NCBI GenBank assembly: GCA_030684405.1
Contig: JAUXYA010000021.1
Coordinates: 62,001-126,000, forward strand
Reading direction: 5' to 3'
Source: Burkholderiales bacterium
GTDB lineage: Bacteria; Pseudomonadota; Gammaproteobacteria; Burkholderiales; SG8-41
DNA: 64,000 nt
Under the pieces are notes generated by a model. It had not been told where the DNA came from. It made no database searches and saw nothing but the letters and a program-made list of their open reading frames with translations. The position numbers and the translations under genes are program-made. This document shows, piece after piece, positions 1-64,000 of the stretch. The stretch's first letter is position 1. Each line of letters begins with the position of its first letter.

Positions 1-1989
1 CGCGACCACCTCATTGCGGCTCTGGAGGGCACGCACCAAGCCGAGCTTGTGCTCCGGCGCAACGCGCGCAAAGACGTTGCACCCACCCGCCGCATCGCGC
101 AGCTGCGCGCCGGACATCTGCGCAAGCAGGTTCCCGGCAATCACCTTGGGCGCTGAGGGGTCCTTGGGGAGAATATTGAGCTGATCCGCAATTGCCTGCG
201 CCGTTCCTTGGTGGTCGCCGGTAATCATCTTCACCGTGATTCCGGCCTGATGACAGAGCTTGATTGCTGCGATCGCCTCTGGGCGCGGCGGGTCTATCAT
301 GCCCTGGAGCCCCAGGAGCGTGAACCCACCCTGCGTATCGCTCATTTCAATGTTTGTCTGCCCGGGCGCGGGCTTGACGGCAAACGCCAGAACCCGCATT
401 CCCTTGCTGGCGAGCATCTCGACCTCGTGCAGCACGGCCACCGCGTCGAGAATGCCGCCGCCCGGCGCGTTGACGCAACGCTTCAGGACCGCTTCCGGTG
501 CACCCTTGAGCAGTATGCGCCCGCCGTCCTGTGCGTGCAGCGTAGCCATGAACTGGTTCTCGGACTCGAACGGAATCACGTCCAGGCGCTTGTGCTGCGC
601 CCGCGCCTTCTCCACGTCGAGAGAGATCTTCTCCGCGGCGGTAACGAGTGCGCCCTCGGTGGGGTCGCCATGGATCTTCCAGCGTCCATCCTCGTTCGCC
701 AGCGAGGCGTCGTTGCACAGCGCCCCGGCGAGCAGCAGATCCGCCACCTCCGCGGGCACGGAATCGACGGCCGCCCCGTCGCGCAGTAACTGCCCCTTGG
801 GCTCGTAGCCGACACCCGACACGGCAAAGGCGCCGGAGGCGGGCATCCAAATCTCCTGTACCGTCATCTCGTTGCGGGTGAGCGTGCCGGTTTTGTCGGA
901 GCAGATGATGGTGGTGGAGCCGAGCGTCTCGACCGCGGGGAGCTTGCGCACCACGGCGCGTCGCGCCGCCATGCGCTGCACGCCGATCGCCAGTGCGATG
1001 GTCACGATCGCCGGCAGCCCCTCGGGGATGGCGCCCACCGCCAGCGCAATGGCGAAAATGACTGTCTCGCGCAGGGCCGGGATCCATTCGACTCCGGTCT
1101 CGGCCATGGTTCGCCCGGTTCCAATCGCGAGAATTACCAGCGCGATGACGACGATCGCGATTGTGATGTACCAGCCGATCGTCGCCAGCGCCTTGGTGAG
1201 CGGGGTCTCGAGATCTGTGGTTTCCTTAAGCATCGTGGAGATGCGGCCGAGCTCGGTCCTGGCGCCGGTCTCAACAACCACCGCAGTCCCCGTCCCGTAG
1301 GCGACCAGCGTCCCGCCGAACACCATACAAGTACGGTCGCCGATGCCCGCATCGGCAGCAACCGGGACGAGGTGCTTCTCCGTCGGCACTGACTCGCCGG
1401 TGAGCGCCGCCTCCTCGACCCGTAGGTTCCGCATCTGGATAAGGCGCATGTCAGCGGGCACCTTGTCCCCGCTGGCAAGCAAGACCACATCTCCGGGAAC
1501 GAGATCCGCTGCGGGGAGCGTCAGCTTGCGCCCGTCGCGCAGGGCGGAGACGTTTTCCGGCACCATAAGCGAGAGGGCTTCGATCGCCTTGCCAGCCTTG
1601 TACTCCTGCACGAACCCGATGATAGTGTTAAGTATGACCACTGCCAGGATCACCAGCCCGTTCTTGACCCCCCCGGTGGGGTCGACCGCCATCGCGACCA
1701 ACGCCGACACGATCAGCACCCAGATCAATGGGTTGTTGATTTGCCGCCAAATCAATTCGAGAGCGCCGTCCCCTTTACCCCGAGGGATCAGATTGGGCCC
1801 GTAGATCTTCAGACCCTGCGCGGCCTCCGCGTTGGTGAGCCCTTCGGGACGCGTGTGGGTACGAGCGATCACCTCTTCCGTGCTCAGGGCGTGCCACGGC
1901 TGTCGATCCGGCGCGACCGTTGCGGTGCCGGAGTCGCCATTCATGGCAGAGGCATCTCTCGTGAGGGCATTTTGCATGCTTATTTTCAT
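1..1989 (-). CDS. Cation-transporting P-type ATPase (P2 type), partial
   Basis: This gene runs off the left edge; about 663 N-terminal residues are present. It is an inner-membrane ATP-driven cation pump of the Ca2+/Na+-ATPase-like P2 group; the ion cannot be told from this part. The start is taken at the ATG at 1989, with an in-frame ATG at 1977 as alternative. Visible in order are the N-terminal cation-ATPase segment (HALSTEEV, then LTNAEAAQGL), the first membrane pair near residue 90-120, and the phosphorylation motif DKTGTLT with its Asp near residue 365 (codon 895-897). The frame stays open to base 1, just before the expected GDGVNDAP hinge. A universal stress protein lies directly upstream on the same strand. 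Confidence 0.85.
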   Translation of the reverse strand, partial: MKISMQNALTRDASAMNGDSGTATVAPDRQPWHALSTEEVIARTHTRPEGLTNAEAAQGLKIYGPNLIPRGKGDGALELIWRQINNPLIWVLIVSALVAMAVDPTGGVKNGLVILAVVILNTIIGFVQEYKAGKAIEALSLMVPENVSALRDGRKLTLPAADLVPGDVVLLASGDKVPADMRLIQMRNLRVEEAALTGESVPTEKHLVPVAADAGIGDRTCMVFGGTLVAYGTGTAVVVETGARTELGRISTMLKETTDLETPLTKALATIGWYITIAIVVIALVILAIGTGRTMAETGVEWIPALRETVIFAIALAVGAIPEGLPAIVTIALAIGVQRMAARRAVVRKLPAVETLGSTTIICSDKTGTLTRNEMTVQEIWMPASGAFAVSGVGYEPKGQLLRDGAAVDSVPAEVADLLLAGALCNDASLANEDGRWKIHGDPTEGALVTAAEKISLDVEKARAQHKRLDVIPFESENQFMATLHAQDGGRILLKGAPEAVLKRCVNAPGGGILDAVAVLHEVEMLASKGMRVLAFAVKPAPGQTNIEMSDTQGGFTLLGLQGMIDPPRPEAIAAIKLCHQAGITVKMITGDHQGTAQAIADQLNILPKDPSAPKVIAGNLLAQMSGAQLRDAAGGCNVFARVAPEHKLGLVRALQSRNEVVA

Positions 1990-2158
1990 ATTCGGGTTGC
2001 TTTGGTCCATCTTCGGTTTCCTCCGCCACGCAAAATCTGGCTCAATTTCGCTATGTCTTGAGTCCGATGCCAGTCGGTCGCAGACCCTTTCCCGGGGGGG
2101 GCGTCCGGTGCTGCAGCCCTGCGAGTCCCCGCCCTCTCAGACCAGCGACCTGTGGCGA

Positions 2159-2668
2159 TCAATTGGCGGCGGCAAAGAACAACGATGCCAGGACCGTGCC
2201 GACACCGGCGGGGACGCCATAGCGTTTCACCCTGGATGCCTCGTCTCCCGCTATGATTTCGACCGGAACGCTCGTAAGTTCAATCACCTGGTTGATGGTT
2301 GAATCCTCAACCATACGAATCAACGAGCTTTTGCGCGTGGTACTCATGACAATACGCTCACAGCGAAAACGCCGCGCCATGTCAGCAATGACAGATGCCT
2401 TGCTCCCAAGCGCAATGTGCGTTTCATAGGGCACCCGTAATCTGTCCAGCATTCGGCTACCGGACAGCAGCGCCTGCTCTGCTTGGTCGCGATGGAAATC
2501 ATCACAATCTTTCCTGCTCACGAATCGGCCTATGTTCTGGGAAAACGGCGCTTGAACGTTTAACAGAATAATTTCCAGCGCCGAATTCTTCCTGAACTCA
2601 TTGATGGCGTGCCGAACCGCGTGAAGCGAGTTGCTTGAACCATCGACCGGAATGAGTATTTTCAACAT
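2159..2668 (-). CDS. Universal stress protein (UspA family)
   Basis: A 169-residue single-domain Usp protein, a cytoplasmic stress-associated fold. The start is the ATG at 2668, preceded by a strong GGAGG ribosome-binding site; longer frames upstream lack family similarity. The N terminus MLKILIPVDGSSNS is the typical first strand and nucleotide-proximal loop. The second half (ALGSKASVIADMARRF, then IVMSTTRKSS) keeps the fold, but the usual GxxGx9G(S/T) ATP-binding signature is not clear (TTRKSSLIRMVEDST instead), so it may belong to the non-ATP-binding class. It lies upstream of the P-type ATPase on the same strand. Confidence 0.85.
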   Translation of the reverse strand: MLKILIPVDGSSNSLHAVRHAINEFRKNSALEIILLNVQAPFSQNIGRFVSRKDCDDFHRDQAEQALLSGSRMLDRLRVPYETHIALGSKASVIADMARRFRCERIVMSTTRKSSLIRMVEDSTINQVIELTSVPVEIIAGDEASRVKRYGVPAGVGTVLASLFFAAAN

Positions 2669-3175
2669 GTTGCGGCCTCCTTTCCAATTACCAACTGAGT
2701 TGGAAAAACAGGGGAAAACTCGGCGATGCAGAATGCTCCATGACCACGTGTAAGCTGAAAAACTTGTCTTCTCCACCGTGCGGCGCGTTCGTTTCGCCCA
2801 AGCGGACCATCACGCGCTCAGGCTTAAGACTTGGGCCTAGAGCAATCCGCAGTCGCCGCTCATGCCTACTGAGGACAGCAGAAAGCGAAAATCCAAAACC
2901 CACGATTTTTACTTTTTATATGCATAACTTTTGTTCCGCAGGAAAACAAACTTGGCCGTAGTTTCAGAGGCCCTTCAATTTGTGTAAAGTCGATATAATG
3001 TGCATTACATATCGAATAAATCGAAGCATATATCGGATGAAATTGCTGCGACTTCTGGCGTAGGGCTTCGTGAATTAATATGATTGAGGCATAGACGCTC
3101 TTGAGCGCGCCAAGTCTGCGCTAGCTCTGGAGCAGATCGGCACAGCTCCTCTATTCCAGGCCGCCGCCCACGGTT
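2669..3175. other. Intergenic region with AT-rich promoter-like stretch
   Basis: About 500 bases with no convincing gene. It is markedly more AT-rich than its surroundings between about 2900 and 3090, and holds a perfect sigma70-type -10 hexamer TATAAT at 2994-2999 on the plus strand, followed by repeated ATATCG-like words (3009-3036). No good -35 is spaced correctly (CCCTTC at 17 bp is weak), so an activator-dependent promoter toward the MarC-like gene is possible but unproven. Confidence 0.35.
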
Positions 3176-3697
3176 TTGCCGACGCGCAAGCTCACCCCAC
3201 GCGTTGCTACGGCAATCTTATTTGGCGTGCTTGCCGCGTTCACACCGCCGGGTAAGCCGATGCTGGTTTTCGGCATCCGCCTCCCTTCATTTTTCGTCGT
3301 CGGGGACTTGCTGCTTCTGTTGCTCTCGCTATCCATGGTGCAGGCGCACATCAGCCCTAAGCGCAAGACACCAGAGAAAGACAAAGTTGAGAGACCCATC
3401 GGTGGCGTCACGTTCGGGAGGCCGCCGCTTGCAGATTTGGAAACTATTACCCACGTCATCTTCGCCGCGAATGCAACGCCCGGCGGGATTGCACATCAGA
3501 CCATGAGTGCGCTGTTTGCCATCAGCGCTTGGCTATCGGTTCGTCTTACTCTTGCGTTGTTTGCACAAAAGATCAGCGCCACCGATATCCAAATTCATCA
3601 CGTGACGCGTCTGATGGTCCTCATCATCGCCGGCATTCAGATAGGGATGATGGTCAGCGGACCGAGCATGTTGTTTCCGGGGGGGCTGTTCGGATGA
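3176..3697 (+). CDS. MarC-family membrane protein, probably 5'-degenerate
   Basis: A hydrophobic 173-residue frame resembling the C-terminal three quarters of MarC (UPF0056) inner-membrane proteins, whose function is unknown. The motifs LVFGIRLPSFFVVGDLLLLL and RLMVLIIAGIQIGMMVSG match the corresponding MarC helices. The family's first helix with an NPxGxxPxF motif is absent from this frame, which has only a TTG start. A fitting stretch (EQIGTAPLFQAAAHGFADA, about 3130-3186) sits just upstream in another frame. This suggests a frameshift near 3190 (decay or sequencing error). The family call is moderate, and the functionality is doubtful. Confidence 0.5.
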   Translation: MPTRKLTPRVATAILFGVLAAFTPPGKPMLVFGIRLPSFFVVGDLLLLLLSLSMVQAHISPKRKTPEKDKVERPIGGVTFGRPPLADLETITHVIFAANATPGGIAHQTMSALFAISAWLSVRLTLALFAQKISATDIQIHHVTRLMVLIIAGIQIGMMVSGPSMLFPGGLFG

Positions 3698-3934
3698 TCG
3701 TCCGAAGGCAATAAGATTCGCACCGGTCGCCAGTGAAAGCGCCGATCCGACGATCGCAGTATCGGTCGACGTGTCATTGAGTGTCACAGCAATTGCCCGT
3801 TTGACGGATTCTCTCAATGAGCGCGTGGGCAAGACGAAACAGCTCCTTGAGCTCGGCCATCGGCCTTCCCCACGATCAGCAGCACGTGGTGGCAGGTGCG
3901 CACGAGGTAAGTACCGATATTCCCTAGAAGGATT

Positions 3935-5500
3935 TTATTCCCACTCAATTGTCGCAGGCGGTTTGCCTGAAATATCGTACACCACGCGATTGATACCGCG
4001 CACTTCGTTGATGATGCGATTCGACACTTTGGCCAAAAGGCTGTACGGCAGTTCCGCCCAGTGTGCGGTCATGAAGTCCGTAGTTTGTACCGCGCGCAAG
4101 GCGACGACGTATTCGTAAGTACGTCCATCGCCCATCACGCCAACAGACTTCACCGGCAGAAATACTGCAAAGGCCTGCGCTGTTTTGTCATACCAGCCGG
4201 AAGCACGCAGTTCTTCAATAAAAATTGCGTCTGCTTCGCGCAGCAGGTCGGCATACTGTGCCTTGACCTCACCAAGGATACGCACACCCAGGCCCGGGCC
4301 CGGAAACGGATGACGGAAAACCATGTCGCGCGGCAGGCCAAGTGCGAGGCCGAGGTCACGCACCTCATCCTTGAACAATTCGCGCAGCGGCTCCAGCAGT
4401 TTCAGGTGCAGCGTGTCGGGCAGGCCGCCGACGTTGTGGTGCGATTTAAAGGTGTGCGCTTTCTTGGTCTTGGCGCCAGCCGACTCGATGACATCCGGAT
4501 AAATCGTGCCCTGCGCCAGCCATTTTGCCGCCGGCAGCTTCGCAGATTCGGCCTGGAACACTTCGACAAATTCGCGGCCGATGATTTTCCGTTTCTGTTC
4601 GGGGTCTGTGACGCCTGCCAGGTGGCCCATGAACTGCTCGCGCGCATCAACATGGATCACCCGCACGCCCAGGTTCTGCGCAAAAGTAGCCATCACCTGA
4701 GCAGCCTCATTAAGCCGTAGCAGGCCGTTGTCGACAAAAACGCAGGTCAGCTGTTTGCCGATGGCACGGTGGATCAGCGCTGCAGCCACGGAAGAATCGA
4801 CCCCTCCCGAAAGGCCGAGAATGACCTCTTCTTTGCCGACCGCATGCCGTATGCGCTCGACCGCCTCGTCGACATAATTGGGCATGCTCCAATCGCCCTT
4901 GAGACCGCAGATTCCCAGCACGAAGCGCTCGATCAGCGCCCTGCCCTGCGGCGTATGAGTGACTTCCGGATGGAACTGCACGGCATAGAACCTGCGTGTT
5001 TCATCAGCCATGCCGGCGATGGGGCAAGTGTCGTTGCTGGCCATCAGCTTGAAGCCCGCGGGCATGTCGATGACCTTGTCGCCGTGGCTCATCCATACAT
5101 CGAGCATGCCGTGGCCGTCCGCTGTGGCGCGATCCTGAATGTCTTTCAGCAGGGCTGTGTGGCCGCGCGCACGCACTTCGGCATAACCGAACTCGCGCAC
5201 CTCGCCCATTTCGACCCTGCCGCCGAGTTGCTCGGCCATGGTCTGCATGCCGTAGCAGATGCCCAGCACCGGCACGCCTAATTCATACACCAGCGCCGGC
5301 GCCCGCGGCGTGCTGTCTTCCCAGACAGAGGCGGGACCACCGGAAAGGATCACCCCGGCGGGCTTGAAGGCTCTGATGAAATCGTCGGTGACGTCGTGCG
5401 GATGGAGTTCGCAGTAGACGTGAAGTTCGCGCACCCGGCGAGCAATCAACTGGGTATATTGCGAACCGAAATCGAGAATCAGTATTTTTTCGTGTTGCAC
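3935..5500 (-). CDS. guaA: GMP synthase (glutamine-hydrolysing)
   Basis: Cytoplasmic GMP synthase converts XMP, glutamine and ATP to GMP. The 521 residues match the family length. The N-terminal class I glutamine amidotransferase domain has its nucleophile in GICYGMQ (Cys about 82) and the FHPEV His/Glu pair. The ATP pyrophosphatase domain carries the P-loop LSGGVDSS. The C-terminal GMP synthetase dimerisation domain ends in KPPATIEWE, the canonical terminus. It lies 57 bp downstream of guaB on the same strand, so the two steps from IMP to GMP are probably co-transcribed. Confidence 0.98.
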
Positions 5501-5557
5501 GGCATTACCGTTGCGGCTGGTTTTTAGGTGCCTGCACCGGCGGCGCAGGAATGCAGG

Positions 5558-7024
5558 TCATTCAACGCGGTAATTCGGCGCTTCCTTGACGATCTGCACA
5601 TCATGCACATGCGATTCGCGCACTCCGGCCGTAGTAATCTCGACAAACTGCGCGTCGCGCCTGACAGCATCGATGCTGTCGCAGCCCAGGTAACCCATGC
5701 TTGCGCGCAAGCCACCCATCAGCTGATGGATCAGAGGTGCGACCCCGCCCTTGTACGGAACCCGCCCTTCGACACCTTCGGGCACCAGCTTTTCCGTATC
5801 GAGCTCGTCATGTTCCTGGAAATAGCGGTCTGCGGATCCCTGCTGCATCGCGCCCAGCGACCCCATACCCCGATACGACTTGTAAGAGCGCCCCTGGAAA
5901 AGTTCGATTTCCCCCGGTGATTCCTCGGTTCCCGCAAACAGGCCTCCGACCATCACCAAGTGGGCGCCGGCGGCAATGGCTTTGGCAATGTCCCCTGAGT
6001 AGCGAATGCCACCATCGGCAATCAACGGCACATCGGTTCTCTGCAGCGCCTTGGCGACGTTGGCAACTGCGGTGATCTGGGGAACGCCGATACCAGCGAC
6101 AATCCTGGTGGTGCAGATCGAGCCCGGTCCGATGCCAACCTTGACACCATCAGCACCATGGTCGACCAATGCCTTGGCGGCTGCAGCAGTGGCGATGTTT
6201 CCGCCAATGATCTGAAGCTTCGGATATGTCCGTTTCAGCCAACGCACGCGTTTGAGGACCCCTTCAGAGTGTCCATGTGCGGTATCGACGATGATCAGGT
6301 CAACACCCGCCTCGACCAGGGCCTCGGCACGCTCTTCTGTCCCTGCTCCCACCCCCACCGCGGCCCCCACGCGCAACCGCCCCAGCTTGTCCTTGCAGGC
6401 ATTGGGATGTTCGGAGGACTTCAGGATGTCCTTGACGGTGACCAGTCCGCGCAGTTCGAAGTTCTTGTTGACGACGAGGACGCGTTCAAGACGGTGCTTG
6501 TGCATCAGAACGCGCGCCTCTTCCCGGCTCGTCCCCTCGCGCACGGTAATCAGTTTGTCACGGGGGGTCATGATGTTCTTGACCGGCTGGTTAAGCTTGC
6601 GCTCGAATCGTAGATCGCGATTGGTGACGATGCCGACAACCTTGCCGTCTGCTTCGACAACAGGCAATCCGGATATGCGGTATTGCTGCGTCAGCGCCAG
6701 AACATCGCGCACAGTCATGTCCTGGGTAATTGTGATCGGGTCCTTGACAATGCCGCTCTCGAAGCGCTTGACCTTGGTAACTTCAACGGCCTGAGCCTTG
6801 GGCGCCATGTTCTTGTGCACGATGCCGATACCGCCCTCTTGCGCAATGGCGATCGCAAGACGGGATTCGGTCACAGTGTCCATGGCTGCGGACACCAAGG
6901 GAATGTTCAGGGAAATGCCGCGGGTGATCTTGGTCTTGAGGCTGACTTCACGCGGCAGGATTGATGAGTGTGCCGGAACCAGCAACACATCGTCGAAAGT
7001 CAGGGCTTTCTGCACCACACGCAT
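5558..7024 (-). CDS. guaB: Inosine-5'-monophosphate dehydrogenase
   Basis: IMPDH oxidises IMP to XMP with NAD+, the committed step of guanine nucleotide synthesis. The start is set at the ATG at 7024 ([15 protein letters not shown]), giving 488 residues, the usual length; an in-frame ATG upstream would add an atypical six-residue extension. Two CBS domains occupy about residues 93-205. The catalytic loop [13 protein letters not shown] places the nucleophilic Cys near residue 304, and the flap and C terminus ([15 protein letters not shown]) are intact. It is followed by guaA in the same direction. Confidence 0.98.
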
Positions 7025-7214
7025 GGGATGCGTCCTTCGCAAAGCGCGGATTATAGGCGCTGGGAAGTAAACGGTAAACCGACCGAGGCGTTGTTACATT
7101 GACGGAAAGCCGCAAACTCGCTATTTTTCCCGCAATCGTCGCCAGTCCGGCATGCGCGCCGTAGCCGGCAAACGCCGACAAGCCGCCCCGTAGAACCCAT
7201 CAAACAGGTGCCAC

Positions 7215-7661
7215 ATGAGAATTGCCCTTTTCGCCATTGCCCTGTACGCGCTCCCTGCTGCCACACACGCCCAGATCATGAAATGCATAGGGCCTGGAGG
7301 CCGCATCGAATTTGCAAGCAGTTGCCCGCCAGGCACCAGGGCGGAGAACACCGGCATCCGCAATGCGCCGTCCGCGGCACCCGCCAGCCCGCAAAAATCG
7401 CTGCTGGAGCGGGATGCCGAGTTCCGCAAGCGCCAGACGGACCAGCAGGATGCTGCAAAAAAAGCGGAAGAGAAAACCCAGGAAGCCGTTGACCGCAAAA
7501 AAAACTGCGAGACCGCTCAAGCCTATCTTCGAAGCCTGGAGGCCGGGAATCGAATCGCCAGAACCGATCCCAAGACAGGTGAACGCGTATTCCTCGAGGA
7601 CAACGAACGCGAGGCAGAAGCAGCAAGGGCACAGCGCGCGGTCGATACCAACTGCAAATGA
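7215..7661 (+). CDS. DUF4124-type secreted/periplasmic protein
   Basis: A 148-residue protein with a cleavable-looking signal peptide (MRIALFAIALYALPAATHA) followed by a short DUF4124-like domain with a paired Cys (MKCIGPGG and ASSCPPGT). A charged, Ala/Lys/Glu-rich helical region containing two further Cys (KKNCETAQ and the C-terminal TNCK) comes next. Such proteins are common and uncharacterised in betaproteobacteria. It is divergent from guaB, with about 190 bp between the starts, and convergent with the RnfH-like gene 14 bp beyond its end. No function is claimed. Confidence 0.8.
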   Translation: MRIALFAIALYALPAATHAQIMKCIGPGGRIEFASSCPPGTRAENTGIRNAPSAAPASPQKSLLERDAEFRKRQTDQQDAAKKAEEKTQEAVDRKKNCETAQAYLRSLEAGNRIARTDPKTGERVFLEDNEREAEAARAQRAVDTNCK

Positions 7662-7674
7662 CCGGGATGACTTC

Positions 7675-7965
7675 TTAGCGCCCGGCGCTGCGCTTGCGCC
7701 TGGACTCTTTCGGGTCAGCGCGAAGCGGCCTGTATATTTCCACGCGGTCACCCTGTTCCAGCACCGTATCACGGTCGACAATTTTTCCGAAAATGCCGAT
7801 TGCGGCCGAATCCAAATCAATCTCCGGAAAATCCACCTGCAGGCCACTGCATCGCACTGCGATTGCTGCAGTAGCGCCACGCTGCAACTCAAGATACCTG
7901 ACCGTCTGGCGATCCGGCAGCGCACAGGTGACGCTGACGTCGATCAGTGTCTCAGCGTTTTCCAT
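7675..7965 (-). CDS. RnfH family protein (ubiquitin-like beta-grasp)
   Basis: A 96-residue protein of the RnfH/UPF0125 family, a beta-grasp (ubiquitin/ThiS-like) fold typically encoded next to ratA. Family features include the early SVTCALPDRQTVRYLEL stretch and the central DLDSAAIGIFGKIVDRDTVLEQGDR-type segment (motif GIFGK then DTVLEQGDRVEIYRPL), ending in a basic tail. It overlaps the end of ratA by 14 bp, and both are read leftward, so they are translationally linked as in many proteobacteria. Confidence 0.9.
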   Translation of the reverse strand: MENAETLIDVSVTCALPDRQTVRYLELQRGATAAIAVRCSGLQVDFPEIDLDSAAIGIFGKIVDRDTVLEQGDRVEIYRPLRADPKESRRKRSAGR

Positions 7966-8386
7966 GCAACTGCTCGGCCCGTCTGAGGAAAGCGTCCATC
8001 ATCGACCCTGCGATATGACCGAAAACCGGCCCGGCGATCTTCTCGAGCAGCACGCTGGAAAACTCGTAATGAAGACTGAAATCGACCTTGCACGCTGAAT
8101 CCGTCAATGGCGTGAAACGCCACTCACCGTCGAGAACCCGAAATGGCCCCTCGATGAGCTTCATGGTCATACTTTCGGGCGCATGCTTTCGGTTTTCTGT
8201 AGAAAACACCTGCCTCACACCACGGTAATTGACCTGTATCGACGCATTGGTCTTTTCGGTGGTGCGCAGTGTCACCGTAGTGCCGCTGCACCAGGGGAGG
8301 AACTCGGGATACCGCTCGATATCCTCGACGAGCGCGAACATCTCCTCCGCGCCGTATCCGACCAGTGCCGAGCGGGCTACTTTCAT
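7952..8386 (-). CDS. ratA: RatA / CoqJ-like START-domain protein
   Basis: A 144-residue SRPBCC/START-type protein. The family includes E. coli RatA (reported to interfere with ribosome subunit joining) and Coq10-like ubiquinone-binding proteins. Diagnostic residues are the N-terminal MKVARSALVGYGAEEMFALVEDIERYPEFLPWC pattern (YGAEEMF, ERYPEFLPWC) and the C-terminal IAGSMMDAFLRRAEQL helix lining the pocket. It sits divergent to smpB (66 bp apart), the conserved ratA/smpB pairing, and its 3' end overlaps the RnfH-like gene. Confidence 0.93.
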   Translation of the reverse strand: MKVARSALVGYGAEEMFALVEDIERYPEFLPWCSGTTVTLRTTEKTNASIQVNYRGVRQVFSTENRKHAPESMTMKLIEGPFRVLDGEWRFTPLTDSACKVDFSLHYEFSSVLLEKIAGPVFGHIAGSMMDAFLRRAEQLHGKR

Positions 8387-8451
8387 GACACAGACCGCAA
8401 TCGCGGCGCCAGCCCGGTTAAAATACGTCTGATAAGGCGTCGTCCATTCAT

Positions 8452-8898
8452 ATGAGCATCGTTGAGAACAAAAAGGCTTTTTACGATTATTTTATCGAAC
8501 AGCGTTTCGAGGCGGGTATAGCCCTCGAGGGCTGGGAGGTAAAGGCCATCCGCGCAGGCCGGGCTCAGATCAAGGAAGCATACGTGATCATCGGCAACTC
8601 GGAGCTCTCCCTGCTGGGCTGCCATATCAGCCCCTTGCCAACGGCATCGACGCATGTTCAGCCGGACCCCGTCCGCACCCGCAAGCTCCTGCTCCATGCC
8701 GAGGAAATCAACCGCCTGATCGGCAGTGTAGAGCGCGCAGGATATACGTTGATTCCCCTGGATCTGCATTATTCAAAAGGCCGGATCAAGCTTGAAATCG
8801 GGCTGGCCAAGGGTAAAAAACAGCACGATAAACGCGCTACCGAGAAAGAGAAGGAATGGCAACGCGAACAGCAGCGTCTGCTGCGTGTACGGTCCTGA
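8452..8898 (+). CDS. smpB: SsrA-binding protein SmpB
   Basis: SmpB binds tmRNA and delivers it to stalled ribosomes for trans-translation. The 148 residues cover the whole family: the N-terminal [20 protein letters not shown] barrel start, the [19 protein letters not shown] core, the [12 protein letters not shown] and [26 protein letters not shown]-binding segments, and the basic C-terminal tail that enters the decoding centre. No tmRNA gene is visible in the window. The gene is the last chromosomal gene before the prophage; the insertion point lies 30 bp after its stop codon. Confidence 0.97.
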
Positions 8899-8927
8899 GA
8901 ACTGATATCCGGTAAACCTGAAATAGG

Positions 8928-8934
8928 TGGGGTG
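8928..8934. repeat. attL core (TGGGGTG), left prophage end
   Basis: A seven-base direct repeat identical to 51669-51675, where it forms the 3' terminus (CAC-C-CCA) of tRNA-His. It is followed by a small hairpin (GGGGT at 8929-8933, ACCCC at 8939-8943). The repeat places smpB on one side and phage DNA on the other. This is inferred as the left attachment junction from the matching repeat, the gene content on each side and the recombinase at the other end. Confidence 0.6.
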
Positions 8935-8945
8935 CCGTACCCCGC

Positions 8946-9488
8946 TCACTGCGAACCGCCGTCGTCATCGCCATCCTTCCGGATCGATTTCGCCGCGCCG
9001 CCTGAGCGGCGCTTCATCAGCGTCGATATGTGCCTCTCACTGATGTGCTCCAAAAGGTTCAGTTTGACGGCGGCCTGAATATCGCTGGGAGACATCCCCG
9101 AGGCCGCCAGGGTCTCAATATACCGGTTCCGCTGGAATCGCTCCCAGGAGCGCCACGGCCTCAGCCGGAGCTGCAGGTAACCCCGCTCCATCGCCCCGCC
9201 AGCGCGGAAGGCTGGATCGCTGTCGGCGATCCGCCACAGTGCCAGGAAGGCGTCCGCGCCGATCGTTTCGGCGACACGCATCCACGAAGAGGAAATACCC
9301 ATCGCGCGCAATTCCGCGAGCCGTGGATCGTCGCGAATTTCAAAATTTGAACCTGTGCAGCTGGATAAGTACCCACCCCCCCGGGCGGGAGGCTGGGGGT
9401 CTGATCGCCGACCCCCCACCCTCTGCGGATCCACGTCCAGGCCACCAGCTCTGGCCCTGGCACTGCGCTTTTGAGCACGGTCAGGCAT
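8946..9488 (-). CDS. Phage DNA-binding-like protein (helix-turn-helix)
   Basis: A 180-residue frame, the leftmost phage gene, ending 12 bases inside the left attachment core. Residues from about 50 onward look like real protein: LAELRAMGISSSWMRVAETIG, FLALWRIAD, RYIETLAASGMSPSDIQAAV and ISERHISTLMKRR. The last part resembles the helix-turn-helix tail of Mor-like phage regulators; this is a weak resemblance. The first 45 residues are Arg/Pro/Gly-rich and overlap a GC hairpin (9395-9416), so the true start may be downstream. Function unknown; regulation of the adjacent recombinase is a guess. Confidence 0.6.
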   Translation of the reverse strand: MPDRAQKRSARARAGGLDVDPQRVGGRRSDPQPPARGGGYLSSCTGSNFEIRDDPRLAELRAMGISSSWMRVAETIGADAFLALWRIADSDPAFRAGGAMERGYLQLRLRPWRSWERFQRNRYIETLAASGMSPSDIQAAVKLNLLEHISERHISTLMKRRSGGAAKSIRKDGDDDGGSQ

Positions 9489-9723
9489 GGCTGCAGCCCC
9501 TGATCGAGGGGCCCACTACTGCGCCTTTCTCAGGACCACGCAGTTCCTGATTTAGGCGATTTAGCCCGTTATTGACGAAAGTTGCAGGCCGCGCCACTGC
9601 ATCCGGCTTTGCCCACATCAGCACAGAGTGAAACGCCCCCATTCCATATTTACCAGTCAGCTTCCCGCACTGTGAGTTGTGACGCCCTGCAACGAAACGG
9701 ACGCGGCGAAGGCCTGCCATCAT
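9481..9723 (-). CDS. Small phage hypothetical protein
   Basis: An 80-residue frame fitted between the tyrosine recombinase and the terminal DNA-binding gene. Its ATG overlaps the recombinase stop and its stop overlaps the next ATG by 8 bases, the coupling pattern seen throughout this prophage. The sequence (GKLTGKYGMGAFHSVLMW, RPATFVNNGLNRLNQELRG) has balanced composition, unlike out-of-frame readings here, but I recognise no family. Confidence 0.4.
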   Translation of the reverse strand: MMAGLRRVRFVAGRHNSQCGKLTGKYGMGAFHSVLMWAKPDAVARPATFVNNGLNRLNQELRGPEKGAVVGPSIRGCSHA

Positions 9724-10721
9724 GATTTCAGCCGCTCGAGGATGGCAGAGGTCGGTGTCTTGATCTGGCCAAGAGGATTGGCTCGATCGACTTCACGCAC
9801 CAGCTTGCGCATAGCGATCAAGGTATAGATCTGAGTGCTCTTGGGATCCGCGTGCCCCATCAGCTGCTGCTGCACCAGCAGATGCACATCGTGCTCGGCC
9901 ATCTCGGTGCCGTATAGGTGGCGCATGGCATGGGGGTGCAGCTGGTCGTCAGGTATCCCCAGAGGCCGGCCGTATTTGGCAATCATCTTCAGGACCGACT
10001 GGCGCGTGAGCCGCAGTCTTTCGCCGCGGGTTTCCCGTGCCGATGCGGTGCGGTTCCTGGTGCTGACGAAGAGAACCTGGTCGCCATCAGGCAGCATCCG
10101 GTCGATCGTCTTCAGCATCGGGTGTTCCATGTAAACGCGGAGCTGTAGATCCGCTTCCGCCGGCACCGGCACCAGGCGCTCCTTGTCGCCTTTCTCGCGG
10201 ACACGGATGAACATGCGGTCGCGGCCATCGACCTTCTGAGTCAGCACATGCCCCGCATTCAGATTGACCAGGCCGCTCACACGAAGCCCGCAGCCGGCGA
10301 GCAGCGCAATCATCGCGCAGTCGCGCACCCCGACGAAGGTGTGCAGATCCGGAGCCGAGATCAGGCGCTCGATGTTTGCCAGGGAAATGACCCGGGGAAG
10401 TTTACTGCCTGTCCGCGGGTACGGAACACCATGCGACGGGTTGCGATCGAGCAGCTGCTGATTGAACAGCCACTGGTAGAACTGGCGCACGGCCGCGACG
10501 TAAGGCCGGCGCGAATTCGCCAGCACGTTGCGCTTAGCCAGCCACGGCCCAGTGAAACCCACCAGGTCATCCTGATCCGCATCGAGCAGATCCTTGCCAC
10601 GCATGTATTCCTGCAGCTGCTCGAGCGCCAAGCGGTAGATCTGCACCGTGCGCAGCGCGCGGCCGCGGTTGTGACGCTTGAACTCGAGGAACTGCTCAAT
10701 GAGGGCGGTGCGATCGGTCAC
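9720..10721 (-). CDS. Tyrosine recombinase (XerC/D-like phage integrase)
   Basis: A full-length 333-residue site-specific recombinase. An N-terminal SAM-like core-binding domain (LIEQFLEFKRHNRGRALRTV to about residue 100) precedes the catalytic domain. All active-site residues are visible: Arg in CGLRVSGLVNL, Lys in REKGDKERL, His/Arg in HPHAMRHLYG, His in LMGHADPKS, and the nucleophile Tyr in TQIYTL. It lies near the left prophage end, but the attachment repeats fit the serine recombinase better. Its role may therefore be excision, dimer or concatemer resolution, or it may be inherited from another element. Its start overlaps the ASCH gene stop (ATGA). Confidence 0.92.
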   Translation of the reverse strand: MTDRTALIEQFLEFKRHNRGRALRTVQIYRLALEQLQEYMRGKDLLDADQDDLVGFTGPWLAKRNVLANSRRPYVAAVRQFYQWLFNQQLLDRNPSHGVPYPRTGSKLPRVISLANIERLISAPDLHTFVGVRDCAMIALLAGCGLRVSGLVNLNAGHVLTQKVDGRDRMFIRVREKGDKERLVPVPAEADLQLRVYMEHPMLKTIDRMLPDGDQVLFVSTRNRTASARETRGERLRLTRQSVLKMIAKYGRPLGIPDDQLHPHAMRHLYGTEMAEHDVHLLVQQQLMGHADPKSTQIYTLIAMRKLVREVDRANPLGQIKTPTSAILERLKS

Positions 10722-11161
10722 AGCCTGCCCTCATAGAAGGCCATGATCTCCGGTGTCGGCCGCCACAGCCCGAGTTTGCCGCGGCACTTGAACACCGGCA
10801 GGCCTCGACGCTGATCGAGCACCAGGCCCCAAGGGCCGACAAACCACGGGGATGCATGCTGGTCGACGCAATCGATCAGCTGCGCGCGGCCGACGATCGA
10901 GCCGGTGACGTATTCGCGAGGCAGGTACACATCCCGAAGGCGCAGCGCGGCGACGGCCTCGAGATCGATCTCCAGGGAGGCATGGATCAGGAGCTGGCCG
11001 CGGTATTTCGTGCTCCAGGTGCGATTCTCGACGGGCTTCGGCCCGTAGCAGATCAGCCATGCCCAGGGCTGCCGAACCGACAAAACGCGCCACTCCAAAG
11101 GGGGCACTAGCATTTCTTCCGTGGACCCGTGGATGGGCTTTGAGGAGTGAGATAAGTCCAT
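10718..11161 (-). CDS. ASCH domain protein
   Basis: A 147-residue protein with an ASCH (PUA-like) fold, thought to bind RNA or modified nucleotides. Family marks are LSVRQPWAWLICYG, KPVENRTWSTKYRGQLLIHAS, and the middle YVTGSIVGRAQLIDCV strand pair, close to the usual length. The start at 11161 has AAAGG seven bases upstream; an internal ATG at 11113 is possible. The leader and first codons overlap the iteron array, so the gene may be controlled by whatever binds there. Phage ASCH proteins are often encoded near replication genes. Confidence 0.85.
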   Translation of the reverse strand: MDLSHSSKPIHGSTEEMLVPPLEWRVLSVRQPWAWLICYGPKPVENRTWSTKYRGQLLIHASLEIDLEAVAALRLRDVYLPREYVTGSIVGRAQLIDCVDQHASPWFVGPWGLVLDQRRGLPVFKCRGKLGLWRPTPEIMAFYEGRL

Positions 11162-11472
11162 GATTTACCTTTAAAAACCGATCCACGGATTCCACGGGTT
11201 AGGGGTTTTCGGGGTCGCTAACCCGTGGATCACCATCCGGACCCCGCCGCAACCCGTGGAGATTTGCTTACAACCCGTGGATGCGCTGCGCGCCGCTTTC
11301 TTACTCTCTCTCTCTTTAAAAACAAAGAGATAGATAGAGATAAGGCCACGGCTGGTCAAAACCAGACCCGTGGAAAAAAGCACCCGACCCGTGGAAAAAA
11401 GCACCCGACCCGTGATGACATTCGCTTCAGGGATCAAGCACTTGCAGCAATGCTGCGGCGCAATCCACGGGT
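11125..11472. repeat. Iteron array, candidate prophage replication origin
   Basis: Ten copies of the nonamer ACCCGTGGA (or its complement) lie in about 350 bases. Plus orientation: 11125, 11221, 11252, 11273, 11366, 11387 and 11408 (last imperfect, ACCCGTGAT). Reverse: 11182 (imperfect), 11191 and 11464. Several are exactly 21 bp apart (11252/11273, 11366/11387/11408), two helical turns. The gap 11282-11360 holds a CT/AT-rich stretch with an inverted repeat (TCTCTTT at 11311, AAAGAGA at 11324), a candidate unwinding element. No gene is visible from 11162 to 11580, and the array abuts the primase-helicase gene. This resembles the P4 alpha-protein/ori arrangement. Confidence 0.75.
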
Positions 11473-11580
11473 TAGACCGGACATCACCATGCCCCACCTT
11501 AGAAAAATGCAGCCGAGCGGCTGATTTTTGCTGCGCTGCGGTCCTTTCCTTCACCGCCGGGGGTCGCCAGAACATACTCG

Positions 11581-14415
11581 TCAGGGGGTGTGGGGGTCGG
11601 AAAACAGGGGCAGATCGTCCGGGGGCGTCGCGTAGAGGCCGTAGGCTGCTATTCCCGGAAGGCTGATGGGGGTCAGGTGCGCAATGCGGCGGCCGGGATT
11701 CCATTGATCGCCCCCCATGGTCCGCTCGCGCTCCATATAGGCACCATCGGGGCCTTTGGGTACCACCCCAGCCGCCTGCAGCTGGCGCTTGAACACGCGA
11801 TCGCTTTTCACCGGCAGGCCGTTCCACTTGTCGCGCAGGTAATTCTGGTGCGCCAGGTGATCCATGATGTGACTGGTGCGGATCAGCAGGCACGGTGTCA
11901 GCACCTTTTTGCCGTGGTCGTCGAAAGGTAGCGCGCCGTCCGGCCCGGGCATGTGAATCGATTCCCAGGCATAGGGATGCTGGAAGCGCTTAGCCGCGAT
12001 CTCGGACAGGATGGTTTCGAGGATCCACACCCAGGGCGCGCGGTCCTGGCTGGTCTCGGCGATGTGGCCGTTCATGCACTCCAGCAGATCCCGCTCGAAG
12101 TCACCCTGCTCCGGCGCGATGTCGGCGAATTCGCATAGAAGTCGCCACGACACCGCCAGGGCAGCGTAATTGCCCGCCATGCGTACCGCGCCATCGTCCT
12201 GGCCCGATGCCCTCGATGCCTGAATGAAGCGCTCACGCATCGGCGCATACAGGCCCTGAATCTCCGCCCTGGTATACCGGGTCAGGAACTGCAGCCACTG
12301 GCGCACCGGGAACGCCGGCAGATCGTCGGGCATTACATCACCCTTGCGTCCTGTCAGATCGGTCTTGACCAGCTTGCCGGTCAATGTCCGCACCGGGACA
12401 TCCTCGCCGGCCAGGAGCACCGGCGCGCACTGCAGAAACTCGGTCATTTCCGCGCCGCGGCGCGTCGGGCTGTACTGATAACTCTCCTGCAGCATCGCGG
12501 CCGCCTTGTCGATCACCTCCTGCTTGCGTGCCGACAGCTCCTCCCAGCCCACCGGGTGCGACGTGTGCGAGATCGATGTCAGCAACCGGAACTCCGTCAT
12601 CAGTGACTGGCCGGAAAACATCGTGAACGCGATCGAGCGCTCCATGCGCTTGATCAGCGTCGATTTGCCGGCACCCTTGTCCGCCTGCATCACCATGTGC
12701 GGCCAGAAGCCCAGGAAGGCCTTCAGATGGCCGCCCAGGGCCCACACCAGCGGCAGCGCGGCCGCATTCTTGCGGAAGGTCTTCTGATACCAGCGCAACA
12801 CCTCGCGAGCATCGGCCACCGATCCGGAAGGGAAAGTCAGGTTGTGATACGGGCACTGGCGCTCAGGCTCGGTGAAATAACAGTCTGGCCCCTCATTCAC
12901 CACCAGCTCACCATCACGCCAGGCCAGCCCGACGAAGTTTACCGCCTTGCGGCTGCCGATATCGGCCGCGCGCTCCAATATGTTGATCATCCGCAGGAAC
13001 TCGTTCTGCTTGAACACCGGCCCGAACTTTTTCCAGTGCTCGGAGTTGTGCAGCCGATCGTCGTTGAACACCTTGCGGATCAGCGCGTGTCCGTGCCGCG
13101 CCGTTTGCACGGACACCGCAAAAAACACATTCGGCTGGTGATCCTTGTCACCCGTCATCATCGATGTCGAGCTGGCCACGGCCACGCGCGAGATCGCGGC
13201 CACCCTGAAGCCGCACAGATCCGCAAAAATCGGGATCTGCTCACCCTCATCGCTGCCGTCGTCTTTTTTCTCCAGCTTGGTGACGATGCGCGTGAAATCT
13301 TCCTTGCAGCGGTATTTCCAGTACTGCGCAAAATCATGCGCCGGCAGATACACCCGGCGCTTGCCCATCGCCTTAGCGTCCCAGGGCAGGCCGGGAATCA
13401 GAAACTCCTCGATCTTGTCGAGCCGGCTGCGCAGCTCCTCGACGCCGCCCGCCTTCAGGATATCGTTGATGTCATTTTCTTTATCCAGATCCCAGCCCGA
13501 CTGGTCGACCATCAGCGCGCTGATGTTCAGGCCGTTCAGGATCTCGATCAGGCGCCAGGCGGCCGATGGGCCGGGCCTGATGCCGCCGCGCTTCTCATCG
13601 GGCTTGTCATTATCGAAACAGAGCAGCACCCGCTTGCCCTGCAGCATCCGCCAGTCGATCGACTCCAGGGCTCCGGTGCCACGCGTGGCGAGCGCAGCCA
13701 CGCCCGGCCGGCATACCGTCTCGACCGACAGGGCATTGATGGCGCTCTCCACCACAAAAACCGTGTGCGCCGTCAGCACGCGCTTCGCGCTCGATGCCCA
13801 GGGCATCCCCTGCTTCTCACCCTGCGACTGAGTTTTGACGCCACCATTCATGGCGGGATCCAGATACCGCATATCGACGGCCACCACATGGCCAGGATTG
13901 AAGGTGCGCACAATGAAGGCCGCACCCGGGCCGCCGTAGCCGACCTCGCCGGCCTGCACCTTGTTGCTGGTCCAGGTGTTGAAACCCAGCGTTTTCGTTG
14001 CGATCGCGCGGCGGATCACTTCCAGGCTGATGCCGCGGCCGGTGAGGTAGTCCACCACCGGCTCCGGATCCGCGAGGCAGCGATCGGCGATGTATTCCGC
14101 GGTGGTTTTCTCCCGCCGCGGCTCATCCTTGCGCTCCATCGGCAGGTTGTAAAGCTCATGCAGGATTTTCAAGGCCTCGCCGGCGTCGCAGCTGCGGACA
14201 TGGATCACCATGTCAATGGCTGATCCACCCTCATTGCACTTCCAGCACTTGAAGCCCTGCCCGCTTGCGCGATTGAAAATCGACAGTGACGGCGACGCAT
14301 CACCACCCTTCGGACAGTGATAATTTGAGCTGGCACCCTTGCCACGCTTGATGCCGAGCTTGTCGGCCAGGTCGTGCAGATCGATCCGGTTTTTCAGTTC
14401 TTCTATTGATGCCAT
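11581..14415 (-). CDS. Primase-helicase fusion (P4-alpha-like replication protein)
   Basis: A 944-residue multidomain replication protein. A zinc-binding primase segment occupies residues 30-65 (NYHCPKGGDASPS, then FKCWKC). A Toprim domain follows (VFVVESAINAL; acidic LLCFDNDKPDE), then a middle domain, then a P-loop helicase/ATPase with Walker A MQADKGAGKST and a downstream VGWEELSARK acidic motif. A C-terminal region (DRVFKRQLQAAGVVPKG) may bind DNA. The combination matches phage/plasmid proteins that recognise iterons, open the origin and prime synthesis. The array at 11125-11472 lies directly downstream. The start is MASIEELKNRIDLHDLADKLG, typical for this type. Confidence 0.9.
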   Translation of the reverse strand: MASIEELKNRIDLHDLADKLGIKRGKGASSNYHCPKGGDASPSLSIFNRASGQGFKCWKCNEGGSAIDMVIHVRSCDAGEALKILHELYNLPMERKDEPRREKTTAEYIADRCLADPEPVVDYLTGRGISLEVIRRAIATKTLGFNTWTSNKVQAGEVGYGGPGAAFIVRTFNPGHVVAVDMRYLDPAMNGGVKTQSQGEKQGMPWASSAKRVLTAHTVFVVESAINALSVETVCRPGVAALATRGTGALESIDWRMLQGKRVLLCFDNDKPDEKRGGIRPGPSAAWRLIEILNGLNISALMVDQSGWDLDKENDINDILKAGGVEELRSRLDKIEEFLIPGLPWDAKAMGKRRVYLPAHDFAQYWKYRCKEDFTRIVTKLEKKDDGSDEGEQIPIFADLCGFRVAAISRVAVASSTSMMTGDKDHQPNVFFAVSVQTARHGHALIRKVFNDDRLHNSEHWKKFGPVFKQNEFLRMINILERAADIGSRKAVNFVGLAWRDGELVVNEGPDCYFTEPERQCPYHNLTFPSGSVADAREVLRWYQKTFRKNAAALPLVWALGGHLKAFLGFWPHMVMQADKGAGKSTLIKRMERSIAFTMFSGQSLMTEFRLLTSISHTSHPVGWEELSARKQEVIDKAAAMLQESYQYSPTRRGAEMTEFLQCAPVLLAGEDVPVRTLTGKLVKTDLTGRKGDVMPDDLPAFPVRQWLQFLTRYTRAEIQGLYAPMRERFIQASRASGQDDGAVRMAGNYAALAVSWRLLCEFADIAPEQGDFERDLLECMNGHIAETSQDRAPWVWILETILSEIAAKRFQHPYAWESIHMPGPDGALPFDDHGKKVLTPCLLIRTSHIMDHLAHQNYLRDKWNGLPVKSDRVFKRQLQAAGVVPKGPDGAYMERERTMGGDQWNPGRRIAHLTPISLPGIAAYGLYATPPDDLPLFSDPHTP

Positions 14416-14532
14416 TTTCGTTTCTCAAAAAAAAGTTGGCAGCGCCTGCGCACCGCGCCGAGGGAAGGAGCCGCCTCTCGCATCGCTGCCTGCCGGGTTT
14501 TCAGCGCCGCTACGGCCTGCGGCGCCACCCCA

Positions 14533-14871
14533 CTATTCCGGCCTTGGGGTTTCGCCGGCGTAGCGTTCCGGCGCCTGCAAATCGAGGTTGTCTCCGTGCT
14601 GTTGGTTTTTGAGGGCGCGCTTGATTTCCTTTTCGCGCACCGCGTGGACGAGCTGCTCTTGAATTTTTCGCAGGTGAACTGCCGCCTGCAGGTGTGCCTT
14701 TCGATCCGGGCCGCGCTCAGCATTACCGTAGGCGCGCCAAGCAATGCGCACATCGCGCTGCAGCGCCCTGGGCACCATCTGCCAGTGCTTGCCGCACATG
14801 AACAGGTGCAGGGCGATCTGCTTGTCGCAGGCCTCGGCGGCGCAGAGGTGCAGGTGCGTTTTCGGACTCAC
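14533..14871 (-). CDS. Phage zinc-finger-like hypothetical protein
   Basis: A 112-residue protein starting with GTG at 14871, overlapping the previous stop (GTGA). The N-terminal part has the pattern CAAEACDKQIALHLFMCGKHW, a Cys/Cys/Cys-His set followed by MVPRAL, then a Trp-rich helix. It recurs in many proteobacterial phage early regions without known function. The remainder is a charged helix. The 117 bases between it and the primase gene hold no clear gene. Confidence 0.75.
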   Translation of the reverse strand: MSPKTHLHLCAAEACDKQIALHLFMCGKHWQMVPRALQRDVRIAWRAYGNAERGPDRKAHLQAAVHLRKIQEQLVHAVREKEIKRALKNQQHGDNLDLQAPERYAGETPRPE

Positions 14872-15281
14872 GACATCACCCGCACATAACGCCGGGCCCA
14901 GCGGGCGGCGCGGGCTCTGATCGGATGCCAGTCGCTGAACCAGTAGCGATGCGCATCAATCCCCTCATCGGTGTCATCGTTCTCGCAAACCACATGGAGG
15001 GATTCCGATTCCGGCCGGCGGCTGACGATTTCATAGTCGTCGATCTCGATCACGATCCTGCCCCCGCATTCCGGGCAGGTCAGGCTTGCCGGGGCAGTGA
15101 TCGTTCGGCTGCCGTGCAGAAACTCCAGCCTCGGCAGCAGCTGCCGGCGGCGCAAATCGTTGAAGGCATCCAGCGTCTCAGCGATGATTTCGGCCGCGCG
15201 ATCCTCGATGCGGTTGTTGATGCGGATTCTCGCCATTAAACATATGAATTCGAGGCGCGTTTGCTCGGCAAGCGGGGTCAT
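14868..15281 (-). CDS. Phage hypothetical protein with zinc-ribbon-like CxxC
   Basis: A 137-residue protein starting at the ATG at 15281 (MTPLAEQTRLEF), where its ATGA overlaps the stop of the HNH gene. Longer upstream readings in this frame are Arg/Pro-rich and overlap that gene, so they are rejected. A CPECGGRIVIEI segment gives one CxxC pair, and a second Cys (HVVCENDDTDEG) may complete a metal site. The C terminus is basic and Trp-rich (WHPIRARAARWARRY). Function unknown. Confidence 0.7.
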   Translation of the reverse strand: MTPLAEQTRLEFICLMARIRINNRIEDRAAEIIAETLDAFNDLRRRQLLPRLEFLHGSRTITAPASLTCPECGGRIVIEIDDYEIVSRRPESESLHVVCENDDTDEGIDAHRYWFSDWHPIRARAARWARRYVRVMS

Positions 15282-15640
15282 GCTGACATCTCCGAGCGGC
15301 CGTGGCCTGCAGCCTCTGCGAACAAATCCGCGACCGCCTTGCCGCGGCGGCGGGTTTGATACGCATTGCGCTGATGATGGTCCTTGTCGTAGTTCAGGTG
15401 GCACCGCTGGCACCAGTGGCGCAGGTTTCCCATGTCGCAATTCTCTGGGGTGTGATCCATATGGCCGACGGTCAGCACGACAATCGATCCAGTGACTGGA
15501 TGCGCCTCCCCGTTTGCTGCTCGGCAGTCCGGGTATGCCGGCGAACCCTCGCAACGGTTTCCGCTGCGCGACCGCACGCGCTCGACGATGGCCTTCCAGT
15601 CCGGCGGGTAGAGCTTTGCGTTTTCTGGTTTGATCGGCAT
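15278..15640 (-). CDS. HNH endonuclease
   Basis: A 120-residue HNH-type nuclease. The metal-binding scaffold is visible as GNRCEGSPAYPDC, then VGHMDHTPENCDMGNLRHWCQRCH, with the catalytic His in the GHMDH segment, Asn in GNL and the final His in RCHLNYD. Size and arrangement fit free-standing phage HNH enzymes, which nick or cut DNA during replication, packaging or homing. Here it sits in the early operon, far from the terminase genes, so a packaging role is less likely. Confidence 0.85.
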   Translation of the reverse strand: MPIKPENAKLYPPDWKAIVERVRSRSGNRCEGSPAYPDCRAANGEAHPVTGSIVVLTVGHMDHTPENCDMGNLRHWCQRCHLNYDKDHHQRNAYQTRRRGKAVADLFAEAAGHGRSEMSA

Positions 15641-15645
15641 GCGAT

Positions 15646-15846
15646 TCAGCCCTCATCGACGACAACCAAGGTGACGACACGCTCGCCGTGGATGCCCTGG
15701 GCGCACATGCGCTCTGCGGTCTCGCGGTCATTCCAGAGGCCGATCCAGTAGCCCTGGTTGTTGCGCGCGGCATAGGCGGTTTTATTGGCCAGGCGCTCGG
15801 CGTCGCGCTGCTCCGCGCCGGCGTTGGTTTGATCGATGCTCGTCAC
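15646..15846 (-). CDS. Small phage hypothetical protein
   Basis: A 66-residue protein, chained by overlap to the upstream Cys-rich gene (stop/start within 15843-15846) and 5 bases from the HNH gene. It contains a short beta/alpha pattern (NNQGYWIGLWNDRETAERMCAQGIHGERVVTLVVVDEG) recognisable as a compact domain, though no family is known to me. It was kept because of its operon position and normal composition. Confidence 0.6.
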   Translation of the reverse strand: MTSIDQTNAGAEQRDAERLANKTAYAARNNQGYWIGLWNDRETAERMCAQGIHGERVVTLVVVDEG

Positions 15847-16235
15847 GCCTTCACCTTCAGCGCCCGATCGCCCTCATTCCATCGGTGCATCGCTTCGACA
15901 CAGCAGCTGCACACCCCGACCGATCCCTCCTTCACCAGCCAGGAGCAGCTGCCGCCGGCGTCAGGATCTATACAGGCGTGGAGGTCATCGCAGCCGCAGC
16001 CGATGCAGAAGGCGATCGCCTGCGGCCGGGCGCCGGGGGCGTGGCGGCGCCACCAGGCGTTGACGATCACGCCGTCCGCATTCAGCACTCGCACGCCGCC
16101 CTGCTTCGCGCGGTCGATCAGGATCTGCGCCTGTGTGCCGGCCTGGCGCGGTTTGGCCTGGGCGACCTCCCGCCACTGATGGCGGCTGCCGCCGCCGTGC
16201 ATTTCGATCTTCCAGCGCTCCGTTGTGGCATTCAT
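15843..16235 (-). CDS. Cys-rich phage zinc-finger protein
   Basis: A 130-residue protein. The N-terminal half has a Gln-rich helix (RQAGTQAQILIDRAKQGGVRV), then WWRRHAPGARPQAIAF. The C-terminal half is a compact Cys cluster: CIGCGCDD, ACIDPDAGGSCSW, GVCSCC. This CxxC...CxxC layout is widespread in phages of Burkholderiales and Pseudomonas and probably binds one zinc. Function unknown. It is coupled to the following and preceding genes by 4-base overlaps. Confidence 0.75.
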   Translation of the reverse strand: MNATTERWKIEMHGGGSRHQWREVAQAKPRQAGTQAQILIDRAKQGGVRVLNADGVIVNAWWRRHAPGARPQAIAFCIGCGCDDLHACIDPDAGGSCSWLVKEGSVGVCSCCVEAMHRWNEGDRALKVKA

Positions 16236-16539
16236 GCCGCGATCTCCAGTGAAGGATCAGCCCGCTCGATCCAGTGTTTTTCCGCGTTCGGGTTCGCGTA
16301 GCAGAAGCGCGAGCCCTTCCGGTGCTTGAAGTGATACCCGCCGCAGTTGCAGGCCTGCACCCGGCCCCAGCGATGCGCCAGCCGGTCCCTACAGGGATAG
16401 AGGCGGTGGTAACCACAGACCCGGCACCGGGGGGGCGCACGTAGTCGGCCCAAAGCTTCGGCAGCGTGCGCCGTGCCTCGCACTTCACGCAGCGGTGCGG
16501 CATGCGGGTGAAGCGGGGTTTGGGGAGGACGCGGCGCAT
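16232..16539 (-). pseudogene. Zinc-ribbon gene interrupted at a C7 run
   Basis: Two frames together make one sensible protein of about 102 residues. The first half reads MRRVLPKPRFTRMPHRCVKC to WADYVRPP from the ATG at 16539, coupled (TGATG) to the upstream HTH-array gene. The second half, in another frame, reads RCRVCGYHRLYPC, ACNCGGYHF to the stop at 16232. The break is at a run of seven C (G7 on the plus strand, 16429-16435); one extra C would restore the frame and give a paired CxxC...CxxC zinc ribbon. It may be a sequencing indel, a real mutation or slippage. Confidence 0.6.
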
Positions 16540-18422
16540 CAGGCGGTCTCCTGCAGCCATGCCGGTGGCACTGCCCGCTTGAACCGTTGGTTCTGCCAGT
16601 GCCGGCGCGCGCAGGCGCGCACGGCACGGCGGTGGTAGCGGAGCCCCTTCGCCGATCGCCGCGGCACCAGGCGCTTTTCATCGGCCCAGCGGATCAATGT
16701 TCCGATCGATACCCCGGCCTCGGCGGCCGCCGAGCTGAGCAGAAGCCAGTTGCCGTTCAGCACGCGGCGCTTGTTCGGCGATCGGCGCGCCTGCTTCAGC
16801 CGCTGCAGCATCGGTTCGGTCAGGTAAGGGCGATGCTTGTCCCAGGGCGCGCGAGTCAGCCGCACAGTGCCATCGAGTATCCGCGCGCGCACCCATTTCA
16901 CTGTGCGCCCGATCGCCTGCGCTGCCTCCTCGACCGTATAGCCCTGGCGCGACTGCACCCGCTTGATCGCCGCCTGCAGAACCAACAGCGTCACACGGCC
17001 ATCGGCACGCCACCCGGTGCCGCGCAGCAGCCCGCGAAGCTGTGCCACGCTGACGCCGACCTTGCGCGCCGCCTCGGTGTGGCTGTATCCGGTCTTCTGC
17101 CTCAATTCGGCCAGTTGCTGCCGCAGCACGTAGGTCACCCCGCGCTGCGGGCCGTTGGTGCCCACCTTGCTGCGCAGCTTGCCGTGGCGGATCAGCCGGC
17201 TTAGCTCGGAAGGCTCGAAGTCATAGCGGCTCGCAGCAGTGTTCAGTGACACCCAGGAGGTTTCTCCGGCTCCGGTCGGACAGCGACGGGCCTTCCAGCG
17301 CTGCGCATCGGTACGCGACACGTAGACAATCCTGCGGCGCTTGCTCGCGCTCAGAGCGCCGTTTTCGATCGCACGCTTGACGCGGTAGATCGGGACACCC
17401 GCGAGCTTTGCCACCTCCGCCGGCCGTAACCCCGGGGTCCACACCCGCGTCAGGTGTTTTTTCGCGCCGAGATCCAGCGGCGGGTACCGCTTCGCATAGT
17501 CGTCGAAATCAGTCGGGAATCCGCCTCGCCCCCAGATCTTGCGGCAGGCCTCGCAATCGTCCGGGTGACGGCGCTCCTGCAGCAGTTTCCAGGTCACCTT
17601 CAGATTGCTCAGGGTCGGCTTGCCGAACCAGGGCATGGGCCGTCCGGCCCGGCGATCGGCCAGCAGCTTGAGCGCCACACGCCGGTCCACGTACCAGCTG
17701 CCGCGCACTGAAGAGGAATGCCCGGCGCCGAGCTTCGGATTGCACAGCACCGCGGTCGGGATATAGCCCATGGCCGCGTATTCCGGCAGCTTGGCGTCGC
17801 TGCTGATCCCCAGACGCTGGCGGATCGAACTCAGCATCACATAACCTGCCGGCGGCGGCGGCCGGTCGGCCTTGAAGCGTTGCCATTGGTCGTGCGGGAT
17901 GACCCACAGCTTGCCGATACGGAAGGGCGTCAGGCGGCCGCTGCGGATCGCGTGGTGCACCGTGGAGTAGCTGCCGATCTCCCGCGCCGCTGCGGGCGCG
18001 GTGATGCCGCCCAGGACGTCCCGCGACACCAGGCCAATGCGGTTGATCGCCACCTGCACCGCTTGCTGGGAGCGTTCGGCATGGCGATCGCCGGTGGCCC
18101 GCTGCAGCCGCGCGGTTAGGGCCTGCGCGATCTGCGCCTTGCCGATCGTCCCCACCAGCGTCGCCAGCAGCGCCAGCTCGTTCTGGAGCCATTCATAGCC
18201 TTTGCCGTGCCGGCGGCGCGGTTTGGGCCACTCCTCATCACGCGGGGGACGGCCATGCCAAAGCTGGAACAGTTCGTCGAAGGTACGCGCCCGCTTCAAT
18301 CGCCGGCAGATCCCGGTATCGCGCAGCTTGAGCACGACCTCCACTGGCTGCCCGACCACCTGCGCCAGGTGATGACCGTTTGCCCGCCAGCCGTAGGATG
18401 CGACGAAGCGCTGCCAGTCCAT
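16539..18422 (-). CDS. Tandem helix-turn-helix array protein (627 aa)
   Basis: The start is the ATG at 18422 (MDWQRFVASYGWRANG), overlapping the ATPase stop as TGATG; upstream residues in this frame are low-complexity. The protein appears to be a string of DNA-binding units of roughly 45-60 residues at about 10-45, 85-135, 139-185, 193-258, 330-380, 388-440, 445-488, 493-545 and 557-608. Examples are ITAPAAAREIGSYSTVHHAI, LRPAEVAKLAGVPIYRVKRA, YTVEEAAQAIGRTVKWVRAR and SSAAAEAGVSIGTLIRWADE, several followed by excisionase/MerR-like wings. A CxxC pair sits at 290-293. No catalytic domain is visible. Such an array could read an extended DNA site. Function unknown; probably works with the coupled ATPase. 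Confidence 0.85.
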   Translation of the reverse strand: MDWQRFVASYGWRANGHHLAQVVGQPVEVVLKLRDTGICRRLKRARTFDELFQLWHGRPPRDEEWPKPRRRHGKGYEWLQNELALLATLVGTIGKAQIAQALTARLQRATGDRHAERSQQAVQVAINRIGLVSRDVLGGITAPAAAREIGSYSTVHHAIRSGRLTPFRIGKLWVIPHDQWQRFKADRPPPPAGYVMLSSIRQRLGISSDAKLPEYAAMGYIPTAVLCNPKLGAGHSSSVRGSWYVDRRVALKLLADRRAGRPMPWFGKPTLSNLKVTWKLLQERRHPDDCEACRKIWGRGGFPTDFDDYAKRYPPLDLGAKKHLTRVWTPGLRPAEVAKLAGVPIYRVKRAIENGALSASKRRRIVYVSRTDAQRWKARRCPTGAGETSWVSLNTAASRYDFEPSELSRLIRHGKLRSKVGTNGPQRGVTYVLRQQLAELRQKTGYSHTEAARKVGVSVAQLRGLLRGTGWRADGRVTLLVLQAAIKRVQSRQGYTVEEAAQAIGRTVKWVRARILDGTVRLTRAPWDKHRPYLTEPMLQRLKQARRSPNKRRVLNGNWLLLSSAAAEAGVSIGTLIRWADEKRLVPRRSAKGLRYHRRAVRACARRHWQNQRFKRAVPPAWLQETA

Positions 18423-19366
18423 CACCCGCGGCCCTCCAGCTCGTCCTGCAGCGCCCTGCGGCCCGCCAGCAGCTGCTGCGGCGTCAGGCCCGCCACGGCG
18501 CCCAGCAGCTGCACTACGGGCGCCGTCAGGGCCATCAGCCGGCGTTTCGGTATCTCGCGCATGGCGCGGTCCCACTGGCTGAAGGTCGTCGGCAGCTTCT
18601 GGGTCACCGGCAGCGCCTTGGGGGCCACCTTCGCCAGCTCCCGAGCCATCGGCATGCGCACCCGGTCCACCCCGCTGCGGCTGAAACAGAAAAACTCTCC
18701 CGGCGACAGCCCGGCCAGCTCGGCATAGCCGATCCGCGATCCGCGGAACTGCGGGGCCAGCGCCGCCCAGGCCGTGGGGTCTTCCTGGCAACCGATCAGG
18801 GTCAGGTTCTTGTGCGCAAAAATCGTCCGATGCAGCGAGCCGGTGAAGCGGGTGGCGGTCAGGAACAGATCCAGAGCGCGCTTGCGGCCGCGATCGGCGA
18901 ACTGGTTAACCAGGTCCGCCGCCTCGCCGGCGTCGCCCTTGCGCTTCTTCGCGGTGCTGAAGAGCTGCCCCTCGTCCAGCATCAGGAAAATCGGTTTACG
19001 CAGCCGATCCGCAGCGTCGAGGATCGTCCGCCCGTAGGGAATGAACTCGCCAGCATCCACCGCGGAGACCACCACGATCTCGCGGTCACGTTTTTCCAGG
19101 CAATGCTGCAGCTCGTCGACGCCGGACGCCGCCTCGCCGTACATCGAGGCCAGCTCGCCCTCGGGATCCACCAGCACCGACACCCAGCCCTGCTCCGCCA
19201 GTTGCTCGGCCACCACCAGCCCCGCGTTGGTCTTGCCGATGCCGCTGGGCCCGATCGTCACCATGCGCAGCCCCGTCGTCGCATACGGTGCCAGATCGAC
19301 CGACACGCTGCCGAACTCCAGCAGGGCGTCCTCCAGCTCGGCACGGCGGATCACCTTATTCACCAT
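18422..19366 (-). CDS. P-loop ATPase of the HerA/FtsK type
   Basis: A 314-residue cytoplasmic ATPase with no membrane segment. Walker A is GPSGIGKT at residues 39-46, followed by the VLVDPEGELASM strand typical of HerA/VirD4/FtsK pumps (DPxGE). Walker B is IFLMLDEGQ (Asp131/Glu132), an RGRKR segment may be the arginine finger, and LFLTATRF is the sensor strand. Such enzymes form hexamers that move DNA or load partners. The gene is sandwiched between a 135-residue protein (11-base overlap) and the helix-turn-helix array (TGATG overlap), implying a three-protein unit. Confidence 0.8.
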   Translation of the reverse strand: MVNKVIRRAELEDALLEFGSVSVDLAPYATTGLRMVTIGPSGIGKTNAGLVVAEQLAEQGWVSVLVDPEGELASMYGEAASGVDELQHCLEKRDREIVVVSAVDAGEFIPYGRTILDAADRLRKPIFLMLDEGQLFSTAKKRKGDAGEAADLVNQFADRGRKRALDLFLTATRFTGSLHRTIFAHKNLTLIGCQEDPTAWAALAPQFRGSRIGYAELAGLSPGEFFCFSRSGVDRVRMPMARELAKVAPKALPVTQKLPTTFSQWDRAMREIPKRRLMALTAPVVQLLGAVAGLTPQQLLAGRRALQDELEGRG

Positions 19367-19763
19367 CGCCGCCCTCCTTCGCGCCCAGCAGCACGTCCTG
19401 CAGGCGCAGCACCTGGCCGGCGCTCAGCGAGAACACCACCGCGAAGTCGTCGATCGTCTGCCGCGTCACTGCCTGCAGCGTGCCGTCGCGGCGCGCCTTG
19501 GCCACCAGCTTGCGCAGCGCGTTCCAATCCTGGTCGAAATCACCCTCGGGCTGGGTCGCGCCGATTTCCGCGTGCAGCTGCTCGATCGTGTATTTCTGCT
19601 CGGCGCAGCCAAGCTCGGCTACCAAGCGTTCGTTCAGCACATCGAGCAGCTGCTGCGACGACATGTAGCCGTGCAGCCGGTGGATCAGCGCCTTGTCCGC
19701 CGCGGTGAACGCGCGCGGGTTATCGCGCAGCAGGTGAATGGTGCGGGCCGGGGCGTTCATCAA
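19356..19763 (-). CDS. Hypothetical protein coupled to the ATPase
   Basis: A 135-residue, mostly helical protein overlapping the ATPase start by 11 bases. Sequence segments such as ADKALIHRLHGYMSSQQLLDVLNERL and FDQDWNALRKLVAKARRDGTL suggest one or two helical, possibly winged-helix, domains. I know no family. Its fixed position before the ATPase and helix-turn-helix array suggests an adaptor or regulator in the same unit. Confidence 0.65.
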   Translation of the reverse strand: MMNAPARTIHLLRDNPRAFTAADKALIHRLHGYMSSQQLLDVLNERLVAELGCAEQKYTIEQLHAEIGATQPEGDFDQDWNALRKLVAKARRDGTLQAVTRQTIDDFAVVFSLSAGQVLRLQDVLLGAKEGGDGE

Positions 19764-20005
19764 TGCACCACCGGCGCTTCAACCGTGGGCTGCGGCTCAC
19801 CCGCGTCGCCGAGCGACACGCGGACCAGCGGCACGACGCCGAACACCTTGGACAGCTCACCCGCCATCCGTTTTTTGTGAAAAGCGATCGCCTTGCGGCG
19901 ATTCACGCCGCGCCAGTAAGCCTCGCCCCAGCTTGACCGATGAAGGCGGCGCGCAGTTGCTGTTGGATCTGGCAGAGACCAGGTGCGGAGGCGTTTCATT
20001 TCCAT
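19760..20005 (-). CDS. Small basic phage protein
   Basis: An 81-residue protein with a basic N-terminal half (RLHRSSWGEAYWRGVNRRK, AIAFHKKRMAGELSKVFGV) and an acidic, Pro-rich tail. It overlaps the next gene by 4 bases and the preceding gene by 10. The charge distribution would fit nucleic-acid binding. No family is recognised. Confidence 0.5.
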   Translation of the reverse strand: MEMKRLRTWSLPDPTATARRLHRSSWGEAYWRGVNRRKAIAFHKKRMAGELSKVFGVVPLVRVSLGDAGEPQPTVEAPVVH

Positions 20006-20322
20006 CCTCCGTTTTTTCCATTAAAACGCCGCAGCGAACGCTTGAGGTCGCGCAGCGTGTAGAACGGCAGGCCGCGCAGCTCATATTCATTCCTAGCCAG
20101 CGTTTGGGCCGCCTTGACGAGGGCCATTGCCGGAAACTCGGCCCGGCATGCCGGCACCGCCTCGATGACACAGTCAGCTGACTTCGATACCGAGCAGATC
20201 CACCGCCCGCCCTTGTCCGGGTCCTTTGAGTAAAGTTCGTAGGCGCTGGAGCTGTATCGCAGAAAGTTTGCGTCGTTGTAGGTCACTGCGAGACCCGTCG
20301 GAAATCTGACGATGAAGCTCAT
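19996..20322 (-). CDS. Phage hypothetical protein
   Basis: A 108-residue protein starting at the ATG at 20322 (MSFIVRFPTGLAVTYNDANF), preceded by GGGGGTGG as ribosome-binding site; the longer upstream start at 20352 has no such site. An N-terminal beta-rich part (RYSSSAYELYS, GGRWICSVSKSADCVIEAV) is followed by a helix and a basic C terminus. No family is recognised. It heads the 81-aa/135-aa/ATPase/array chain. Confidence 0.65.
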   Translation of the reverse strand: MSFIVRFPTGLAVTYNDANFLRYSSSAYELYSKDPDKGGRWICSVSKSADCVIEAVPACRAEFPAMALVKAAQTLARNEYELRGLPFYTLRDLKRSLRRFNGKNGGWK

Positions 20323-20400
20323 GCCACCCCCCGGAAATGTGTGCCACCGCACTGACTGCGATATTGCGAACAGACAGGCTGGGGAAAATTGGGGAACGGT

Positions 20401-21078
20401 TTACGCATTATTTTCACCTTGTTGTTTTTGCGGTTTCGAATACAGGTAATGACGGCGGGTGCCGGTCCTGGTCAGCCTTTCATTGCGCACCAGGCTGAGC
20501 AGCACCCAGTTCAGGGCGGCGATGTCTTCACGACTCTCGCTGATGCGGGTTCTGATTTCCGGGAAAGAAATGCCTCGATCGACGGAATCAAAAATCCGCA
20601 GGACTGCGGCGCCGAGGGTGCCCTCACGAAAGGGAATCGGGCCGGTCCTGCCGCGCCTTGCTGCCGCAGCAGGCGCAGCCGGGGCCGGGTTTTTTTCAGT
20701 GCGCCGCTCCGGCGTCGCGGCAGGCAATTGCCCCGCCGCATGCCCCTCGCTCTTCCTGGCCTGTGCCTCAAGAAGCGCGATGCGCCGCCGATAGTCATGT
20801 GCTTCCGCTGCGCGGGCCTTGATCTCCGCATCGAGTTTCAACTGCAGCGCGCTGCCCTGCAGCTGCTTGCGCAGACCCTCGGCGATCTCCTCCAGGCGGC
20901 GTTGCTCCTGCCGATGACGCTCCGCATCGCTCTCCCTGGCATCGATCTCGGCACGCAGTCTCGTCCGCAGGTCGCGCAGCTCGGCGGCATCATGAGGGGC
21001 AATACCTCTTGCCTGCAGCATGTCTTCGAGTTCGTCGATCCGCAGCCGCTGCTCGCCGATGATCTGGGCCAGGTTCAT
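20401..21078 (-). CDS. Coiled-coil protein with C-terminal winged helix
   Basis: A 225-residue protein. The start is the ATG at 21078 (MNLAQIIGEQRLRIDELEDM), which overlaps the stop of a small membrane gene (ATGA). Residues 1-120 form a long charged coiled coil. A Pro/Ala linker (about 120-155) follows, then a compact domain (LGAAVLRIFDSVDRGISFPEI, LNWVLLSLVRNERLTRTGTRRHYLY) that looks like a winged helix-turn-helix. This layout suits an oligomeric DNA-binding regulator or replication accessory protein. Function not assigned. Confidence 0.7.
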   Translation of the reverse strand: MNLAQIIGEQRLRIDELEDMLQARGIAPHDAAELRDLRTRLRAEIDARESDAERHRQEQRRLEEIAEGLRKQLQGSALQLKLDAEIKARAAEAHDYRRRIALLEAQARKSEGHAAGQLPAATPERRTEKNPAPAAPAAAARRGRTGPIPFREGTLGAAVLRIFDSVDRGISFPEIRTRISESREDIAALNWVLLSLVRNERLTRTGTRRHYLYSKPQKQQGENNA

Positions 21079-21185
21079 TGGCGCAGCTCCTTCCAGACCG
21101 ACACACCGAACCAGATCGCGCCGGCCAGCGAGCAGAGCGACAGCAGCGCCAGCGTGATCAGCAGGTCGAGGGAGCCGGCGCACAT
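21075..21185 (-). CDS. 36-residue single-span membrane protein
   Basis: A very short gene reading MCAGSLDLLITLALLSLCSL and on to AGAIWFGVSVWKELRQ, essentially one transmembrane helix with a short basic C-terminal end. Its stop overlaps the coiled-coil gene's ATG (ATGA), and its start lies 3 bases from the stop of the next gene at 21188, so spacing supports it. Its role is unknown; phage early operons often carry such peptides. Confidence 0.55.
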   Translation of the reverse strand: MCAGSLDLLITLALLSLCSLAGAIWFGVSVWKELRQ

Positions 21186-21187
21186 GG

Positions 21188-21493
21188 TCAGTCGGCCTTC
21201 CGTCCCGGGGCCGCGGCGTTCATCCGCTGCGTCCACAGGAACATTGCAAAATTGGCGATCCCGACTTCCTGCTCCCTGGCCAGCGGCACGCCGGCGGCGT
21301 GCGCGAGCAGTGCGTTGTATATTTCCTGCGCGTTCGCCGGATCGTCCCAGCCGCGCCAGCCGGCATCGACCTTGCGTTCGAGGTGGCGGATCATTTCCTC
21401 GGTGAAGAGGTCGATCGCGCCGTAAAGTTTGGCCAGTTCGGCCTTGCGCTGCTCGGGTGACAGGGGCACATCGGCATGCGTGCTCGCATACAT
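21188..21493 (-). CDS. Phage hypothetical protein
   Basis: A 101-residue helical protein. The start is chosen at the ATG at 21493 (MYASTHADVPLSPEQRKAEL), with a GGAGAA site upstream; the longer frame overlaps the neighbouring membrane gene. Features are LYGAIDLFTEEMIRHLERKVDAGWRGWDD and VPLAREQEVGIANFAMFLWTQRM-type helices (Trp-rich). No family is recognised. Confidence 0.65.
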   Translation of the reverse strand: MYASTHADVPLSPEQRKAELAKLYGAIDLFTEEMIRHLERKVDAGWRGWDDPANAQEIYNALLAHAAGVPLAREQEVGIANFAMFLWTQRMNAAAPGRKAD

Positions 21494-21506
21494 GGGCTTT
21501 CTCCAG

Positions 21507-21770
21507 TCAGACTTCGGGTTGATCGAGGAGCGGCGCGATCCAGTGCCGCCAGATGCCCCAGCCGTAGACCAGGGCGAAGGCCAGGGAGACGATGAACATG
21601 CCGAACTGGCCGTGGGTGAAGGTGCTCCAGATCCACGCCGGTTGGCCGGCGAAGCCGATTGCCACACCCCAGCGGGGCCAGTGGCCGCCGGCGGTCAGCA
21701 TCGCCAGCGCGGTGATCGAGGTGGCGATGATCACGGCCTGCAGCAGGGCTTCCACGAGGGGCGGATTCAT
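21507..21770 (-). CDS. Small membrane protein
   Basis: An 87-residue protein with two or three predicted membrane helices (LLQAVIIATSITALAMLTAG and MFIVSLAFALVYGWGIW). It overlaps the upstream P-loop gene stop by 4 bases. It could act at the cell envelope (e.g. exclusion), but nothing in the sequence shows this. Confidence 0.65.
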   Translation of the reverse strand: MNPPLVEALLQAVIIATSITALAMLTAGGHWPRWGVAIGFAGQPAWIWSTFTHGQFGMFIVSLAFALVYGWGIWRHWIAPLLDQPEV

Positions 21771-22072
21771 GCCGGCGTCCTCCGCGGCCGCGACAGGCTA
21801 ATCAGGCGGTAAGGCTTGACCGGGAAACAGTTGAGATTGCTCTCCTGCGTTTCGACGAACACGAACAGCCCGTCGCGCAGATCGCGCATGATGTCGACGG
21901 CGTGGCAGCGATACGGCCATTCAAGGCGGCTGAACCGGGAACCCGCAGGCAGCTTCTTCAGCAGCTGCTGCAGCCTCTCGCTCTTGCCGCTGCCGGCCGG
22001 GCCGGAAATCACCACCAGCTCGCCCTTGCCGTGGCGGGCGCCGACGATGCCCTCGATCTGCGGGGCGCTCAT
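21767..22072 (-). CDS. Small P-loop NTPase-like protein
   Basis: A 101-residue protein starting at 22072 (MSAPQIEGIVGARHGKGELV), ATGA-coupled to the next gene. A clear Walker A, ISGPAGSGKSERLQ, occupies about residues 22-35; the rest is only long enough for a minimal fold, with VDIMRDLRDGLFVFVETQES as a possible Walker B-like strand lacking the usual DE. It resembles the N-terminal half of a zonular-occludens-like or kinase P-loop. Function unknown. Confidence 0.65.
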   Translation of the reverse strand: MSAPQIEGIVGARHGKGELVVISGPAGSGKSERLQQLLKKLPAGSRFSRLEWPYRCHAVDIMRDLRDGLFVFVETQESNLNCFPVKPYRLISLSRPRRTPA

Positions 22073-22305
22073 GCCGGGATTCCGATGGACTTGCGCACGG
22101 CGCTGTATTTCTCGACGTGGCCGCAGGGGTTGTTCCAGGTGTGGACGTGCAATCGCCGGCTGCCGTCGTAGCTGATGCCCTCGGAGGGCTCGCCGCGCGG
22201 GCCTCCGCATTCAAGGCAGATCCACGGCAACGTGACCGTGATCGCTGAATAGCCGTCGTGCTGCTCGCAGGCCGGGATGGTGACGGCTCTGGTCGGGGTG
22301 CTCAT
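22069..22305 (-). CDS. Phage zinc-finger-like protein
   Basis: A 78-residue protein with WICLECGGPRGEP and NNPCGHVEKYSAVR, a Cys/Cys/Cys-His set separated by a GISYDGSRRLHVHTW hairpin. This small zinc-binding family is common in phages of Pseudomonas and Burkholderiales. It overlaps both neighbours by 4 bases. Function unknown. Confidence 0.7.
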   Translation of the reverse strand: MSTPTRAVTIPACEQHDGYSAITVTLPWICLECGGPRGEPSEGISYDGSRRLHVHTWNNPCGHVEKYSAVRKSIGIPA

Positions 22306-22592
22306 ACCGGCCGCCCTTCAGCCGCGCTCTGCACCAGCCGCTGCTTTTCACCGAAGGCGAAATGACTGCCTTGCACGTTCCACAGCTGCGGCGGAATCTC
22401 TTTCAGCCAGCGGCGGATGATCTCCCGGCCGACGTGCTCGGCGATGATCCCGGGTTCCGGGCTGTCGAAAGAGCTGGCCGGGTTCGCCTGCGCGACATGC
22501 CAGCAGACCGCCAGATATTCGTCAGCGTAGGACTGCAGCGCATCGAGGTCGATGTCGATGCGGATGGTTTTGATCGGGTTGGTCGCGGTCAT
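22302..22592 (-). CDS. Phage hypothetical protein
   Basis: A 96-residue protein (TIRIDIDLDALQSYADEYLA, HVGREIIRRWLKEIPPQLWN), alpha/beta in appearance with a conserved-looking Trp. It is coupled by 4-base overlaps to the tyrosine recombinase upstream and the zinc-finger gene downstream. No family is recognised. Confidence 0.6.
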   Translation of the reverse strand: MTATNPIKTIRIDIDLDALQSYADEYLAVCWHVAQANPASSFDSPEPGIIAEHVGREIIRRWLKEIPPQLWNVQGSHFAFGEKQRLVQSAAEGRPV

Positions 22593-23239
22593 GCCGGCAC
22601 ACCCTCAAACACCTTCCGCATGTCCCGCCGGCGGCCGCGGCCGGGCTGGTGGACCTGGCGCAGCGCCGCCTCCAGCTCTTCCTTGCTGACGCGGGTGTAG
22701 AAACCGCTGGAGCTGATGTCGGCGTGGCCGAGGGCGGCCTGGACGATGCCGCGGGGATCGCGGGCGGTGGATCGCCGCATGATGTTCATGGCGTGGGTGT
22801 GGCGGGCCCAGTGCGGGCTGCCCTGGATGCCGGCCTTGCGGCACCAGTGGCGGTAGCGGTCCTGGTAGCCGCGGATGGACATCGCGCGGCCCTTGCGGCT
22901 CCAGATCAGCGGCTCGTCGTCGGCGCCGCTGCCGCCGCACTGCCGCTGCAGGTCGAGCAGCGCACGCAGATCGGCGCGCATCGGCTCGGTCACCAGCACG
23001 CTGTGATCCTCGCGCTTACCCTTCCGGTGCTCCTTCGGGATGAAGAGCCAGCCCTGCTCCAGCGCCAGTCGGGCCTGGCGCACAGTCACCCGGGAGAATT
23101 CGCCAATACGCATGCCCGACAGGCGCAGAAGATTGATCCACGCCGCATCGCGCTGCGCTTCGGGTGCCCGGAACTGGCGGATGCAGCGCAGCAGCGCCGT
23201 CTGTTCCGCCTCGGTGTGATATCGATGGTTGATCCGCAT
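22589..23239 (-). CDS. Short tyrosine recombinase (catalytic domain only)
   Basis: A 216-residue recombinase lacking the usual N-terminal core-binding domain. The catalytic set is complete: Arg in SGMRIGEFSR, Lys in HRKGKREDH, His/Arg in PHWARHTHAM, His in ALGHADISSS and Tyr in GFYTRV. The ribosome-binding site AAGGAG lies before the ATG at 23239. This is the second tyrosine recombinase in the prophage. Being embedded among early genes, it may resolve replicated or concatemeric DNA or invert a segment. No obvious paired sites are visible next to it. Confidence 0.85.
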   Translation of the reverse strand: MRINHRYHTEAEQTALLRCIRQFRAPEAQRDAAWINLLRLSGMRIGEFSRVTVRQARLALEQGWLFIPKEHRKGKREDHSVLVTEPMRADLRALLDLQRQCGGSGADDEPLIWSRKGRAMSIRGYQDRYRHWCRKAGIQGSPHWARHTHAMNIMRRSTARDPRGIVQAALGHADISSSGFYTRVSKEELEAALRQVHQPGRGRRRDMRKVFEGVPA

Positions 23240-23369
23240 GAGTCGCTCCTTGTTGAGGTTGAGAAAACCGTTCCGCCACCTGCACCGCCAGCCGATCCGC
23301 GGCCGGGATGCCCACCAGCAGCGCCAGGGCCAGCGCGAAAGCGTTCACCCAGTCCTGCAGGCTAGGCAT
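23016..23369 (-). CDS. Putative small membrane protein overlapping the recombinase
   Basis: A 117-residue frame whose first 45 residues look like a membrane protein (NAFALALALLVGIPAADRLAV). It is coupled to the preceding 40-residue gene by the overlap ATGCCTAG. The last two thirds run out of frame inside the short recombinase gene for 224 bases and have the Pro/Ala/Gly composition of a non-coding reading. Either the overlap is real or the gene has lost its own stop. Confidence 0.4.
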   Translation of the reverse strand: MPSLQDWVNAFALALALLVGIPAADRLAVQVAERFSQPQQGATHADQPSISHRGGTDGAAALHPPVPGTRSAARCGVDQSSAPVGHAYWRILPGDCAPGPTGAGAGLALHPEGAPEG

Positions 23370-23484
23370 CGCCCAGGGGCACCAGCGCCACGCCCCGCCC
23401 TTTCCAGGTCATCCGGCAGCCGAGGCTGTCGGCGATCGACTGCGCCTGCGCGTCACTCAAGCGCGGATGCAGCCAGACCTTCAC
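23362..23484 (-). CDS. 40-residue phage protein
   Basis: A tiny gene starting at GTG 23484, overlapping the previous stop as GTGA, and ending at 23362 overlapping the next ATG. It reads (M)KVWLHPRLSDAQAQSIADSL then GCRMTWKGRGVALVPLGDA, a helix followed by two strands. The double stop/start coupling and good composition support it; longer upstream extension in this frame overlaps another gene. Function unknown. Confidence 0.5.
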   Translation of the reverse strand: MKVWLHPRLSDAQAQSIADSLGCRMTWKGRGVALVPLGDA

Positions 23485-23687
23485 CGGCGCCGTCCCCGGC
23501 TGGCGCCGCGCGAACGGCAGGACAGCGCGGCCCTGGCTGCCGCCCGCAGCGCCGTTGCGATCGCCGGCGCCGCCAGGGCCGCCTCGAACGGGATCGATGC
23601 GGCCAATCGCGTACGGGCGTATGCCGCGCGCAGGTGGCTCTCCGTCAGGCTCACTTCGAGCGGGAGCTTGAGCTGTCCGGACGGCAT
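23481..23687 (-). CDS. Small Ala/Arg-rich phage protein
   Basis: A 68-residue protein from the ATG at 23687 (MPSGQLKLPLEVSLTESHL), with an Ala-rich helix and a strongly basic C terminus (ARAALSCRSRGASRGRRR). It overlaps the upstream gene by 37 bases and the downstream gene by 4. The basic tail suggests nucleic-acid binding. No family is recognised. Confidence 0.5.
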   Translation of the reverse strand: MPSGQLKLPLEVSLTESHLRAAYARTRLAASIPFEAALAAPAIATALRAAARAALSCRSRGASRGRRR

Positions 23688-23854
23688 GGATGTGCTCGGG
23701 CGACAGCGGGCCGCACAAAACGCCCCACCAGTTCGCTCCGAAAAATGAGGGCAAAGTCCAGCGCACAATCAACTCCTTTCCCCGCGGGAATGTTGTCGCG
23801 GATAGTGGTGAAGCCCATGCGGGCCAGGGACTGCGGTGCGGGTTTAGCGGCCAT
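23651..23854 (-). CDS. Small phage protein after the CII-like gene
   Basis: A 67-residue protein from the ATG at 23854 (MAAKPAPQSLARMGFTTIRD), overlapping the last codons of the CII-like gene by 11 bases. The stretch GFTTIRDNIPAGKGVDCALD looks like a short folded unit; the C terminus is basic. Longer readings in this frame are Arg/Ser-rich shadows of the CII-like gene. Function unknown. Confidence 0.5.
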   Translation of the reverse strand: MAAKPAPQSLARMGFTTIRDNIPAGKGVDCALDFALIFRSELVGRFVRPAVARAHPCRPDSSSSRSK

Positions 23855-24359
23855 CGATGAGGCCCGGCATGCGCGCCATCGTCTCGACGATCGCGCCCAT
23901 GTATTCGAAGCCTTCCTTCTGCACGGTCGCGACGGCCTTTGCCGAGCAGGTCTTGGCGGTGAGCGCGTTGTTGATCGCGCGATGAAAGTCGCCGCTCTCA
24001 GCGCCAATGCGGTTGACCAGCTCGAGCAGCGCGGAGTCGGACACCTTAGAGAGGTCTGGCACCGGGAAACAAACGCAGCCGAAGGTGTGATTGAGCGCGG
24101 CGAGGATCCGCAGGTCGCCGGTGATGCCGACGATCTGGATCATGTCCGGCACTGAAGGCACATGACGCAGCTCATCGTTCTGATAGTTGAGCTTGTTGTA
24201 GAGTGTGCCGGCGGGCAGGCCCATTTTTTTCGCCACCGCAGGAACGCCGCGGCTCGCTGAGTCGGTCGGGTCGACGTATTCATAGACCGCGCGGCGCAGC
24301 GCCTCCAGCGTGTCGATCCCGGGTTCGCGCTTGAGGCCGAGGCTGTGTGAGTCAGGCAT
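23844..24359 (-). CDS. CII-family phage regulatory protein
   Basis: A 171-residue protein of the phage CII/CP76 regulator family. The N-terminal region has DTLEALRRAVYEYVD and a helix-turn-helix-like AVAKKMGLPAGTLYNKLNYQ; the LSKVSDSALLELVNRIG and HRAINNALTAKT regions are also characteristic. These proteins control early transcription and the lysis/lysogeny choice in several phages of beta- and gammaproteobacteria. It is the second gene of the leftward early operon, just after the Arc-type repressor, which fits that role. Confidence 0.85.
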   Translation of the reverse strand: MPDSHSLGLKREPGIDTLEALRRAVYEYVDPTDSASRGVPAVAKKMGLPAGTLYNKLNYQNDELRHVPSVPDMIQIVGITGDLRILAALNHTFGCVCFPVPDLSKVSDSALLELVNRIGAESGDFHRAINNALTAKTCSAKAVATVQKEGFEYMGAIVETMARMPGLIDGR

Positions 24360-24376
24360 TGAGATTCACCTCGCGC

Positions 24377-24556
24377 TCAAGCCGGGGTGACGGGAGACTG
24401 CAGCGCATCGGACTGCAGGCTCTGCGCCAGGCGATGAACGATTTCGGAGTTCCGGGAGCGGCCGTTTCTCGCCGCCGCCTGGTCAAGGTCGCGCAGGACC
24501 TTCTTCGGGAAACGGATGCGGACGGAGGGATCGTTGGTTTTTGCGACTAATGACAT
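24377..24556 (-). CDS. Arc-type ribbon-helix-helix repressor (leftward)
   Basis: A 59-residue ribbon-helix-helix protein. The start is the ATG at 24556 (MSLVAKTNDPSVRIRFPKKV), with AGGG seven bases upstream; a GTG at 24562 is an alternative. The beta strand SVRIRFPKK is followed by LRDLDQAAARNGRSRNSEIV and HRLAQSL, matching Arc/Mnt dimers that bind symmetrical operators. It is the first gene of the leftward early operon and probably represses its own promoter at 24572-24640. Confidence 0.8.
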   Translation of the reverse strand: MSLVAKTNDPSVRIRFPKKVLRDLDQAAARNGRSRNSEIVHRLAQSLQSDALQSPVTPA

Positions 24557-24571
24557 GGGCACACCCTGAAT

Positions 24572-24640
24572 GGTTACAGAATGTGTTTATACAGACTGTG
24601 CCTATCGCGGTCAAGCCCATAGTGGTTCCATTCTGTGACC
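24572..24640. promoter_or_regulatory. Divergent operator region between two Arc-type genes
   Basis: The 100 bases between the divergent repressors contain a long inverted repeat, GGTTACAGAATG (24572-24583) and CATTCTGTGACC (24629-24640), 11 of 12 positions matching. A perfect short palindrome, ACAGACTGT (24591-24599), lies between. All use the same ACAG/CTGT half-site, and a further ACAG lies at 24644-24647. This fits ribbon-helix-helix dimers binding cooperatively over two face-to-face promoters, i.e. a lysogeny switch. The promoter hexamers themselves are not clear. Confidence 0.65.
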
Positions 24641-24658
24641 GCAACAGAAGGGGCTCCA

Positions 24659-24946
24659 GTGAAGGTTCAAGACATCAATCCGTTCGGCGTGAGGATGCCG
24701 TCGGAGTTAAAACAACTACTTGATTTTGAAGCGAAAAAGAATACCCGGAGCCTGAACTCCGAGATCGTGGCCAGGCTGTGGGAGTCGCTCGGCCGTAACG
24801 ACCGTATCGAGGGAAAATTAGGAGTTACTGAAGTTTCGGCACCGCACTACGGCGCCCAACTCAATGGGGCTGACAAGGCCATCCTCGCCATTTTCCGGAA
24901 GTTATCTGTAGAGAAGCAGCTGGCGTTGATATCGCTATTCAAGTGA
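24659..24946 (+). CDS. Arc-type ribbon-helix-helix repressor (rightward)
   Basis: A protein of about 95 residues, one of only two phage genes read rightward. The start is taken at GTG 24659, preceded by AGAAGGGG; an upstream GTG at 24635 lies within the operator. The N-terminal Arc-like domain reads NPFGVRMPSELKQLLDFEAK, then NTRSLNSEIVARLWESL. The C-terminal extension (ADKAILAIFRKLSVEKQLAL) may mediate oligomerisation. It faces the leftward repressor across shared operators and is the best candidate for the prophage maintenance repressor. Confidence 0.8.
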   Translation: MKVQDINPFGVRMPSELKQLLDFEAKKNTRSLNSEIVARLWESLGRNDRIEGKLGVTEVSAPHYGAQLNGADKAILAIFRKLSVEKQLALISLFK

Positions 24947-24961
24947 AGCCGCGGCGGTAAG

Positions 24962-25648
24962 TTAGTTGGCGTAGTTCGCCCAGGTCACCCTGAAGGTTGC
25001 GGTTTTTTCGGTCCGATAAAAATCCGCATAGCCGCTGACCGAGCCGCGCCCACCCGCCGGAACTGCGGTGGCGAATCCGCTATCTTTCGAAACAATATTT
25101 CCCGCTGCGTCATAGGTGGTGAACTCAATTCGCGCCGACGCTATGTTGCGCGCAGAGGTATTTTCCACTTCGGCAAACCATTTGATGGCGCCGCTTCGCG
25201 TGAAGTCGGGATCTTTCACCCAGCGCGTCGACACAACACGTACTGCATCCACCGCGCTGGTGGGCCCAGTAGTTACAGATGGGGTGATGTCCCGATTTAC
25301 CGAAGGCTGCGCGCGGCTGACTCCAGCCGGCGGCGCGGTGATAAATGAATACCCCCCCGACATGATGGCAAGGAACATGATCAGCACACCCAGGCCGGAA
25401 AATTTTTCGTTTCTGACCATCGACCCGACAAGGACAGCGATAGAAAGCACGGATGCAATGACGCCATTCCATCCAGCGGAAATTCCGGAAACCAGGAAGA
25501 AAGCGCCACCCATCAAAAGCAAACCGGGGAACGGTCGCCGGGCTGGCGCGGCCGCAGCCGCGGAGGTGTGCAGCGGTTTGCCGCAATGCGGGCAAGCCGC
25601 CGCCTGGTCAGAAATCTCCCGCTGACACTCCGCGCACTGGATCAGCAT
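24962..25648 (-). CDS. Zinc-ribbon membrane protein with FxLYD-like domain
   Basis: A 228-residue protein. The N-terminal zinc ribbon is CAECQREISDQAAACPHCGK. Two or three membrane helices follow (LLLMGGAFFLVSGISAGW, VLIMFLAIMSGGYSF). The C-terminal extracytoplasmic domain (VRVVSTRWVKDPDF, WFAEVENTSARNIASARIEF) has the pattern of FxLYD domains. Such proteins are usually host accessory genes; here it lies alone between the repressor and the tail operon, convergent with the repressor gene, suggesting a lysogenic-conversion (moron) gene. Confidence 0.7.
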   Translation of the reverse strand: MLIQCAECQREISDQAAACPHCGKPLHTSAAAAAPARRPFPGLLLMGGAFFLVSGISAGWNGVIASVLSIAVLVGSMVRNEKFSGLGVLIMFLAIMSGGYSFITAPPAGVSRAQPSVNRDITPSVTTGPTSAVDAVRVVSTRWVKDPDFTRSGAIKWFAEVENTSARNIASARIEFTTYDAAGNIVSKDSGFATAVPAGGRGSVSGYADFYRTEKTATFRVTWANYAN

Positions 25649-25738
25649 CTCCCCTCCTCCCTGTCGCTGTTGTTTCCAAGGATTTTAACCCGTGCCGCCA
25701 GCCGCCTGGTGTGGAGTGATGCTGCGCCGCCACACCCC

Positions 25739-26101
25739 TCAGCAATGCCCTCTGCCCTGCGCCCGCTTCCGCAGATCCAGCGGATCGAGCAGGTGCCGGC
25801 AGAAGGCCGAGGCCCAGCGTTCACGCCGCGAGCCGGATGGCGCGTTGTTGATCCACCATTTCAGCGTGCCGGTGAACAGCGGCGCCTTCGGCGGGCTCTG
25901 GAACATCAGCAGGCTCAGCTCGATGTTGACCAGCACATCGATGAACAGCCCGAAGGGCCGGACGACGTAGCGGGCGAACCCGCGCACGTACGGGTGCAGC
26001 TGGTCCTCGACGTAGGCCAGCAGCATCAGGGCGGCATAGAGCAGCCAGGCGAAGGGCGGCAGCAGGATCAGGGCCGCGAGGATGATCGCGGCGATGATCA
26101 T
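25739..26101 (-). CDS. Phage membrane protein
   Basis: A 120-residue protein with a hydrophobic N terminus (MIIAAIILAALILLPPFAWL and LLYAALMLLAYV) and a C-terminal basic, His/Cys-ending tail (RKRAQGRGHC). It is the last gene of the late operon and is ATGA-coupled to the gene before it. Comparable membrane proteins occur after tail-fibre genes in several phages; function unknown. Confidence 0.65.
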   Translation of the reverse strand: MIIAAIILAALILLPPFAWLLYAALMLLAYVEDQLHPYVRGFARYVVRPFGLFIDVLVNIELSLLMFQSPPKAPLFTGTLKWWINNAPSGSRRERWASAFCRHLLDPLDLRKRAQGRGHC

Positions 26102-26382
26102 GGCTTCGGAATCTCCGCTCGCACCGTGTCACGCAGCTCCATCAGTTGTTGCAGCTTCTGCGACTTGCCGCCGGCGTGCTCGATCAGCGCTTCGGCGATG
26201 GCCTCCATAGTGACGCCCGCCGCGACGTAGGCTTCGCGGCGAAGCTGCGCGTAGTTCTTTGGCGGGTTCAGATAGGCCAGCACTTCCGGGTGGTCGTCGG
26301 GGAGTTCCTCCTCGGCGTAGCCCGGTTGCGGCTGGCCGTAGATGCCTTTTATTTTTCCTGCTCCGTCGCGTTCGATGAACAT
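26098..26382 (-). CDS. Putative tail-fibre accessory protein
   Basis: A 94-residue protein (MFIERDGAGKIKGIYGQPQP, EELPDDHPEVLAYL, then a helical segment with YAQLRREAYVAAGVTMEAIA). The short N-terminal 'sequence of the fibre substrate' style and its position right after the fibre gene resemble small fibre-assembly proteins, but this is inferred from position and general look. It is separated from the fibre gene by 2 bases. Confidence 0.6.
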   Translation of the reverse strand: MFIERDGAGKIKGIYGQPQPGYAEEELPDDHPEVLAYLNPPKNYAQLRREAYVAAGVTMEAIAEALIEHAGGKSQKLQQLMELRDTVRAEIPKP

Positions 26383-26384
26383 GA

Positions 26385-27860
26385 TTAGCTCCTGTAGATG
26401 GCCGGGTCGCGCCAGCCGCGTGTGACCATGTAAAGCGTTATTGATCCGCCAGTGGCGCCGACGCGGGAACGCACCTGCCGACTGGTGTTTGTGTAAATGA
26501 AATTAACCGCGCCCATGCGAGTGTCCAAAGTGGAACCGTCACCACCGGGCGCAGTGCCGGGGGATAAGGTCATGTTCGGTGCCAGGTCAGTCAAGTCCGG
26601 GTCTGTGAAATACATGTTGCAACCATCCGGACTGCCTGAAGTGTTCCGGTAGTAGGCAAAAAACTCTGCCTGCACTTTCAGGCCCGCTGGCACCGAGAGC
26701 GTTCTCAGCACTGCGGAAGTTCCTACGCCCGCTGCCGAGACATCGAGAATCGGCGTCTTGCGCATGAACAGATCATAGATTTGAACAAAGGGAACTAGCG
26801 TTGCAGATTCGCGCATGATGCTGCCGATGCGCCACGCATACAGGTAACTCGCGCCTCCCGATTCCGCTTGCACGTGACCCAGCACCGTGTTCACGTCCGC
26901 GCTGGGATCGAGGTAGCTGTCCACATCAGCGCCGCCCGCCTTTGCGATTTTCCATACGTGATAGGTGCCGTTGGTGATCGCAGCGCCGGAGTAGCGCCCA
27001 CCATTCCCCGAACCCGGCGCCCAGTCGGCGTCGAGGCGCTTGGTCTGCGCGCCGCCGCTCATCACCACGGCCCCGGTCGAATCTACGGCTTTGCCTGCCG
27101 CGATGTCGATGTCGTTGGTGGCATCGCTGACGTTGTTGCTGATCCCGTAGCCCTGCTTGATGCCGGGCCCGGCAAAGGCCGCGGCTGCCGGGAAAAAAAT
27201 ATCCTGGTCGAAGGGTGCTGCCTGCACCAGGCTGGGTAATGCGACCCAGGTTCCGGCGGTGGTCTGCGTGTCGGTGGTGACCGCGATCAGTCGACCCGGC
27301 AGGTTGCTGTGCGCGGCGATTGCATAAAGCGCGGTTCCGCTGTCCGCGGCGCCGGCGCCGCCCTCGGCCGTCGTGGAGAACCGCCCCGCCAACCCCTTGA
27401 ACTCGGAACTGGCCGCGAGAACCTGCGCCCCCGCGTTGTCGAGCAAGTACCAGTAAATCTTGCCTGCGGCCCCGCTGGCATGGCCCAGCGTGGATCCGGA
27501 GCTGATAGTCAAGGCCACATTCGCGGTAATGGCTCGAAGGTTGAAGCCGCCATCGCCGCCCGTTGCCGACCGCTGCCCGATGAAGCCCGCGTTGCCGCTG
27601 CCCAGATCGTTCCCGGCGCGGTCCTTGAGGGTGCAGGTCAGTGCATTGCTGTCGACAGTGAAAACCGGGCTGAGGTTGTAGACCGCCTGCGGGTCCAGCA
27701 GCTTCATGGTGGCCAGCGCCGTTGCTGGCGTGCCGTCGGCGCCGAACAGCCCGGAGAGAAAATCGCGCATTCCGCCGATGGCGGCCTTGAATACGCCCTG
27801 GTTGTGTCCGCTGCTGGAGCCGTCAAGCTCGGCTTTGGGTGGCAGTGCTGTCATAGTCAA
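26385..27860 (-). CDS. Tail fibre / receptor-binding protein
   Basis: A 491-residue virion protein. An N-terminal short helix region (AELDGSSSGHNQGVFKAAIG, MRDFLSGLFGADGTPATA) likely attaches to the tail tip. A long beta-rich, Gly/Thr/Asn-rich body (TLKDRAGNDLGSGNAGF, GRLIAVTTDTQTTAGTW) and a C-terminal jelly-roll-like end (MTLSPGTAPGGDGSTLDTR) follow. It is coupled to the J-like gene by a 4-base overlap, the usual place for the host-binding fibre. Confidence 0.8.
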   Translation of the reverse strand: MTMTALPPKAELDGSSSGHNQGVFKAAIGGMRDFLSGLFGADGTPATALATMKLLDPQAVYNLSPVFTVDSNALTCTLKDRAGNDLGSGNAGFIGQRSATGGDGGFNLRAITANVALTISSGSTLGHASGAAGKIYWYLLDNAGAQVLAASSEFKGLAGRFSTTAEGGAGAADSGTALYAIAAHSNLPGRLIAVTTDTQTTAGTWVALPSLVQAAPFDQDIFFPAAAAFAGPGIKQGYGISNNVSDATNDIDIAAGKAVDSTGAVVMSGGAQTKRLDADWAPGSGNGGRYSGAAITNGTYHVWKIAKAGGADVDSYLDPSADVNTVLGHVQAESGGASYLYAWRIGSIMRESATLVPFVQIYDLFMRKTPILDVSAAGVGTSAVLRTLSVPAGLKVQAEFFAYYRNTSGSPDGCNMYFTDPDLTDLAPNMTLSPGTAPGGDGSTLDTRMGAVNFIYTNTSRQVRSRVGATGGSITLYMVTRGWRDPAIYRS

Positions 27861-30800
27861 TATCCCTTGAGGCGTGCGTCGACGCGGCCCGCGACCGACG
27901 ACTGGGTTTCATCAATGCACTCGATCAGCGGGCCGAGTGCGGCATTCTTGTCGAGGATCCGCGCGGAGACGGCGTCGCCGCCGTCGTCTTCGAGTGTGAG
28001 CTGGATGTTTTTGATAACACTGAAGGGCACGGTCAGCGGGATCCGTGTGCCACCGGGATCCACCGCCAGATCCTCGACTTCCTGCTCAAGGTCCGGGGCG
28101 TCGATCTCCAGCACCAGCAAGGCGATGCGCCCTTCCACGCCGCCCTGCCCCGTGCGCACGCGGAACTGGTAGGGCTCGTTGCGCACCACGATGAAACCCG
28201 GCCAGGGGGTATATCCCGGCGGCACGGCAAACATCAGGGCGGCATCGTCGGTATAGAGCGGGTCGAGGTCTTCGCCTGAATACAGGGGCGCCGGGCCAGT
28301 GGGTCGCCACTCGATGAATCGCGGGTCTCCGGCGATGGATTCAGCGATGGTCAGACGGGATCCGGCGAGGGGTGCCGCCGGCAGGACCTCCGGCGTTTCG
28401 TAGCTGAGTCCGGCATAGACGGCTGCGGGGTAGAACGGCGCGCCGGACGTGGTGTAGATCGGCGCCGAATCGAGCGGGCCATACAGCGCGGTCTCGGTGT
28501 CGGCCACGATGTCATCGCCGACCACTGCTCCACCGACAAGCGTGCCGGGCCAGCCAAGCGCCTGCAGGTCGATGGTTTCGATGACGTTGGCAATCTCGGG
28601 ATCGCCGAGGTTCACCACCACCCATGCGGCCTCTTCGGACTCGAGCCCGGCCGCGTCGACCGACTTGATACCGAAGCTGACCTGCCCCGTCGGTACCGAT
28701 GGCGGCCGGTACGGTGACTCGGTAATCAGCCCCTGGTGCAGCGGCGCTGCATCAGCCCAGGTGCGGCGCTGGCCGAGATGGAAGGCGATGCGGTAACCCA
28801 CTACATCCACTTCCGGCGCCGGCGCGAAAATGAAGGTGTCACCGGTAAGGCCGAAGCTGGCCGGACGGGATGGCGGGAACAGCGCGGAAAAATTAACCGT
28901 TTTCGACAGGGTAGCGCGCGCAAAGCTCCCCAGCCGCGACAGTGAGGAATACGCCGTGACTTCGATCAACAGCAATGCGCCGTCGCTGACATTGAACTCA
29001 AAGCTGCGGGCCTGCGTCTGGCCATACAGTTCCAGCGGGCCGCCGTTGACGCTGACGCGGATTTCCGCCATCGCATAATCACCGGAGACCTCCCAGGTTA
29101 CGCCGACCCGGGCCAGATAGCCGTTCCCCGCCCTCACCCCATCCTCCATGGCCTGCAGGTTGCTGATCTGCGGGACGCCGAAGGCCGGACGCGGCGCGGC
29201 ATAGAGATAGCCGTCGTCCTCGGCCTCGTAGTAGTCCGGCACTTCGTCGATCGCGGTCAGCTCGACGGTGTCATGCGACACCGGGCGGATCGCATCGATC
29301 TTCACCTTGCGGCCCGGACTGGGGCTGTGGCCGTAGAGCCAGCGATAGTCACATGGAGGATGATCCGGATCCGTGCCGGGGTTGAAACCCAGCGGCGCGG
29401 CGAGCGTGAGTGTGTCGCTGTCGCCGCTGCCGGCCTGAACGGCATAGGTGGCGAAGCTGCCGTCAGGCTTGACCAGGGTGACCCAGGATCCACCGGTGTC
29501 GAGCGGCACCCGCCGCTCCAGTTTCAGTGCGCTCGCGCTGCTACCGGCGACCAGGCGGCCGGAATAATCGTAGGTGGCGAGGTCGTGGGAAAACGTGGCG
29601 ACCTCGCCCCGGGACAGTGGCATCGCTTCCCAGTCCATGCGCCACTTGTAGCGGCGGGTGCGGAATTCGTTGGTGGCGATATAGAGGTTTGCCGCGCGTC
29701 CCGCCTGGTCCTTTGCGGTGCAGCCGAACAGCTCGAGCTGTCGGCTGCGCAACGGGCTGGTGACCCCGGGGGCGAGTTTGCGCACGACGTCGCGCTGCCA
29801 GTCCAGCTCCGGGTTGATGAAGGACATCACCACCTCATCAGCCAGCTCCTCGGTGGTGTATTCGATCTCGAAGGAGTCGAGCTTGATGTTGCTCATGCCG
29901 ATCACGGCCACCACCGGTTGCCCGGGCGCATCCCAGACCGCCTCGAGCCTGCCGGATCCGTTGGAGACGGTGCCACGGCCGCAGAGCGCGATCGCGTCGA
30001 GCATGTCCTGTACGGAGATGGGCTGGTCGAATACGCCGTTGAAGCTGAGCCCCTTCTGGTCGCACCAGACGGCGAAGTCCTTCAGGTTTTCAAGGCCGAT
30101 GCGCGAGTCATCGATGCCTGCACCCCAAACTCTGCGACCGCTGACGAAGCGGCCGCGGGCGGCCGCCAGTATCCACCAGGCCGGGTTCGAGGTCTGCGCC
30201 GTGACCCAGCTGACGCCGTCCCAGATCTCGGTTTTCGCGCGGGCGATGGCGCTGAATTGTTCAACGGCACCATTGATCTGGCCGGAGGCCTTGACCTTGA
30301 GGGCCACCCGCGTGCGGCCGGTGTAGTCCGCAGTGTCGGACTGGTAGGTGCGCATCTGGGTCCAGTTCAGCTCGCCGACCACTTTCGGATTGGTGTCCTG
30401 AGAAAGTCGCTCGACCCGGACCTCATACTGCCCTTCCGGCACCGACTTGAAGAAGGTGCGCCGCACCAGCTTGCGGCTGGCGTTGTAGATGGTGGTGTCA
30501 GGCCCTTCGGCGAGAAAGTCGAGCCAGGTGTCGCTGCCGACTGCGCGGTACTGCACTCGCAAGGCGACGCCATACAGCACGATCGAGCCATCAGCGCTGT
30601 CGGCGGAGAGGATGGTGCCCTCGAAGTCGAGCGCCAGGGCCGTGGCATTCGGGCTGCTGGTGCGCAGGGTCGCCGGCTGGCCGAAGATCATGGCCGCACC
30701 AGCAGCCGTGTCGACGTTTCCGGGGAACAGGGTCAGGCGCCCATCCGGGCCTGATACCTCGAGGGTGATGTCGGAGTAGCTGCCGACGGGATTCGCGCCG

Positions 30801-31510
30801 ATGCGAAAATCAGACAGGTCGACATCGTTGTAACCGAAGTCGAAGACCTGGAACAACACCTGGTCGTCACCGTGGAACTCGGTGTAGGGTCGTGCCCCGG
30901 CATCCGGGAAGACCCGGTGCACCCCCATGATCACCGGCATCGGCTCGTAGGGCCGCATGCGGTTGCCACCGCCGCTCAGGGAATAGGTCGGCGATTCCTG
31001 GCCAATTCCGCCCTGTGCGCGCGAGAGGTTGGGTTTCGGGGGTGGAAACAAGGCATTGAGGGCCAGGCTGCCGGCGATGCCGATCAGCCCGCCGTAGAGC
31101 CCCGCATAGGTGAAGGTCATCCCGGCAAATGAGAAGGCTGTCACCGCGCTGCCTGCGAGCGCCGCGCCCAGCGCCGGAGCAGCCACGAGGAGCGCGATCG
31201 ACAAGATGGTCTTGAGCGGATTTTTTCCACCCCCACCCCCACCCGCCACCGCGGCGCGGATCTCGATCAGCGTGCCCGGCTTCGGCCGGCAGTGCGGCCA
31301 CATCGAGCGGGGGACCTGCGCGCCGTTGATGGTGACACGAGCCGCGCGGCGCGCGATCTTGGGCCAGATCCCGACGCGGCGCAGATACTCGCCGAGGGTC
31401 TCGCCGGGATACAGCTCGGCACGGATCAGTTCGCGGCCGACGGAGGGCTGCAGCGGATGCGGCGACCAGACGGCGGTCGCCGGCAGGCGGCGGGTTTCGC
31501 TCAGATCCAC
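27857..31510 (-). CDS. Tail tip host-specificity protein (lambda I-J-like fusion)
   Basis: About 1,217 residues. The start is put at GTG 31510, which overlaps the end of the NlpC-like gene; residues upstream of it look non-coding. Residues 1-80 resemble the beta-grasp of lambda tail protein I (LIRAELYPGETLGEYLRRVG). A Gly-rich hydrophobic stretch follows (ILSIALLVAAPALGAALAG), then the J body (GGGNRMRPYEPMPVIMG, WYN-like barrels and fibronectin-type repeats). It forms the tail tip that contacts the host surface. Fusion of I and J in one chain is seen in some siphoviruses. Confidence 0.88.
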   Translation of the reverse strand: MDLSETRRLPATAVWSPHPLQPSVGRELIRAELYPGETLGEYLRRVGIWPKIARRAARVTINGAQVPRSMWPHCRPKPGTLIEIRAAVAGGGGGGKNPLKTILSIALLVAAPALGAALAGSAVTAFSFAGMTFTYAGLYGGLIGIAGSLALNALFPPPKPNLSRAQGGIGQESPTYSLSGGGNRMRPYEPMPVIMGVHRVFPDAGARPYTEFHGDDQVLFQVFDFGYNDVDLSDFRIGANPVGSYSDITLEVSGPDGRLTLFPGNVDTAAGAAMIFGQPATLRTSSPNATALALDFEGTILSADSADGSIVLYGVALRVQYRAVGSDTWLDFLAEGPDTTIYNASRKLVRRTFFKSVPEGQYEVRVERLSQDTNPKVVGELNWTQMRTYQSDTADYTGRTRVALKVKASGQINGAVEQFSAIARAKTEIWDGVSWVTAQTSNPAWWILAAARGRFVSGRRVWGAGIDDSRIGLENLKDFAVWCDQKGLSFNGVFDQPISVQDMLDAIALCGRGTVSNGSGRLEAVWDAPGQPVVAVIGMSNIKLDSFEIEYTTEELADEVVMSFINPELDWQRDVVRKLAPGVTSPLRSRQLELFGCTAKDQAGRAANLYIATNEFRTRRYKWRMDWEAMPLSRGEVATFSHDLATYDYSGRLVAGSSASALKLERRVPLDTGGSWVTLVKPDGSFATYAVQAGSGDSDTLTLAAPLGFNPGTDPDHPPCDYRWLYGHSPSPGRKVKIDAIRPVSHDTVELTAIDEVPDYYEAEDDGYLYAAPRPAFGVPQISNLQAMEDGVRAGNGYLARVGVTWEVSGDYAMAEIRVSVNGGPLELYGQTQARSFEFNVSDGALLLIEVTAYSSLSRLGSFARATLSKTVNFSALFPPSRPASFGLTGDTFIFAPAPEVDVVGYRIAFHLGQRRTWADAAPLHQGLITESPYRPPSVPTGQVSFGIKSVDAAGLESEEAAWVVVNLGDPEIANVIETIDLQALGWPGTLVGGAVVGDDIVADTETALYGPLDSAPIYTTSGAPFYPAAVYAGLSYETPEVLPAAPLAGSRLTIAESIAGDPRFIEWRPTGPAPLYSGEDLDPLYTDDAALMFAVPPGYTPWPGFIVVRNEPYQFRVRTGQGGVEGRIALLVLEIDAPDLEQEVEDLAVDPGGTRIPLTVPFSVIKNIQLTLEDDGGDAVSARILDKNAALGPLIECIDETQSSVAGRVDARLKGY

Positions 31511-31887
31511 CGGTAATACCCCGCCAGTGCCATGCCCTGCGCCGGCAGGCTGCGGATGCGGTGCAGGCACACCCGGCCTGCAGCGCGGAAGTTGTGCAAC
31601 ACGTAGCCGATGCCGTGGATCTCGCAATACACCCCCAGATGCTCGGCACGGCCGCGGCTGACGATGAGCACGGCATCACCCTCCCGCGGCGTCTCGACCG
31701 GCTCGGCGAAATGCGCTTTTTCGGCGTCGATCTGGCGCTGCTGCGCGCGGTAATCGGCGGCGTGTTCCTTCGGCAGGTTCACCTCGCGGCCGAACTGCTC
31801 GCGCAGGACCTGTTCGACGAAGTGAGCGCAGTCGAATTCGCCCTCGATGTAGGCCTTGCCGACGAAGCGTTCGCTCCAGTGCGCCAT
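31501..31887 (-). CDS. NlpC/P60-type tail-tip hydrolase (lambda K-like)
   Basis: A 128-residue papain-like peptidase. The catalytic Cys is in EGEFDCAHFVEQVL and the His in RGRAEHLGVYCE, with a third polar residue in VLHNFRAAGR. Such tail-tip enzymes cut peptidoglycan stems during DNA injection. It is placed between the DUF1833-like tail gene and the I-J-like tip gene, the lambda order (L-K-I-J). It starts one base from its neighbour. Confidence 0.85.
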   Translation of the reverse strand: MAHWSERFVGKAYIEGEFDCAHFVEQVLREQFGREVNLPKEHAADYRAQQRQIDAEKAHFAEPVETPREGDAVLIVSRGRAEHLGVYCEIHGIGYVLHNFRAAGRVCLHRIRSLPAQGMALAGYYRWI

Positions 31888-32360
31888 CAGAAGATCCCCG
31901 GCGTGTTGTCGGGGCGGTAGGTCATCGCCAGCGCCGGCAGGTTGAGGGTGTCTTCGTAGCCCAGCTCACCGGTGACGTGCGCGCCGTTCTGGCGAACACT
32001 GAGCAGATCCATCGTCACGTCGTATTCGAGTGTGTCCGGGTCGTCGCGCATGACCTGCATCACGCGCACCTGCGCCCCGCGGCCGCCCTTCGATTCGTCG
32101 ATCCACTGCGTCAGCTCGCGGCCGACGTTGTCGATGCGGATCGGCGCGCGCGGGAGCTTGCCCTGCAGGTCGTCGGGCAGCTGGATGTCGAAGTTCAGGG
32201 CGACGAAGGTTTCGCCGTTCGAGACGATGTCCTCGGTATCTCGCACCACCCGCACCGGCTGCGCCAGTTGCGGATGGGTGATCTCCAGCAGGTAGACCGG
32301 TTCCTCGCCGGAGGTGCTGCCGGTTTTTTCCTTGAAGTTCGCGCTGTAGGCCTTGGTCAT
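31887..32360 (-). CDS. DUF1833-like minor tail protein
   Basis: A 157-residue protein of the DUF1833 type, at the place where lambda has L. Characteristic strands are PVYLLEITHPQLAQPVRVVR, FVALNFDIQLPDDLQGKLPR and APIRIDNVGRELTQWID. It is a structural protein of the tail tip, overlapping both neighbours by one base. Confidence 0.8.
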   Translation of the reverse strand: MTKAYSANFKEKTGSTSGEEPVYLLEITHPQLAQPVRVVRDTEDIVSNGETFVALNFDIQLPDDLQGKLPRAPIRIDNVGRELTQWIDESKGGRGAQVRVMQVMRDDPDTLEYDVTMDLLSVRQNGAHVTGELGYEDTLNLPALAMTYRPDNTPGIF

Positions 32361-32719
32361 CAGCGGCCCCAGGTCTCGATCTGGAAAGTGGCGACCCAGC
32401 GGTCGAGCATCTTGCGCTGCGGCTGCAGGTCGATCTGGCCGCCGACGATGCGCGCGGTCTTGACAGTGTTGTCGTAGGGGTCGGTCCAGTCGAACCAGTC
32501 GGCACCCATGTTGATGGTGGACTCGAACCAGGTCTCGAAGGCGTCGAGGTCGGTCTTCGAGGTCAGCAGGTATTGCACCGGCCGGGTGTGCAGGACGCGG
32601 GCCTTGGTCTTCAGCTGCTTGGCGGGCCCGGATTCCATGTCGCCGCGGCGCACGCCGGGATCGGGCTTGCGGCCGTAACCGTCAAACAATAGTCGGGGTG
32701 CGGTGGGGAATGCAGCCAT
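32360..32719 (-). CDS. Minor tail protein (lambda M-like position)
   Basis: A 119-residue tail-tip protein. The motifs FPTAPRLLFDGYGRKPDPGV and FETWFESTINMGADWFDWTD, with the C-terminal ATFQIETWGR, are typical of siphovirus minor tail proteins located just after the tape measure. It is inferred to form the hub that starts tail-tube polymerisation. Confidence 0.75.
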   Translation of the reverse strand: MAAFPTAPRLLFDGYGRKPDPGVRRGDMESGPAKQLKTKARVLHTRPVQYLLTSKTDLDAFETWFESTINMGADWFDWTDPYDNTVKTARIVGGQIDLQPQRKMLDRWVATFQIETWGR

Positions 32720-34788
32720 CAGTTCACCGGACGCATCAGGGATTCGACCGAGCCGCGGATCGGGCCGCCCTGCTGCAGGTCGCGGGTGACGATGCGCACC
32801 ACCATGCCGTCTATGTCGAGCGAGGGCTGGGCACTGACGACCTCCTGCGGGGCGCCCTGGTTGACGATCTCGACGCGGACACTACCCATGCCGCCGCCGT
32901 TGTAGCGGTGGCGCGGATCGTTGCGGGTGAGCACCTCCTCCTCGCGCCGCAGGATGGCCGGCACTTCGTCGCCGGCGATGCCGCCGCGGTGGTAGCGCGG
33001 CGCCATTTCGAAATACGCGGGGTGCACCAGGCGGCCCGCACCACCCCCGCCGACGACACCGCCTTCATGGAACATGCCGCTGAAGACATTGCCCAGCCAG
33101 CTGGACCCGGCCTTGACCAGCGGATCCATCCACTGCTTCTGCACCTGCGAGGCGATGATGTCGGCGGCGAGGTTCTTGAAGGCGTTGCCCAGGCGCTTGA
33201 GGTTGAATTCGCCGTCGACGACCATGCGGCCGATTTCCTTCGACGAGTCGCGGCCCCAGCCCTCGATGGCGTTTTTCAGATCGGCAAGGCCGTCATCCTT
33301 GATTTCCTTCGCGGCGCCGTTGAGGTCTTCCATTCTGTTCTGAATGTTGAACAGGCCCTCGGTGTATTCGTCCGAAGTGATCCTGCCGGCGGCGAAGAGC
33401 TTGTCGAGATCGGCGAGCTGGCGGCGCAGCGGCTGCATCGGGTCGATCATGTCGCGATAACTGCGCGCGAGCTTGTCGAGGGCTTCGGATTCTCGCTCGA
33501 TCTTCTTCGCGTTGTCGAGGTTCTCGCGATCGGCGTCGGCGAAGACCTGGTCGGCGTGACGGACCCAGTTGCGGTTGTCCTGTTCTTCGAGCTGCTGGGC
33601 GCGGGTTTTTGTCGCGGCGCGGCCGGTGGGTGTCCGGGCCTTCTCGGGATCGGCCGACGGTGGTGCTACACGCGGCGCGTTCTGACGACTCCAGACATCA
33701 CTGGTATCACGCCCCTTCATCCATTCTTCCACCTCTCGACGCTGCTGCAGCTTGGACAACTCCTCGACATCCATCACGCCACTTTCGCGAATACCCAGCA
33801 TGTTGCGCATCCAATTCGCGCCCCAGCCGTCGAATCCTTCGAGAGAACCGCTTTGGGATTTGATTTTCTCAAGCTCAGCACGGGCATTCTTGATGCGCTC
33901 TGCAGGTGTGTCGCCAAATTTGTCGAGGTTGGCGATCGTGTTTATCCCCCGCCAGAAGCCACCTGTGGCCACAATACCGTCCAGCAGCTGACGCGTAACT
34001 TGAGCCAATGACGCCAGAAGCGGACCAGCGATCCTTCCGGCGGCTGACTCAGCTGTCGTGCCAAGCGTCTTCAGGTTGTCGTTCATCGCCTTGACGGCCT
34101 TCACCGTTTCGGCATCCATTTTGTAACCCAGTGCCTCGGCCTCCTCGCGCATTGCGCGCAACTTGTCCCCGCCTTGGTTGAGGTAGGGCATCAGGTCTTC
34201 ACCGATGCCGCGCCCGAGAAGTTTGGCGGATACGGCTGCCGCCTCCTCGGCCGAAGACATGCTGGAGAGCGCTGTAGCGACATCATCCATGACGGCACGG
34301 GCATTGCGGAGCCGGCCGGCGCCATCGGTGTATTCCACGCCCAAGGCCTTAAACAGGATCTGCGCCTGCTTGTTGCCGTTGTTGGCCTCGTACATCCTGA
34401 CCGAGAGATTTTTCAGCCCGGTGGCGAGTTTTTCCAGACTGACATTGCTGGAATCGGCCTCATGCCGCATCAAGGACAGGTCCTCGATCGACATACGGGT
34501 TTTTTCGTGCAAATTGCCGATCTGCTCAGCGCTGCGTGCCCAGGAGCGAGACAGCGTCAATGTCGCCAGGGCCAAACCGCCAAAAGTCACAGCCGCAGCC
34601 GCCGCGGCCATCTTCACCCCCGACACTGCCGCCGCCAGACCTTCCTGATGTTTGGCCGTGTCGCGCGCCGTTGATCCAGCCTTGTTGACTTCTTTCTCGA
34701 ATTCCCGGAGATCACGCTTCGCCGCCTCGGTCCCCTTGTCGGAGTAGGTCGATGCGATGTCGATGCCGATTTTATTTTCCTGGCTCAT
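32719..34788 (-). CDS. Tail tape measure protein
   Basis: A 689-residue tape measure that sets tail length and is ejected with DNA. The N-terminal coiled coil (KGTEAAKRDLREFEKEVNKA) is followed by a hydrophobic patch (MAAAAAAVTFGGLALATLTL), long helical and charged middle parts, and a Gly/Arg-rich C terminus (GMFHEGGVVGGGGAGRLVHP) typical of lambda-type tape measures. The 689 residues would predict a fairly short tail. Its start overlaps the end of the frameshifted chaperone gene. Confidence 0.9.
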   Translation of the reverse strand: MSQENKIGIDIASTYSDKGTEAAKRDLREFEKEVNKAGSTARDTAKHQEGLAAAVSGVKMAAAAAAVTFGGLALATLTLSRSWARSAEQIGNLHEKTRMSIEDLSLMRHEADSSNVSLEKLATGLKNLSVRMYEANNGNKQAQILFKALGVEYTDGAGRLRNARAVMDDVATALSSMSSAEEAAAVSAKLLGRGIGEDLMPYLNQGGDKLRAMREEAEALGYKMDAETVKAVKAMNDNLKTLGTTAESAAGRIAGPLLASLAQVTRQLLDGIVATGGFWRGINTIANLDKFGDTPAERIKNARAELEKIKSQSGSLEGFDGWGANWMRNMLGIRESGVMDVEELSKLQQRREVEEWMKGRDTSDVWSRQNAPRVAPPSADPEKARTPTGRAATKTRAQQLEEQDNRNWVRHADQVFADADRENLDNAKKIERESEALDKLARSYRDMIDPMQPLRRQLADLDKLFAAGRITSDEYTEGLFNIQNRMEDLNGAAKEIKDDGLADLKNAIEGWGRDSSKEIGRMVVDGEFNLKRLGNAFKNLAADIIASQVQKQWMDPLVKAGSSWLGNVFSGMFHEGGVVGGGGAGRLVHPAYFEMAPRYHRGGIAGDEVPAILRREEEVLTRNDPRHRYNGGGMGSVRVEIVNQGAPQEVVSAQPSLDIDGMVVRIVTRDLQQGGPIRGSVESLMRPVN

Positions 34789-35439
34789 CCGGGTCCCTGC
34801 TCAGCACTTCATGTTCAATGGCACGCAGCAGCTGCGTGCCCAGATCGATATCCCAACTACGCACCTGCATCACGCTGATGAAGGGCCCGTAATCGAGGCC
34901 TGTTCGTCCGCTGAAACCGGTGCGCCACTGGTTCGACAGCCTTTCATAAAGCTCCCAGACCTGGCGCTCCCACTCCAGTGCCGGCGGCATATCCGCCGGG
35001 TGCACTGTGCGACCAGATTTCCGGACCGCCTCTATGTAGCCCCACCCTTTCGCATGCTCCCATCGCGATCGGGCGGTCAGTCGTTTTTTGCGGCAGCGAT
35101 CTCCTGCTCACGGTAAAAATCAAGGCTGCGGGAGCGTCGCAGCACCCAGGGCATGATGGTGATGCCGTGAGTCTCGACGAAACGCTTGAGGGTTTCCTGA
35201 TTGACCGGGATCTCGGCGCCGTTTTCGCCAACACCACGCCAGCCCTTGATGATGTGCGGCGCAACCTCATGCGCGAACGCCATCGATTGGACGTTGCCGT
35301 AGATGTCAGAGTGCTTGCGCGACAACTCATCGTCGAGCGTGGCGAACAGTGGCGCGATCTGGAACTCGACGCCGGTTGGCTCGTGCTTCTCCCAGCGGGT
35401 GTCCTGCAGCGGTTTCAGCGAAAGCATTATTTTTTTCAT
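34772..35439 (-). CDS. Tail assembly chaperone GT, -1 frameshift product
   Basis: The reading continues from the G gene through the slippery heptamer at 35083-35089, then in the -1 frame through RLTARSRWEHAKGWGYIEAV to the stop at 34772. This gives about 222 residues (119 plus 103). The second part (ALEWERQVWELYERLSNQWR, GLDYGPFISVM) is the DUF1799-like T domain that binds the tape measure. No independent start with a ribosome site is seen for T, and the stretch 35006-35082 is protein-like in the -1 frame only. The T segment overlaps the tape measure start. Confidence 0.75.
35077..35439 (-). CDS. Tail assembly chaperone G
   Basis: A 120-residue protein made when ribosomes stay in frame. It begins MKKIMLSLKPLQDTRWEKHE and ends IAAAKND. 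Like lambda G it would coat the tape measure during tail assembly and be absent from the virion. It lies between the tail tube and tape measure genes, the conserved position. The shift site is in its last three sense codons, as in most siphoviruses. Confidence 0.85.
   Translation of the reverse strand: MKKIMLSLKPLQDTRWEKHEPTGVEFQIAPLFATLDDELSRKHSDIYGNVQSMAFAHEVAPHIIKGWRGVGENGAEIPVNQETLKRFVETHGITIMPWVLRRSRSLDFYREQEIAAAKND
35083..35089 (-). promoter_or_regulatory. Programmed -1 frameshift site A AAA AAC
   Basis: The heptamer A AAA AAC, one of the most slippery X XXY YYZ sites known in bacteria, is in the correct phase (GCA AAA AAC GAC TGA) two codons before the G stop. Shifting gives access to the T frame. 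No strong downstream stem is obvious by eye; CGATCGCG at about 35063-35070 is self-complementary. Confidence 0.8.
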
Positions 35440-35447
35440 GTCGGCCC

Positions 35448-36656
35448 TTACGCGTACGCAGCGACGTCGTTGACCAGGTAGATCTCCGGATCGGTGCCGC
35501 GGTGCACCGCCCAGTTGAGATCCGCGAAGAGTCCGGACATGCCGGTCTTCGGGGGCATGTTCTCGGTCAGCTCGGCGGTGGGCGCGTCGACGACGAGCTT
35601 GAAGGTGTCGGCGCCGACCGGGGCGGCGGATTCGACGCGGATCCGGGTGCTGGTGCCTTCGCGCGCCTTCTGGTAGGCGCCATCGCCTTCGAACACGGTG
35701 CGGATGGAGCCGCCGATCGCCAGCTCGCCGTTGTCGATGAAGCCGTAGCCCTCCAGCCCGTCGGCGCAGGGGTAACCGGTGAGGTTGTTGTTGACGCTGA
35801 TGCTGCCGCCGACGATGGTCCCGAGGCCGGTGCTGCCGTCGTAGATGCGGCCTTTGCCGCTGCAGGCGCGCACCGGTTGCAGGGCCGTGGGGCTGCCGTC
35901 GAAGGGGGCCGCCTCCGGGGTCTCCACGGCGGCCATCACGCTGCCGCGGATGTTCTGGTCATTGGCCAGAACGTCCCAGCCCAGTTCGCCGAGCTTGAGG
36001 CCGAGGGTGCGGTAATACTTCGTGATGTCGCTGTGCTGGGCTTCGATCAGGGCGCTGGGACGCGGCGCGGTGTTGATCGGGAACGCATGCGCCTTCAGGG
36101 TGCTGGAGACGTTGATGGTGGTGTCGCTGGCGTTGCCGACAGGCAGCGCGCCGGCGACGACGGTGATGCGGATGCTCTCGCCGCCGCCATCGGCTTCGAG
36201 CGTGAAGTTTCCGCCCGCGCCGACGTTGACCGGGGTGCCTGCGGCGCCGCCCTGGGGGGCCCAGGTCAGGGTGGTGCCGGAGCTGGTGTATGCCAGGGTG
36301 CCGGCGCCGGCGGTGCAGTCAGCGCTGGCATGGTGGACGGTGACGCCGGTGACATTGACGGGCTGGCTGGTGACGGCCTTGCCGGTGACCGGGGCACCGA
36401 ACAGCAGCTTGAGCCAGTAGCCGATGGTGCGCAGCTCGAGGACGGACTCGAAGCTGCCGCCGACGACGGGGTCACCGGGATCGCTCTTGTTGCGCAGCGG
36501 TGACTGGTTGATGGTTGCATTCTGCTGCCGGTTTGGGGTGCGCTTGACGTCCCAGTTGGTGAAGGGCATCACCACCGCGGCCGGCGAAGGCGCGGTGCGA
36601 AAGGTGGCTTCGTTCTGGAACAACAGCCTGACGAGTGCTCCGCGTGCTTGTGCCAT
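35448..36656 (-). CDS. Major tail tube protein with Ig-like insertion
   Basis: A 402-residue tail tube protein. The N-terminal part (LVRLLFQNEATFRTAPSPAA, GGSFESVLELRTIGYWLKLL) and the C-terminal part (SGLFADLNWAVHRGTDPEIY) are typical of siphovirus tail tube subunits. A Gly/Thr/Val-rich segment at about 95-170 (GVTVHHASADCTAGAGTLAY) looks like an inserted surface domain. It is expected to polymerise around the tape measure. It lies directly before the G/GT genes. Confidence 0.85.
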   Translation of the reverse strand: MAQARGALVRLLFQNEATFRTAPSPAAVVMPFTNWDVKRTPNRQQNATINQSPLRNKSDPGDPVVGGSFESVLELRTIGYWLKLLFGAPVTGKAVTSQPVNVTGVTVHHASADCTAGAGTLAYTSSGTTLTWAPQGGAAGTPVNVGAGGNFTLEADGGGESIRITVVAGALPVGNASDTTINVSSTLKAHAFPINTAPRPSALIEAQHSDITKYYRTLGLKLGELGWDVLANDQNIRGSVMAAVETPEAAPFDGSPTALQPVRACSGKGRIYDGSTGLGTIVGGSISVNNNLTGYPCADGLEGYGFIDNGELAIGGSIRTVFEGDGAYQKAREGTSTRIRVESAAPVGADTFKLVVDAPTAELTENMPPKTGMSGLFADLNWAVHRGTDPEIYLVNDVAAYA

Positions 36657-36659
36657 GTG

Positions 36660-36887
36660 TTACTCCTTGTCCGCCGGCTTGGCCGGCTCTATTCGAAAAT
36701 CGAAACTGGAAAAATCGCCGCGCGCCTGCATGGCGCTCCATGCGGCCGGGGTCACGGCCCGGGGTTCGCCGCGGCGCCAGGTCTCGCCGAAGTAGCCGAT
36801 CTCCGGCGGGCCGTCGTGGTAGGCCGCCTGCAGGGTGTCGGTCTGCGGATCGCAGGTCGTTGCGGCGGAGAGGGTTTTCTTTTTCAT
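36660..36887 (-). CDS. Small phage hypothetical protein
   Basis: A 75-residue protein (MKKKTLSAATTCDPQTDTLQ, PEIGYFGETWRRGEPRAVT) located between the holin-like genes and the tail tube gene, 3 bases from the latter and 4 bases overlapping the former. It has a short FDFRIEPAKP tail. No family is recognised. Confidence 0.6.
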   Translation of the reverse strand: MKKKTLSAATTCDPQTDTLQAAYHDGPPEIGYFGETWRRGEPRAVTPAAWSAMQARGDFSSFDFRIEPAKPADKE

Positions 36888-37186
36888 GCCGAGATCCTGA
36901 TGCGGTTCAGAAGGTCGTTGAACAGGCCCTGCAGGGTCCAGCCGCGCTGCCTGGCGCGCAGCTGCAGCACGAACAGCATCAGGGCGATGTTGAGCAGCAT
37001 CTGCGGGAAGCTGACGAAGCTGATGCCCCAGGCCGGGCCGATGGCGATGGCGATCGCGCCGGCGGCGATGGCGGCGACGCCGAGGCGGAACAGCAGGTCG
37101 CTGTCCTTGAAGGTGGTCTGCAGCATGCAGACCAGGAATATCCCGGTGATCAGCGCGACCGCCGAGTTAAGGATTTCCAGAACCAT
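36884..37186 (-). CDS. Holin-like small membrane protein
   Basis: A 100-residue protein starting at 37186 (MVLEILNSAVALITGIFLVC), with a GGAGGATCCG ribosome site; longer upstream readings overlap its neighbour. Three hydrophobic segments are visible (ALITGIFLVCMLQ, LGVAAIAAGAIAIAIGPAWG, MLLNIALMLFVLQL) and a basic C terminus, the layout of a class I holin. It lies in the lysis cassette, so a role in timing membrane permeabilisation is likely but unproven. Confidence 0.65.
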   Translation of the reverse strand: MVLEILNSAVALITGIFLVCMLQTTFKDSDLLFRLGVAAIAAGAIAIAIGPAWGISFVSFPQMLLNIALMLFVLQLRARQRGWTLQGLFNDLLNRIRISA

Positions 37187-37526
37187 TGCGGATCCTCCGG
37201 ATGAGGTCGAGTGGATCGGTGCCGAAGCGGTCGGCGAGCTTGACGACGCCGGCGACGAGGTAGACGCCCAGCAGACCGAGGATGAAGGACACAGCGAGCA
37301 GGTCTCCGCGTTCATGTTTCATCGGACCGACGAATTTTTCGACCAGGGTGATGCCCAGGCGCGACAGGGTGGCGGTGAGGTAGGCCGAGCAGGCGAAGCC
37401 GGTGAAGATGGCGAGCCAGACCTTGACCGGGGTGAGGTCGCGGATGAAGGCCAGCGAGACGACGCCGCCGACAGTGCCGGCGAGCGCCTGGTCGTAGGCA
37501 ATACCGAGGAAAGTCTGTTCGATCAT
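37167..37526 (-). CDS. Second holin-like membrane protein
   Basis: A 119-residue protein with three or four hydrophobic segments (QALAGTVGGVVSLAFI, WLAIFTGFACSAYLTATLS, LLAVSFILGLLGVYLVAGVV) and charged ends. It overlaps the Rz gene by 4 bases and the other holin-like gene by 20. It could be the holin with its neighbour as antiholin, or the reverse. Confidence 0.65.
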   Translation of the reverse strand: MIEQTFLGIAYDQALAGTVGGVVSLAFIRDLTPVKVWLAIFTGFACSAYLTATLSRLGITLVEKFVGPMKHERGDLLAVSFILGLLGVYLVAGVVKLADRFGTDPLDLIRRIRNGSGNP

Positions 37527-38125
37527 CCCCCGCCCTCCTGTGGCCGGTGTGCGTTGATGCAGCGATCCACGGCGCCGGGGTCCTGTGCGGCGCGCAGGCA
37601 GGCGTAGAAGAGATTCCAGCCGATCACCTGTTCGCGGCAGGTGTGGTATTCGCGGTAGTTGCCGGCGACGACGCGGCCGGTTTCAGCAAGCCCAATGCCG
37701 GCGGGATGCGCGTCAGTGACGGCGGCGGGTCCGGCAGCTTCGTTACGGGCGGCAGCGTCGTGCACGCGGACAAAGCCATGAGGCACGCCGCCAGGACAGG
37801 CCTGCTCGGCCGCAGGGGTGATGTAGACGGGTATTTCACGGATGATCTCCTCTGCTTTTTCGCGCACCACGCGGATGCGGTCCTGGATGACTTTCTCGAC
37901 CTTGATGACGGTGATGAATCGGGTTTCCTGCAGGTTGGCCGCGGCGAGTACAGCGGCTTTTTCCGAGGCATCCCAGAATTTTTTCGTGACATAGACGCCG
38001 CCGGCCGCGCCGGCGAGCGCGGCCGCCAGCGCGATCCACAGCGTGGTGCGGTTGGTCAGAAAACCGCCGAGCAGCGCCGGTACCGCCGGGGCGGCGATGG
38101 CGCCGACGAGGGTGAGGATGTCCAT
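37523..38125 (-). CDS. Rz-like inner-membrane spanin
   Basis: A 200-residue protein starting at 38125 (MDILTLVGAIAAPAVPALLG), TGATG-coupled to the amidase stop. Two N-terminal hydrophobic segments are followed by a helical, charged periplasmic region (VIKVEKVIQDRIRVVREKAEE), as in Rz spanins, which span the periplasm and fuse the two membranes in the last step of lysis. The proof of context is the lipoprotein gene embedded in its other frame (37624-37839). Confidence 0.7.
   Translation of the reverse strand: MDILTLVGAIAAPAVPALLGGFLTNRTTLWIALAAALAGAAGGVYVTKKFWDASEKAAVLAAANLQETRFITVIKVEKVIQDRIRVVREKAEEIIREIPVYITPAAEQACPGGVPHGFVRVHDAAARNEAAGPAAVTDAHPAGIGLAETGRVVAGNYREYHTCREQVIGWNLFYACLRAAQDPGAVDRCINAHRPQEGGG
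37624..37839 (-). CDS. Rz1-like outer-membrane spanin embedded in Rz
   Basis: A 71-residue lipoprotein encoded entirely inside the Rz gene in another frame. It starts at GTG 37839 with an excellent AGGAGA site seven bases upstream. The signal peptide MKYPSTSPLRPSRPVLAACL ends in the lipobox LSAC (Cys26), and the mature part is Pro-rich (TTLPPVTKLPDPPPSLTRIP), exactly the Rz1 signature. It would sit in the outer membrane and pair with Rz. Gene predictors commonly miss such genes. Confidence 0.8.
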   Translation of the reverse strand: MKYPSTSPLRPSRPVLAACLMALSACTTLPPVTKLPDPPPSLTRIPPALGLLKPAASSPATTANTTPAANR

Positions 38126-38619
38126 CAGGACGCCTCCAGCACGTTCTGGGAATGCGGCCGATGTCCGGCAGCGATCCATTCGGCGACGTTGAAGCCGGGG
38201 CAGGTCTTGATGAATTCCCAGGGTTCGATCACGCCGTCGCCATTCTGGTCAGGGCTGAAGTCGCGGTGGCCGAGCCACTGCGCGGCCGGGTAATCACGCG
38301 CGAGGTCTTCGTGCAGCTGCTGCAGGGCCTGCCACTGCGCGGGGGTGTAGCGGTTGATGCCGATCAGGCAGATGCCGATCGAGCGGGCATTGGAGCCGGC
38401 GACGTGGGCGCCAATCTCGCCGAGGCTGCGGCCTTCGGTGACCGTGCCATCGACATCGATGACGTAGTGATAGCCGATGTGCGGCAGATGCGGCTGCCCG
38501 ACGGGGGCGCGGCGGCGGAAGCCGCGCTGGCGGTGCCAGGCGTCGATCTCCTGCGCGGAGACGGCGCGGCCGTTGGGGCTGGCGCTGCAATGCACGACGA
38601 TGTGGGTGATGGGCCTCAT
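38125..38619 (-). CDS. N-acetylmuramoyl-L-alanine amidase (endolysin)
   Basis: A 164-residue Amidase_2 enzyme that cleaves the peptidoglycan amide bond during lysis. Zinc ligands are visible: His in HIVVHCSASP, His in WLGHRDFSPD and Cys in IKTCPGF. The substrate-binding HIGYHYVIDVDG segment is conserved, and DQNGDGVIEP looks like a calcium-binding loop. There is no signal peptide, so release needs a holin. The start is the ATG at 38619, which overlaps the upstream stop (ATGA). Confidence 0.93.
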   Translation of the reverse strand: MRPITHIVVHCSASPNGRAVSAQEIDAWHRQRGFRRRAPVGQPHLPHIGYHYVIDVDGTVTEGRSLGEIGAHVAGSNARSIGICLIGINRYTPAQWQALQQLHEDLARDYPAAQWLGHRDFSPDQNGDGVIEPWEFIKTCPGFNVAEWIAAGHRPHSQNVLEAS

Positions 38620-38855
38620 GTGCACCCCGTCTTGTCCTGCAGCCGGCGAACTTCATCCGCGAGCCGCTGGTTGAGCTGCTGCATCAGCAGCAGCTGGGTT
38701 TCGGGCAGTACGGCCATGCCGCTCTTCTCGTCGAGGTGGTAGCGGATCTCGACTTCGATGTTCGGCGCCCGGGCCTGCGTCGGCAGCGCGACCAGCGCGA
38801 TCGCGAGCATCAGGAACAGGAGCCAGGCGCAGCGGACGGCAGCGCGGGCGCTCAT
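38616..38855 (-). CDS. Small exported phage protein
   Basis: A 79-residue protein starting at 38855 (MSARAAVRCAWLLFLMLAIA), with an evident signal peptide or anchor ending near LPTQARA. A short charged helical domain follows (PETQLLLMQQLNQRLADEVR). It lies directly before the amidase with ATGA overlaps on both sides. Possible roles are a lysis regulator or spanin accessory; none is shown. Confidence 0.6.
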   Translation of the reverse strand: MSARAAVRCAWLLFLMLAIALVALPTQARAPNIEVEIRYHLDEKSGMAVLPETQLLLMQQLNQRLADEVRRLQDKTGCT

Positions 38856-39274
38856 GGCTTGTAGTCCAGTTCGCAGACGATCCAGCCGCTGGGGCTGGCC
38901 ATCTGGCCGCTGAACACGGTGCGGAGCAGCCGCACCAGGCACAGCGTCGGGCTGTTGGCGGTGGAGCGCACCCAGGCCTTGATGTCGTCGAGCATCAGGC
39001 CTTCGGCGTCTTCGATCTTGGACGGGATTTGGTTGGGCGCGAGATCGATGTCACCGAGGATGAGGAAGCTCTGGCGGCCGTCCTGGGCCAGGTAGTTGGG
39101 CACGTTGGTGTAGTCGCCCTCGCTCAGGGCGACGATGGTGTAGATGCCCTTCAGGCGGTCGGCGCGGGGGTGGTTCGCGGGGTCCTTGACGTCTCGGGTG
39201 ACGACGCGCTGCGGGCGGAAGGCGGCGAGGCTGGCCTTGATGGCTTCCATCCGGGTGGTGAGTTCGCTGCTCAT
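38852..39274 (-). CDS. Head-tail joining / tail completion-type protein
   Basis: A 140-residue protein beginning MSSELTTRMEAIKASLAAFR at the ATG at 39274. The region YTIVALSEGDYTNVPNYLAQ, then GRQSFLILGDIDLA, and the C-terminal SGWIVCELDYKP resemble tail terminator/completion proteins of siphoviruses. The position (after the gp10-like gene) agrees, although the amidase cassette intervenes before the tube gene. Inferred from position and general look. Confidence 0.6.
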   Translation of the reverse strand: MSSELTTRMEAIKASLAAFRPQRVVTRDVKDPANHPRADRLKGIYTIVALSEGDYTNVPNYLAQDGRQSFLILGDIDLAPNQIPSKIEDAEGLMLDDIKAWVRSTANSPTLCLVRLLRTVFSGQMASPSGWIVCELDYKP

Positions 39275-39825
39275 GCCGGGAAGACTTTCTGCAGGCCGCG
39301 CTGGACGGCGGCGGTGACGCGCGCCGCGGTGATGGCGTTCAGCTGCTCGGCGGTGGGCTTGACGTAGGGCCGCGGCCGGGTGCCGTGGCGGCGGATGTGG
39401 ACGGCCAGGCCCCAGGCACGGTCGCGGATCTCGTCGATGGCGCGCTGGCGGCGCGAGGACCCTGGCTTGCCGGTCATGCGGATGCCGCCACGCTGGCGGA
39501 TGTAGTCCTGCAGGCGCTCGGGGTTGGGCATGTAGCTGGGTCGCCCCACAGCGGGCCCGGTGCCCTCTTCCACGGCGCGGGCATAGTTGACCGCAGGGCC
39601 GACCCACCAGTGCATCAGCGCGCGGCGTACGGCGTGGATGGAGTTGGCCAGGGTGCTGCGCGCCATCGAGCGGTTTTCAGCCAGGCGGCGCTTCATCATG
39701 ACCGCGCCTTCCTGCGCCAGCCTGCCCAGTTCGGCATCGACTTCGGCGCCGACGGCGCCGGGCAGGTGCTCAAGGCCCTGCAGGGTTTTTTCCTGGTCGA
39801 GATTGACGTTGATTTTCAGGCTCAT
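39271..39825 (-). CDS. HK97 gp10-like head-tail component
   Basis: A 184-residue protein with the HK97-gp10 style: an N-terminal MSLKINVNLDQEKTLQGLEH strand-helix, a long helix (LAQEGAVMMKRRLAENRSMA), a beta region (WWVGPAVNYARAVEEGTGPA) and RPRPYVKPTAEQL. Such proteins form the neck below the portal. ATGA overlaps link it to both neighbours. Confidence 0.75.
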   Translation of the reverse strand: MSLKINVNLDQEKTLQGLEHLPGAVGAEVDAELGRLAQEGAVMMKRRLAENRSMARSTLANSIHAVRRALMHWWVGPAVNYARAVEEGTGPAVGRPSYMPNPERLQDYIRQRGGIRMTGKPGSSRRQRAIDEIRDRAWGLAVHIRRHGTRPRPYVKPTAEQLNAITAARVTAAVQRGLQKVFPA

Positions 39826-40454
39826 GCCGCTTCCCGGAATTCCTGGAGGAATTTTTCGTAGAGCGCCGACGGGGTGCCGTTGCGGGACTGGCTGCCGAAG
39901 CCTTCCCGGACGATCACCGGCCGCTGGATGTTGCGGGCGGCGAGTTCGCGCATGGCTTCGGCCTGGGCACGCAGCAGCAGCAGCTGGCGGTCGCCGGGAA
40001 GGATGGTGGTGTTGCTCTCGCTGCTGCCGATGGCGTGGGCGCCGTAGTAGTAGTAGCGAAACTCGGCGCCCAGCACGCTGATCTGGTGGGCGGTCGGCGC
40101 GGGGTCGAGCTGGAGCTTGCGCGTGGCCGGGGTGGCGCCTTCGATCAGGCGCAGATCCGGCAGGCGCCCGGTCCAGGTCTTGTCCCAGGGTTGGGCTTTC
40201 ATGCGCGGCGCAATACCCCAGAGATGAGACTTGATGCCCTGGAGGCCGGCGGGCGCGTCGTACTGCGCCTGTTCGGCCACCAGCGTGAGCGTGCCGACCA
40301 GCGTGCGCGGACGCTTGGCGCCGAACGCCAGCGCAGCAGCAGCGAGCTGGCGCTTGAAGTCAGCGTCACTGGCCGCGGTGAAGACCGTCGCCGCTTCATT
40401 CAGCGAGGCCTTCAGGTCCGCGACCAGATCAGCTTCATTCATGGTGCCCGGCAT
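39822..40454 (-). CDS. Head-tail connector-like protein
   Basis: A 210-residue protein. Helical ends (EADLVADLKASLNEAATVF; LLLLRAQAEAMRELAARNIQ) flank a beta-rich middle (LVGTLTLVAEQAQYDAPAGL, FRYYYYGAHAI), which is the usual pattern of phage adaptor proteins bound to the portal. The C terminus LYEKFLQEFREAA is helical. An in-frame ATG at 40442 is an alternative start. The assignment rests on fold pattern and position. Confidence 0.65.
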   Translation of the reverse strand: MPGTMNEADLVADLKASLNEAATVFTAASDADFKRQLAAAALAFGAKRPRTLVGTLTLVAEQAQYDAPAGLQGIKSHLWGIAPRMKAQPWDKTWTGRLPDLRLIEGATPATRKLQLDPAPTAHQISVLGAEFRYYYYGAHAIGSSESNTTILPGDRQLLLLRAQAEAMRELAARNIQRPVIVREGFGSQSRNGTPSALYEKFLQEFREAA

Positions 40455-40466
40455 CGTGCACCCGGG

Positions 40467-40802
40467 TTATTGGTTTCCGCCGGCGCCGGCCAGTTGGATG
40501 GCCGCGATCTCTTCGAGCAGCGATTTGCGCGGACTTTTGGCGGCGGATTCGAGTTCGCTCAGGCGCTGCAGATCGGAGCCGCTCAGGCTGTTGAGCGCGG
40601 CCCTGATCTCCTTGAGGGGTTTTTTCTGCAGATCGGCAACCGGGTCGGATGCCTCCGGCGCGGATTCGGCCTCGACCGCTGCCGGCCGCAGGTGATGCGG
40701 CACGTCGGCCAGGTCGAAGTGCCGGGTCTCGCCGGCGGGGATCATGGTGGCGCCGACGTAGATCGGCATCTGGGTGCTGTTCGTCACGGGGATCTTTTCC
40801 AT
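40467..40802 (-). CDS. Phage hypothetical protein downstream of capsid
   Basis: A 111-residue protein. The N-terminal half (IPVTNSTQMPIYVGATMIPA, GETRHFDLADVPHHL) is a beta-rich unit often encoded after capsid genes. The C-terminal half is helical (KKPLKEIRAALNSLSGSDLQ) with charged residues. It could be a head-decoration or connector factor; no specific family is claimed. Confidence 0.6.
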   Translation of the reverse strand: MEKIPVTNSTQMPIYVGATMIPAGETRHFDLADVPHHLRPAAVEAESAPEASDPVADLQKKPLKEIRAALNSLSGSDLQRLSELESAAKSPRKSLLEEIAAIQLAGAGGNQ

Positions 40803-40830
40803 CGTTTCTCCTTTATTGAAAGCGATAAGA

Positions 40831-40852
40831 AGTGAGGGGGCTCCCCCTCACT
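40831..40852 (-). terminator. Hairpin terminator after the capsid gene
   Basis: A perfect 10-bp stem, AGTGAGGGGG / CCCCCTCACT, with a two-base loop lies 20 bases after the capsid gene stop. On the leftward transcript it is followed by TTCTTAT, a weak U-rich tract. It may partially terminate or stabilise the abundant capsid message. No other promoter is visible after it. Confidence 0.5.
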
Positions 40853-40871
40853 CCCTTTCCCGGCGCTTCGA

Positions 40872-43505
40872 TCAGCGGTCTGCCCTGGCGGTCGCGCTGT
40901 AGAGCACCATGGATGTCAGAGCAGCCTTCAGCGGCGCCGGCGTGTGGCTGACGACCCACTGCGTGCCAAAGGCTTCCTTCTGCGCGGTGAACAGCCCGGT
41001 CACCGGATCACGCGCGTTTTCGAGTTGCTCCATCGCCCACGGCTTGCACATCCTGAAGCGCCGCACGCCGCGCTCACCGATGATCACGCGCTGATCTCCG
41101 ATGTTCAGCCCCGGAGCAGTCGACTTGAAGCTGGGAACATCCTTGATCCGGCCAAGGTTGCCGTCGGCCATGAGGTCGGTGCCGGCGCGCCGGAAGTTGG
41201 CACCGAACTGGCGCGCCTGCTCGATCTGCGTGCGCACCGTGCCGCTCATGATGGCGACGTTGCAGGCGTGAAAGCGCTGATCCTCGATCAAGGCCTTGCG
41301 CAGGCCGAAGCGGTAGAGGAAGTCGTCATACCTGACACCCGGCTCCACGGAGCCCAGATCGGTGTTGAACTGGAACACGTTGGTCACACGATGATAGGTG
41401 GCGACGATCGCGTGCGTGTTGGTGGGCGCGGTCGGCACTCCAAGCTCGTTGACGAAATGGACCTCACCCAGGTTGAAGTCCATCTTGTAGTAGAGGCCGG
41501 CGGACTGCGTGTTGGTGCCGTCGTATTCCGATCGCGCGACTGCATTGGTGGTGATCGTGATGGGATACAGCGTCGATCCCACCTGCGTTCCCTGCAGGTC
41601 GAAGATCTTCTTCGGCCGCACAACCGGGAAATGATCGAGCGCGAAAATGGTTTTCGTGCCGTCTGCTGTCGCCACCGCCTCGGAGGTCACGGCAGCCGCC
41701 CCAAACTCATCCGAGTCCGCGAGCAGCCCGTTCATGTTGATATGCTCGGTGTCCTCGGCAATGATGCGCGTGGCGTTGCGGACATTCTCAACAACCACGT
41801 CCCAGTTCGTGAGCTGGCCGTTGGAGGCAAGCCGCATCATCTCTTCCGAGATCAGGGTGGAGAGTTTTTGCGGGAAGGGCCGCGCCTCATCCATCTGCTG
41901 CTTGATGCCTGCGCGCGGGATGCCCTGTCCCTCGTAGCGGCGCGCCTGCGCCCGACCTGCCGCGGTGGTATCGCGGAACGAGTACGGGATCTGCACCACT
42001 GCAGCAAACGCGTGGGTGCCCACGTCCATCAGTGCGAGACTGACGAGGTCGGACAGCGCCTCGCGGATCACCGTGCGCTCGAACCAGGCCGGGATCGCGA
42101 TGTCGGAAACCAGCCCGCTGCCGGCAGCGAGCAGCTTATGTTCGGCATGCAGGCGCGCGCCGTTTGCTGCATCGTACTCGGCCAGAACACGCTCGACGAA
42201 TTTCTTGTTGCGTTCGGCGGCTGCGCCACCGGAGATCGGATAGCGCTCATCGGCCGAGCGCTCAGAAAACCGCAGGAACTTGTCGACCTTCTCCTGCAGG
42301 GATTTGATTTCGTTGCCCGATTCGACGGTGATGTAAGGCGAGCCCTGGATCTGGTAGCCGAGCCCGGCGAGCTGGCGCGCGGCGACCAGGCGGTTGCCGG
42401 CGGCGACCTGCACCGCAGCCAGGCGTTTGACCTGGTCTTCGGTCATGTCGGCGGTGACCAGATCGGCGACGGATTCGGTCAGTTCTTTTTTCAGGTCGTC
42501 ATCAAGGCCCTGCGCGGCGGCGATGGTGTCGGTCAGCAGCTTGACTTTGGCACCCTGGTCTTCTGCCAGCTTTTTCGCGGCGGTGGCCTGATCCGCAGCC
42601 ATGGTTTCCATCAACTTTTTGACATCCTCGGGCGTCATGCCGGCCTTGAAGCTGTCGGGGACGGAGAGCTGGACGGTGATGGGGGCCCCCGGGGCTGCCT
42701 TGGCGATTTCTTCGGCGAGTTTCTTGCCGGCGTCGCCGAAGGACGCGCAGAGCGCCCTGGCCACGGTTTCATCGGTGGTCTTGCCGACCGCGATTTCAGC
42801 GGCCTTGATGATCTGCTCGACGACGGCGTCGCCGAGCTTGAAGCCCTTGAGCTGTTCGGTCAGGGTCTTGATGAGTTCTTTCCACATGATCTGGATCTCC
42901 GATAGAAGTTGGGTTTGCAGTTCGGGGTGCAGAAGCGTCGGCACGTTGCCGACGTCCTCGGACAACTGGATCGGGTCGAGGCCCTTGATCACCGGACGCA
43001 CGGTGAGGCCTGCGCCGAGCAGCACGGGACCGTGGCGCTCGCCTTTTTCGTTGTCCTTGAAGTTCTCGTGATATTCGGCTGAGAGATAGACGAAGCCGCG
43101 TTCGCGGATCGCCGACACGCCGAACTCCGTCCATTCAACCAGCGCACGCAACCGGTCGCCTTCGACGGTGAGCTTGGTGATTTTCCCTGCGGCGCCGTTA
43201 TCCGGCTTGTGGCTGACATCGATGAAGATGTCCTGGCCGTAGGCGCGCTTGTCGAAGTTCGAGACCATCGCGAGCAGCATGTCGCGGGTGATCGAGAATT
43301 TTCCGTAGCGCGGATCCGTGAAGTTGCCGGTCCTGGTGATAGTCACCCAGCTCGTACGCTTGCCCTCTTCCAGATTCACATGGAGCGAGGTCAGGAATCG
43401 CACTGCCCCGTCGTGGGCGCCCGCTTCGAGCTTGATATGACGCGCGGATGCGGCCGGCGCCGAAAAGGCACAGGCCACAGCCGCCAACAGGATGGTCTTT
43501 CGCAT
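40872..43505 (-). CDS. Mu-I-type protease / scaffold / major capsid fusion
   Basis: An 877-residue polyprotein. Residues about 40-190 match the Mu I-protein protease region (ITRDMLLAMVSNFDKRAYGQ, LRALVEWTEFGVSAIRERGF, VYLSAEYHEN). Residues about 200-400 are helical, Ala/Lys/Glu-rich scaffold (MTPEDVKKLMETMAADQATA). Residues about 430-877 are the major capsid protein (GLVSDIAIPAWFERTVIREA, FGLRKALIEDQRFHACNVAI). The best-spaced start, ATG 43505, gives an N terminus that looks like a cleavable signal peptide (MRKTILLAAVACAFSAPAAS), odd for a head protein. Self-cleavage would have to separate shell from scaffold. Confidence 0.85.
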   Translation of the reverse strand: MRKTILLAAVACAFSAPAASARHIKLEAGAHDGAVRFLTSLHVNLEEGKRTSWVTITRTGNFTDPRYGKFSITRDMLLAMVSNFDKRAYGQDIFIDVSHKPDNGAAGKITKLTVEGDRLRALVEWTEFGVSAIRERGFVYLSAEYHENFKDNEKGERHGPVLLGAGLTVRPVIKGLDPIQLSEDVGNVPTLLHPELQTQLLSEIQIMWKELIKTLTEQLKGFKLGDAVVEQIIKAAEIAVGKTTDETVARALCASFGDAGKKLAEEIAKAAPGAPITVQLSVPDSFKAGMTPEDVKKLMETMAADQATAAKKLAEDQGAKVKLLTDTIAAAQGLDDDLKKELTESVADLVTADMTEDQVKRLAAVQVAAGNRLVAARQLAGLGYQIQGSPYITVESGNEIKSLQEKVDKFLRFSERSADERYPISGGAAAERNKKFVERVLAEYDAANGARLHAEHKLLAAGSGLVSDIAIPAWFERTVIREALSDLVSLALMDVGTHAFAAVVQIPYSFRDTTAAGRAQARRYEGQGIPRAGIKQQMDEARPFPQKLSTLISEEMMRLASNGQLTNWDVVVENVRNATRIIAEDTEHINMNGLLADSDEFGAAAVTSEAVATADGTKTIFALDHFPVVRPKKIFDLQGTQVGSTLYPITITTNAVARSEYDGTNTQSAGLYYKMDFNLGEVHFVNELGVPTAPTNTHAIVATYHRVTNVFQFNTDLGSVEPGVRYDDFLYRFGLRKALIEDQRFHACNVAIMSGTVRTQIEQARQFGANFRRAGTDLMADGNLGRIKDVPSFKSTAPGLNIGDQRVIIGERGVRRFRMCKPWAMEQLENARDPVTGLFTAQKEAFGTQWVVSHTPAPLKAALTSMVLYSATARADR

Positions 43506-43596
43506 CATCACCTCATGCGGGCGTGGTATGCCCGACGGTGGTGATGTTCCGGATTAATCCGCGCTGAAACTACGTTGGGATTTGTTCCGGATGTGA

Positions 43597-43622
43597 AAAA
43601 GCCCGCTCGGCGGCGGGCTTTT
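43597..43622 (-). terminator. Intrinsic terminator upstream of the capsid gene
   Basis: A stem of AAAAGCCCGC / GCGGGCTTTT with a six-base loop ends, on the leftward transcript, in five U. It lies between the 102-residue gene and the capsid gene, so it separates packaging from capsid transcription. The 85 bases between it and the capsid start also contain a CGGGC/GCCCG hairpin at 43518-43534, just ahead of the ribosome site. A separate capsid promoter or antitermination is implied. Confidence 0.7.
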
Positions 43623-43638
43623 CAGGTCGGCGGCGGGA

Positions 43639-43947
43639 TCAGTGCAGCGCGCCTTCGGGGGCGTCGTCGGCCGCGATGGCTGGATATGCGGCGGCGAGTT
43701 CGCCGGTCAGTGTCCAGTAGCGGCCGAGCACCACGGCCAGCTCGGAGGGTGTGCGCGCAGGATCGGTGATGTCATAGACGGTCGGATACGGGTGCCCGGT
43801 CACCATGCCCCGGGCATTGGCTTCATCGACCAGGGCCTGCACGCGATCGGCATCGCGGCCGCTGAAGGTGCCGGTATCGGAATCCCATGCGAATTCGAGC
43901 GGGCCGTCATGCGGCACGATCGGTTCGAGTTTGATCTCACGGAACAT
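43639..43947 (-). CDS. Phage hypothetical protein after head morphogenesis gene
   Basis: A 102-residue protein starting at 43947 (MFREIKLEPIVPHDGPLEFA), overlapping the stop of the MuF-type gene by 11 bases. It has a GRDADRVQALVDEANARGMV helix and a C-terminal helix (LAVVLGRYWTLTGELAAAYP). No family is known to me. It is the last gene before the terminator at 43597. Confidence 0.65.
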   Translation of the reverse strand: MFREIKLEPIVPHDGPLEFAWDSDTGTFSGRDADRVQALVDEANARGMVTGHPYPTVYDITDPARTPSELAVVLGRYWTLTGELAAAYPAIAADDAPEGALH

Positions 43948-45766
43948 AGTTGTAGAGCAGCCCCACCACAAGGTTGACCATTTCCCGGTCTGCGGCCAGC
44001 GCGCGCTGCAGGCTCCGGGAATCTCCTCCCAGCACGTCTTCGATGGCCATGGTCATCACTTCCAGGGCCCCGTGCTTGCCTAGATACGTCATTCCGGGGC
44101 CGCTGTAAATACGCCCCTGGTAGGGGCTGGCGTATTTGTCCTCCTGCGCCACTTCCCGCGCGCTGTAGCTGGATCGGGGAATGAGGTCGCGCAGCCGCCG
44201 GATGGGCTGGCCCTGGGTGCGGCGCTGGTGCAGATCCTGGAAGAAGCCGTCAAGCGCCGGCATGGCCTGCTGCAGGCGGTGGGTGTACTCATGAACGGCG
44301 GATGACAGGTTCCGGAGTTTGATTTCGCCCATGCCGCTGGGCCAGCCTTTATACCAGGCGCGGCCGTCGGCGTATTTGACGGTCAGCGGGCCGAGACGGT
44401 CGGTGTGGCGAACCCATTCGGCCGGGAAGAGGCGTGAGGCGCTGTCGAGGATGGCGGCGCCGCGGCCGCCGCTTTGTGTTTTGGCGGCAATGCCCATTTC
44501 GCGGACGCGTTTCAGGTCGTCGCCCAGCAGTTGGGGAAACTGGCTTTCGATCGCAATTCCGCTGCCGGCCGCTTTTTTGACCAGGTCATCGACCTTGGCC
44601 GCGCCGAAGGCGATCATTTCATCAAGGCTGCGCGGTTTCAGGGCGGCGGCTCGCGGCGGCCGCGGACGGGGCTCAGGTTTTCCGGGTGGCGGCGGCGGGA
44701 GTTTTTTGACGCGCTTGAGGACTGACCGCAGCGGTGTGCGGATCATGCCTTGCCGCAGGTTGCCGGCCTCGAAAATTTCGAGCTTGCCGCGGCCGAGGAC
44801 GCCGAGCCGTTGTTCCGGGCTGAGCCGCGCCAGGGCCTGCATCGGGGTTTCCTTGCCGGCGCGATCGGCTTCGGTGATTTCGGACTCGAAGGCCATGACG
44901 ATGAAGCTGAGGGTGTTGGGGTGCGCGGGCCAGGGTGTGCGGGCGCGGTCGGGGTAGACGCCGGGGCCGAGGCCGTAGAGGTTCTGGGTGGAGAGCAGAT
45001 CGCAGATGTCGGGCGCGGGGTGCGCTGGGCTCAGCAGGTAGCGCCAGCCGGCGAATCCGGGTGTGCCCTCCCCGCCTTTCATGTAGGCCTCGCCGTGGGC
45101 ACGGTTGATTTCTGTGCGCATCAGGCGCATGGCGTTGTCCATGGGGTTGCCGGGGCCGGTCATGAGCTGGCTGGTGACGTTGGCACCCAGCGCAGGCGCG
45201 TTGGCGGCGTTGATCTTGTCGGTGACTTCGATCGGGACCGGGCGGCCGCGCAGCAGCAGCTCGCGTGCGGCCTGTTGGGCACTGTGGCCCTGGATGACGG
45301 CCTGTTCGATGGTGTTGACGATGCGGTCGCGGGCGCCGCGGTCGAGGCGCCAGATGCGGTCGGAGAGTTGCAGGCCGTCTTCGGCGATGAAGTTGCGGAC
45401 GAATTCGAGGGCTTCGGTGGCGACGCGCATGCCGGCATCCGGTGTGAGTGTGCCGGTGGCGCTGACATACGGGCCGGTACCGAGGTTGGCGGCCCGCAGC
45501 AGGCTGGTCTGCAGCAGCTGGTCGCGCAGTTCGGCGAGGCGCGCGAGTTCGCCCTGGATCTGGGCCAGGGCGCTGCGCAGTTCGGCCAGCGCGAGGTTGC
45601 CGTCCGGGCCGGCGTGGATGGCGATGCGGGCGCTGATGTCGGCGGCGGCCTGGCGGTAGATGCGTTCGACGCCGCGCAGGGATTCGGCGTCGAGCTGCTC
45701 GACAGCACGGTGTGCGGCGAGTGTGGCGCGCTTGAGGGTGGCCTGGGTGGCCAGGCGGTCGGGCAT
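43937..45766 (-). CDS. MuF-type head morphogenesis protein with C-terminal metallopeptidase-like domain
   Basis: A 609-residue minor head protein. The N-terminal half shows the Mu F / SPP1 gp7 pattern (long helices, then NAMRLMRTEINRAHGEAYMK and HPAPDICDLLSTQNLYG, ending in PWPAHPNTLSFIVMAF). After a Pro-rich linker (about 350-375, KKLPPPPPGKPEPRPR) comes an extra domain with a zinc-peptidase motif HEYTH (about residue 492) and a later acidic residue in HGALEVMTMAIE (about 569), a gluzincin-like arrangement. MuF proteins are known to carry toxin or enzyme tails; this could be an injected effector. Confidence 0.85.
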   Translation of the reverse strand: MPDRLATQATLKRATLAAHRAVEQLDAESLRGVERIYRQAAADISARIAIHAGPDGNLALAELRSALAQIQGELARLAELRDQLLQTSLLRAANLGTGPYVSATGTLTPDAGMRVATEALEFVRNFIAEDGLQLSDRIWRLDRGARDRIVNTIEQAVIQGHSAQQAARELLLRGRPVPIEVTDKINAANAPALGANVTSQLMTGPGNPMDNAMRLMRTEINRAHGEAYMKGGEGTPGFAGWRYLLSPAHPAPDICDLLSTQNLYGLGPGVYPDRARTPWPAHPNTLSFIVMAFESEITEADRAGKETPMQALARLSPEQRLGVLGRGKLEIFEAGNLRQGMIRTPLRSVLKRVKKLPPPPPGKPEPRPRPPRAAALKPRSLDEMIAFGAAKVDDLVKKAAGSGIAIESQFPQLLGDDLKRVREMGIAAKTQSGGRGAAILDSASRLFPAEWVRHTDRLGPLTVKYADGRAWYKGWPSGMGEIKLRNLSSAVHEYTHRLQQAMPALDGFFQDLHQRRTQGQPIRRLRDLIPRSSYSAREVAQEDKYASPYQGRIYSGPGMTYLGKHGALEVMTMAIEDVLGGDSRSLQRALAADREMVNLVVGLLYNYVP

Positions 45767-45768
45767 GG

Positions 45769-47139
45769 TTATTTGTTGGTGATGGTGGTGGCGCTCTCGT
45801 CCTTGCGTCCGTTGCCGGGGGTGATCTTGATCCTCGGCGTGCCGCGCGGGCTGATGTTGTCGTCTTCGGGGTACGGGTCGTAATTCTTGAGTTCGAATTC
45901 CCTGCGCTGGCGCACGTTGGCGGCGTCGTAGCCCAGCTCTTCCCAGACGAGGCCTTCGGGCAGTCCGAGTGCTTTGAGCTTGAGGGCGCGATCGGCGGCC
46001 TGGTTGGGGGTTTCGGTGCGGCGTTCGGCAAAGCCGATGTAGAACTCTTCAGCGTCGGGGTTGATGCCTTTGAGGGCGAGCTGCAGGCGGAACCCGGCTT
46101 CGTAGACGAATGAGAGGGTGTCCTGCAGGCCGTCGATTTCGTCGTAGTAGTCGGTTTTGAGGTCGTCGAGGATGTCGCGGGTGAGGTCTTTGCTGTAGCC
46201 CATCATGCCTTTCGGCAGCGGGCCACCGGCGAAGAAGGTATCCAGCAAATGCACGACGTCGCCGATCTGGTCGAGGTTGGCGTCGCCCTGGATGGCTTCG
46301 GTGGATCCCTTTTTGTTGGTGAAAAAATCGGTGGTGATTTCGCCCTGGTCTTTTTCGACCTGGGATCGATAGGCTTCGATTTCCTGGGTGCTGGCGCCTT
46401 CGAGGGTGTGGCGCAGCCGCAGTGGCGCGCGGGTGCGGCGGCGGATGACGAGGTCTTCTTCGGTCATTTGCAGTTTGCGCCAGGTGGTGCGGCTGGCATC
46501 GAGGAAGGGACGGCCGAGGGAGCCCATGTCGTCGTAGTTGTCGGGGTCGAGCCGCGCGAGGAAGAGGCGCCAGAGCGGGAACTTGGCGATTTCGCGTCCG
46601 CTGTAGAGTTCGTACTGGATGTAGGCTTCGCGCGCGTCCTTGAAGCGGCCGTGTTCGTCGACGTTGGGGAGGATGGTGTCGCTGGGCATGCGGATGGCGG
46701 CGGCGATGTCGAGGCTTCCGGTGGCCGGGACCCATTGCAGCGGAAGGTTGCCTTCCATGACGAAGCCGCGGGCGTCGCTGCGCAGTTTTTCGATGCGGTT
46801 GAGTTGCAGCCGGCGCCCGAAGCTGACCCATTCCCGGGTGAGGACTTTGCTGTCTTCGGCCTGTTGCATGATGAGACCGCCGCGGGTGATGTCGCGCGCG
46901 ACGCGGCCGTGGATGCGTTTGACGCGGCCGTCGAGCCGGTCCATTTCGCGGATGTCGAGGATGGCCTGGCGGATCTCGGGGTCAACCCACATCACGCGGT
47001 AGAGGTATTTGAGCTGGTTCTCCGGTGTGGTGCGGTTGCCGATTTCACCGGCCTTGTTGCCAGCGGTGGCCTGCAGGTTGGGGATGAGGCCGCGCAGTCC
47101 GCTGAGGATCGGGGTGATGGCTTTCTGGAGCAGGTTCAT
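45769..47139 (-). CDS. Portal protein
   Basis: A 456-residue portal that forms the dodecameric DNA channel at one capsid vertex. Typical features are the N-terminal LKYLYRVMWVDPEIRQAILD helices, crown/wing region WVPATGSLDIAAAIRMPSDT and a helical stem/tunnel-loop region near ANLDQIGDVVHLLDTFFAGG (residues about 300-330), followed by GYSKDLTRDILDDLKTDYYD. The C terminus is hydrophilic. It sits between the 80-residue and MuF-type genes, the standard order. Confidence 0.88.
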   Translation of the reverse strand: MNLLQKAITPILSGLRGLIPNLQATAGNKAGEIGNRTTPENQLKYLYRVMWVDPEIRQAILDIREMDRLDGRVKRIHGRVARDITRGGLIMQQAEDSKVLTREWVSFGRRLQLNRIEKLRSDARGFVMEGNLPLQWVPATGSLDIAAAIRMPSDTILPNVDEHGRFKDAREAYIQYELYSGREIAKFPLWRLFLARLDPDNYDDMGSLGRPFLDASRTTWRKLQMTEEDLVIRRRTRAPLRLRHTLEGASTQEIEAYRSQVEKDQGEITTDFFTNKKGSTEAIQGDANLDQIGDVVHLLDTFFAGGPLPKGMMGYSKDLTRDILDDLKTDYYDEIDGLQDTLSFVYEAGFRLQLALKGINPDAEEFYIGFAERRTETPNQAADRALKLKALGLPEGLVWEELGYDAANVRQRREFELKNYDPYPEDDNISPRGTPRIKITPGNGRKDESATTITNK

Positions 47140-47378
47140 GGTTTACCTCGGGTCATTTTCAGTGCCAGGGAGTTTTCGAGGGCAACGGCGACGTTGACCA
47201 GTTTGCGCGGCCGCGGTGGACCTTCGACGAGGACGCCGGTGACATTGCGCCAGCCGTCGATGAGCCCCAGTTGCGTGAGTTCCCGGATCTGCGGCAGGAG
47301 GTCCGGGCAGTGTTTGTGTACGGCGGCGCGCATGTTTTCGGCATGGGCGCGCTGCGCGGGGGTGAGTTGTTCGCTCAT
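47136..47378 (-). CDS. Small protein between terminase and portal
   Basis: An 80-residue protein starting at 47378 (MSEQLTPAQRAHAENMRAAV), overlapping the terminase stop (ATGA) and the portal start (ATGA). It reads HKHCPDLLPQIRELTQLGLI, then GWRNVTGVLVEGPPRPRKLV. The frame continues far upstream as an Arg-rich reading inside the terminase gene, but only this last part has protein-like composition. Function unknown. Confidence 0.7.
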   Translation of the reverse strand: MSEQLTPAQRAHAENMRAAVHKHCPDLLPQIRELTQLGLIDGWRNVTGVLVEGPPRPRKLVNVAVALENSLALKMTRGKP

Positions 47379-49024
47379 GCTGCGGCCTGCGCCGGCAGCC
47401 GCGGGGCCTGCCCGAGCAGCTGTTCGCGGGTCTGGGTGCGGACGGAGATGGCGGTCGGGGTGTCGATGACGCCGCGGGTGACCTGGGCCCAGACGGCGGC
47501 CATGGCGGCGTCGAACAGGTCGTCGCCGATCTTGGGGTCGACCATTTTGTAGCTGGCGTAGCTGGCTTTTGTGGGCGTGGCCTTGATGTTGACGAGCTGG
47601 CGGATGAAGGCTGTCCAGTCGGGGCCGGCTTTGCCGCCGTTCTGCGCGGAGCTGAGCTGGATGACGTTGCGGCCGACCTGGCCGAGGATGTCTTCCATGT
47701 CGGCGTCGAAGTAAGGGATGGCGGCCCGGCCGTTGTGGAATATGGATCTGAGGGCGCTGGCCATGCTGTGTTTGACCATGCCTTCGAATCGCAGGGGCTG
47801 GAATGCCCAGTCCTGCCAGGCGCTGCCGGTGCTTTGTCCGTCGGCGATGCTGCGGCGATCTACGGAGGTCAGGCCTGCGGCGTAGAGCCGGTCGTTGAGG
47901 CTGGTGAGCATGCCGACGCCATAGGCGTCGCCGATGGCGTATTCGGGCCGGAAGTAGTCCCAGAAGGCGTACAGGTCCATTTCGATCAGTTTGTCGTCGG
48001 TGCCGGCGGGCCAGGTGTGCACGAACGGGAAGGTGGTGAAGTTGCCGATCTGTTCGGTGACGACCAGGGCGGATTTGGATGCTGTGGGGCTTTCGCCGTG
48101 GCCGGTGTGGTCGTAGCCGAAGGCGATGATGCCGCGTTTTTTGTAGCGGTCGCCGGGCATCGGTTCGGCGATCGCGAGGTGGGCTTTGAGGCCGATGGTC
48201 AGGGCCTGGCGCACGGCGCGTTCGTGTATGTGGTTGGCGGCGGCGACGTTTTTGCAGAGGTACTGGCGGATCCATTCGGCTGCGGGCAGTTGTCCGCGCA
48301 GGCTGAGGACGAAGTCGCGGTTGAGGATGCCGAGTTCGATGCCCATGTAGACGTTGACGACGGGCAGGATGTGGTATTCGCCGCTGTTGATGAGCCGCTG
48401 CAGGGTGTCGGCGCCTTTGAAGACGCCGGAGATCCGCACGCTGGGCTTGAAGGAGGCGTCGCGCGGGGCACCCATGCGGCCGGATCCGCCGAGCATGGGC
48501 AGGAAGCGTGAGAGCAGCCGCTCCTGGGGCATGTCGTCGGTTTCTTCGAGGGAGGCGATGCTGAGGGCGTCGCCGTCGATCTGGGACATGATGCCGTAGG
48601 CCTGGGCTTTGGAGCGGTTGACGAATTCGTAGCCTGAGTCGGTGAGTTGTTCGCGTCCGCTTTTCCAGTTGACGTAGGCGCGCAGGATTTCGGAGCGGCG
48701 GATGGCTTCGCCGTGATACGCGAGGTTGGTCAGGGACTGCTGCAGCCGCGGGGCGACGATGCCCTCTTCCTGGTATGGCTGGGTGGCGAGTTTTTTCAGG
48801 CAGTAGAGTTCTTTGATCGAGGTCTTCCGGGTGCGGCGCGCGGAGAAATCGACGGTGTTGGGGTGCGCATCCATTTCCATGCACTTGAGGATCTGCATGG
48901 GGTCGAGCTCGACGTTGTGGATGTGTTTGTGCCAGAGGGCATGGTCGTCCTTGAATCGCAGCAGTTCGCGTTCTGCGCGGATGGAGAGTTTGACCCGGTC
49001 TCCGGAGGACAGGCGCAGGCTCAT
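47375..49024 (-). CDS. Terminase large subunit
   Basis: A 549-residue packaging motor. An N-terminal ATPase region contains a deviant Walker A (SARRTRKTSIKE, with Arg where Gly normally precedes Lys), a Walker B/catalytic-Glu segment (ALSIASLEETDD) and a coupling region. The C-terminal RNase H-like nuclease has acidic strands, e.g. IIAFGYDHTGHGESP and YAIGDAYGVGM. It translocates and cuts DNA at the portal. ATGA overlaps link it to the zinc-ribbon gene before and the 80-residue gene after. Confidence 0.85.
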   Translation of the reverse strand: MSLRLSSGDRVKLSIRAERELLRFKDDHALWHKHIHNVELDPMQILKCMEMDAHPNTVDFSARRTRKTSIKELYCLKKLATQPYQEEGIVAPRLQQSLTNLAYHGEAIRRSEILRAYVNWKSGREQLTDSGYEFVNRSKAQAYGIMSQIDGDALSIASLEETDDMPQERLLSRFLPMLGGSGRMGAPRDASFKPSVRISGVFKGADTLQRLINSGEYHILPVVNVYMGIELGILNRDFVLSLRGQLPAAEWIRQYLCKNVAAANHIHERAVRQALTIGLKAHLAIAEPMPGDRYKKRGIIAFGYDHTGHGESPTASKSALVVTEQIGNFTTFPFVHTWPAGTDDKLIEMDLYAFWDYFRPEYAIGDAYGVGMLTSLNDRLYAAGLTSVDRRSIADGQSTGSAWQDWAFQPLRFEGMVKHSMASALRSIFHNGRAAIPYFDADMEDILGQVGRNVIQLSSAQNGGKAGPDWTAFIRQLVNIKATPTKASYASYKMVDPKIGDDLFDAAMAAVWAQVTRGVIDTPTAISVRTQTREQLLGQAPRLPAQAAA

Positions 49025-49986
49025 TTCGCGGAGGCCTCGGCGGCGCCGGTGTCGGCGTTGTATTCGAGGAGCACCGGGTCGCGGTCGGTTTCCTTGCGGC
49101 CGCGATCGACCATGCCGGCGATGCGCTCGAGCGCCTGGGTCTGGCGCTGCTGGAATTCGAGGAGGTTGTCGCGCGCGGCTTCGGTGGCGGCGAAGCGGCC
49201 CATGTCGTCATTCTGCTGGTCGATGACTTTGACGGTCATGCCCATGTCGGCCAGGGAGTAGTTGTTGCGGGACATCAGTTCGCCGAGGGGTTTGAACAGA
49301 GGGTGCGCCTGGATGTCCTGGATGATTTTGTTTTGCTTGGTTTCTGGATCGAAATACTCGGCGATGATCATCACGCCTTCTTTGTCGGTGTAGTACTGCG
49401 GCGCGGTGATCTTGACGCCGTCGGCGATGATGGTCTGCAGGATCTGCTGCAGGACGGTGAACACGGCGGCCTGGAAGTTGGAGTGCAGGCCCTGCAGTTT
49501 TTTCGGGTCGCGCTGGTCGAATGCGGCGTGGTGCAGCAGGAAGGTTTCGGTCTGTTTGATGCACGCGGGCTGTGATTTGCACCAGGTGCGATCGACTTCG
49601 CAGCTGCTGCAGAAGCTGTAGCTGTCGGGTTTGGCCGGGTAGTAGGTGGCGACTTTCGCGTGCATGCCTGTTTTCATGGCGTTGAAGCGGGTGCGGCGTG
49701 CTTCGTCCGGGGTCGGGTGCCCTTCCAGGTTCTTGGCTGTGGCGATTTTGCCCTCTTCCGTTTTCGGGCCGGTGGCGTTCTGCCAGGCTTTCTGCAGGGC
49801 GCGGTCCCAGCCGGACTGGGGGGTCTCCTGGCCGCAGTCCGGGCAGTCGCCGAAATACGTGAACGGGTGGTGTTCCTGGTCCGGGTTGTCTTCGGTCCGC
49901 GCCGGCTCGGCGTCAAAGGTCCGCCTGCAGGGTTTGCAGTGGAAGTTGACGCTGGCCCGGGGTTTGTGGGGGTCGAATTTCGGCAT
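49021..49986 (-). CDS. Zinc-ribbon packaging protein, putative terminase small subunit
   Basis: A 321-residue protein, first gene of the late operon. The start is the ATG at 49986 (MPKFDPHKPRASVNFHCKPC); further upstream codons are not conserved-looking. An N-terminal zinc ribbon (FHCKPCRRTF and FGDCPDCGQE) precedes GHPTPDEARRTRFNAMKTGM. A second Cys cluster follows (SFCSSCEVDRTWCKSQPACI), then a helical C-terminal part. This family regularly precedes the terminase in phages of betaproteobacteria. DNA recognition for packaging is inferred from position and zinc motifs only. Confidence 0.7.
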   Translation of the reverse strand: MPKFDPHKPRASVNFHCKPCRRTFDAEPARTEDNPDQEHHPFTYFGDCPDCGQETPQSGWDRALQKAWQNATGPKTEEGKIATAKNLEGHPTPDEARRTRFNAMKTGMHAKVATYYPAKPDSYSFCSSCEVDRTWCKSQPACIKQTETFLLHHAAFDQRDPKKLQGLHSNFQAAVFTVLQQILQTIIADGVKITAPQYYTDKEGVMIIAEYFDPETKQNKIIQDIQAHPLFKPLGELMSRNNYSLADMGMTVKVIDQQNDDMGRFAATEAARDNLLEFQQRQTQALERIAGMVDRGRKETDRDPVLLEYNADTGAAEASAK

Positions 49987-50077
49987 GCTGGGATTCTCGG
50001 CCGCAGGTGAGGAACAAACCACTATGGGAAAACGGCCAGACTCGGGCGGTTCATAGTTGCGCAAGAACGGTCGTGGT

Positions 50078-50098
50078 TGTGAACCCCGGCGATTCACA
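50078..50098. promoter_or_regulatory. Palindromic operator-like site before the recombinase
   Basis: TGTGAA and TTCACA form a perfect inverted repeat with a nine-base spacer (50078-50098). It lies midway in the 146-base gap between the leftward late operon and the rightward serine recombinase, a divergent promoter region. A TAAAAT hexamer at 50121-50126 could be the recombinase -10. A regulator binding here could control both units; which one is unknown. Confidence 0.4.
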
Positions 50099-50132
50099 CT
50101 CGGCGGCGGGCTACCGGCGGTAAAATTTCCGG

Positions 50133-51680
50133 ATGAAAAAAACCGCGGTGATCTATGGCCGGGTCAGCAGCGTGGCCCAGGCGGAGGAGGAGTTGCCGAT
50201 CGAGGGGCAGATCGAGGCCTGCCGGCGGGAGGCGCTGCAGCTGGGGGCGACGGTGTTGCGCGAGTTCATTGATGCGGGGATCTCGGGGCGCTCCGCGGAT
50301 CACCGGCCGGCTTTCCTGGAGGCGATCGGGTTCTGCAAGGATCATCAGGTGGATCTGTTCATCACCTGGAGCACTTCGCGGTTCGCGCGCAACCGGATCG
50401 AGGCGCCGGCCTACAAGCTGAAGCTGAAGCGGCATGGGACGAATGTGGTTTTCGTCAGCAACAAGATCGACAACTCGACGAAGGAAGGCTGGATGATGGA
50501 GGGCATCCTGGAGCTGTGGGATGACTTCCAGAGCCGCACGATCGCGGAGGATACGTCGCGCAGCATGCGGAAGAATGCCGAGGATGGTTTCTTCAACGGC
50601 GGGCCGGTGCCTTTTGGTTATCGCTCTGTGCCCGTCGGGAAGCGGCGCAAGCTGGAGGTTGTTGAGCACGAGGCGGCGATCGTGCGCGAGGTTTTTCGGA
50701 TGTATGTCGAGGGGCACGGTGCGAAGTCGATCGCGATGTCGATGAATGCGCGCGGCTGGCAGCGCCGGCGCGCGCCATGGAGCAAGGCCTCGGCCGAGTG
50801 GACGTTGAAGAACTGGGTTTACGCCGGGTATCTCGTCTACAGCCGGCATTCAAATGCGGACCGGTTCGATCGTGATCAGTCGCAGTGGATCAAGACCCTC
50901 GCCCATCAACCGATCATCGAGGAGGCTCTATTCATGGAAGTTCAGAAACGCGTCAGCGCCCGTGCATCGGGCACCGGCAAGGGAAGCCCGCTGAGCACCC
51001 ATCTGTTCACCGGCATGCTGAAGTGTGGTGCCTGCGGTGGCGCGATGACGATCGAGACCGCCACCGGCCGCAGCAAGACCTACAGCTACTACAACTGCAT
51101 GAAGAGCATGAAGGGCGCCGGCTGCAGCTCGCGGCGGATCCCCGCCCGCGATTTCGATCAATGGATGGTCGATTACATCGTCACCCAGGTGATGAGCCAC
51201 GACAATCTGCGGAAGATCGCCGGCGACGTGCATAACACGGTCGTAGACTGGGCCCGCTCCAGGGAAGAGCAGCGGGCGGCGATGGTCGCCGAGCTGCGCG
51301 AGATCGAGGCCCGCCGGCTGAAGCTCTACGATCTGATGGAAACCACTGAGAAAAGCGCCCTGAACCTGGGTGACCTCTCCCCCCGCCTGCGGGATCTGAA
51401 CGCCAGAACGCGGCGCCTGGAGGTCTCCCTGACGGATCTGGAGAACATCGAGCCGCCCCAGGTCACCGTGGACGAGGCTGACCTCGATTCAGTCCGGGAT
51501 TTCGTCCGCGAGATCATCACCACATCCGATAACCCGCGGAAAGTAAGGGAATTCCTGTCCGGATTTGTCGAGCGGATCACCATCCGCGACGACGGCGCCG
51601 AGATCGAGTTCCGGCGCGACCGCCTGGTCACCGCTAATGCCACGGAAACGGTTCACAGCAAAAAAGTCTGGGGTGGCTGA
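50133..51680 (+). CDS. Large serine recombinase (prophage integrase)
   Basis: A 515-residue large serine integrase. The N-terminal resolvase domain has the nucleophile in IYGRVSSVAQAEEELPIEGQ and Arg residues in SGRSADHRPAFLEAIGFC and WSTSRFARNRIEA. The recombinase domain (GPVPFGYRSVPVGKRRKLEV), zinc ribbon (GMLKCGACGGAMTIET, CMKSMKGAGCSSRRIP) and coiled coil/C-terminal part follow. It is read rightward and its last four codons (TGG GGT GGC TGA) lie in the attachment core and tRNA-His. In the circular phage genome the frame would continue about 23 codons into the left end. Confidence 0.93.
   Translation: MKKTAVIYGRVSSVAQAEEELPIEGQIEACRREALQLGATVLREFIDAGISGRSADHRPAFLEAIGFCKDHQVDLFITWSTSRFARNRIEAPAYKLKLKRHGTNVVFVSNKIDNSTKEGWMMEGILELWDDFQSRTIAEDTSRSMRKNAEDGFFNGGPVPFGYRSVPVGKRRKLEVVEHEAAIVREVFRMYVEGHGAKSIAMSMNARGWQRRRAPWSKASAEWTLKNWVYAGYLVYSRHSNADRFDRDQSQWIKTLAHQPIIEEALFMEVQKRVSARASGTGKGSPLSTHLFTGMLKCGACGGAMTIETATGRSKTYSYYNCMKSMKGAGCSSRRIPARDFDQWMVDYIVTQVMSHDNLRKIAGDVHNTVVDWARSREEQRAAMVAELREIEARRLKLYDLMETTEKSALNLGDLSPRLRDLNARTRRLEVSLTDLENIEPPQVTVDEADLDSVRDFVREIITTSDNPRKVREFLSGFVERITIRDDGAEIEFRRDRLVTANATETVHSKKVWGG
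51669..51675. repeat. attR core (TGGGGTG), right prophage end
   Basis: The direct repeat partner of 8928-8934. On the minus strand it is CACCCCA, the last seven nucleotides of tRNA-His including the discriminator and CCA. Integration leaves the tRNA intact on the right. A core this short suits serine recombination, where the exchange needs only a few identical bases. Confidence 0.6.
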
Positions 51681-51745
51681 TGGGACTCGAACCCACGACA
51701 ACCGGAATCACAATCCGGGACTCTACCAACTGAGCTACAGCCACC
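51669..51745 (-). tRNA. tRNA-His (GTG)
   Basis: A 77-nt tRNA on the minus strand with encoded CCA. The acceptor stem GTGGCTG pairs with CAGCCAC, with the extra G at -1 opposite C73 that is the hallmark of histidine tRNA. The anticodon loop TTGTGAT gives GTG; the T-arm GTGGGTTCGAGTCCCAT is canonical. Its 3' end serves as the prophage attachment site and overlaps the recombinase stop codon. Confidence 0.97.
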
Positions 51746-51776
51746 ACTGAAACCGCTACTGTCCGCACCGCGAATC

Positions 51777-51853
51777 TGGCGCGCCCGGCGGGACTCGAAC
51801 CCACAACCCCCGGCTTAGAAGGCCGGTGCTCTATCCGGTTGAGCTACGGGCAC
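51777..51853 (-). tRNA. tRNA-Arg (TCT)
   Basis: A 77-nt tRNA on the minus strand with encoded CCA. The acceptor GTGCCCG pairs with CGGGCGC, the anticodon loop CTTCTAA gives TCT, and the T-arm GTGGGTTCGAGTCCCGC is canonical. It lies 31 bases upstream of tRNA-His in the same direction; both are probably cut from one transcript. Confidence 0.97.
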
Positions 51854-51903
51854 AAATAACCGGCGGGGATGCCGGGAAAACCCGCCATAAACCGAAGGCG
51901 CGT

Positions 51904-51933
51904 AATATACTCCCCACCCTGCTTGAGCGTCAA
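51904..51933 (-). promoter_or_regulatory. sigma70 promoter of the tRNA-Arg/tRNA-His unit
   Basis: On the minus strand TTGACG (51933-51928), 18 bases, then TATATT (51909-51904), followed by a GC-rich discriminator (ACGCGCC), the pattern of a stringently controlled stable-RNA promoter. It directs transcription leftward into tRNA-Arg about 45 bases on. dksA, encoded divergently next door, makes the product that regulates such promoters. Confidence 0.75.
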
Positions 51934-52025
51934 TTAAACAGGCTTAACTGCGTCCGCCGGCTGGCTTGCGGGGGGTATCGAATTCTGATATTAAATGCTC
52001 TTTTTTTGAGCGCACAAGGTTCCTC

Positions 52026-52448
52026 ATGGCTACCGAAATACTGAAAAACTTCCCGGCCTACAAGCCAAAGGGAAAAGAGGAATACATGAATGCGCGGCAA
52101 CTAGCGCACTTCAGGAAAATGCTGGAGGAAATGAAGCAGGGGCTTTCCCAGGATATCGATCGTACAGTCCATACGATGCAGGACGAAGCAACGATCTTCG
52201 CCGACCCCAACGACCGGGCCAGCCAGGAATCCGACATGTCTCTGGAATTGCGCAACCGTGACAGGGAGCGCAAGCTGATCAAGAAAATTGACGAGACGAT
52301 AAGCCGCATCGTTGCCAAGGATTATGGGTATTGCGATTCTTGCGGCGTGGAAATCGGCCTCAAGCGCCTGGAGGCCCGTCCGACGGCTACTCTCTGCATC
52401 GACTGCAAAACACTGGACGAACTGCGCGAGCGTCAGGTCGCAAAATAG
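52026..52448 (+). CDS. dksA: RNA polymerase-binding transcription factor DksA
   Basis: DksA binds the RNA polymerase secondary channel and, with ppGpp, mediates the stringent response. The start is the ATG at 52026 (MATEILKNFPAYKPKGKEEY), giving 140 residues. The coiled-coil tip has the acidic ADPNDRASQESD motif, and the zinc finger uses CDSC and CIDC. It is divergent from the tRNA-Arg/His unit and followed by a strong terminator. Confidence 0.97.
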   Translation: MATEILKNFPAYKPKGKEEYMNARQLAHFRKMLEEMKQGLSQDIDRTVHTMQDEATIFADPNDRASQESDMSLELRNRDRERKLIKKIDETISRIVAKDYGYCDSCGVEIGLKRLEARPTATLCIDCKTLDELRERQVAK

Positions 52449-52474
52449 CAACAGAAACGGAATGCGGTTAGCTA

Positions 52475-52510
52475 AAAAGAAAGAGGGGGCCGCGGCCCCC
52501 TCTTTCTTTT
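52475..52510. terminator. Bidirectional intrinsic terminator, dksA / pnp
   Basis: A perfect 18-bp inverted repeat (AAAAGAAAGAGGGGGCCG and its complement) lies between the convergent dksA and pnp genes. The GC core is flanked by A- and T-rich arms on either side, so it can end transcripts from both directions. Confidence 0.9.
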
Positions 52511-52544
52511 GCAGTGCTGATGCACTGGCGGCGACTCAAGCCAA

Positions 52545-54662
52545 CTACTGCACCTGCTCCGGCTGCTGCTCTGTCGATGCTGCGCCAACAGCCTTCATCG
52601 ATAGACGCAGACGCCCTTTCTCATCGGCCTCAAGCACCTTGACGCGTACCGTCTGACCTTCCTTGAGATGGTCTGCAACGCTGTTGACCCTCTCGTTGGC
52701 GATTTGCGAGATGTGCAGCAGACCGTCACGACCGGGAAGCACGCTGACAATTGCACCGAAATCCAGCAGTTTGAGGACAGTGCCCTCATAAATCCGGCCG
52801 ACCTCGACATCCGCCGTCAGTTCCTCGATGCGCTTGCGCGCGTTTTCGCCACCTTCGGAAGATACGCAGGCAATGGTCACGCTACCGTCGTCCTGAATAT
52901 CGATCGTTGTGCCTGTTTCCTCGGTTATCGCGCGGATGACTGCCCCGCCCTTACCGATGACGTCGCGAATTTTCTCGGGCTTGATCTTCATTGTGATCAT
53001 GCGCGGAGCCCATGCCGATAGCTCCGTGCGCGGTGCATCGATTGCAGTGCGCATTTTCTCCAGGATGTGCAGCCGGCCTTCACGTGCTTGAATCAGCGCG
53101 GCATGCATGATTTCCTTGGTGATGCCGGTAATCTTGATGTCCATCTGCAAAGCGGTAACGCCATTCTCGGTTCCAGCAACCTTGAAGTCCATGTCGCCCA
53201 GGTGATCTTCGTCACCGAGGATGTCCGAGAGCACGGCGAAACGGTTACCTTCCTTTATCAGGCCCATCGCAATGCCAGCGACCTGAGCTTTCAACGGCAC
53301 GCCGGCATCCATCAGCGACAGACAACCGCCGCAAACAGACGCCATGGAGCTTGAGCCGTTCGATTCCGTGATTTCTGAAACGACGCGGATGGAATAAGCA
53401 AACTCCTCAGCAGTGGGCAGTACCGCGATGAGCGCGCGCTTCGCCAGGCGGCCATGACCGATTTCGCGGCGCTTCGGCGTGCCGACACGGCCAGTTTCGC
53501 CCGTGCTGTAAGGAGGGAAGTTGTAATGCAGCATGAAACGGTCACGATATTCGCCCTGCAGCGCATCGACGATCTGCTCATCACGCGAGGTGCCCAGGGT
53601 CGCGACGACGATAGCCTGCGTTTCACCGCGAGTAAACAGGGCAGAGCCGTGAGTCCGCGGCAGTATGCCGGTGCGGATGGTGATCGGACGAACGGTACGT
53701 GTGTCGCGGCCGTCAATGCGTGGCTCGCCATCGAGAATCTGGTTGCGAACGATCTTGGCCTCAAGATTGCCCAGTTCGCTCTTGACCGCATTGATCAGAT
53801 CGGCTGAGGCATCTGCCGGCAGAAGCTCCGCAACCACTTTCTGGGTGATTTCCTTGACACGTACAGTGCGTTCCTGCTTCTGCTTGATCTGGTAGGCGGC
53901 ACGCAGCTCGGATTCCACAAGTTCCGCCATGCGCGCGATCAGTTGGTCATCCTTCACAGGTGGCTGCCAGTTGTACTCAGGCACACCGATCTCATCGACC
54001 ATCTCATTGATCGCCGCGATGACCACCTGCATCTGCTCGTGACCAAAGACTACTGCACCCAGCATGACATCCTCAGGCAGCTGCTGCGCCTCGGATTCAA
54101 CCATCAGGACGGCCTGTTCGGTTCCTGCCACAACGAGATCCAGTTGCGAGGTTTTGAGCTCCGTCGCAGTCGGATTGAGGATGTATTGTCCGTTGGCATA
54201 GGCTACCCGTGCGGCGCCGATCGGACCTGCAAAGGGCACACCGGACAATGCGAGAGCCGCGGATGCGCCGACCATTGCCGGAATATCAGAATCGATCTCA
54301 CTGTTGGACGACATCACTGTCGCTACAATCTGGAGCTCGTTGTAAAACCCTTCGGGAAACAGCGGACGAATGGGGCGATCGATGAGGCGGCAAGTCAGGA
54401 TTTCCTTTTCCGACGGTCGGCCTTCACGCCGGAAAAAGCCGCCCGGTATTTTGCCGGCAGCATAGGTCCGTTCCTGGTAATCAACCGTCATCGGGAAAAA
54501 ATCCTGTCCCGGCCTGGCGTTGCGTGCCGCCACCGCGGTGACCAAGACTACCGTGTCCTCCATCGTGACAAGTACCGCACCAGATGCCTGGCGTGCAATT
54601 TCGCCCGTCTCCAGCGTCAACTGGTGGCGGCCCCACATCAAGGTTTTCTTTACCGGATTCAA
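52545..54662 (-). CDS. pnp: Polyribonucleotide nucleotidyltransferase (PNPase)
   Basis: PNPase degrades RNA 3' to 5' by phosphorolysis and is part of the RNA degradosome. The start is set at TTG 54662 ([20 protein letters not shown]), with AAGGAAA upstream, giving 705 residues; longer readings are non-family. Two RNase PH domains are followed by a KH domain ([13 protein letters not shown]) and an S1 domain ([20 protein letters not shown]). It lies downstream of rpsO across a terminator, as in E. coli, and ends convergent with dksA. Confidence 0.96.
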
Positions 54663-54692
54663 AATAGTTTTCCTTTTCTCTTTACTCAGCTC

Positions 54693-54721
54693 AAAAACAA
54701 AAAGACCGCACACGCGGTCTT
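54693..54721 (-). terminator. rpsO-pnp intergenic terminator
   Basis: On the minus strand AAGACCGC, loop GTGT, GCGGTCTT is followed by TTTGTTTTTG. It stands between rpsO and pnp, where E. coli has a leaky terminator and RNase III site controlling pnp. Partial readthrough into pnp is expected; the region 54722-54836 otherwise holds nothing recognisable. Confidence 0.8.
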
Positions 54722-54836
54722 CTGTAGGATCAATACGTGCTACGCGCCGGCGCACCTCAGCGCCGGCTTGGCAACAGCCAGGCATCGTGCTGTTTGTGCG
54801 CGAGTTCTGGCATTGCGGGCCTGCATGCTGCCCTGC

Positions 54837-55106
54837 TTACCTGCGAAGGCCAAGACGCTCGATCAACGCCTTGTACTGCTCGGCTTTGGTTCTCTTCAGA
54901 TAATCCAGCAGCTTCCGGCGCCTGCTGACCATGCGTAACAGCCCGCGACGGGAATGATGGTCTTTGGCGTGGGCCTTGAAATGTTCGGTCAGGTCAGTGA
55001 TTCGTGCAGTCAGCAGTGCCACCTGAACTTCGGGCGAGCCGGTGTCACCCTTAGCACGCTGGAAGTCCTGTAGAACCTGCGCCTTTTGGGCAATCGTTAC
55101 AGCCAT
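54837..55106 (-). CDS. rpsO: 30S ribosomal protein S15
   Basis: An 89-residue S15, which binds 16S rRNA in the platform early in 30S assembly. The sequence is canonical: [60 protein letters not shown]. It lies between truB and pnp in the conserved order truB-rpsO-pnp. Confidence 0.99.
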
Positions 55107-55141
55107 GTTTCTATCCTATCTTCGACGAAAAACGCGATATT

Positions 55142-56095
55142 TTACTCTTTAACTTCCGTATTACTCAAGTTCTTTTGTCTTGAAACAGCCATTACTGCAC
55201 GTGCGAGCAAACGCCGCGCAAGCAGCCTGCCCCCGGATACTTCGCCCACACCCACAAACCCTTCGGTTGCCGCGTAAAGCCTGAACAAGCCGAAAAGCTC
55301 CGAGCCGCACAATTGCACTTCTTGCCCCATCAGCATTTGTCTTGCCTGTTCGGCCTCAAGATCCAGTCTGGGCAGGCCAGCAGCAAAAGTATCGACCGGG
55401 AGCAGCTTCCCCCGTCTGGACTGTAAATCCATGGCTTCCAGTTCCTTGATGTCCAGCGCAGAGGTCAACGCCAGCGGGCCCGCACCTTCTCGCGTCAAGG
55501 CCGTGAGATGTGCCCCACAACCCAAGGCCTTGCCGATATCTTCCGCAAGCACCCGGATGTAGGTCCCTTTGCTGCACGACACCCGAATAATTAAATAATT
55601 ATCTTTAAAATCAATAAGTTGTATTTCATTTATAATAATGATTCTAGGTTTTCGATCAATCGTCTGACCGGACCTGGCGTAGGCATACAAGGGCTTTCCA
55701 CCCACCTTGATGGCTGCATACATGGGCGGAATCTGTTCCTGCTGTCCCTGAAATTGCTTCAGGACGGATTCAATCTGCGACAAGGTCACGGCAACTGCCG
55801 ATTCCACGACAGTCTCACCCTCCGCATCGCCTGTCGTTGTGATGATTCCCAGGCGCAAGGTGGCCAGATAAAGCTTGTCGGCATCAAGCAGGAACTGCGT
55901 GAATTTGGTGGCTTCCCCAAAACCAAGCGGCAGCAACCCGTCCGCCATAGGATCCAGGGTGCCGGTATGCCCGGCCTTCCTGGCTTGGAGGAGCCATTTT
56001 GTCCGAGAGACCGCCTGCTGCGATGACAGGCCACGGGGCTTGTTGAGCAGCAAAACACCGTCAATCGCACTACGCCCGGCAGTTGCCGATGTCAC
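55142..56095 (-). CDS. truB: tRNA pseudouridine-55 synthase TruB
   Basis: TruB makes pseudouridine 55 in the T-loop of tRNAs. The 317 residues include the catalytic Asp in [20 protein letters not shown], the [15 protein letters not shown] segment and the [20 protein letters not shown] motif. The C-terminal TruB_C region is present. It overlaps rbfA by 4 bases, as expected for the nusA-infB-rbfA-truB-rpsO-pnp string. Confidence 0.98.
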
Positions 56096-56463
56096 GGCTC
56101 TTCTTTTTCCTGCGCCTCGCCAACAGCTTCGTCAATGAGCCGCGAGAGCCTCATGCCACGCTCGACCGACACGTCATAATGGAAATGCAACTGCGGAACG
56201 GTGCGCAACTTGATCCTCTTCGCGAGAATGCTTCGAACGAAGCCTGCGGCATGCTCTAGCGCGCGGGCGGCCGCCTCCTGCTGCGCGGGCTCACCAAGAA
56301 CGGTGAAAAACACCTTGGCATGCGCATTGTCTCTGGAAACCTCGACATCGGTGATCGTGACCAGCGAAACGCGAGGGTCTTTGATCTCCAGGCGGATGAT
56401 GTCGGACAATTCCCGCTGGATCTGGTCGGCAATCCGCTGTCCGCGGGAAAACTCTTTAGGCAT
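56092..56463 (-). CDS. rbfA: Ribosome-binding factor A
   Basis: A 123-residue KH-like 30S maturation factor needed for 16S 5'-end processing and cold growth. Key strands are [20 protein letters not shown] and [20 protein letters not shown], with [20 protein letters not shown] near the C terminus. It lies between infB and truB. Confidence 0.97.
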
Positions 56464-56520
56464 GGATCTCTCGTTCTGCAGCCAGCATGCAACCGGCCAC
56501 GCAATGCGTTCGAGCGCGCT

Positions 56521-59088
56521 CTATAGCGTTCTTGCCACCTCAACGACCTCGAAGACTTCCAACTGGTCGCCTTCCTTGATGTCGTTGAAATTTTTCAGTG
56601 ACAAGCCGCATTCAAAGCCGGCTTTGACTTCACGCACGTCATCCTTGAAGCGTTTGAGCGAATCAAGCTCGCCCTCATGTATCACGACGTTTTCACGAAG
56701 CACCCGGATCCTGGACCCGCGGCGGATAAGCCCCTCGAGCACGTAACAGCCCGCGACGGCACCAACCTTGGAAATCCGGAAAACCTGGCGAATCTCGACC
56801 AGGCCAACGGCGTTTTCCTTGCGTTCCGGGGAGAGCATGCCGGTAAGGGCTGCCGTGATCTCGTCGACCGCGTCATAAATTACGTTGTAGTAACGGATAT
56901 CGACGCCATTGCCTTCGGCAAGCTTGCGCGCCATGCCGTCGGCCCTGGTATTGAAGCCGATGATGACCGCTTTCGAGGCAAGCGCCAGGTTGACGTCGGA
57001 TTCCGTAATGCCGCCGACTGCCGCGTGCACAATATTCACTTTGACTTCATTGGTCGACAATTTGCCCAGCGCGTGCGCGAGCCCTTCAAACGACCCCTGC
57101 ACGTCGGCCTTGATGATCAGCGAAAGCGTCTTGACCTCGCCCTCGCCCATCTGCTCAAACATGTTTTCGAGCTTGGCTGCCTGCTGTTTTGCCAATTTCA
57201 CGTCACGATATTTGCCTTGGCGGAACAGCGCGATTTCGCGGGCCTTGCGCTCGTCGCCCAGCACCATGACTTCCGCGCCGGCTGCCGGGACATCAGACAG
57301 GCCTAGCACCTCGACCGGAATTGAAGGGCCTGCGGATTCTATGTTCTTTCCGGCTTCATCCATCAACGCGCGGACACGTCCGAACACAGCGCCCGCCAGA
57401 ACGATATCCCCCCGCTTCAGCGTACCTGACTGCACCAATATCGTCGCAACCGGACCACGCCCCTTGTCGAGGCGGGATTCCACGACAATGCCCTTCGCAG
57501 GCGCATCGCGCGGCGCCTTCAACTCGAGCACTTCCGCCTGCAGCAGAACACCTTCCAGGAGGCTGTCGATACCTTGACCCGTCTTGGCTGAAACCTCAAC
57601 GAACATGGTGTCGCCTCCCCATTCCTCCGGAACCACTTGATGCGCGGCAAGATCCTGCTTGACACGTTCCGGGTTGGCCTCAGGCTTGTCGATCTTGTTG
57701 AGCGCGACGACCATAGGCACATTGCCGGCCTTCGCATGGTGAATGGCCTCGGCCGTTTGCGGCATCACGCCGTCGTCGGCAGCAACCACCAGGATTACCA
57801 GGTCGGTGATCTTCGCACCACGGGCGCGCATTGCGGTGAACGCTTCGTGACCTGGGGTATCCAGGAAGGTGATCATGCCGCGCGGAGTTTCCACATGGTA
57901 AGCCCCTATATGCTGTGTAATTCCCCCGGCCTCGCCGGTTGCAACACGGGTGGCGCGGATGTGGTCGAGCAGCGATGTCTTGCCGTGGTCCACATGCCCC
58001 ATCACCGTCACCACCGGAGCGCGCGGCTCAGACTTGATCTCCATATGCGCGGCCGATTCAGCAAGAAAGGCATCGGGTTCATCAAGCTTGGCGCGCTTGG
58101 CCGTATGCCCCAGTTCCTCCACGAGAATGATTGCGGTGTCCTGGTCAAGCACTTGGTTGATGGTGGCCATGGTGCCAAGTTTCATCAGCGTCTTGATGAC
58201 TTCTGCGGCCTTTATCGACATCTTGTGCGCCAGATCGGCAACAGTGATCGTCTCGGGAATCAGCACTTCGCGCACAACGGGTTCGGTCGGCGCCATGAAC
58301 CCGTGCTGCTGGTCGCCGTCCTGCTTGTGGCTGGTGCGATGGACCTTGCGTTCGCGCCATCCCAGGCCGCCCGACGCGTCGCCACGTGTTTTAATGCTGC
58401 GCTTGCGCGCGGTAGGATCCTGCCACACGACCTGCTTGACCGGCTTCTTGGCCGCCTTCTTGGTCTTGCTTGCGGCGTCCCCCGCGGGAACCGCCGGCTT
58501 GTGTATCGTGCCCTCGACCACAGGCTCCGCCGCAGGTGCGGCCGTTGCTGCCGCTTCGGCTTCTGGCTGGACAGTCTTCGTCACCGCCGCCTCCGCCGCC
58601 TCCGCCGCCACTTCGGCAGCGATCTGCGTTTTTTTGCGTTTCTCCTGCTTCTTGACGATGTCCTCGGCCTGCCGCGCTGCCAGTTCAGCCTGTTGCTTGG
58701 CTTCGGCTTCACGGGTCGCGAGTTCGGCAGCATCAATCACCGGTTTTGCGACAGGGAGTTCCTCGACCTTTTCAGGCTCGACGACGTCACGTTTAATCAA
58801 AACGCGCTTCTTGCGAACCTCGACCTGGATCGTCCGCGCCTTGCCCGTAGTCGCATCCGCTTTCTTGATTTCCGTGGTCTGGCGGCGCGTCAGGGTGATC
58901 TTCTGCTTGGACTCCTTGGCACCATGCGATTCCCGCAGATGATCGAGAAGCTGGGTCTTGTCTTTTTCCGTCAACGCCGCATCGCCGGTCAGCGCTTTAT
59001 TGACGCCGGCTGCACGCAATTGTTCGAGCAGCAATTCGGTCTGTACGCCCAGTTCCTGGGCAAACTCTTTAACTTTTATCTGTGCCAT
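56521..59088 (-). CDS. infB: Translation initiation factor IF-2
   Basis: An 855-residue IF-2, the GTPase that places fMet-tRNA on the 30S subunit. It has an IF2 N-terminal module ([20 protein letters not shown]), a long Ala/Lys/Glu-rich linker, a second N domain, the G domain ([39 protein letters not shown]) and C-terminal barrels. The N-terminal linker has many repeats of short charged words, normal for the family. It is 18 bases after nusA in the same operon. Confidence 0.98.
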
Positions 59089-59106
59089 TGCGGGTATTTT
59101 TATGTC

Positions 59107-60591
59107 TCAGGCGTTGGATTCGGCAAACCACGGCGCACGCGCAGCCATGATGAGGATTTTTACGCGTTCGGCGTCGAGACCTGTCAATTCGACAAGATCA
59201 TCGGTTGCGAAATCGGCGAGATCGTCCTGCGTGGCAACACCCTTGGATGCCAGCATCCGCGCGGTTTCGTTGTCCATGCCTTCGACCTTCATCAGGTCTT
59301 CGATGTCGTGTTCAACTTTCTCTTCGCTGGCAATTGCCTGCGTCAGCAGTGCATTTCGCGCACGGCTGCGAAGCTCGTTGACAGTGGCTTCGTCAAAAGC
59401 CTCGATTTCCAACATCTCGTTAAGCGGCACGTAAGCCACTTCCTCCAGGGTGGAAAAACCTTCCTGGGCCAGGATGTCCGCGACTTCCTCATCGACATCG
59501 AGTTTTTCCATGAACTCGGACCTCGTGCGCGAAGTTTCCTCTTCGCTCTTTTTCTGCGCATCAACCTCGGTCATCAGGTTGATCTCCCAGCCGGTCAGCT
59601 CAGCCGCAAGCCGCACGTTCTGCCCGTTGCGTCCTATCGCCTGCGCCAGATTCTCCTCGTCGACAACGATATCCATGCTGTGCTTTTCTTCATCAACGAC
59701 GATGCTGCTCACTTCCGCGGGCGCAAGCGCATTGATGACGAACTGCGCCGGATCCGCATTCCAGAGCACGATATCGACGCGTTCCTGCGCAAGTTCCGCA
59801 GTAACAGCCTGCACCCTCGATCCGCGCATGCCAACACAGGTGCCGATGGGATCGATTCTTGAGTCCTTGGAATGCACCGCAATCTTGGCGCGCGAGCCAG
59901 GATCACGGGCCGCCCCCTTGATCTCTAGCAGCCCTTCCTCGATCTCCGGAACCTCGAGCTCGAACAGCTTCGCAATGAACTCGGGTGCCGTACGCGACAG
60001 GATAAGGTGCGGGCCACGCGCCTGCCGGTCAACCTTCCAGACATAAGCCCGCACACGGTCACCCAGGCGAAGATTTTCCTTGGGAATCATCTGGTCACGC
60101 GGCAATACCGCCTCCAGGCGACCGGATTCGACGATCGCGTTGCCGCGCTCCATGCGCTTGATCACGCCGGTGACGAGGTGCTCGTTGCGCGCCAGAAAAT
60201 CATTCAGGATCTGCTCGCGCTCGGCGTCGCGGATTTTCTGTACGATGACCTGCTTGGCGGTCTGAGCCCCGATGCGACCGACGTCCATGCCCTCCAGCGG
60301 TTCCTCGATGAATTCGCCCACCTCAGCTTCTGCATCCTCCTCCTGCGCCTCGTGCAGCTTGTACTGGAGGGAAGGAAATTCGATGTCCTCGTTCTTGACG
60401 ATTTCCCAGCGGCGGAAAAACGAAAACTCGCCAGTAGTGCGGTCGATCGATGCGCGGATGTCCACATCTTCAGTGAATTTCTTCTTGGCCGCAGAAGCCA
60501 GTGCGAGTTCAAGCGCGGCAAAGACGATGTCCTTGTCGACGTTCTTTTCGCGCGCCAGCGCATCAACCAACAGCAGAATTTCACGACCCAT
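59107..60591 (-). CDS. nusA: Transcription termination/antitermination protein NusA
   Basis: A 494-residue NusA. The N-terminal RNA-polymerase-binding domain ([20 protein letters not shown]) is followed by S1 and two KH domains ([58 protein letters not shown]) and two acidic C-terminal repeats ([20 protein letters not shown]). It modulates pausing, termination and antitermination. It is 14 bases after rimP; a hairpin-T7 structure in the operon leader may serve autoregulation. Confidence 0.98.
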
Positions 60592-60605
60592 GTTCCATCT
60601 CCCGC

Positions 60606-61034
60606 TCAGAGCGCCGGCACCAGCCGCGCCTTGTCCACATTGCCGAGGTCCAGCGACAGTACATGTCCGTCGACTTCCAGACCCACTTTTCCTTCATCCG
60701 CATCGCACAGCACGCCGACAAAATTACGCTGCCCTTCTACGGGAACCCTCAATTTCAACTTGGCTTTCTGCCCGGCAAACCGCGCGAAATCCCGCGCCGT
60801 GCGCAGCGGCCTGTCCAGCCCCGGCGACGAAACCTCCAGGCGCTCATATCCAACGTTCTCCACCGCAAAAAGCCGGCTGAGATGGTTGCTCACCAGCGCA
60901 CAGTCATCGACGTTTATGCCGCCCGCTTTGTCGATGAAAACGCGCAACAGCGCCCCTTTTGCGGAACGTTCCAGTTCCACAAGCTCATAGCCCAATCCGG
61001 ACAGCGTTTTATCGAGTAAACCCTGCAAATCCAT
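60606..61034 (-). CDS. rimP: Ribosome maturation factor RimP
   Basis: A 142-residue factor for 30S assembly. The start is the ATG at 61034 ([20 protein letters not shown]); longer upstream readings cross a terminator-like structure. The pattern [36 protein letters not shown] and the C-terminal [13 protein letters not shown] barrel is characteristic. It is the first gene of the rimP-nusA-infB-rbfA-truB-rpsO-pnp string. Confidence 0.97.
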
Positions 61035-61055
61035 GCAAAATACAGCGCCACAAAC

Positions 61056-61075
61056 AAAAAAAGGGCGATCCGCCC
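61056..61075 (-). terminator. Terminator-like hairpin in the rimP leader
   Basis: On the minus strand GGGCG, loop GAT, CGCCC is followed by seven T, 21 bases ahead of the rimP ATG. An additional upstream GGGCGG (about 61085-61090) could compete for the same CGCCC. It has no gene to terminate on that strand, so it may be an attenuator of the rimP-nusA operon. The stem is only 5 bp, so this is a moderate call. Confidence 0.5.
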
Positions 61076-61251
61076 ATCCGTGTGTGCCGCCCAATCCTGT
61101 TTTACAGAACTTTGAAGTATAACAAAATTTTGCTATCCGTCCAATAAATGGCAACCTCACCACTCTGTCAGTAGAAAATTAATATTTCATTATTAATCAT
61201 ATAGTTAAGTGGCATTTTTGCAATGAGATCAATTTGATTTCAAGGCATCGC

Positions 61252-61279
61252 TTGCGACAGTCCAATGACTGTATATAAT
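61252..61279 (+). promoter_or_regulatory. lexA promoter overlapping the LexA box
   Basis: TTGCGA at 61252-61257, 16 bases, then a perfect TATAAT at 61274-61279. The -10 hexamer lies wholly inside the LexA box, and initiation 7 bases downstream would fall at about 61286-61287, the first base of the lexA ATG. The message is therefore predicted to be leaderless; no Shine-Dalgarno sequence precedes the ATG. Confidence 0.65.
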
Positions 61280-61284
61280 TACAG
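61269..61284 (+). promoter_or_regulatory. LexA-binding SOS box
   Basis: CTGTATATAATTACAG, a near-perfect LexA operator (CTGT-N8-ACAG), ends two bases before the lexA start codon. It covers the -10 of the predicted promoter, so LexA would block its own and imuA transcription. Confidence 0.92.
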
Positions 61285-61286
61285 TC

Positions 61287-61931
61287 ATGAAAACCAATGA
61301 CCATACAAACGCCAGCGAAGCCCAGAGGGCGCTGACCCCGCGCCAAGTCGAGATCCTGCGGCTGATTGAAGCACACGTCGAGGAATCCGGCTTCCCGCCG
61401 ACCCGCGCCGAAATCTGCAGTGCCATGGGCTTCAGTTCGCCCAATGCCGCGGAGACCCATCTTCGTGCCCTGGAACGCAAGGGCGTCATTGAGATGACCT
61501 CGGGCGCCTCGCGGGGAATCCGTCTGATGCAGCAGTTGCAGTCCACGCTGCCAGTCATCGGACGCGTAGCCGCGGGAAGCCCGATGCTCGCCGAGCAAAA
61601 CGTGGAACAGCGCTATCGCGTCGATCCTGCTCTTTTCGAACCGGCTGCCGATTATCTGCTTCGCGTGCGCGGTATGAGCATGCGCGATGCCGGCATCCTC
61701 GAAGGCGATTTATTGGCTGTTCATCGCACTCCAAATTTCCGCTCCGGGCAGATTGTCGTGGCACGACTGCATGACGAAGTCACGGTCAAACGCATTCATC
61801 GCAACCGGAACATGGTGGAGCTTCTGCCGGAAAATCCCGAATTCCAGCCCATCATTGTCGACCTGAAGCGGGAACCCCTGGAAATCGAAGGCATCGCAGT
61901 CGGCGTGATCCGTAACGGCAAATGGTCGTAA
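61287..61931 (+). CDS. lexA: SOS repressor LexA
   Basis: A 214-residue LexA. The winged helix DNA-binding domain reads [40 protein letters not shown]. The self-cleavage site is in [12 protein letters not shown] (Ala-Gly bond), the catalytic Ser in [15 protein letters not shown] and the Lys in [10 protein letters not shown]. RecA filaments trigger cleavage after DNA damage. The ATG at 61287 follows its own operator directly; imuA begins 4 bases after its stop. Confidence 0.98.
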
Positions 61932-61935
61932 AGCC

Positions 61936-62640
61936 GTGCAGCACCATCCGCTATCGCTGGATGAGATCCTGCGTCGCCTCGATATCTGGCGCGGACGCGG
62001 CTGCGCAGCAGTCAGATCCGACAGCGTCTCCACAGGCCACGCGGAACTCGATGCGGTGCTGCCAGGCGGCGGCTGGCACGCAGGCGCACTGACCGAAATC
62101 TTCGTCGAACGGCAGGGCATCGGCGAACTGCAACTGCTGATGCCTGCAGCTTCCCGGCTCACGCGCAAGGGACGCTGGCTGGCGCTGATAGCACCGCCTT
62201 ACGTGCCCTATGCGCCGGCACTGGCTGCTTGCGGTGTTGATTTGCAGCATGTGCTGCTGCGCCCTGCAGGCAGCGCTGAACAGTCCTGGGCCTGCGAGCA
62301 GCTTCTGGAATCCGGACAATGCGGCATTGTGTTGATGTGGCCCGGAGCGGCCGAACAGAACGCCCTGCGCCGACTCCAGCACAAGACGAAAAACAGTAAT
62401 GCCGTGACAGTGCTCTATCGCCCGCGACGGGCGCAGCCTTGCCCCACAGCAGCTTTGCGGCTGCATGTCAGCAAACGCGAAAGCCATGCGGTCGTGCACG
62501 TGCTGAAACGCGGCGGCAGCGGCGTTGCCAACCCCGTGCGCCTCGACCTGCAGGCGGCGCTGACCCGCAGAACCCCGGCCCTGGCGGAGCATTCCGCAAC
62601 ACTCGCGCTATTGCCGGCGCCGCTGCAGTCCGCACACTGA
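61936..62640 (+). CDS. imuA: ImuA (SOS mutagenesis cassette)
   Basis: A 234-residue RecA/SulA-like protein. Strands and helices match ImuA: LDEILRRLDIWRGRG, GHAELDAVLPGGGWHAGALT, EIFVERQGIGELQLLMPAAS, then the LIAPPYVPYAPALAACGVDL pattern. The Walker A is degenerate, as in the family. It starts with GTG 5 bases after lexA, under the same SOS box. In other bacteria it works with ImuB and DnaE2 in translesion synthesis; here ImuB is a remnant and no dnaE2 is seen. Confidence 0.85.
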   Translation: MQHHPLSLDEILRRLDIWRGRGCAAVRSDSVSTGHAELDAVLPGGGWHAGALTEIFVERQGIGELQLLMPAASRLTRKGRWLALIAPPYVPYAPALAACGVDLQHVLLRPAGSAEQSWACEQLLESGQCGIVLMWPGAAEQNALRRLQHKTKNSNAVTVLYRPRRAQPCPTAALRLHVSKRESHAVVHVLKRGGSGVANPVRLDLQAALTRRTPALAEHSATLALLPAPLQSAH

Positions 62641-62645
62641 ACTGA

Positions 62646-63044
62646 CGGCGCAGCTGTCAGGGTGCGCAACAGCTGAACTGGAAACTGCATCATGAACGCC
62701 GGAGGCCGACCTCTCTGACGATGGATTTGGCCAGTCTCAGCCGCGATGCAGGACATCTGCTGGTCCTGCTGCGCGAGTGAATGTCGGGTACGGTCCTGCA
62801 GCAGCCGGTGACTGCAATCGAGCTTGTCTGCACCCGCCAGCGGACCCTGCTGGACAGGCTACGGGCACGGCTGGGCCCGGCAGTAGTCAACGGTCTGGAA
62901 CAACGCATGGATCATCGCCCGGAGCGTGCATGGCATGCCTGCAGTCCCGAACCCGGCAGGCGAACGCAGGCAGCCATCCCGGCTTTGCTTGGAAAGCTGG
63001 CTATCGAGGGACTTCCACTGAAACGCAGCCCTCAGAGTGTGTAA
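62646..63044 (+). pseudogene. imuB: imuB remnant (C-terminal third only)
   Basis: One frame running from just after imuA to 63044 reads like the end of ImuB, the Y-family-like polymerase partner: QLNWKLHHERRRPTSLTMDL, then ASLSRDAGHLLVLLRE, an in-frame TGA (62778-62780), then QQPVTAIELVCTRQ, LDRLRARLGPAVVNGLEQ and MDHRPERAWHACSPEPG. The whole N-terminal polymerase part is missing. The fragment starts where imuA stops, as if a deletion removed the intervening DNA. Its end overlaps the trpS 3' end by 13 bases. Confidence 0.7.
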
Positions 63045-64000
63045 TCCAGCCCCATCACCTCGCGCACGTCGCGCAGCGTCTCCTGCGCCAGCTTGCGCGC
63101 CTTTTCGCAGCCATCCGCGATGATGTTGCGCACCAGAGTCGGATCGTCAAGGAAACGCTCGGCACGCTCGCGCATCGGCTTCTGCTCGGCAACGATCGCA
63201 TCGATCACCGGCTGCTTGCACTCGAGACAGCCGATTCCGGCACTGCGGCAGCCCTCCTGCACCCATTTTTTCCTGTCGTCGTCGGAATACACCTGGTGGA
63301 GCAGCCACACCGGACACTTCTCGGGATCGCCCGGGTCCGTGCGCTTCACGCGCGCCGGATCGGTGGGCATGGTCTTCACTTTCCTTGCCACCTCTTCTGG
63401 ACTTTCGCGAAGCGCGATGGTGTTGTTGTACGACTTGGACATTTTCTGCCCGTCCAGGCCGGGCATTTTCGCTGAATCGGTCAGCAGCGCCTGCGGCTCG
63501 GTCAGGATAACCTTGCCACCGCCCTCGATGTAGCCGAACAGACGCTCGCGGTCGCCCAGTGGCAGGTTCTGGGTTTCCTCAAGCAGCGCACGCGCGGCAG
63601 CCAGGGCATCGTCATTGCCTTTTTCCAGATAGTCGGTGCGCAACTTTCGATACAGCTTGCCGCGCTTTGCGCCGAGCTTCTTGATCGCGGATTCCGCCTT
63701 TTCCTCGAACCCGGGTTCACGCCCGAACACGTGATTAAAACGCCGCGCGATCTCGCGGGTGATCTCGACATGCGGCACCTGGTCTTCGCCAACCGGCACC
63801 AGGCTCGCGCGGTAGATCAGGATGTCGGCGCTCTGCAACAGCGGGTAACCCAGAAAGCCATACGTGGCCAAATCCTTTTCCGCCAGCCTCTCCTGCTGAT
63901 CCTTGTAGGTCGGCACCCGTTCCAGCCAGGACAGCGGTGTAATCATCGACAGCAGCAGATGCAATTCTGCGTGTTCCGGTACCTTCGACTGTATGAACAG
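63032..64000 (-). CDS. trpS: Tryptophanyl-tRNA synthetase, C-terminal part
   Basis: TrpRS charges tRNA-Trp. The gene enters from the right edge; about 322 residues are present, from LFIQSKVPEHAELH onward, so the HIGH-motif N terminus is outside the window. Class I features here are the Trp/tRNA-binding YPLLQSADILIYRASLVPVG, the DQVPHVEITREIARRFN segment and the KMSKS loop DGQKMSKSYNNTIAL. The C terminus has extra Cys (EGCRSAGIGCLECKQPV), a common TrpRS variant. It is convergent with the imuB remnant. Confidence 0.97.
   Translation of the reverse strand: MFIQSKVPEHAELHLLLSMITPLSWLERVPTYKDQQERLAEKDLATYGFLGYPLLQSADILIYRASLVPVGEDQVPHVEITREIARRFNHVFGREPGFEEKAESAIKKLGAKRGKLYRKLRTDYLEKGNDDALAAARALLEETQNLPLGDRERLFGYIEGGGKVILTEPQALLTDSAKMPGLDGQKMSKSYNNTIALRESPEEVARKVKTMPTDPARVKRTDPGDPEKCPVWLLHQVYSDDDRKKWVQEGCRSAGIGCLECKQPVIDAIVAEQKPMRERAERFLDDPTLVRNIIADGCEKARKLAQETLRDVREVMGLDYTL

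Follow-up and report, generated by a model that had tools for sequence, protein, structure and literature searches.

The pairing of HerA/FtsK ATPases with fast-evolving winged helix-turn-helix (wHTH) proteins is a defence theme described in two papers (PMC10853773, PMC12839542). HerA/FtsK capture systems (DndH and its relatives) contain active nucleases in the members described, with 2–4 wHTH units in a related protein. On the DNA-binding side, the wHTH filaments of BldC and RdfS line up head to tail along DNA, according to the reports (PMC5859096, PMC11963761). The three-gene locus analysed here, the trio, is made of such known parts, in a combination for which we found no description among the entries listed from the open-access literature, represented mostly by titles and the beginnings of abstracts. 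The reading that we favour, with a probability of roughly 0.4, is that the trio is a motor addressed to a DNA site: one DNA-handling machine acting on the element's own DNA.

The window, i.e. the whole analysed stretch of 64,000 nucleotides, holds a prophage at about 9.7–51.7 kb with 48 called genes, within which the trio lies as three overlapping genes, all on the (-) strand. Gene 1 (19356..19760) encodes P0003, a 134-aa protein without known family, and overlaps by 11 bases the start of gene 2 (18422..19366), which encodes a P-loop ATPase of 314 aa; this in turn overlaps, through the junction TGATG, gene 3 (16539..18422), encoding P0001, a 627-aa HTH array. A sequence-only reading of this DNA had proposed just such a unit, with TGATG coupling of array and ATPase, and the ORFs are where it had placed them; the third protein, given as 135 residues, is present as well, although it counts 134 aa from its ATG, with a TTG at 19763 adding one. 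The trio suggests itself as part of a longer operon, since the TGA stop of an 81-aa ORF on the same strand (19760..20005, (-)) overlaps the ATG of gene 1, again as TGATG; CII-like, HNH and primase genes share this strand. In the tested pairs, the dN/dS values (ATPase 0.06–0.24 and array 0.13–0.42, 4 pairs each; small protein 0.14–0.23, 3 pairs) suggest purifying selection on all three ORFs, which, being kept in dozens of relatives as well, go beyond chance ORFs. As to the prophage ends, no exact 12-mer is common to 8400–9900 and either 51000–52700 or 49500–50300.

The predicted structure of the gene 2 product supports its assignment as a HerA/FtsK-class ATPase, as had been proposed from the sequence. 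With Foldseek, the model matches HerA at E 8e-8, TcpA, and the packaging NTPase STIV B204, for which TMt reaches 0.75; the best PDB matches are HerA, TcpA, SIR2-linked HerA and STIV B204, followed at lower rank by EccC, VirB4 and FtsK, with RecA-type folds also found at weaker E-values. Sequence searches are less telling: Pfam gives DUF87 in 8/32 members at E <= 0.1 (best 0.01), and a search of solved structures returns mostly Walker-region matches, the best being RecA fusion chains. The ATPase shares with the HerA/FtsK/TcpA/VirB4 class, STIV B204 included, the predicted fold, Walker A and B, and a DPxGE-type motif. All three motifs picked out by the earlier reading (P-loop, DPxGE and LMLDEGQ) are there, and an alignment of 32 rows picked by completeness (A2) shows how strictly they are kept. 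In Walker A, GPSGIGKT (residues 39–46; 19229..19252, (-)), the residues G39, P40, G42, G44, K45 and T46 are invariant, so that GPxGxGKT holds in 32/32 rows; in DPEGE (residues 67–71; 19154..19168, (-)) D67, P68, E69 and E71 are invariant; and LMLDEGQ (residues 128–134) closes Walker B with DEGQ (residues 131–134; 18965..18976, (-)), which contains the catalytic Glu and is invariant in 32/32 rows.

The ATPase also departs from its class, which corrects the earlier picture of it. HerA proper has an N-terminal HAS barrel, whereas here only 33 residues, which include a short hairpin, come before the Walker A strand, and the predicted structure has neither this barrel nor a membrane part. In the class, an arginine finger lies just upstream of core strand 4 and the sensor-1 residue is a Gln at the end of that strand, as given in PMC10853773. 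R159, R161 and R163 of the trio's ATPase are invariant immediately before the strand 165–171 and, judging by position only, may include the finger. Residues 165–177, by contrast, hold a Gln in 0/32 rows, and the sensor-1 Gln is therefore missing; whether the sensor position is 171 (Ala in 32/32) or 172 (Leu, Thr or His) depends on the alignment. A further difference lies in its partner: wherever a full-length array or ATPase was seen among the relatives, ATPase and HTH array stood side by side.

The AlphaFold model of the array (pLDDT 84, pTM 0.41) shows repeated HTH-type units, nine of them, around an invariant His/Cys module; at this pTM the overall shape is undefined. With unit borders read from predicted secondary structure, and all coordinates on the (-) strand, the units are: U1 (residues 12–58; 18249..18389), HTH-like in predicted structure only; U2 (76–134; 18021..18197), a three-helix unit that is Myb/SANT-like by eye only; U3 (136–190; 17853..18017), a winged HTH; U4 (192–262; 17637..17849), a winged HTH in predicted structure only, with a conserved second helix; U5 (328–382; 17277..17441), which gives the best Pfam HTH_17 match; U6 (387–447; 17082..17264), a winged HTH; U7 (442–495; 16938..17099), an HTH; U8 (492–550; 16773..16949), a winged HTH; and U9 (556–614; 16581..16757), a MerR-like winged HTH with a conserved PPxW tail behind it. 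Between U4 and U5 lies a central module without HTH fold (263–328; 17439..17636), in which H286, C290, C293 and H323 are invariant in the 30 rows of the array alignment (A1, picked by completeness) and probably form a metal site. The array is thus not an uninterrupted HTH series. Profile–profile comparison marks six units (U3 and U5–U9) as homologous, excisionase/MerR-like winged HTHs, with pair scores of 14.4–62.0 against a control (array units vs ATPase fragments) of at most 16.4; U6–U7 is the sole pair of 15 within the control range, and U1 (best 16.7) and U2 and U4 (best 17.6) are not clearly above it. The "eight or nine tandem HTH units" of the sequence-only reading therefore stand as nine predicted HTH-like units, but only six are homologous by sequence.

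All Pfam matches of the array are to HTH or winged-helix models, among them HTH_17 (47.6 bits in P0001 vs the Pfam cut-off of 27; 30/30 members at E <= 0.01), and no catalytic domain is recognised by Pfam, in agreement with the earlier claim. Structural matches include DNA complexes of the MerR family, RacA and BldC; for the model taken as a whole, the PDB yields no match at E <= 0.001, and a search against the sequences of solved structures gave nothing under E 0.5. The array shares its unit fold and, by Pfam, the HTH_17 family with the filament formers BldC, RdfS and Xis; these, however, are one-unit proteins that assemble non-covalently, whereas the array is one chain with the His/Cys module between its units. 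P0001 is basic (118 K+R, 47 D+E), and net charge is positive in 30/30 rows, with a wide spread from +11 to +79. Within close pairs, the recognition helices have diverged to much the same degree as the remainder of the array, and this lack of special conservation argues against a single common DNA target. Array frames appear shifted in L026, L032 and L033, of which the first and last were kept unaltered and L032 was excluded from A1. The small protein P0003 (family alignment A3, 31 rows picked by completeness) has no significant Pfam or PHROG match and, among solved-structure sequences, matches only DptH at the chance level of E 0.71.

On these sequence data the ATPase, the array and the small protein are shown to be inherited together. 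When predicted viral contigs (IMG/VR) are searched with the ATPase, ATPase and array are found in 17/17 and the third gene in 16/17, the lone miss being a locus that starts within the ATPase at an end of its contig; with the array as query, and with data for L007 and L019 taken from the ATPase-query set, the ATPase is found in 20/20 and the third gene in 19/20. All three genes are present in 17/17 genome contigs, and ATPase and array in 3/3 plasmids. The order of ATPase and array is constant across 20/20 viral contigs, 17/17 genome contigs and the 3 plasmids, and the distance matrices for 27 loci correlate at rho 0.56–0.71, the largest null value being 0.35. The proposed co-occurrence of ATPase and array is borne out wherever either is full-length, but two further plasmids carry a reduced array relative, consisting of the last two units only, without the ATPase. 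The presence of the trio on plasmids also means that it is not a prophage-specific set.

In a comparison of the loci, the trio stays together on prophages and plasmids while the surrounding genes change. No neighbour beyond it recurs in more than 7/33 loci, these counts being lower bounds because the flanks differ in length and some are short. The 33 loci remained after removal of L007, L008 and L015 (identical in BLAST identities and scores, as is L006), L027 (likewise with L026) and L019 (on the same contig as L002); L035 and L040 come from one Variovorax strain and were both kept. Locus counts are thus not independent, because several loci give the same BLAST scores or share a strain. Neighbours were clustered from ORFs of at least 70 aa, the bigger clusters being overlapping-frame ORFs within the trio, and a second survey used chosen queries only. 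The collection searches detect close relatives only, so that an absence holds only with respect to these collections, and the window's own record may be missing from the genome and phage searches. Among 50,697 phage records no match to ATPase or array was found at E <= 0.01, which fits the earlier statement that the unit belongs to no familiar phage module. In Microcystis phage yong1, primase, HNH, XerD and CII genes are annotated in the same order, yet neither ATPase nor array has a match, and the trio is therefore dispensable in such a phage. The HNH gene near the trio in the window has a relative (BLAST) in no other locus. Elsewhere the setting differs: a Variovorax plasmid copy sits between gyrA and thyA, with IS elements farther away, and the pTY921B copy is flanked by ParB/DUF2857-type and AcaB/SSB genes, with MobH and TraD annotated near.

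If the trio is a site-addressed motor, the array could work as BldC, RdfS and Xis do in their head-to-tail wHTH filaments, but with the units joined covalently. By wrapping a long segment of duplex, some 60–80 bp if a unit spans as much as a BldC protomer (about 9 bp), it would mark a site on the element. The ATPase, itself lacking a HAS barrel, may be docked by the small protein or by the conserved core of the array; it would assemble beside the marked site and then move or clamp DNA, so that replicated DNA is segregated, resolved or passed on, and the trio would be expressed with early DNA-metabolism genes. DNA binding, docking, ring assembly and movement are all inferences. The linkage of the trio, the ATPase fold (the motor fold is shared with the coupling ATPase TcpA), the HTH_17 array, the context of early genes and plasmids, and the lack of a recognised nuclease speak for the addressed motor. 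Against it speak the missing sensor-1 Gln, yong1 without the trio, the reduced arrays without ATPase and, at the level of the models, the pTM of 0.41 and lack of a whole-model PDB match, together with the charge variation. No DNA site was found either: searches for iterons or a centromere-like site gave weak scattered matches only, and no AT-rich landmark is consistently positioned in 17 sequences. As to a conjugation coupling complex, 24 window proteins scanned, of 48 called in the prophage, included none recognised as a relaxase or a type IV secretion component, and no linked transposase, as for transposition targeting, was seen among the window genes adjoining the trio that were looked at.

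We hold it possible, though doubtful, that addressed motors of this kind form a new class, in which a single-chain wHTH superhelix on an element-specific site of tens of bp directs a HerA/FtsK ring, as a common segregation and transfer device of phages and conjugative elements. If the addressed-motor reading is true, mobile elements own a motor of three proteins that is addressed to DNA by many wHTH units, naturally joined into one long array. It would offer a clean system to ask how HTH arrays read DNA, a way to study HerA/FtsK ring loading at chosen sites, and a route to how phages and plasmids share maintenance or conflict machinery.

In a tentative alternative suggested by the defence theme, the array would sense rival DNA or the way in which that DNA is modified, and the ATPase would grip or pump such DNA, so that it is blocked or laid open to a nuclease whose gene lies elsewhere. 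The trio might then, just as tentatively, be a pared-down version of the HerA/FtsK capture systems already published, with which it shares the pairing of a HerA/FtsK ATPase with multi-wHTH DNA-binding proteins. A conflict role would suit the absence of fixed neighbours and of a match in the related yong1, the apparent reduction of the trio in some plasmids, and the variable recognition helices. The MADS defence system is the set of mad1–mad8 genes, and in a PADLOC scan of P0001–P0003 and one fused HerA, the ATPase matches mad8 (E 6e-8, model positions 32–290 of 314) and the array mad1 (E 1e-17). These models, however, match generic families as well, and such family likeness may explain both hits. 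The L002 and L006 contigs encode, besides the trio, a fused HerA–wHTH protein (DUF87/HerA_C above the Pfam cut-off), likewise a HerA-class ATPase joined to a pair of C-terminal repeats that, by eye, are wHTH-like and similar to each other, but as one polypeptide whose ATPase is only distantly similar to the trio's (27% over 221 residues in L002); that of L006 matches mad8 at 56 bits vs 30.5. No further MADS-type gene was found among the neighbours scanned, no nuclease, kinase or other effector is recognised in the trio, and neither kinase nor methyltransferase among 24 other window proteins (PHROGs or Pfam), of 48 called in the prophage. Furthermore, the trio is not stand-alone cargo in the window, where it overlaps with the ORF next upstream on its strand. 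Were it a defence system instead, it would be a device without a recognised effector.

Less likely, the trio is a regulatory or silencing complex, in which the array acts on the element's DNA as a large repressor or nucleoid-like protein and the ATPase is the switch for putting it on or taking it off. Single-unit structural relatives of the array do include regulators, namely BldC, the MerR family and TraN (pIP501; a Foldseek match with prob 0.69, E 0.67), and the ParB and DUF2857-type genes beside the pTY921B copy represent the domain pair of BisDC, the transfer activator of ICEclc. The DUF2857 match, however, is under the Pfam cut-off, relatives of these two pTY921B proteins occur in 1/33 loci, and regulators, to our knowledge, seldom call for as many as nine reading units or for an ATPase of this type. 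We consider still less probable a role in counter-defence, with the array coating incoming element DNA against restriction and the ATPase spreading it: the array is basic, and the trio stands among early genes in the window and occurs in viral contigs and on plasmids, but we know of no case in which a HerA-class enzyme uses ATP to load a coat protein, and no restriction-related neighbour is general among the chosen queries.

A packaging motor with a DNA-recognition subunit is very improbable and was set aside: STIV B204 is among the closest folds of the ATPase, whose best PHROG match is phrog_2666 ("terminase large subunit"), and the terminase-like protein of the prophage matches nothing in Pfam or PHROG under the thresholds applied and shows no canonical Walker A by pattern, but the trio occurs on plasmids as well, and the existence of this separate terminase-like gene (47375–49024) argues against such a role, as it lies near a portal-like gene and its product gives a match of 54% to the yong1 DNA packaging protein across 98% of the length.

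Open reading frames found at window positions 16539-19763, on the minus strand, bear out the three genes placed there by the sequence-only reading: a 134-aa gene, which overlaps the start of the gene for the P-loop ATPase (P0002) by 11 bases, the ATPase gene itself, and the gene for the 627-aa helix-turn-helix (HTH) array (P0001), joined to that of the ATPase by the TGATG junction from which translational coupling had been proposed. Given these overlaps, and the TGATG that an upstream 81-aa ORF shares with the 134-aa gene, the three genes probably belong to a longer operon. The prophage that carries the trio spans about 9.7-51.7 kb of the window and has 47 of its 48 called genes on the minus strand. 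It also contains head, tail and lysis genes, a 944-aa primase, HNH and CII-like genes, and three recombinases: a tyrosine integrase (9720-10721), a short integrase-like protein (22589-23239) and a large serine recombinase (50133-51680), the end of which overlaps a tRNA-His gene (51669-51744). Judged by primase and terminase-like protein (54% each), the closest cultured relative apart from Burkholderia phages is Microcystis phage yong1; its record lists primase, HNH, XerD and CII genes in the order seen in the prophage, and has no match to the ATPase or array. The terminase-like gene (47375-49024) was recognised only via yong1; with the thresholds applied, neither Pfam nor PHROGs gave a match to it, and a canonical Walker A is absent.

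ATPase and array were expected to co-occur, and they do: scans with the ATPase recovered 17 viral contigs, 17 genome contigs and 3 of 72,556 plasmids, all with the array, which is truncated by the contig end in two genome contigs. At these loci the third gene is absent only from L018, a contig that starts inside the ATPase gene. Scanning viral contigs with the array alignment yielded 20 loci, on those 17 contigs plus three others, with the ATPase at 20/20 and the third gene at 19/20. The distances of the three proteins correlate across 27 loci (rho 0.56-0.71; largest null value 0.35). The exceptions to strict linkage come from plasmids, where the array query hit five records, the three trio plasmids and two lacking the ATPase: a Polaromonas plasmid encoding a 279-aa protein that contains the final two units of the array, and a Burkholderia glumae plasmid on which a 274-aa ORF (L062:2954-3778), in the vicinity of type IV secretion genes, fuses an N-terminus resembling the third gene to the same two units. 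We take both proteins to be reduced or decayed forms. Six further B. glumae plasmid records contain short unannotated pieces of the 274-aa ORF. The trio is rare: the window's own genome is the sole carrier among 74 genomes of the family and among 369 of the class (E <= 1e-10). Consistent with the view that it fits no phage module, neither ATPase nor array has a match in 50,697 phage records.

The AlphaFold model of the ATPase (pLDDT 84.1, pTM 0.74) agrees with the proposed HerA/FtsK type, matching HerA, TcpA, STIV B204, EccC, VirB4 and FtsK, and RecA-type folds more poorly. Support from Pfam by itself is weak: P0002 stays below the cut-off of every model, and DUF87 matches 8 of 32 family members at E <= 0.1. 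The motifs read from the sequence hold throughout: none of the 32 rows departs from Walker A, D67-P68-E69-x-E71 or DEGQ. Unlike the HerA/FtsK class, however, the protein lacks a Gln at residues 165-177, the expected place of sensor-1 Gln, in all 32 rows, and its model has no HAS barrel; it may thus clamp rather than pump.

For the array, the model (mean pLDDT 84.3, pTM 0.41; 28 relatives) is one of predicted well-defined units without a defined mutual arrangement. As read from its secondary structure, an HTH-like unit, a three-helix unit and two winged HTHs are followed by a central module of non-HTH type, in which 30/30 rows share H286, C290, C293 and H323, and then by five more HTH units. 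The proposed eight or nine tandem units therefore stand as nine in the predicted structure, but only six (U3, U5, U6, U7, U8 and U9) are homologous by sequence, with profile-profile pair scores of 14.4-62.0; U6-U7 is the only such pair within the range of the control, units against ATPase fragments (maximum 16.4). Sequence support for U1, U2 and U4 is not clear (best scores 16.7, 14.3 and 17.6). HTH_17 matches all 30 members. No PDB entry matches the whole model at E <= 0.001; among the short matches are MerR-family, RacA-DNA and BldC-DNA structures. Two matches to viral models, of 126 and 156 aa, pass 0.001. P0001 has 118 K+R and 47 D+E residues, and net charge spans +11 to +79 across the 30 rows.

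On the strength of the motor fold, the DNA-binding-type array and DNA-metabolism neighbourhoods, we favour a predicted machine that works on the DNA of the element itself. No DNA site for array or trio was found by repeat searches or an AT-rich landmark search of 17 sequences. The recognition helices are slightly less conserved than the whole array protein (mean 0.53 versus 0.57), with U4 as an exception (0.69). Among eight close, partly overlapping array pairs, their divergence exceeds that of the first helix every time, in one pair by a margin of just 0.002, and that of the other residues in five pairs. Both observations argue against a single common target sequence. This variation fits element-specific sites, indirect readout (proposed for RdfS, PMC11963761) or rival-dependent targets alike, and would not separate them. 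A module for inter-element conflict, a somewhat less likely alternative, is kept because HerA/FtsK plus wHTH is a defence theme already described (PMC10853773, PMC12839542), and because the PADLOC models mad8 and mad1 match trio proteins, although both also match generic families.

Around the trio, no neighbour is as constant as the three genes among 33 loci, the commonest being a PAPS reductase-like protein (found in 7/33). On plasmid pTY921B, genes for ParB, for a DUF2857-like protein that scores under the Pfam cut-off and for two hypothetical proteins precede the trio, and AcaB, DUF3158 and SSB genes follow it; ParB and DUF2857 are the domains of the ICEclc activator BisDC (PMC7423338). On a Variovorax plasmid gyrA and thyA flank the trio. 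At the trio locus L002, a reverse transcriptase (8800-9591; phrog_1423) directly upstream follows a possible variable protein found by eye (8230-8784), perhaps together a diversity-generating retroelement; relatives of the L011 reverse transcriptase occur at L012-L014, L023 and L002. A HerA-class ATPase lies near the trio at L002:6201-7979, L006:7199-8953 and L017 (about 3530-4498); among named phage records, one (MW202482) has a relative covering 82% of its length. By eye, two mutually similar wHTH-like repeats are fused to the C-terminus of the ATPases of L002 and L006, condensing the ATPase-plus-HTH theme into a single protein. In four loci (L002:10942-11328, L004, L005 and L016) ATPase and array are separated by an optional 128-aa gene that belongs to no known family. 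An N6-methyltransferase-like gene, with a Pfam match in L028, is found near the trio at five loci, downstream of the array in L025, L026, L028 and L029 and upstream in L037.
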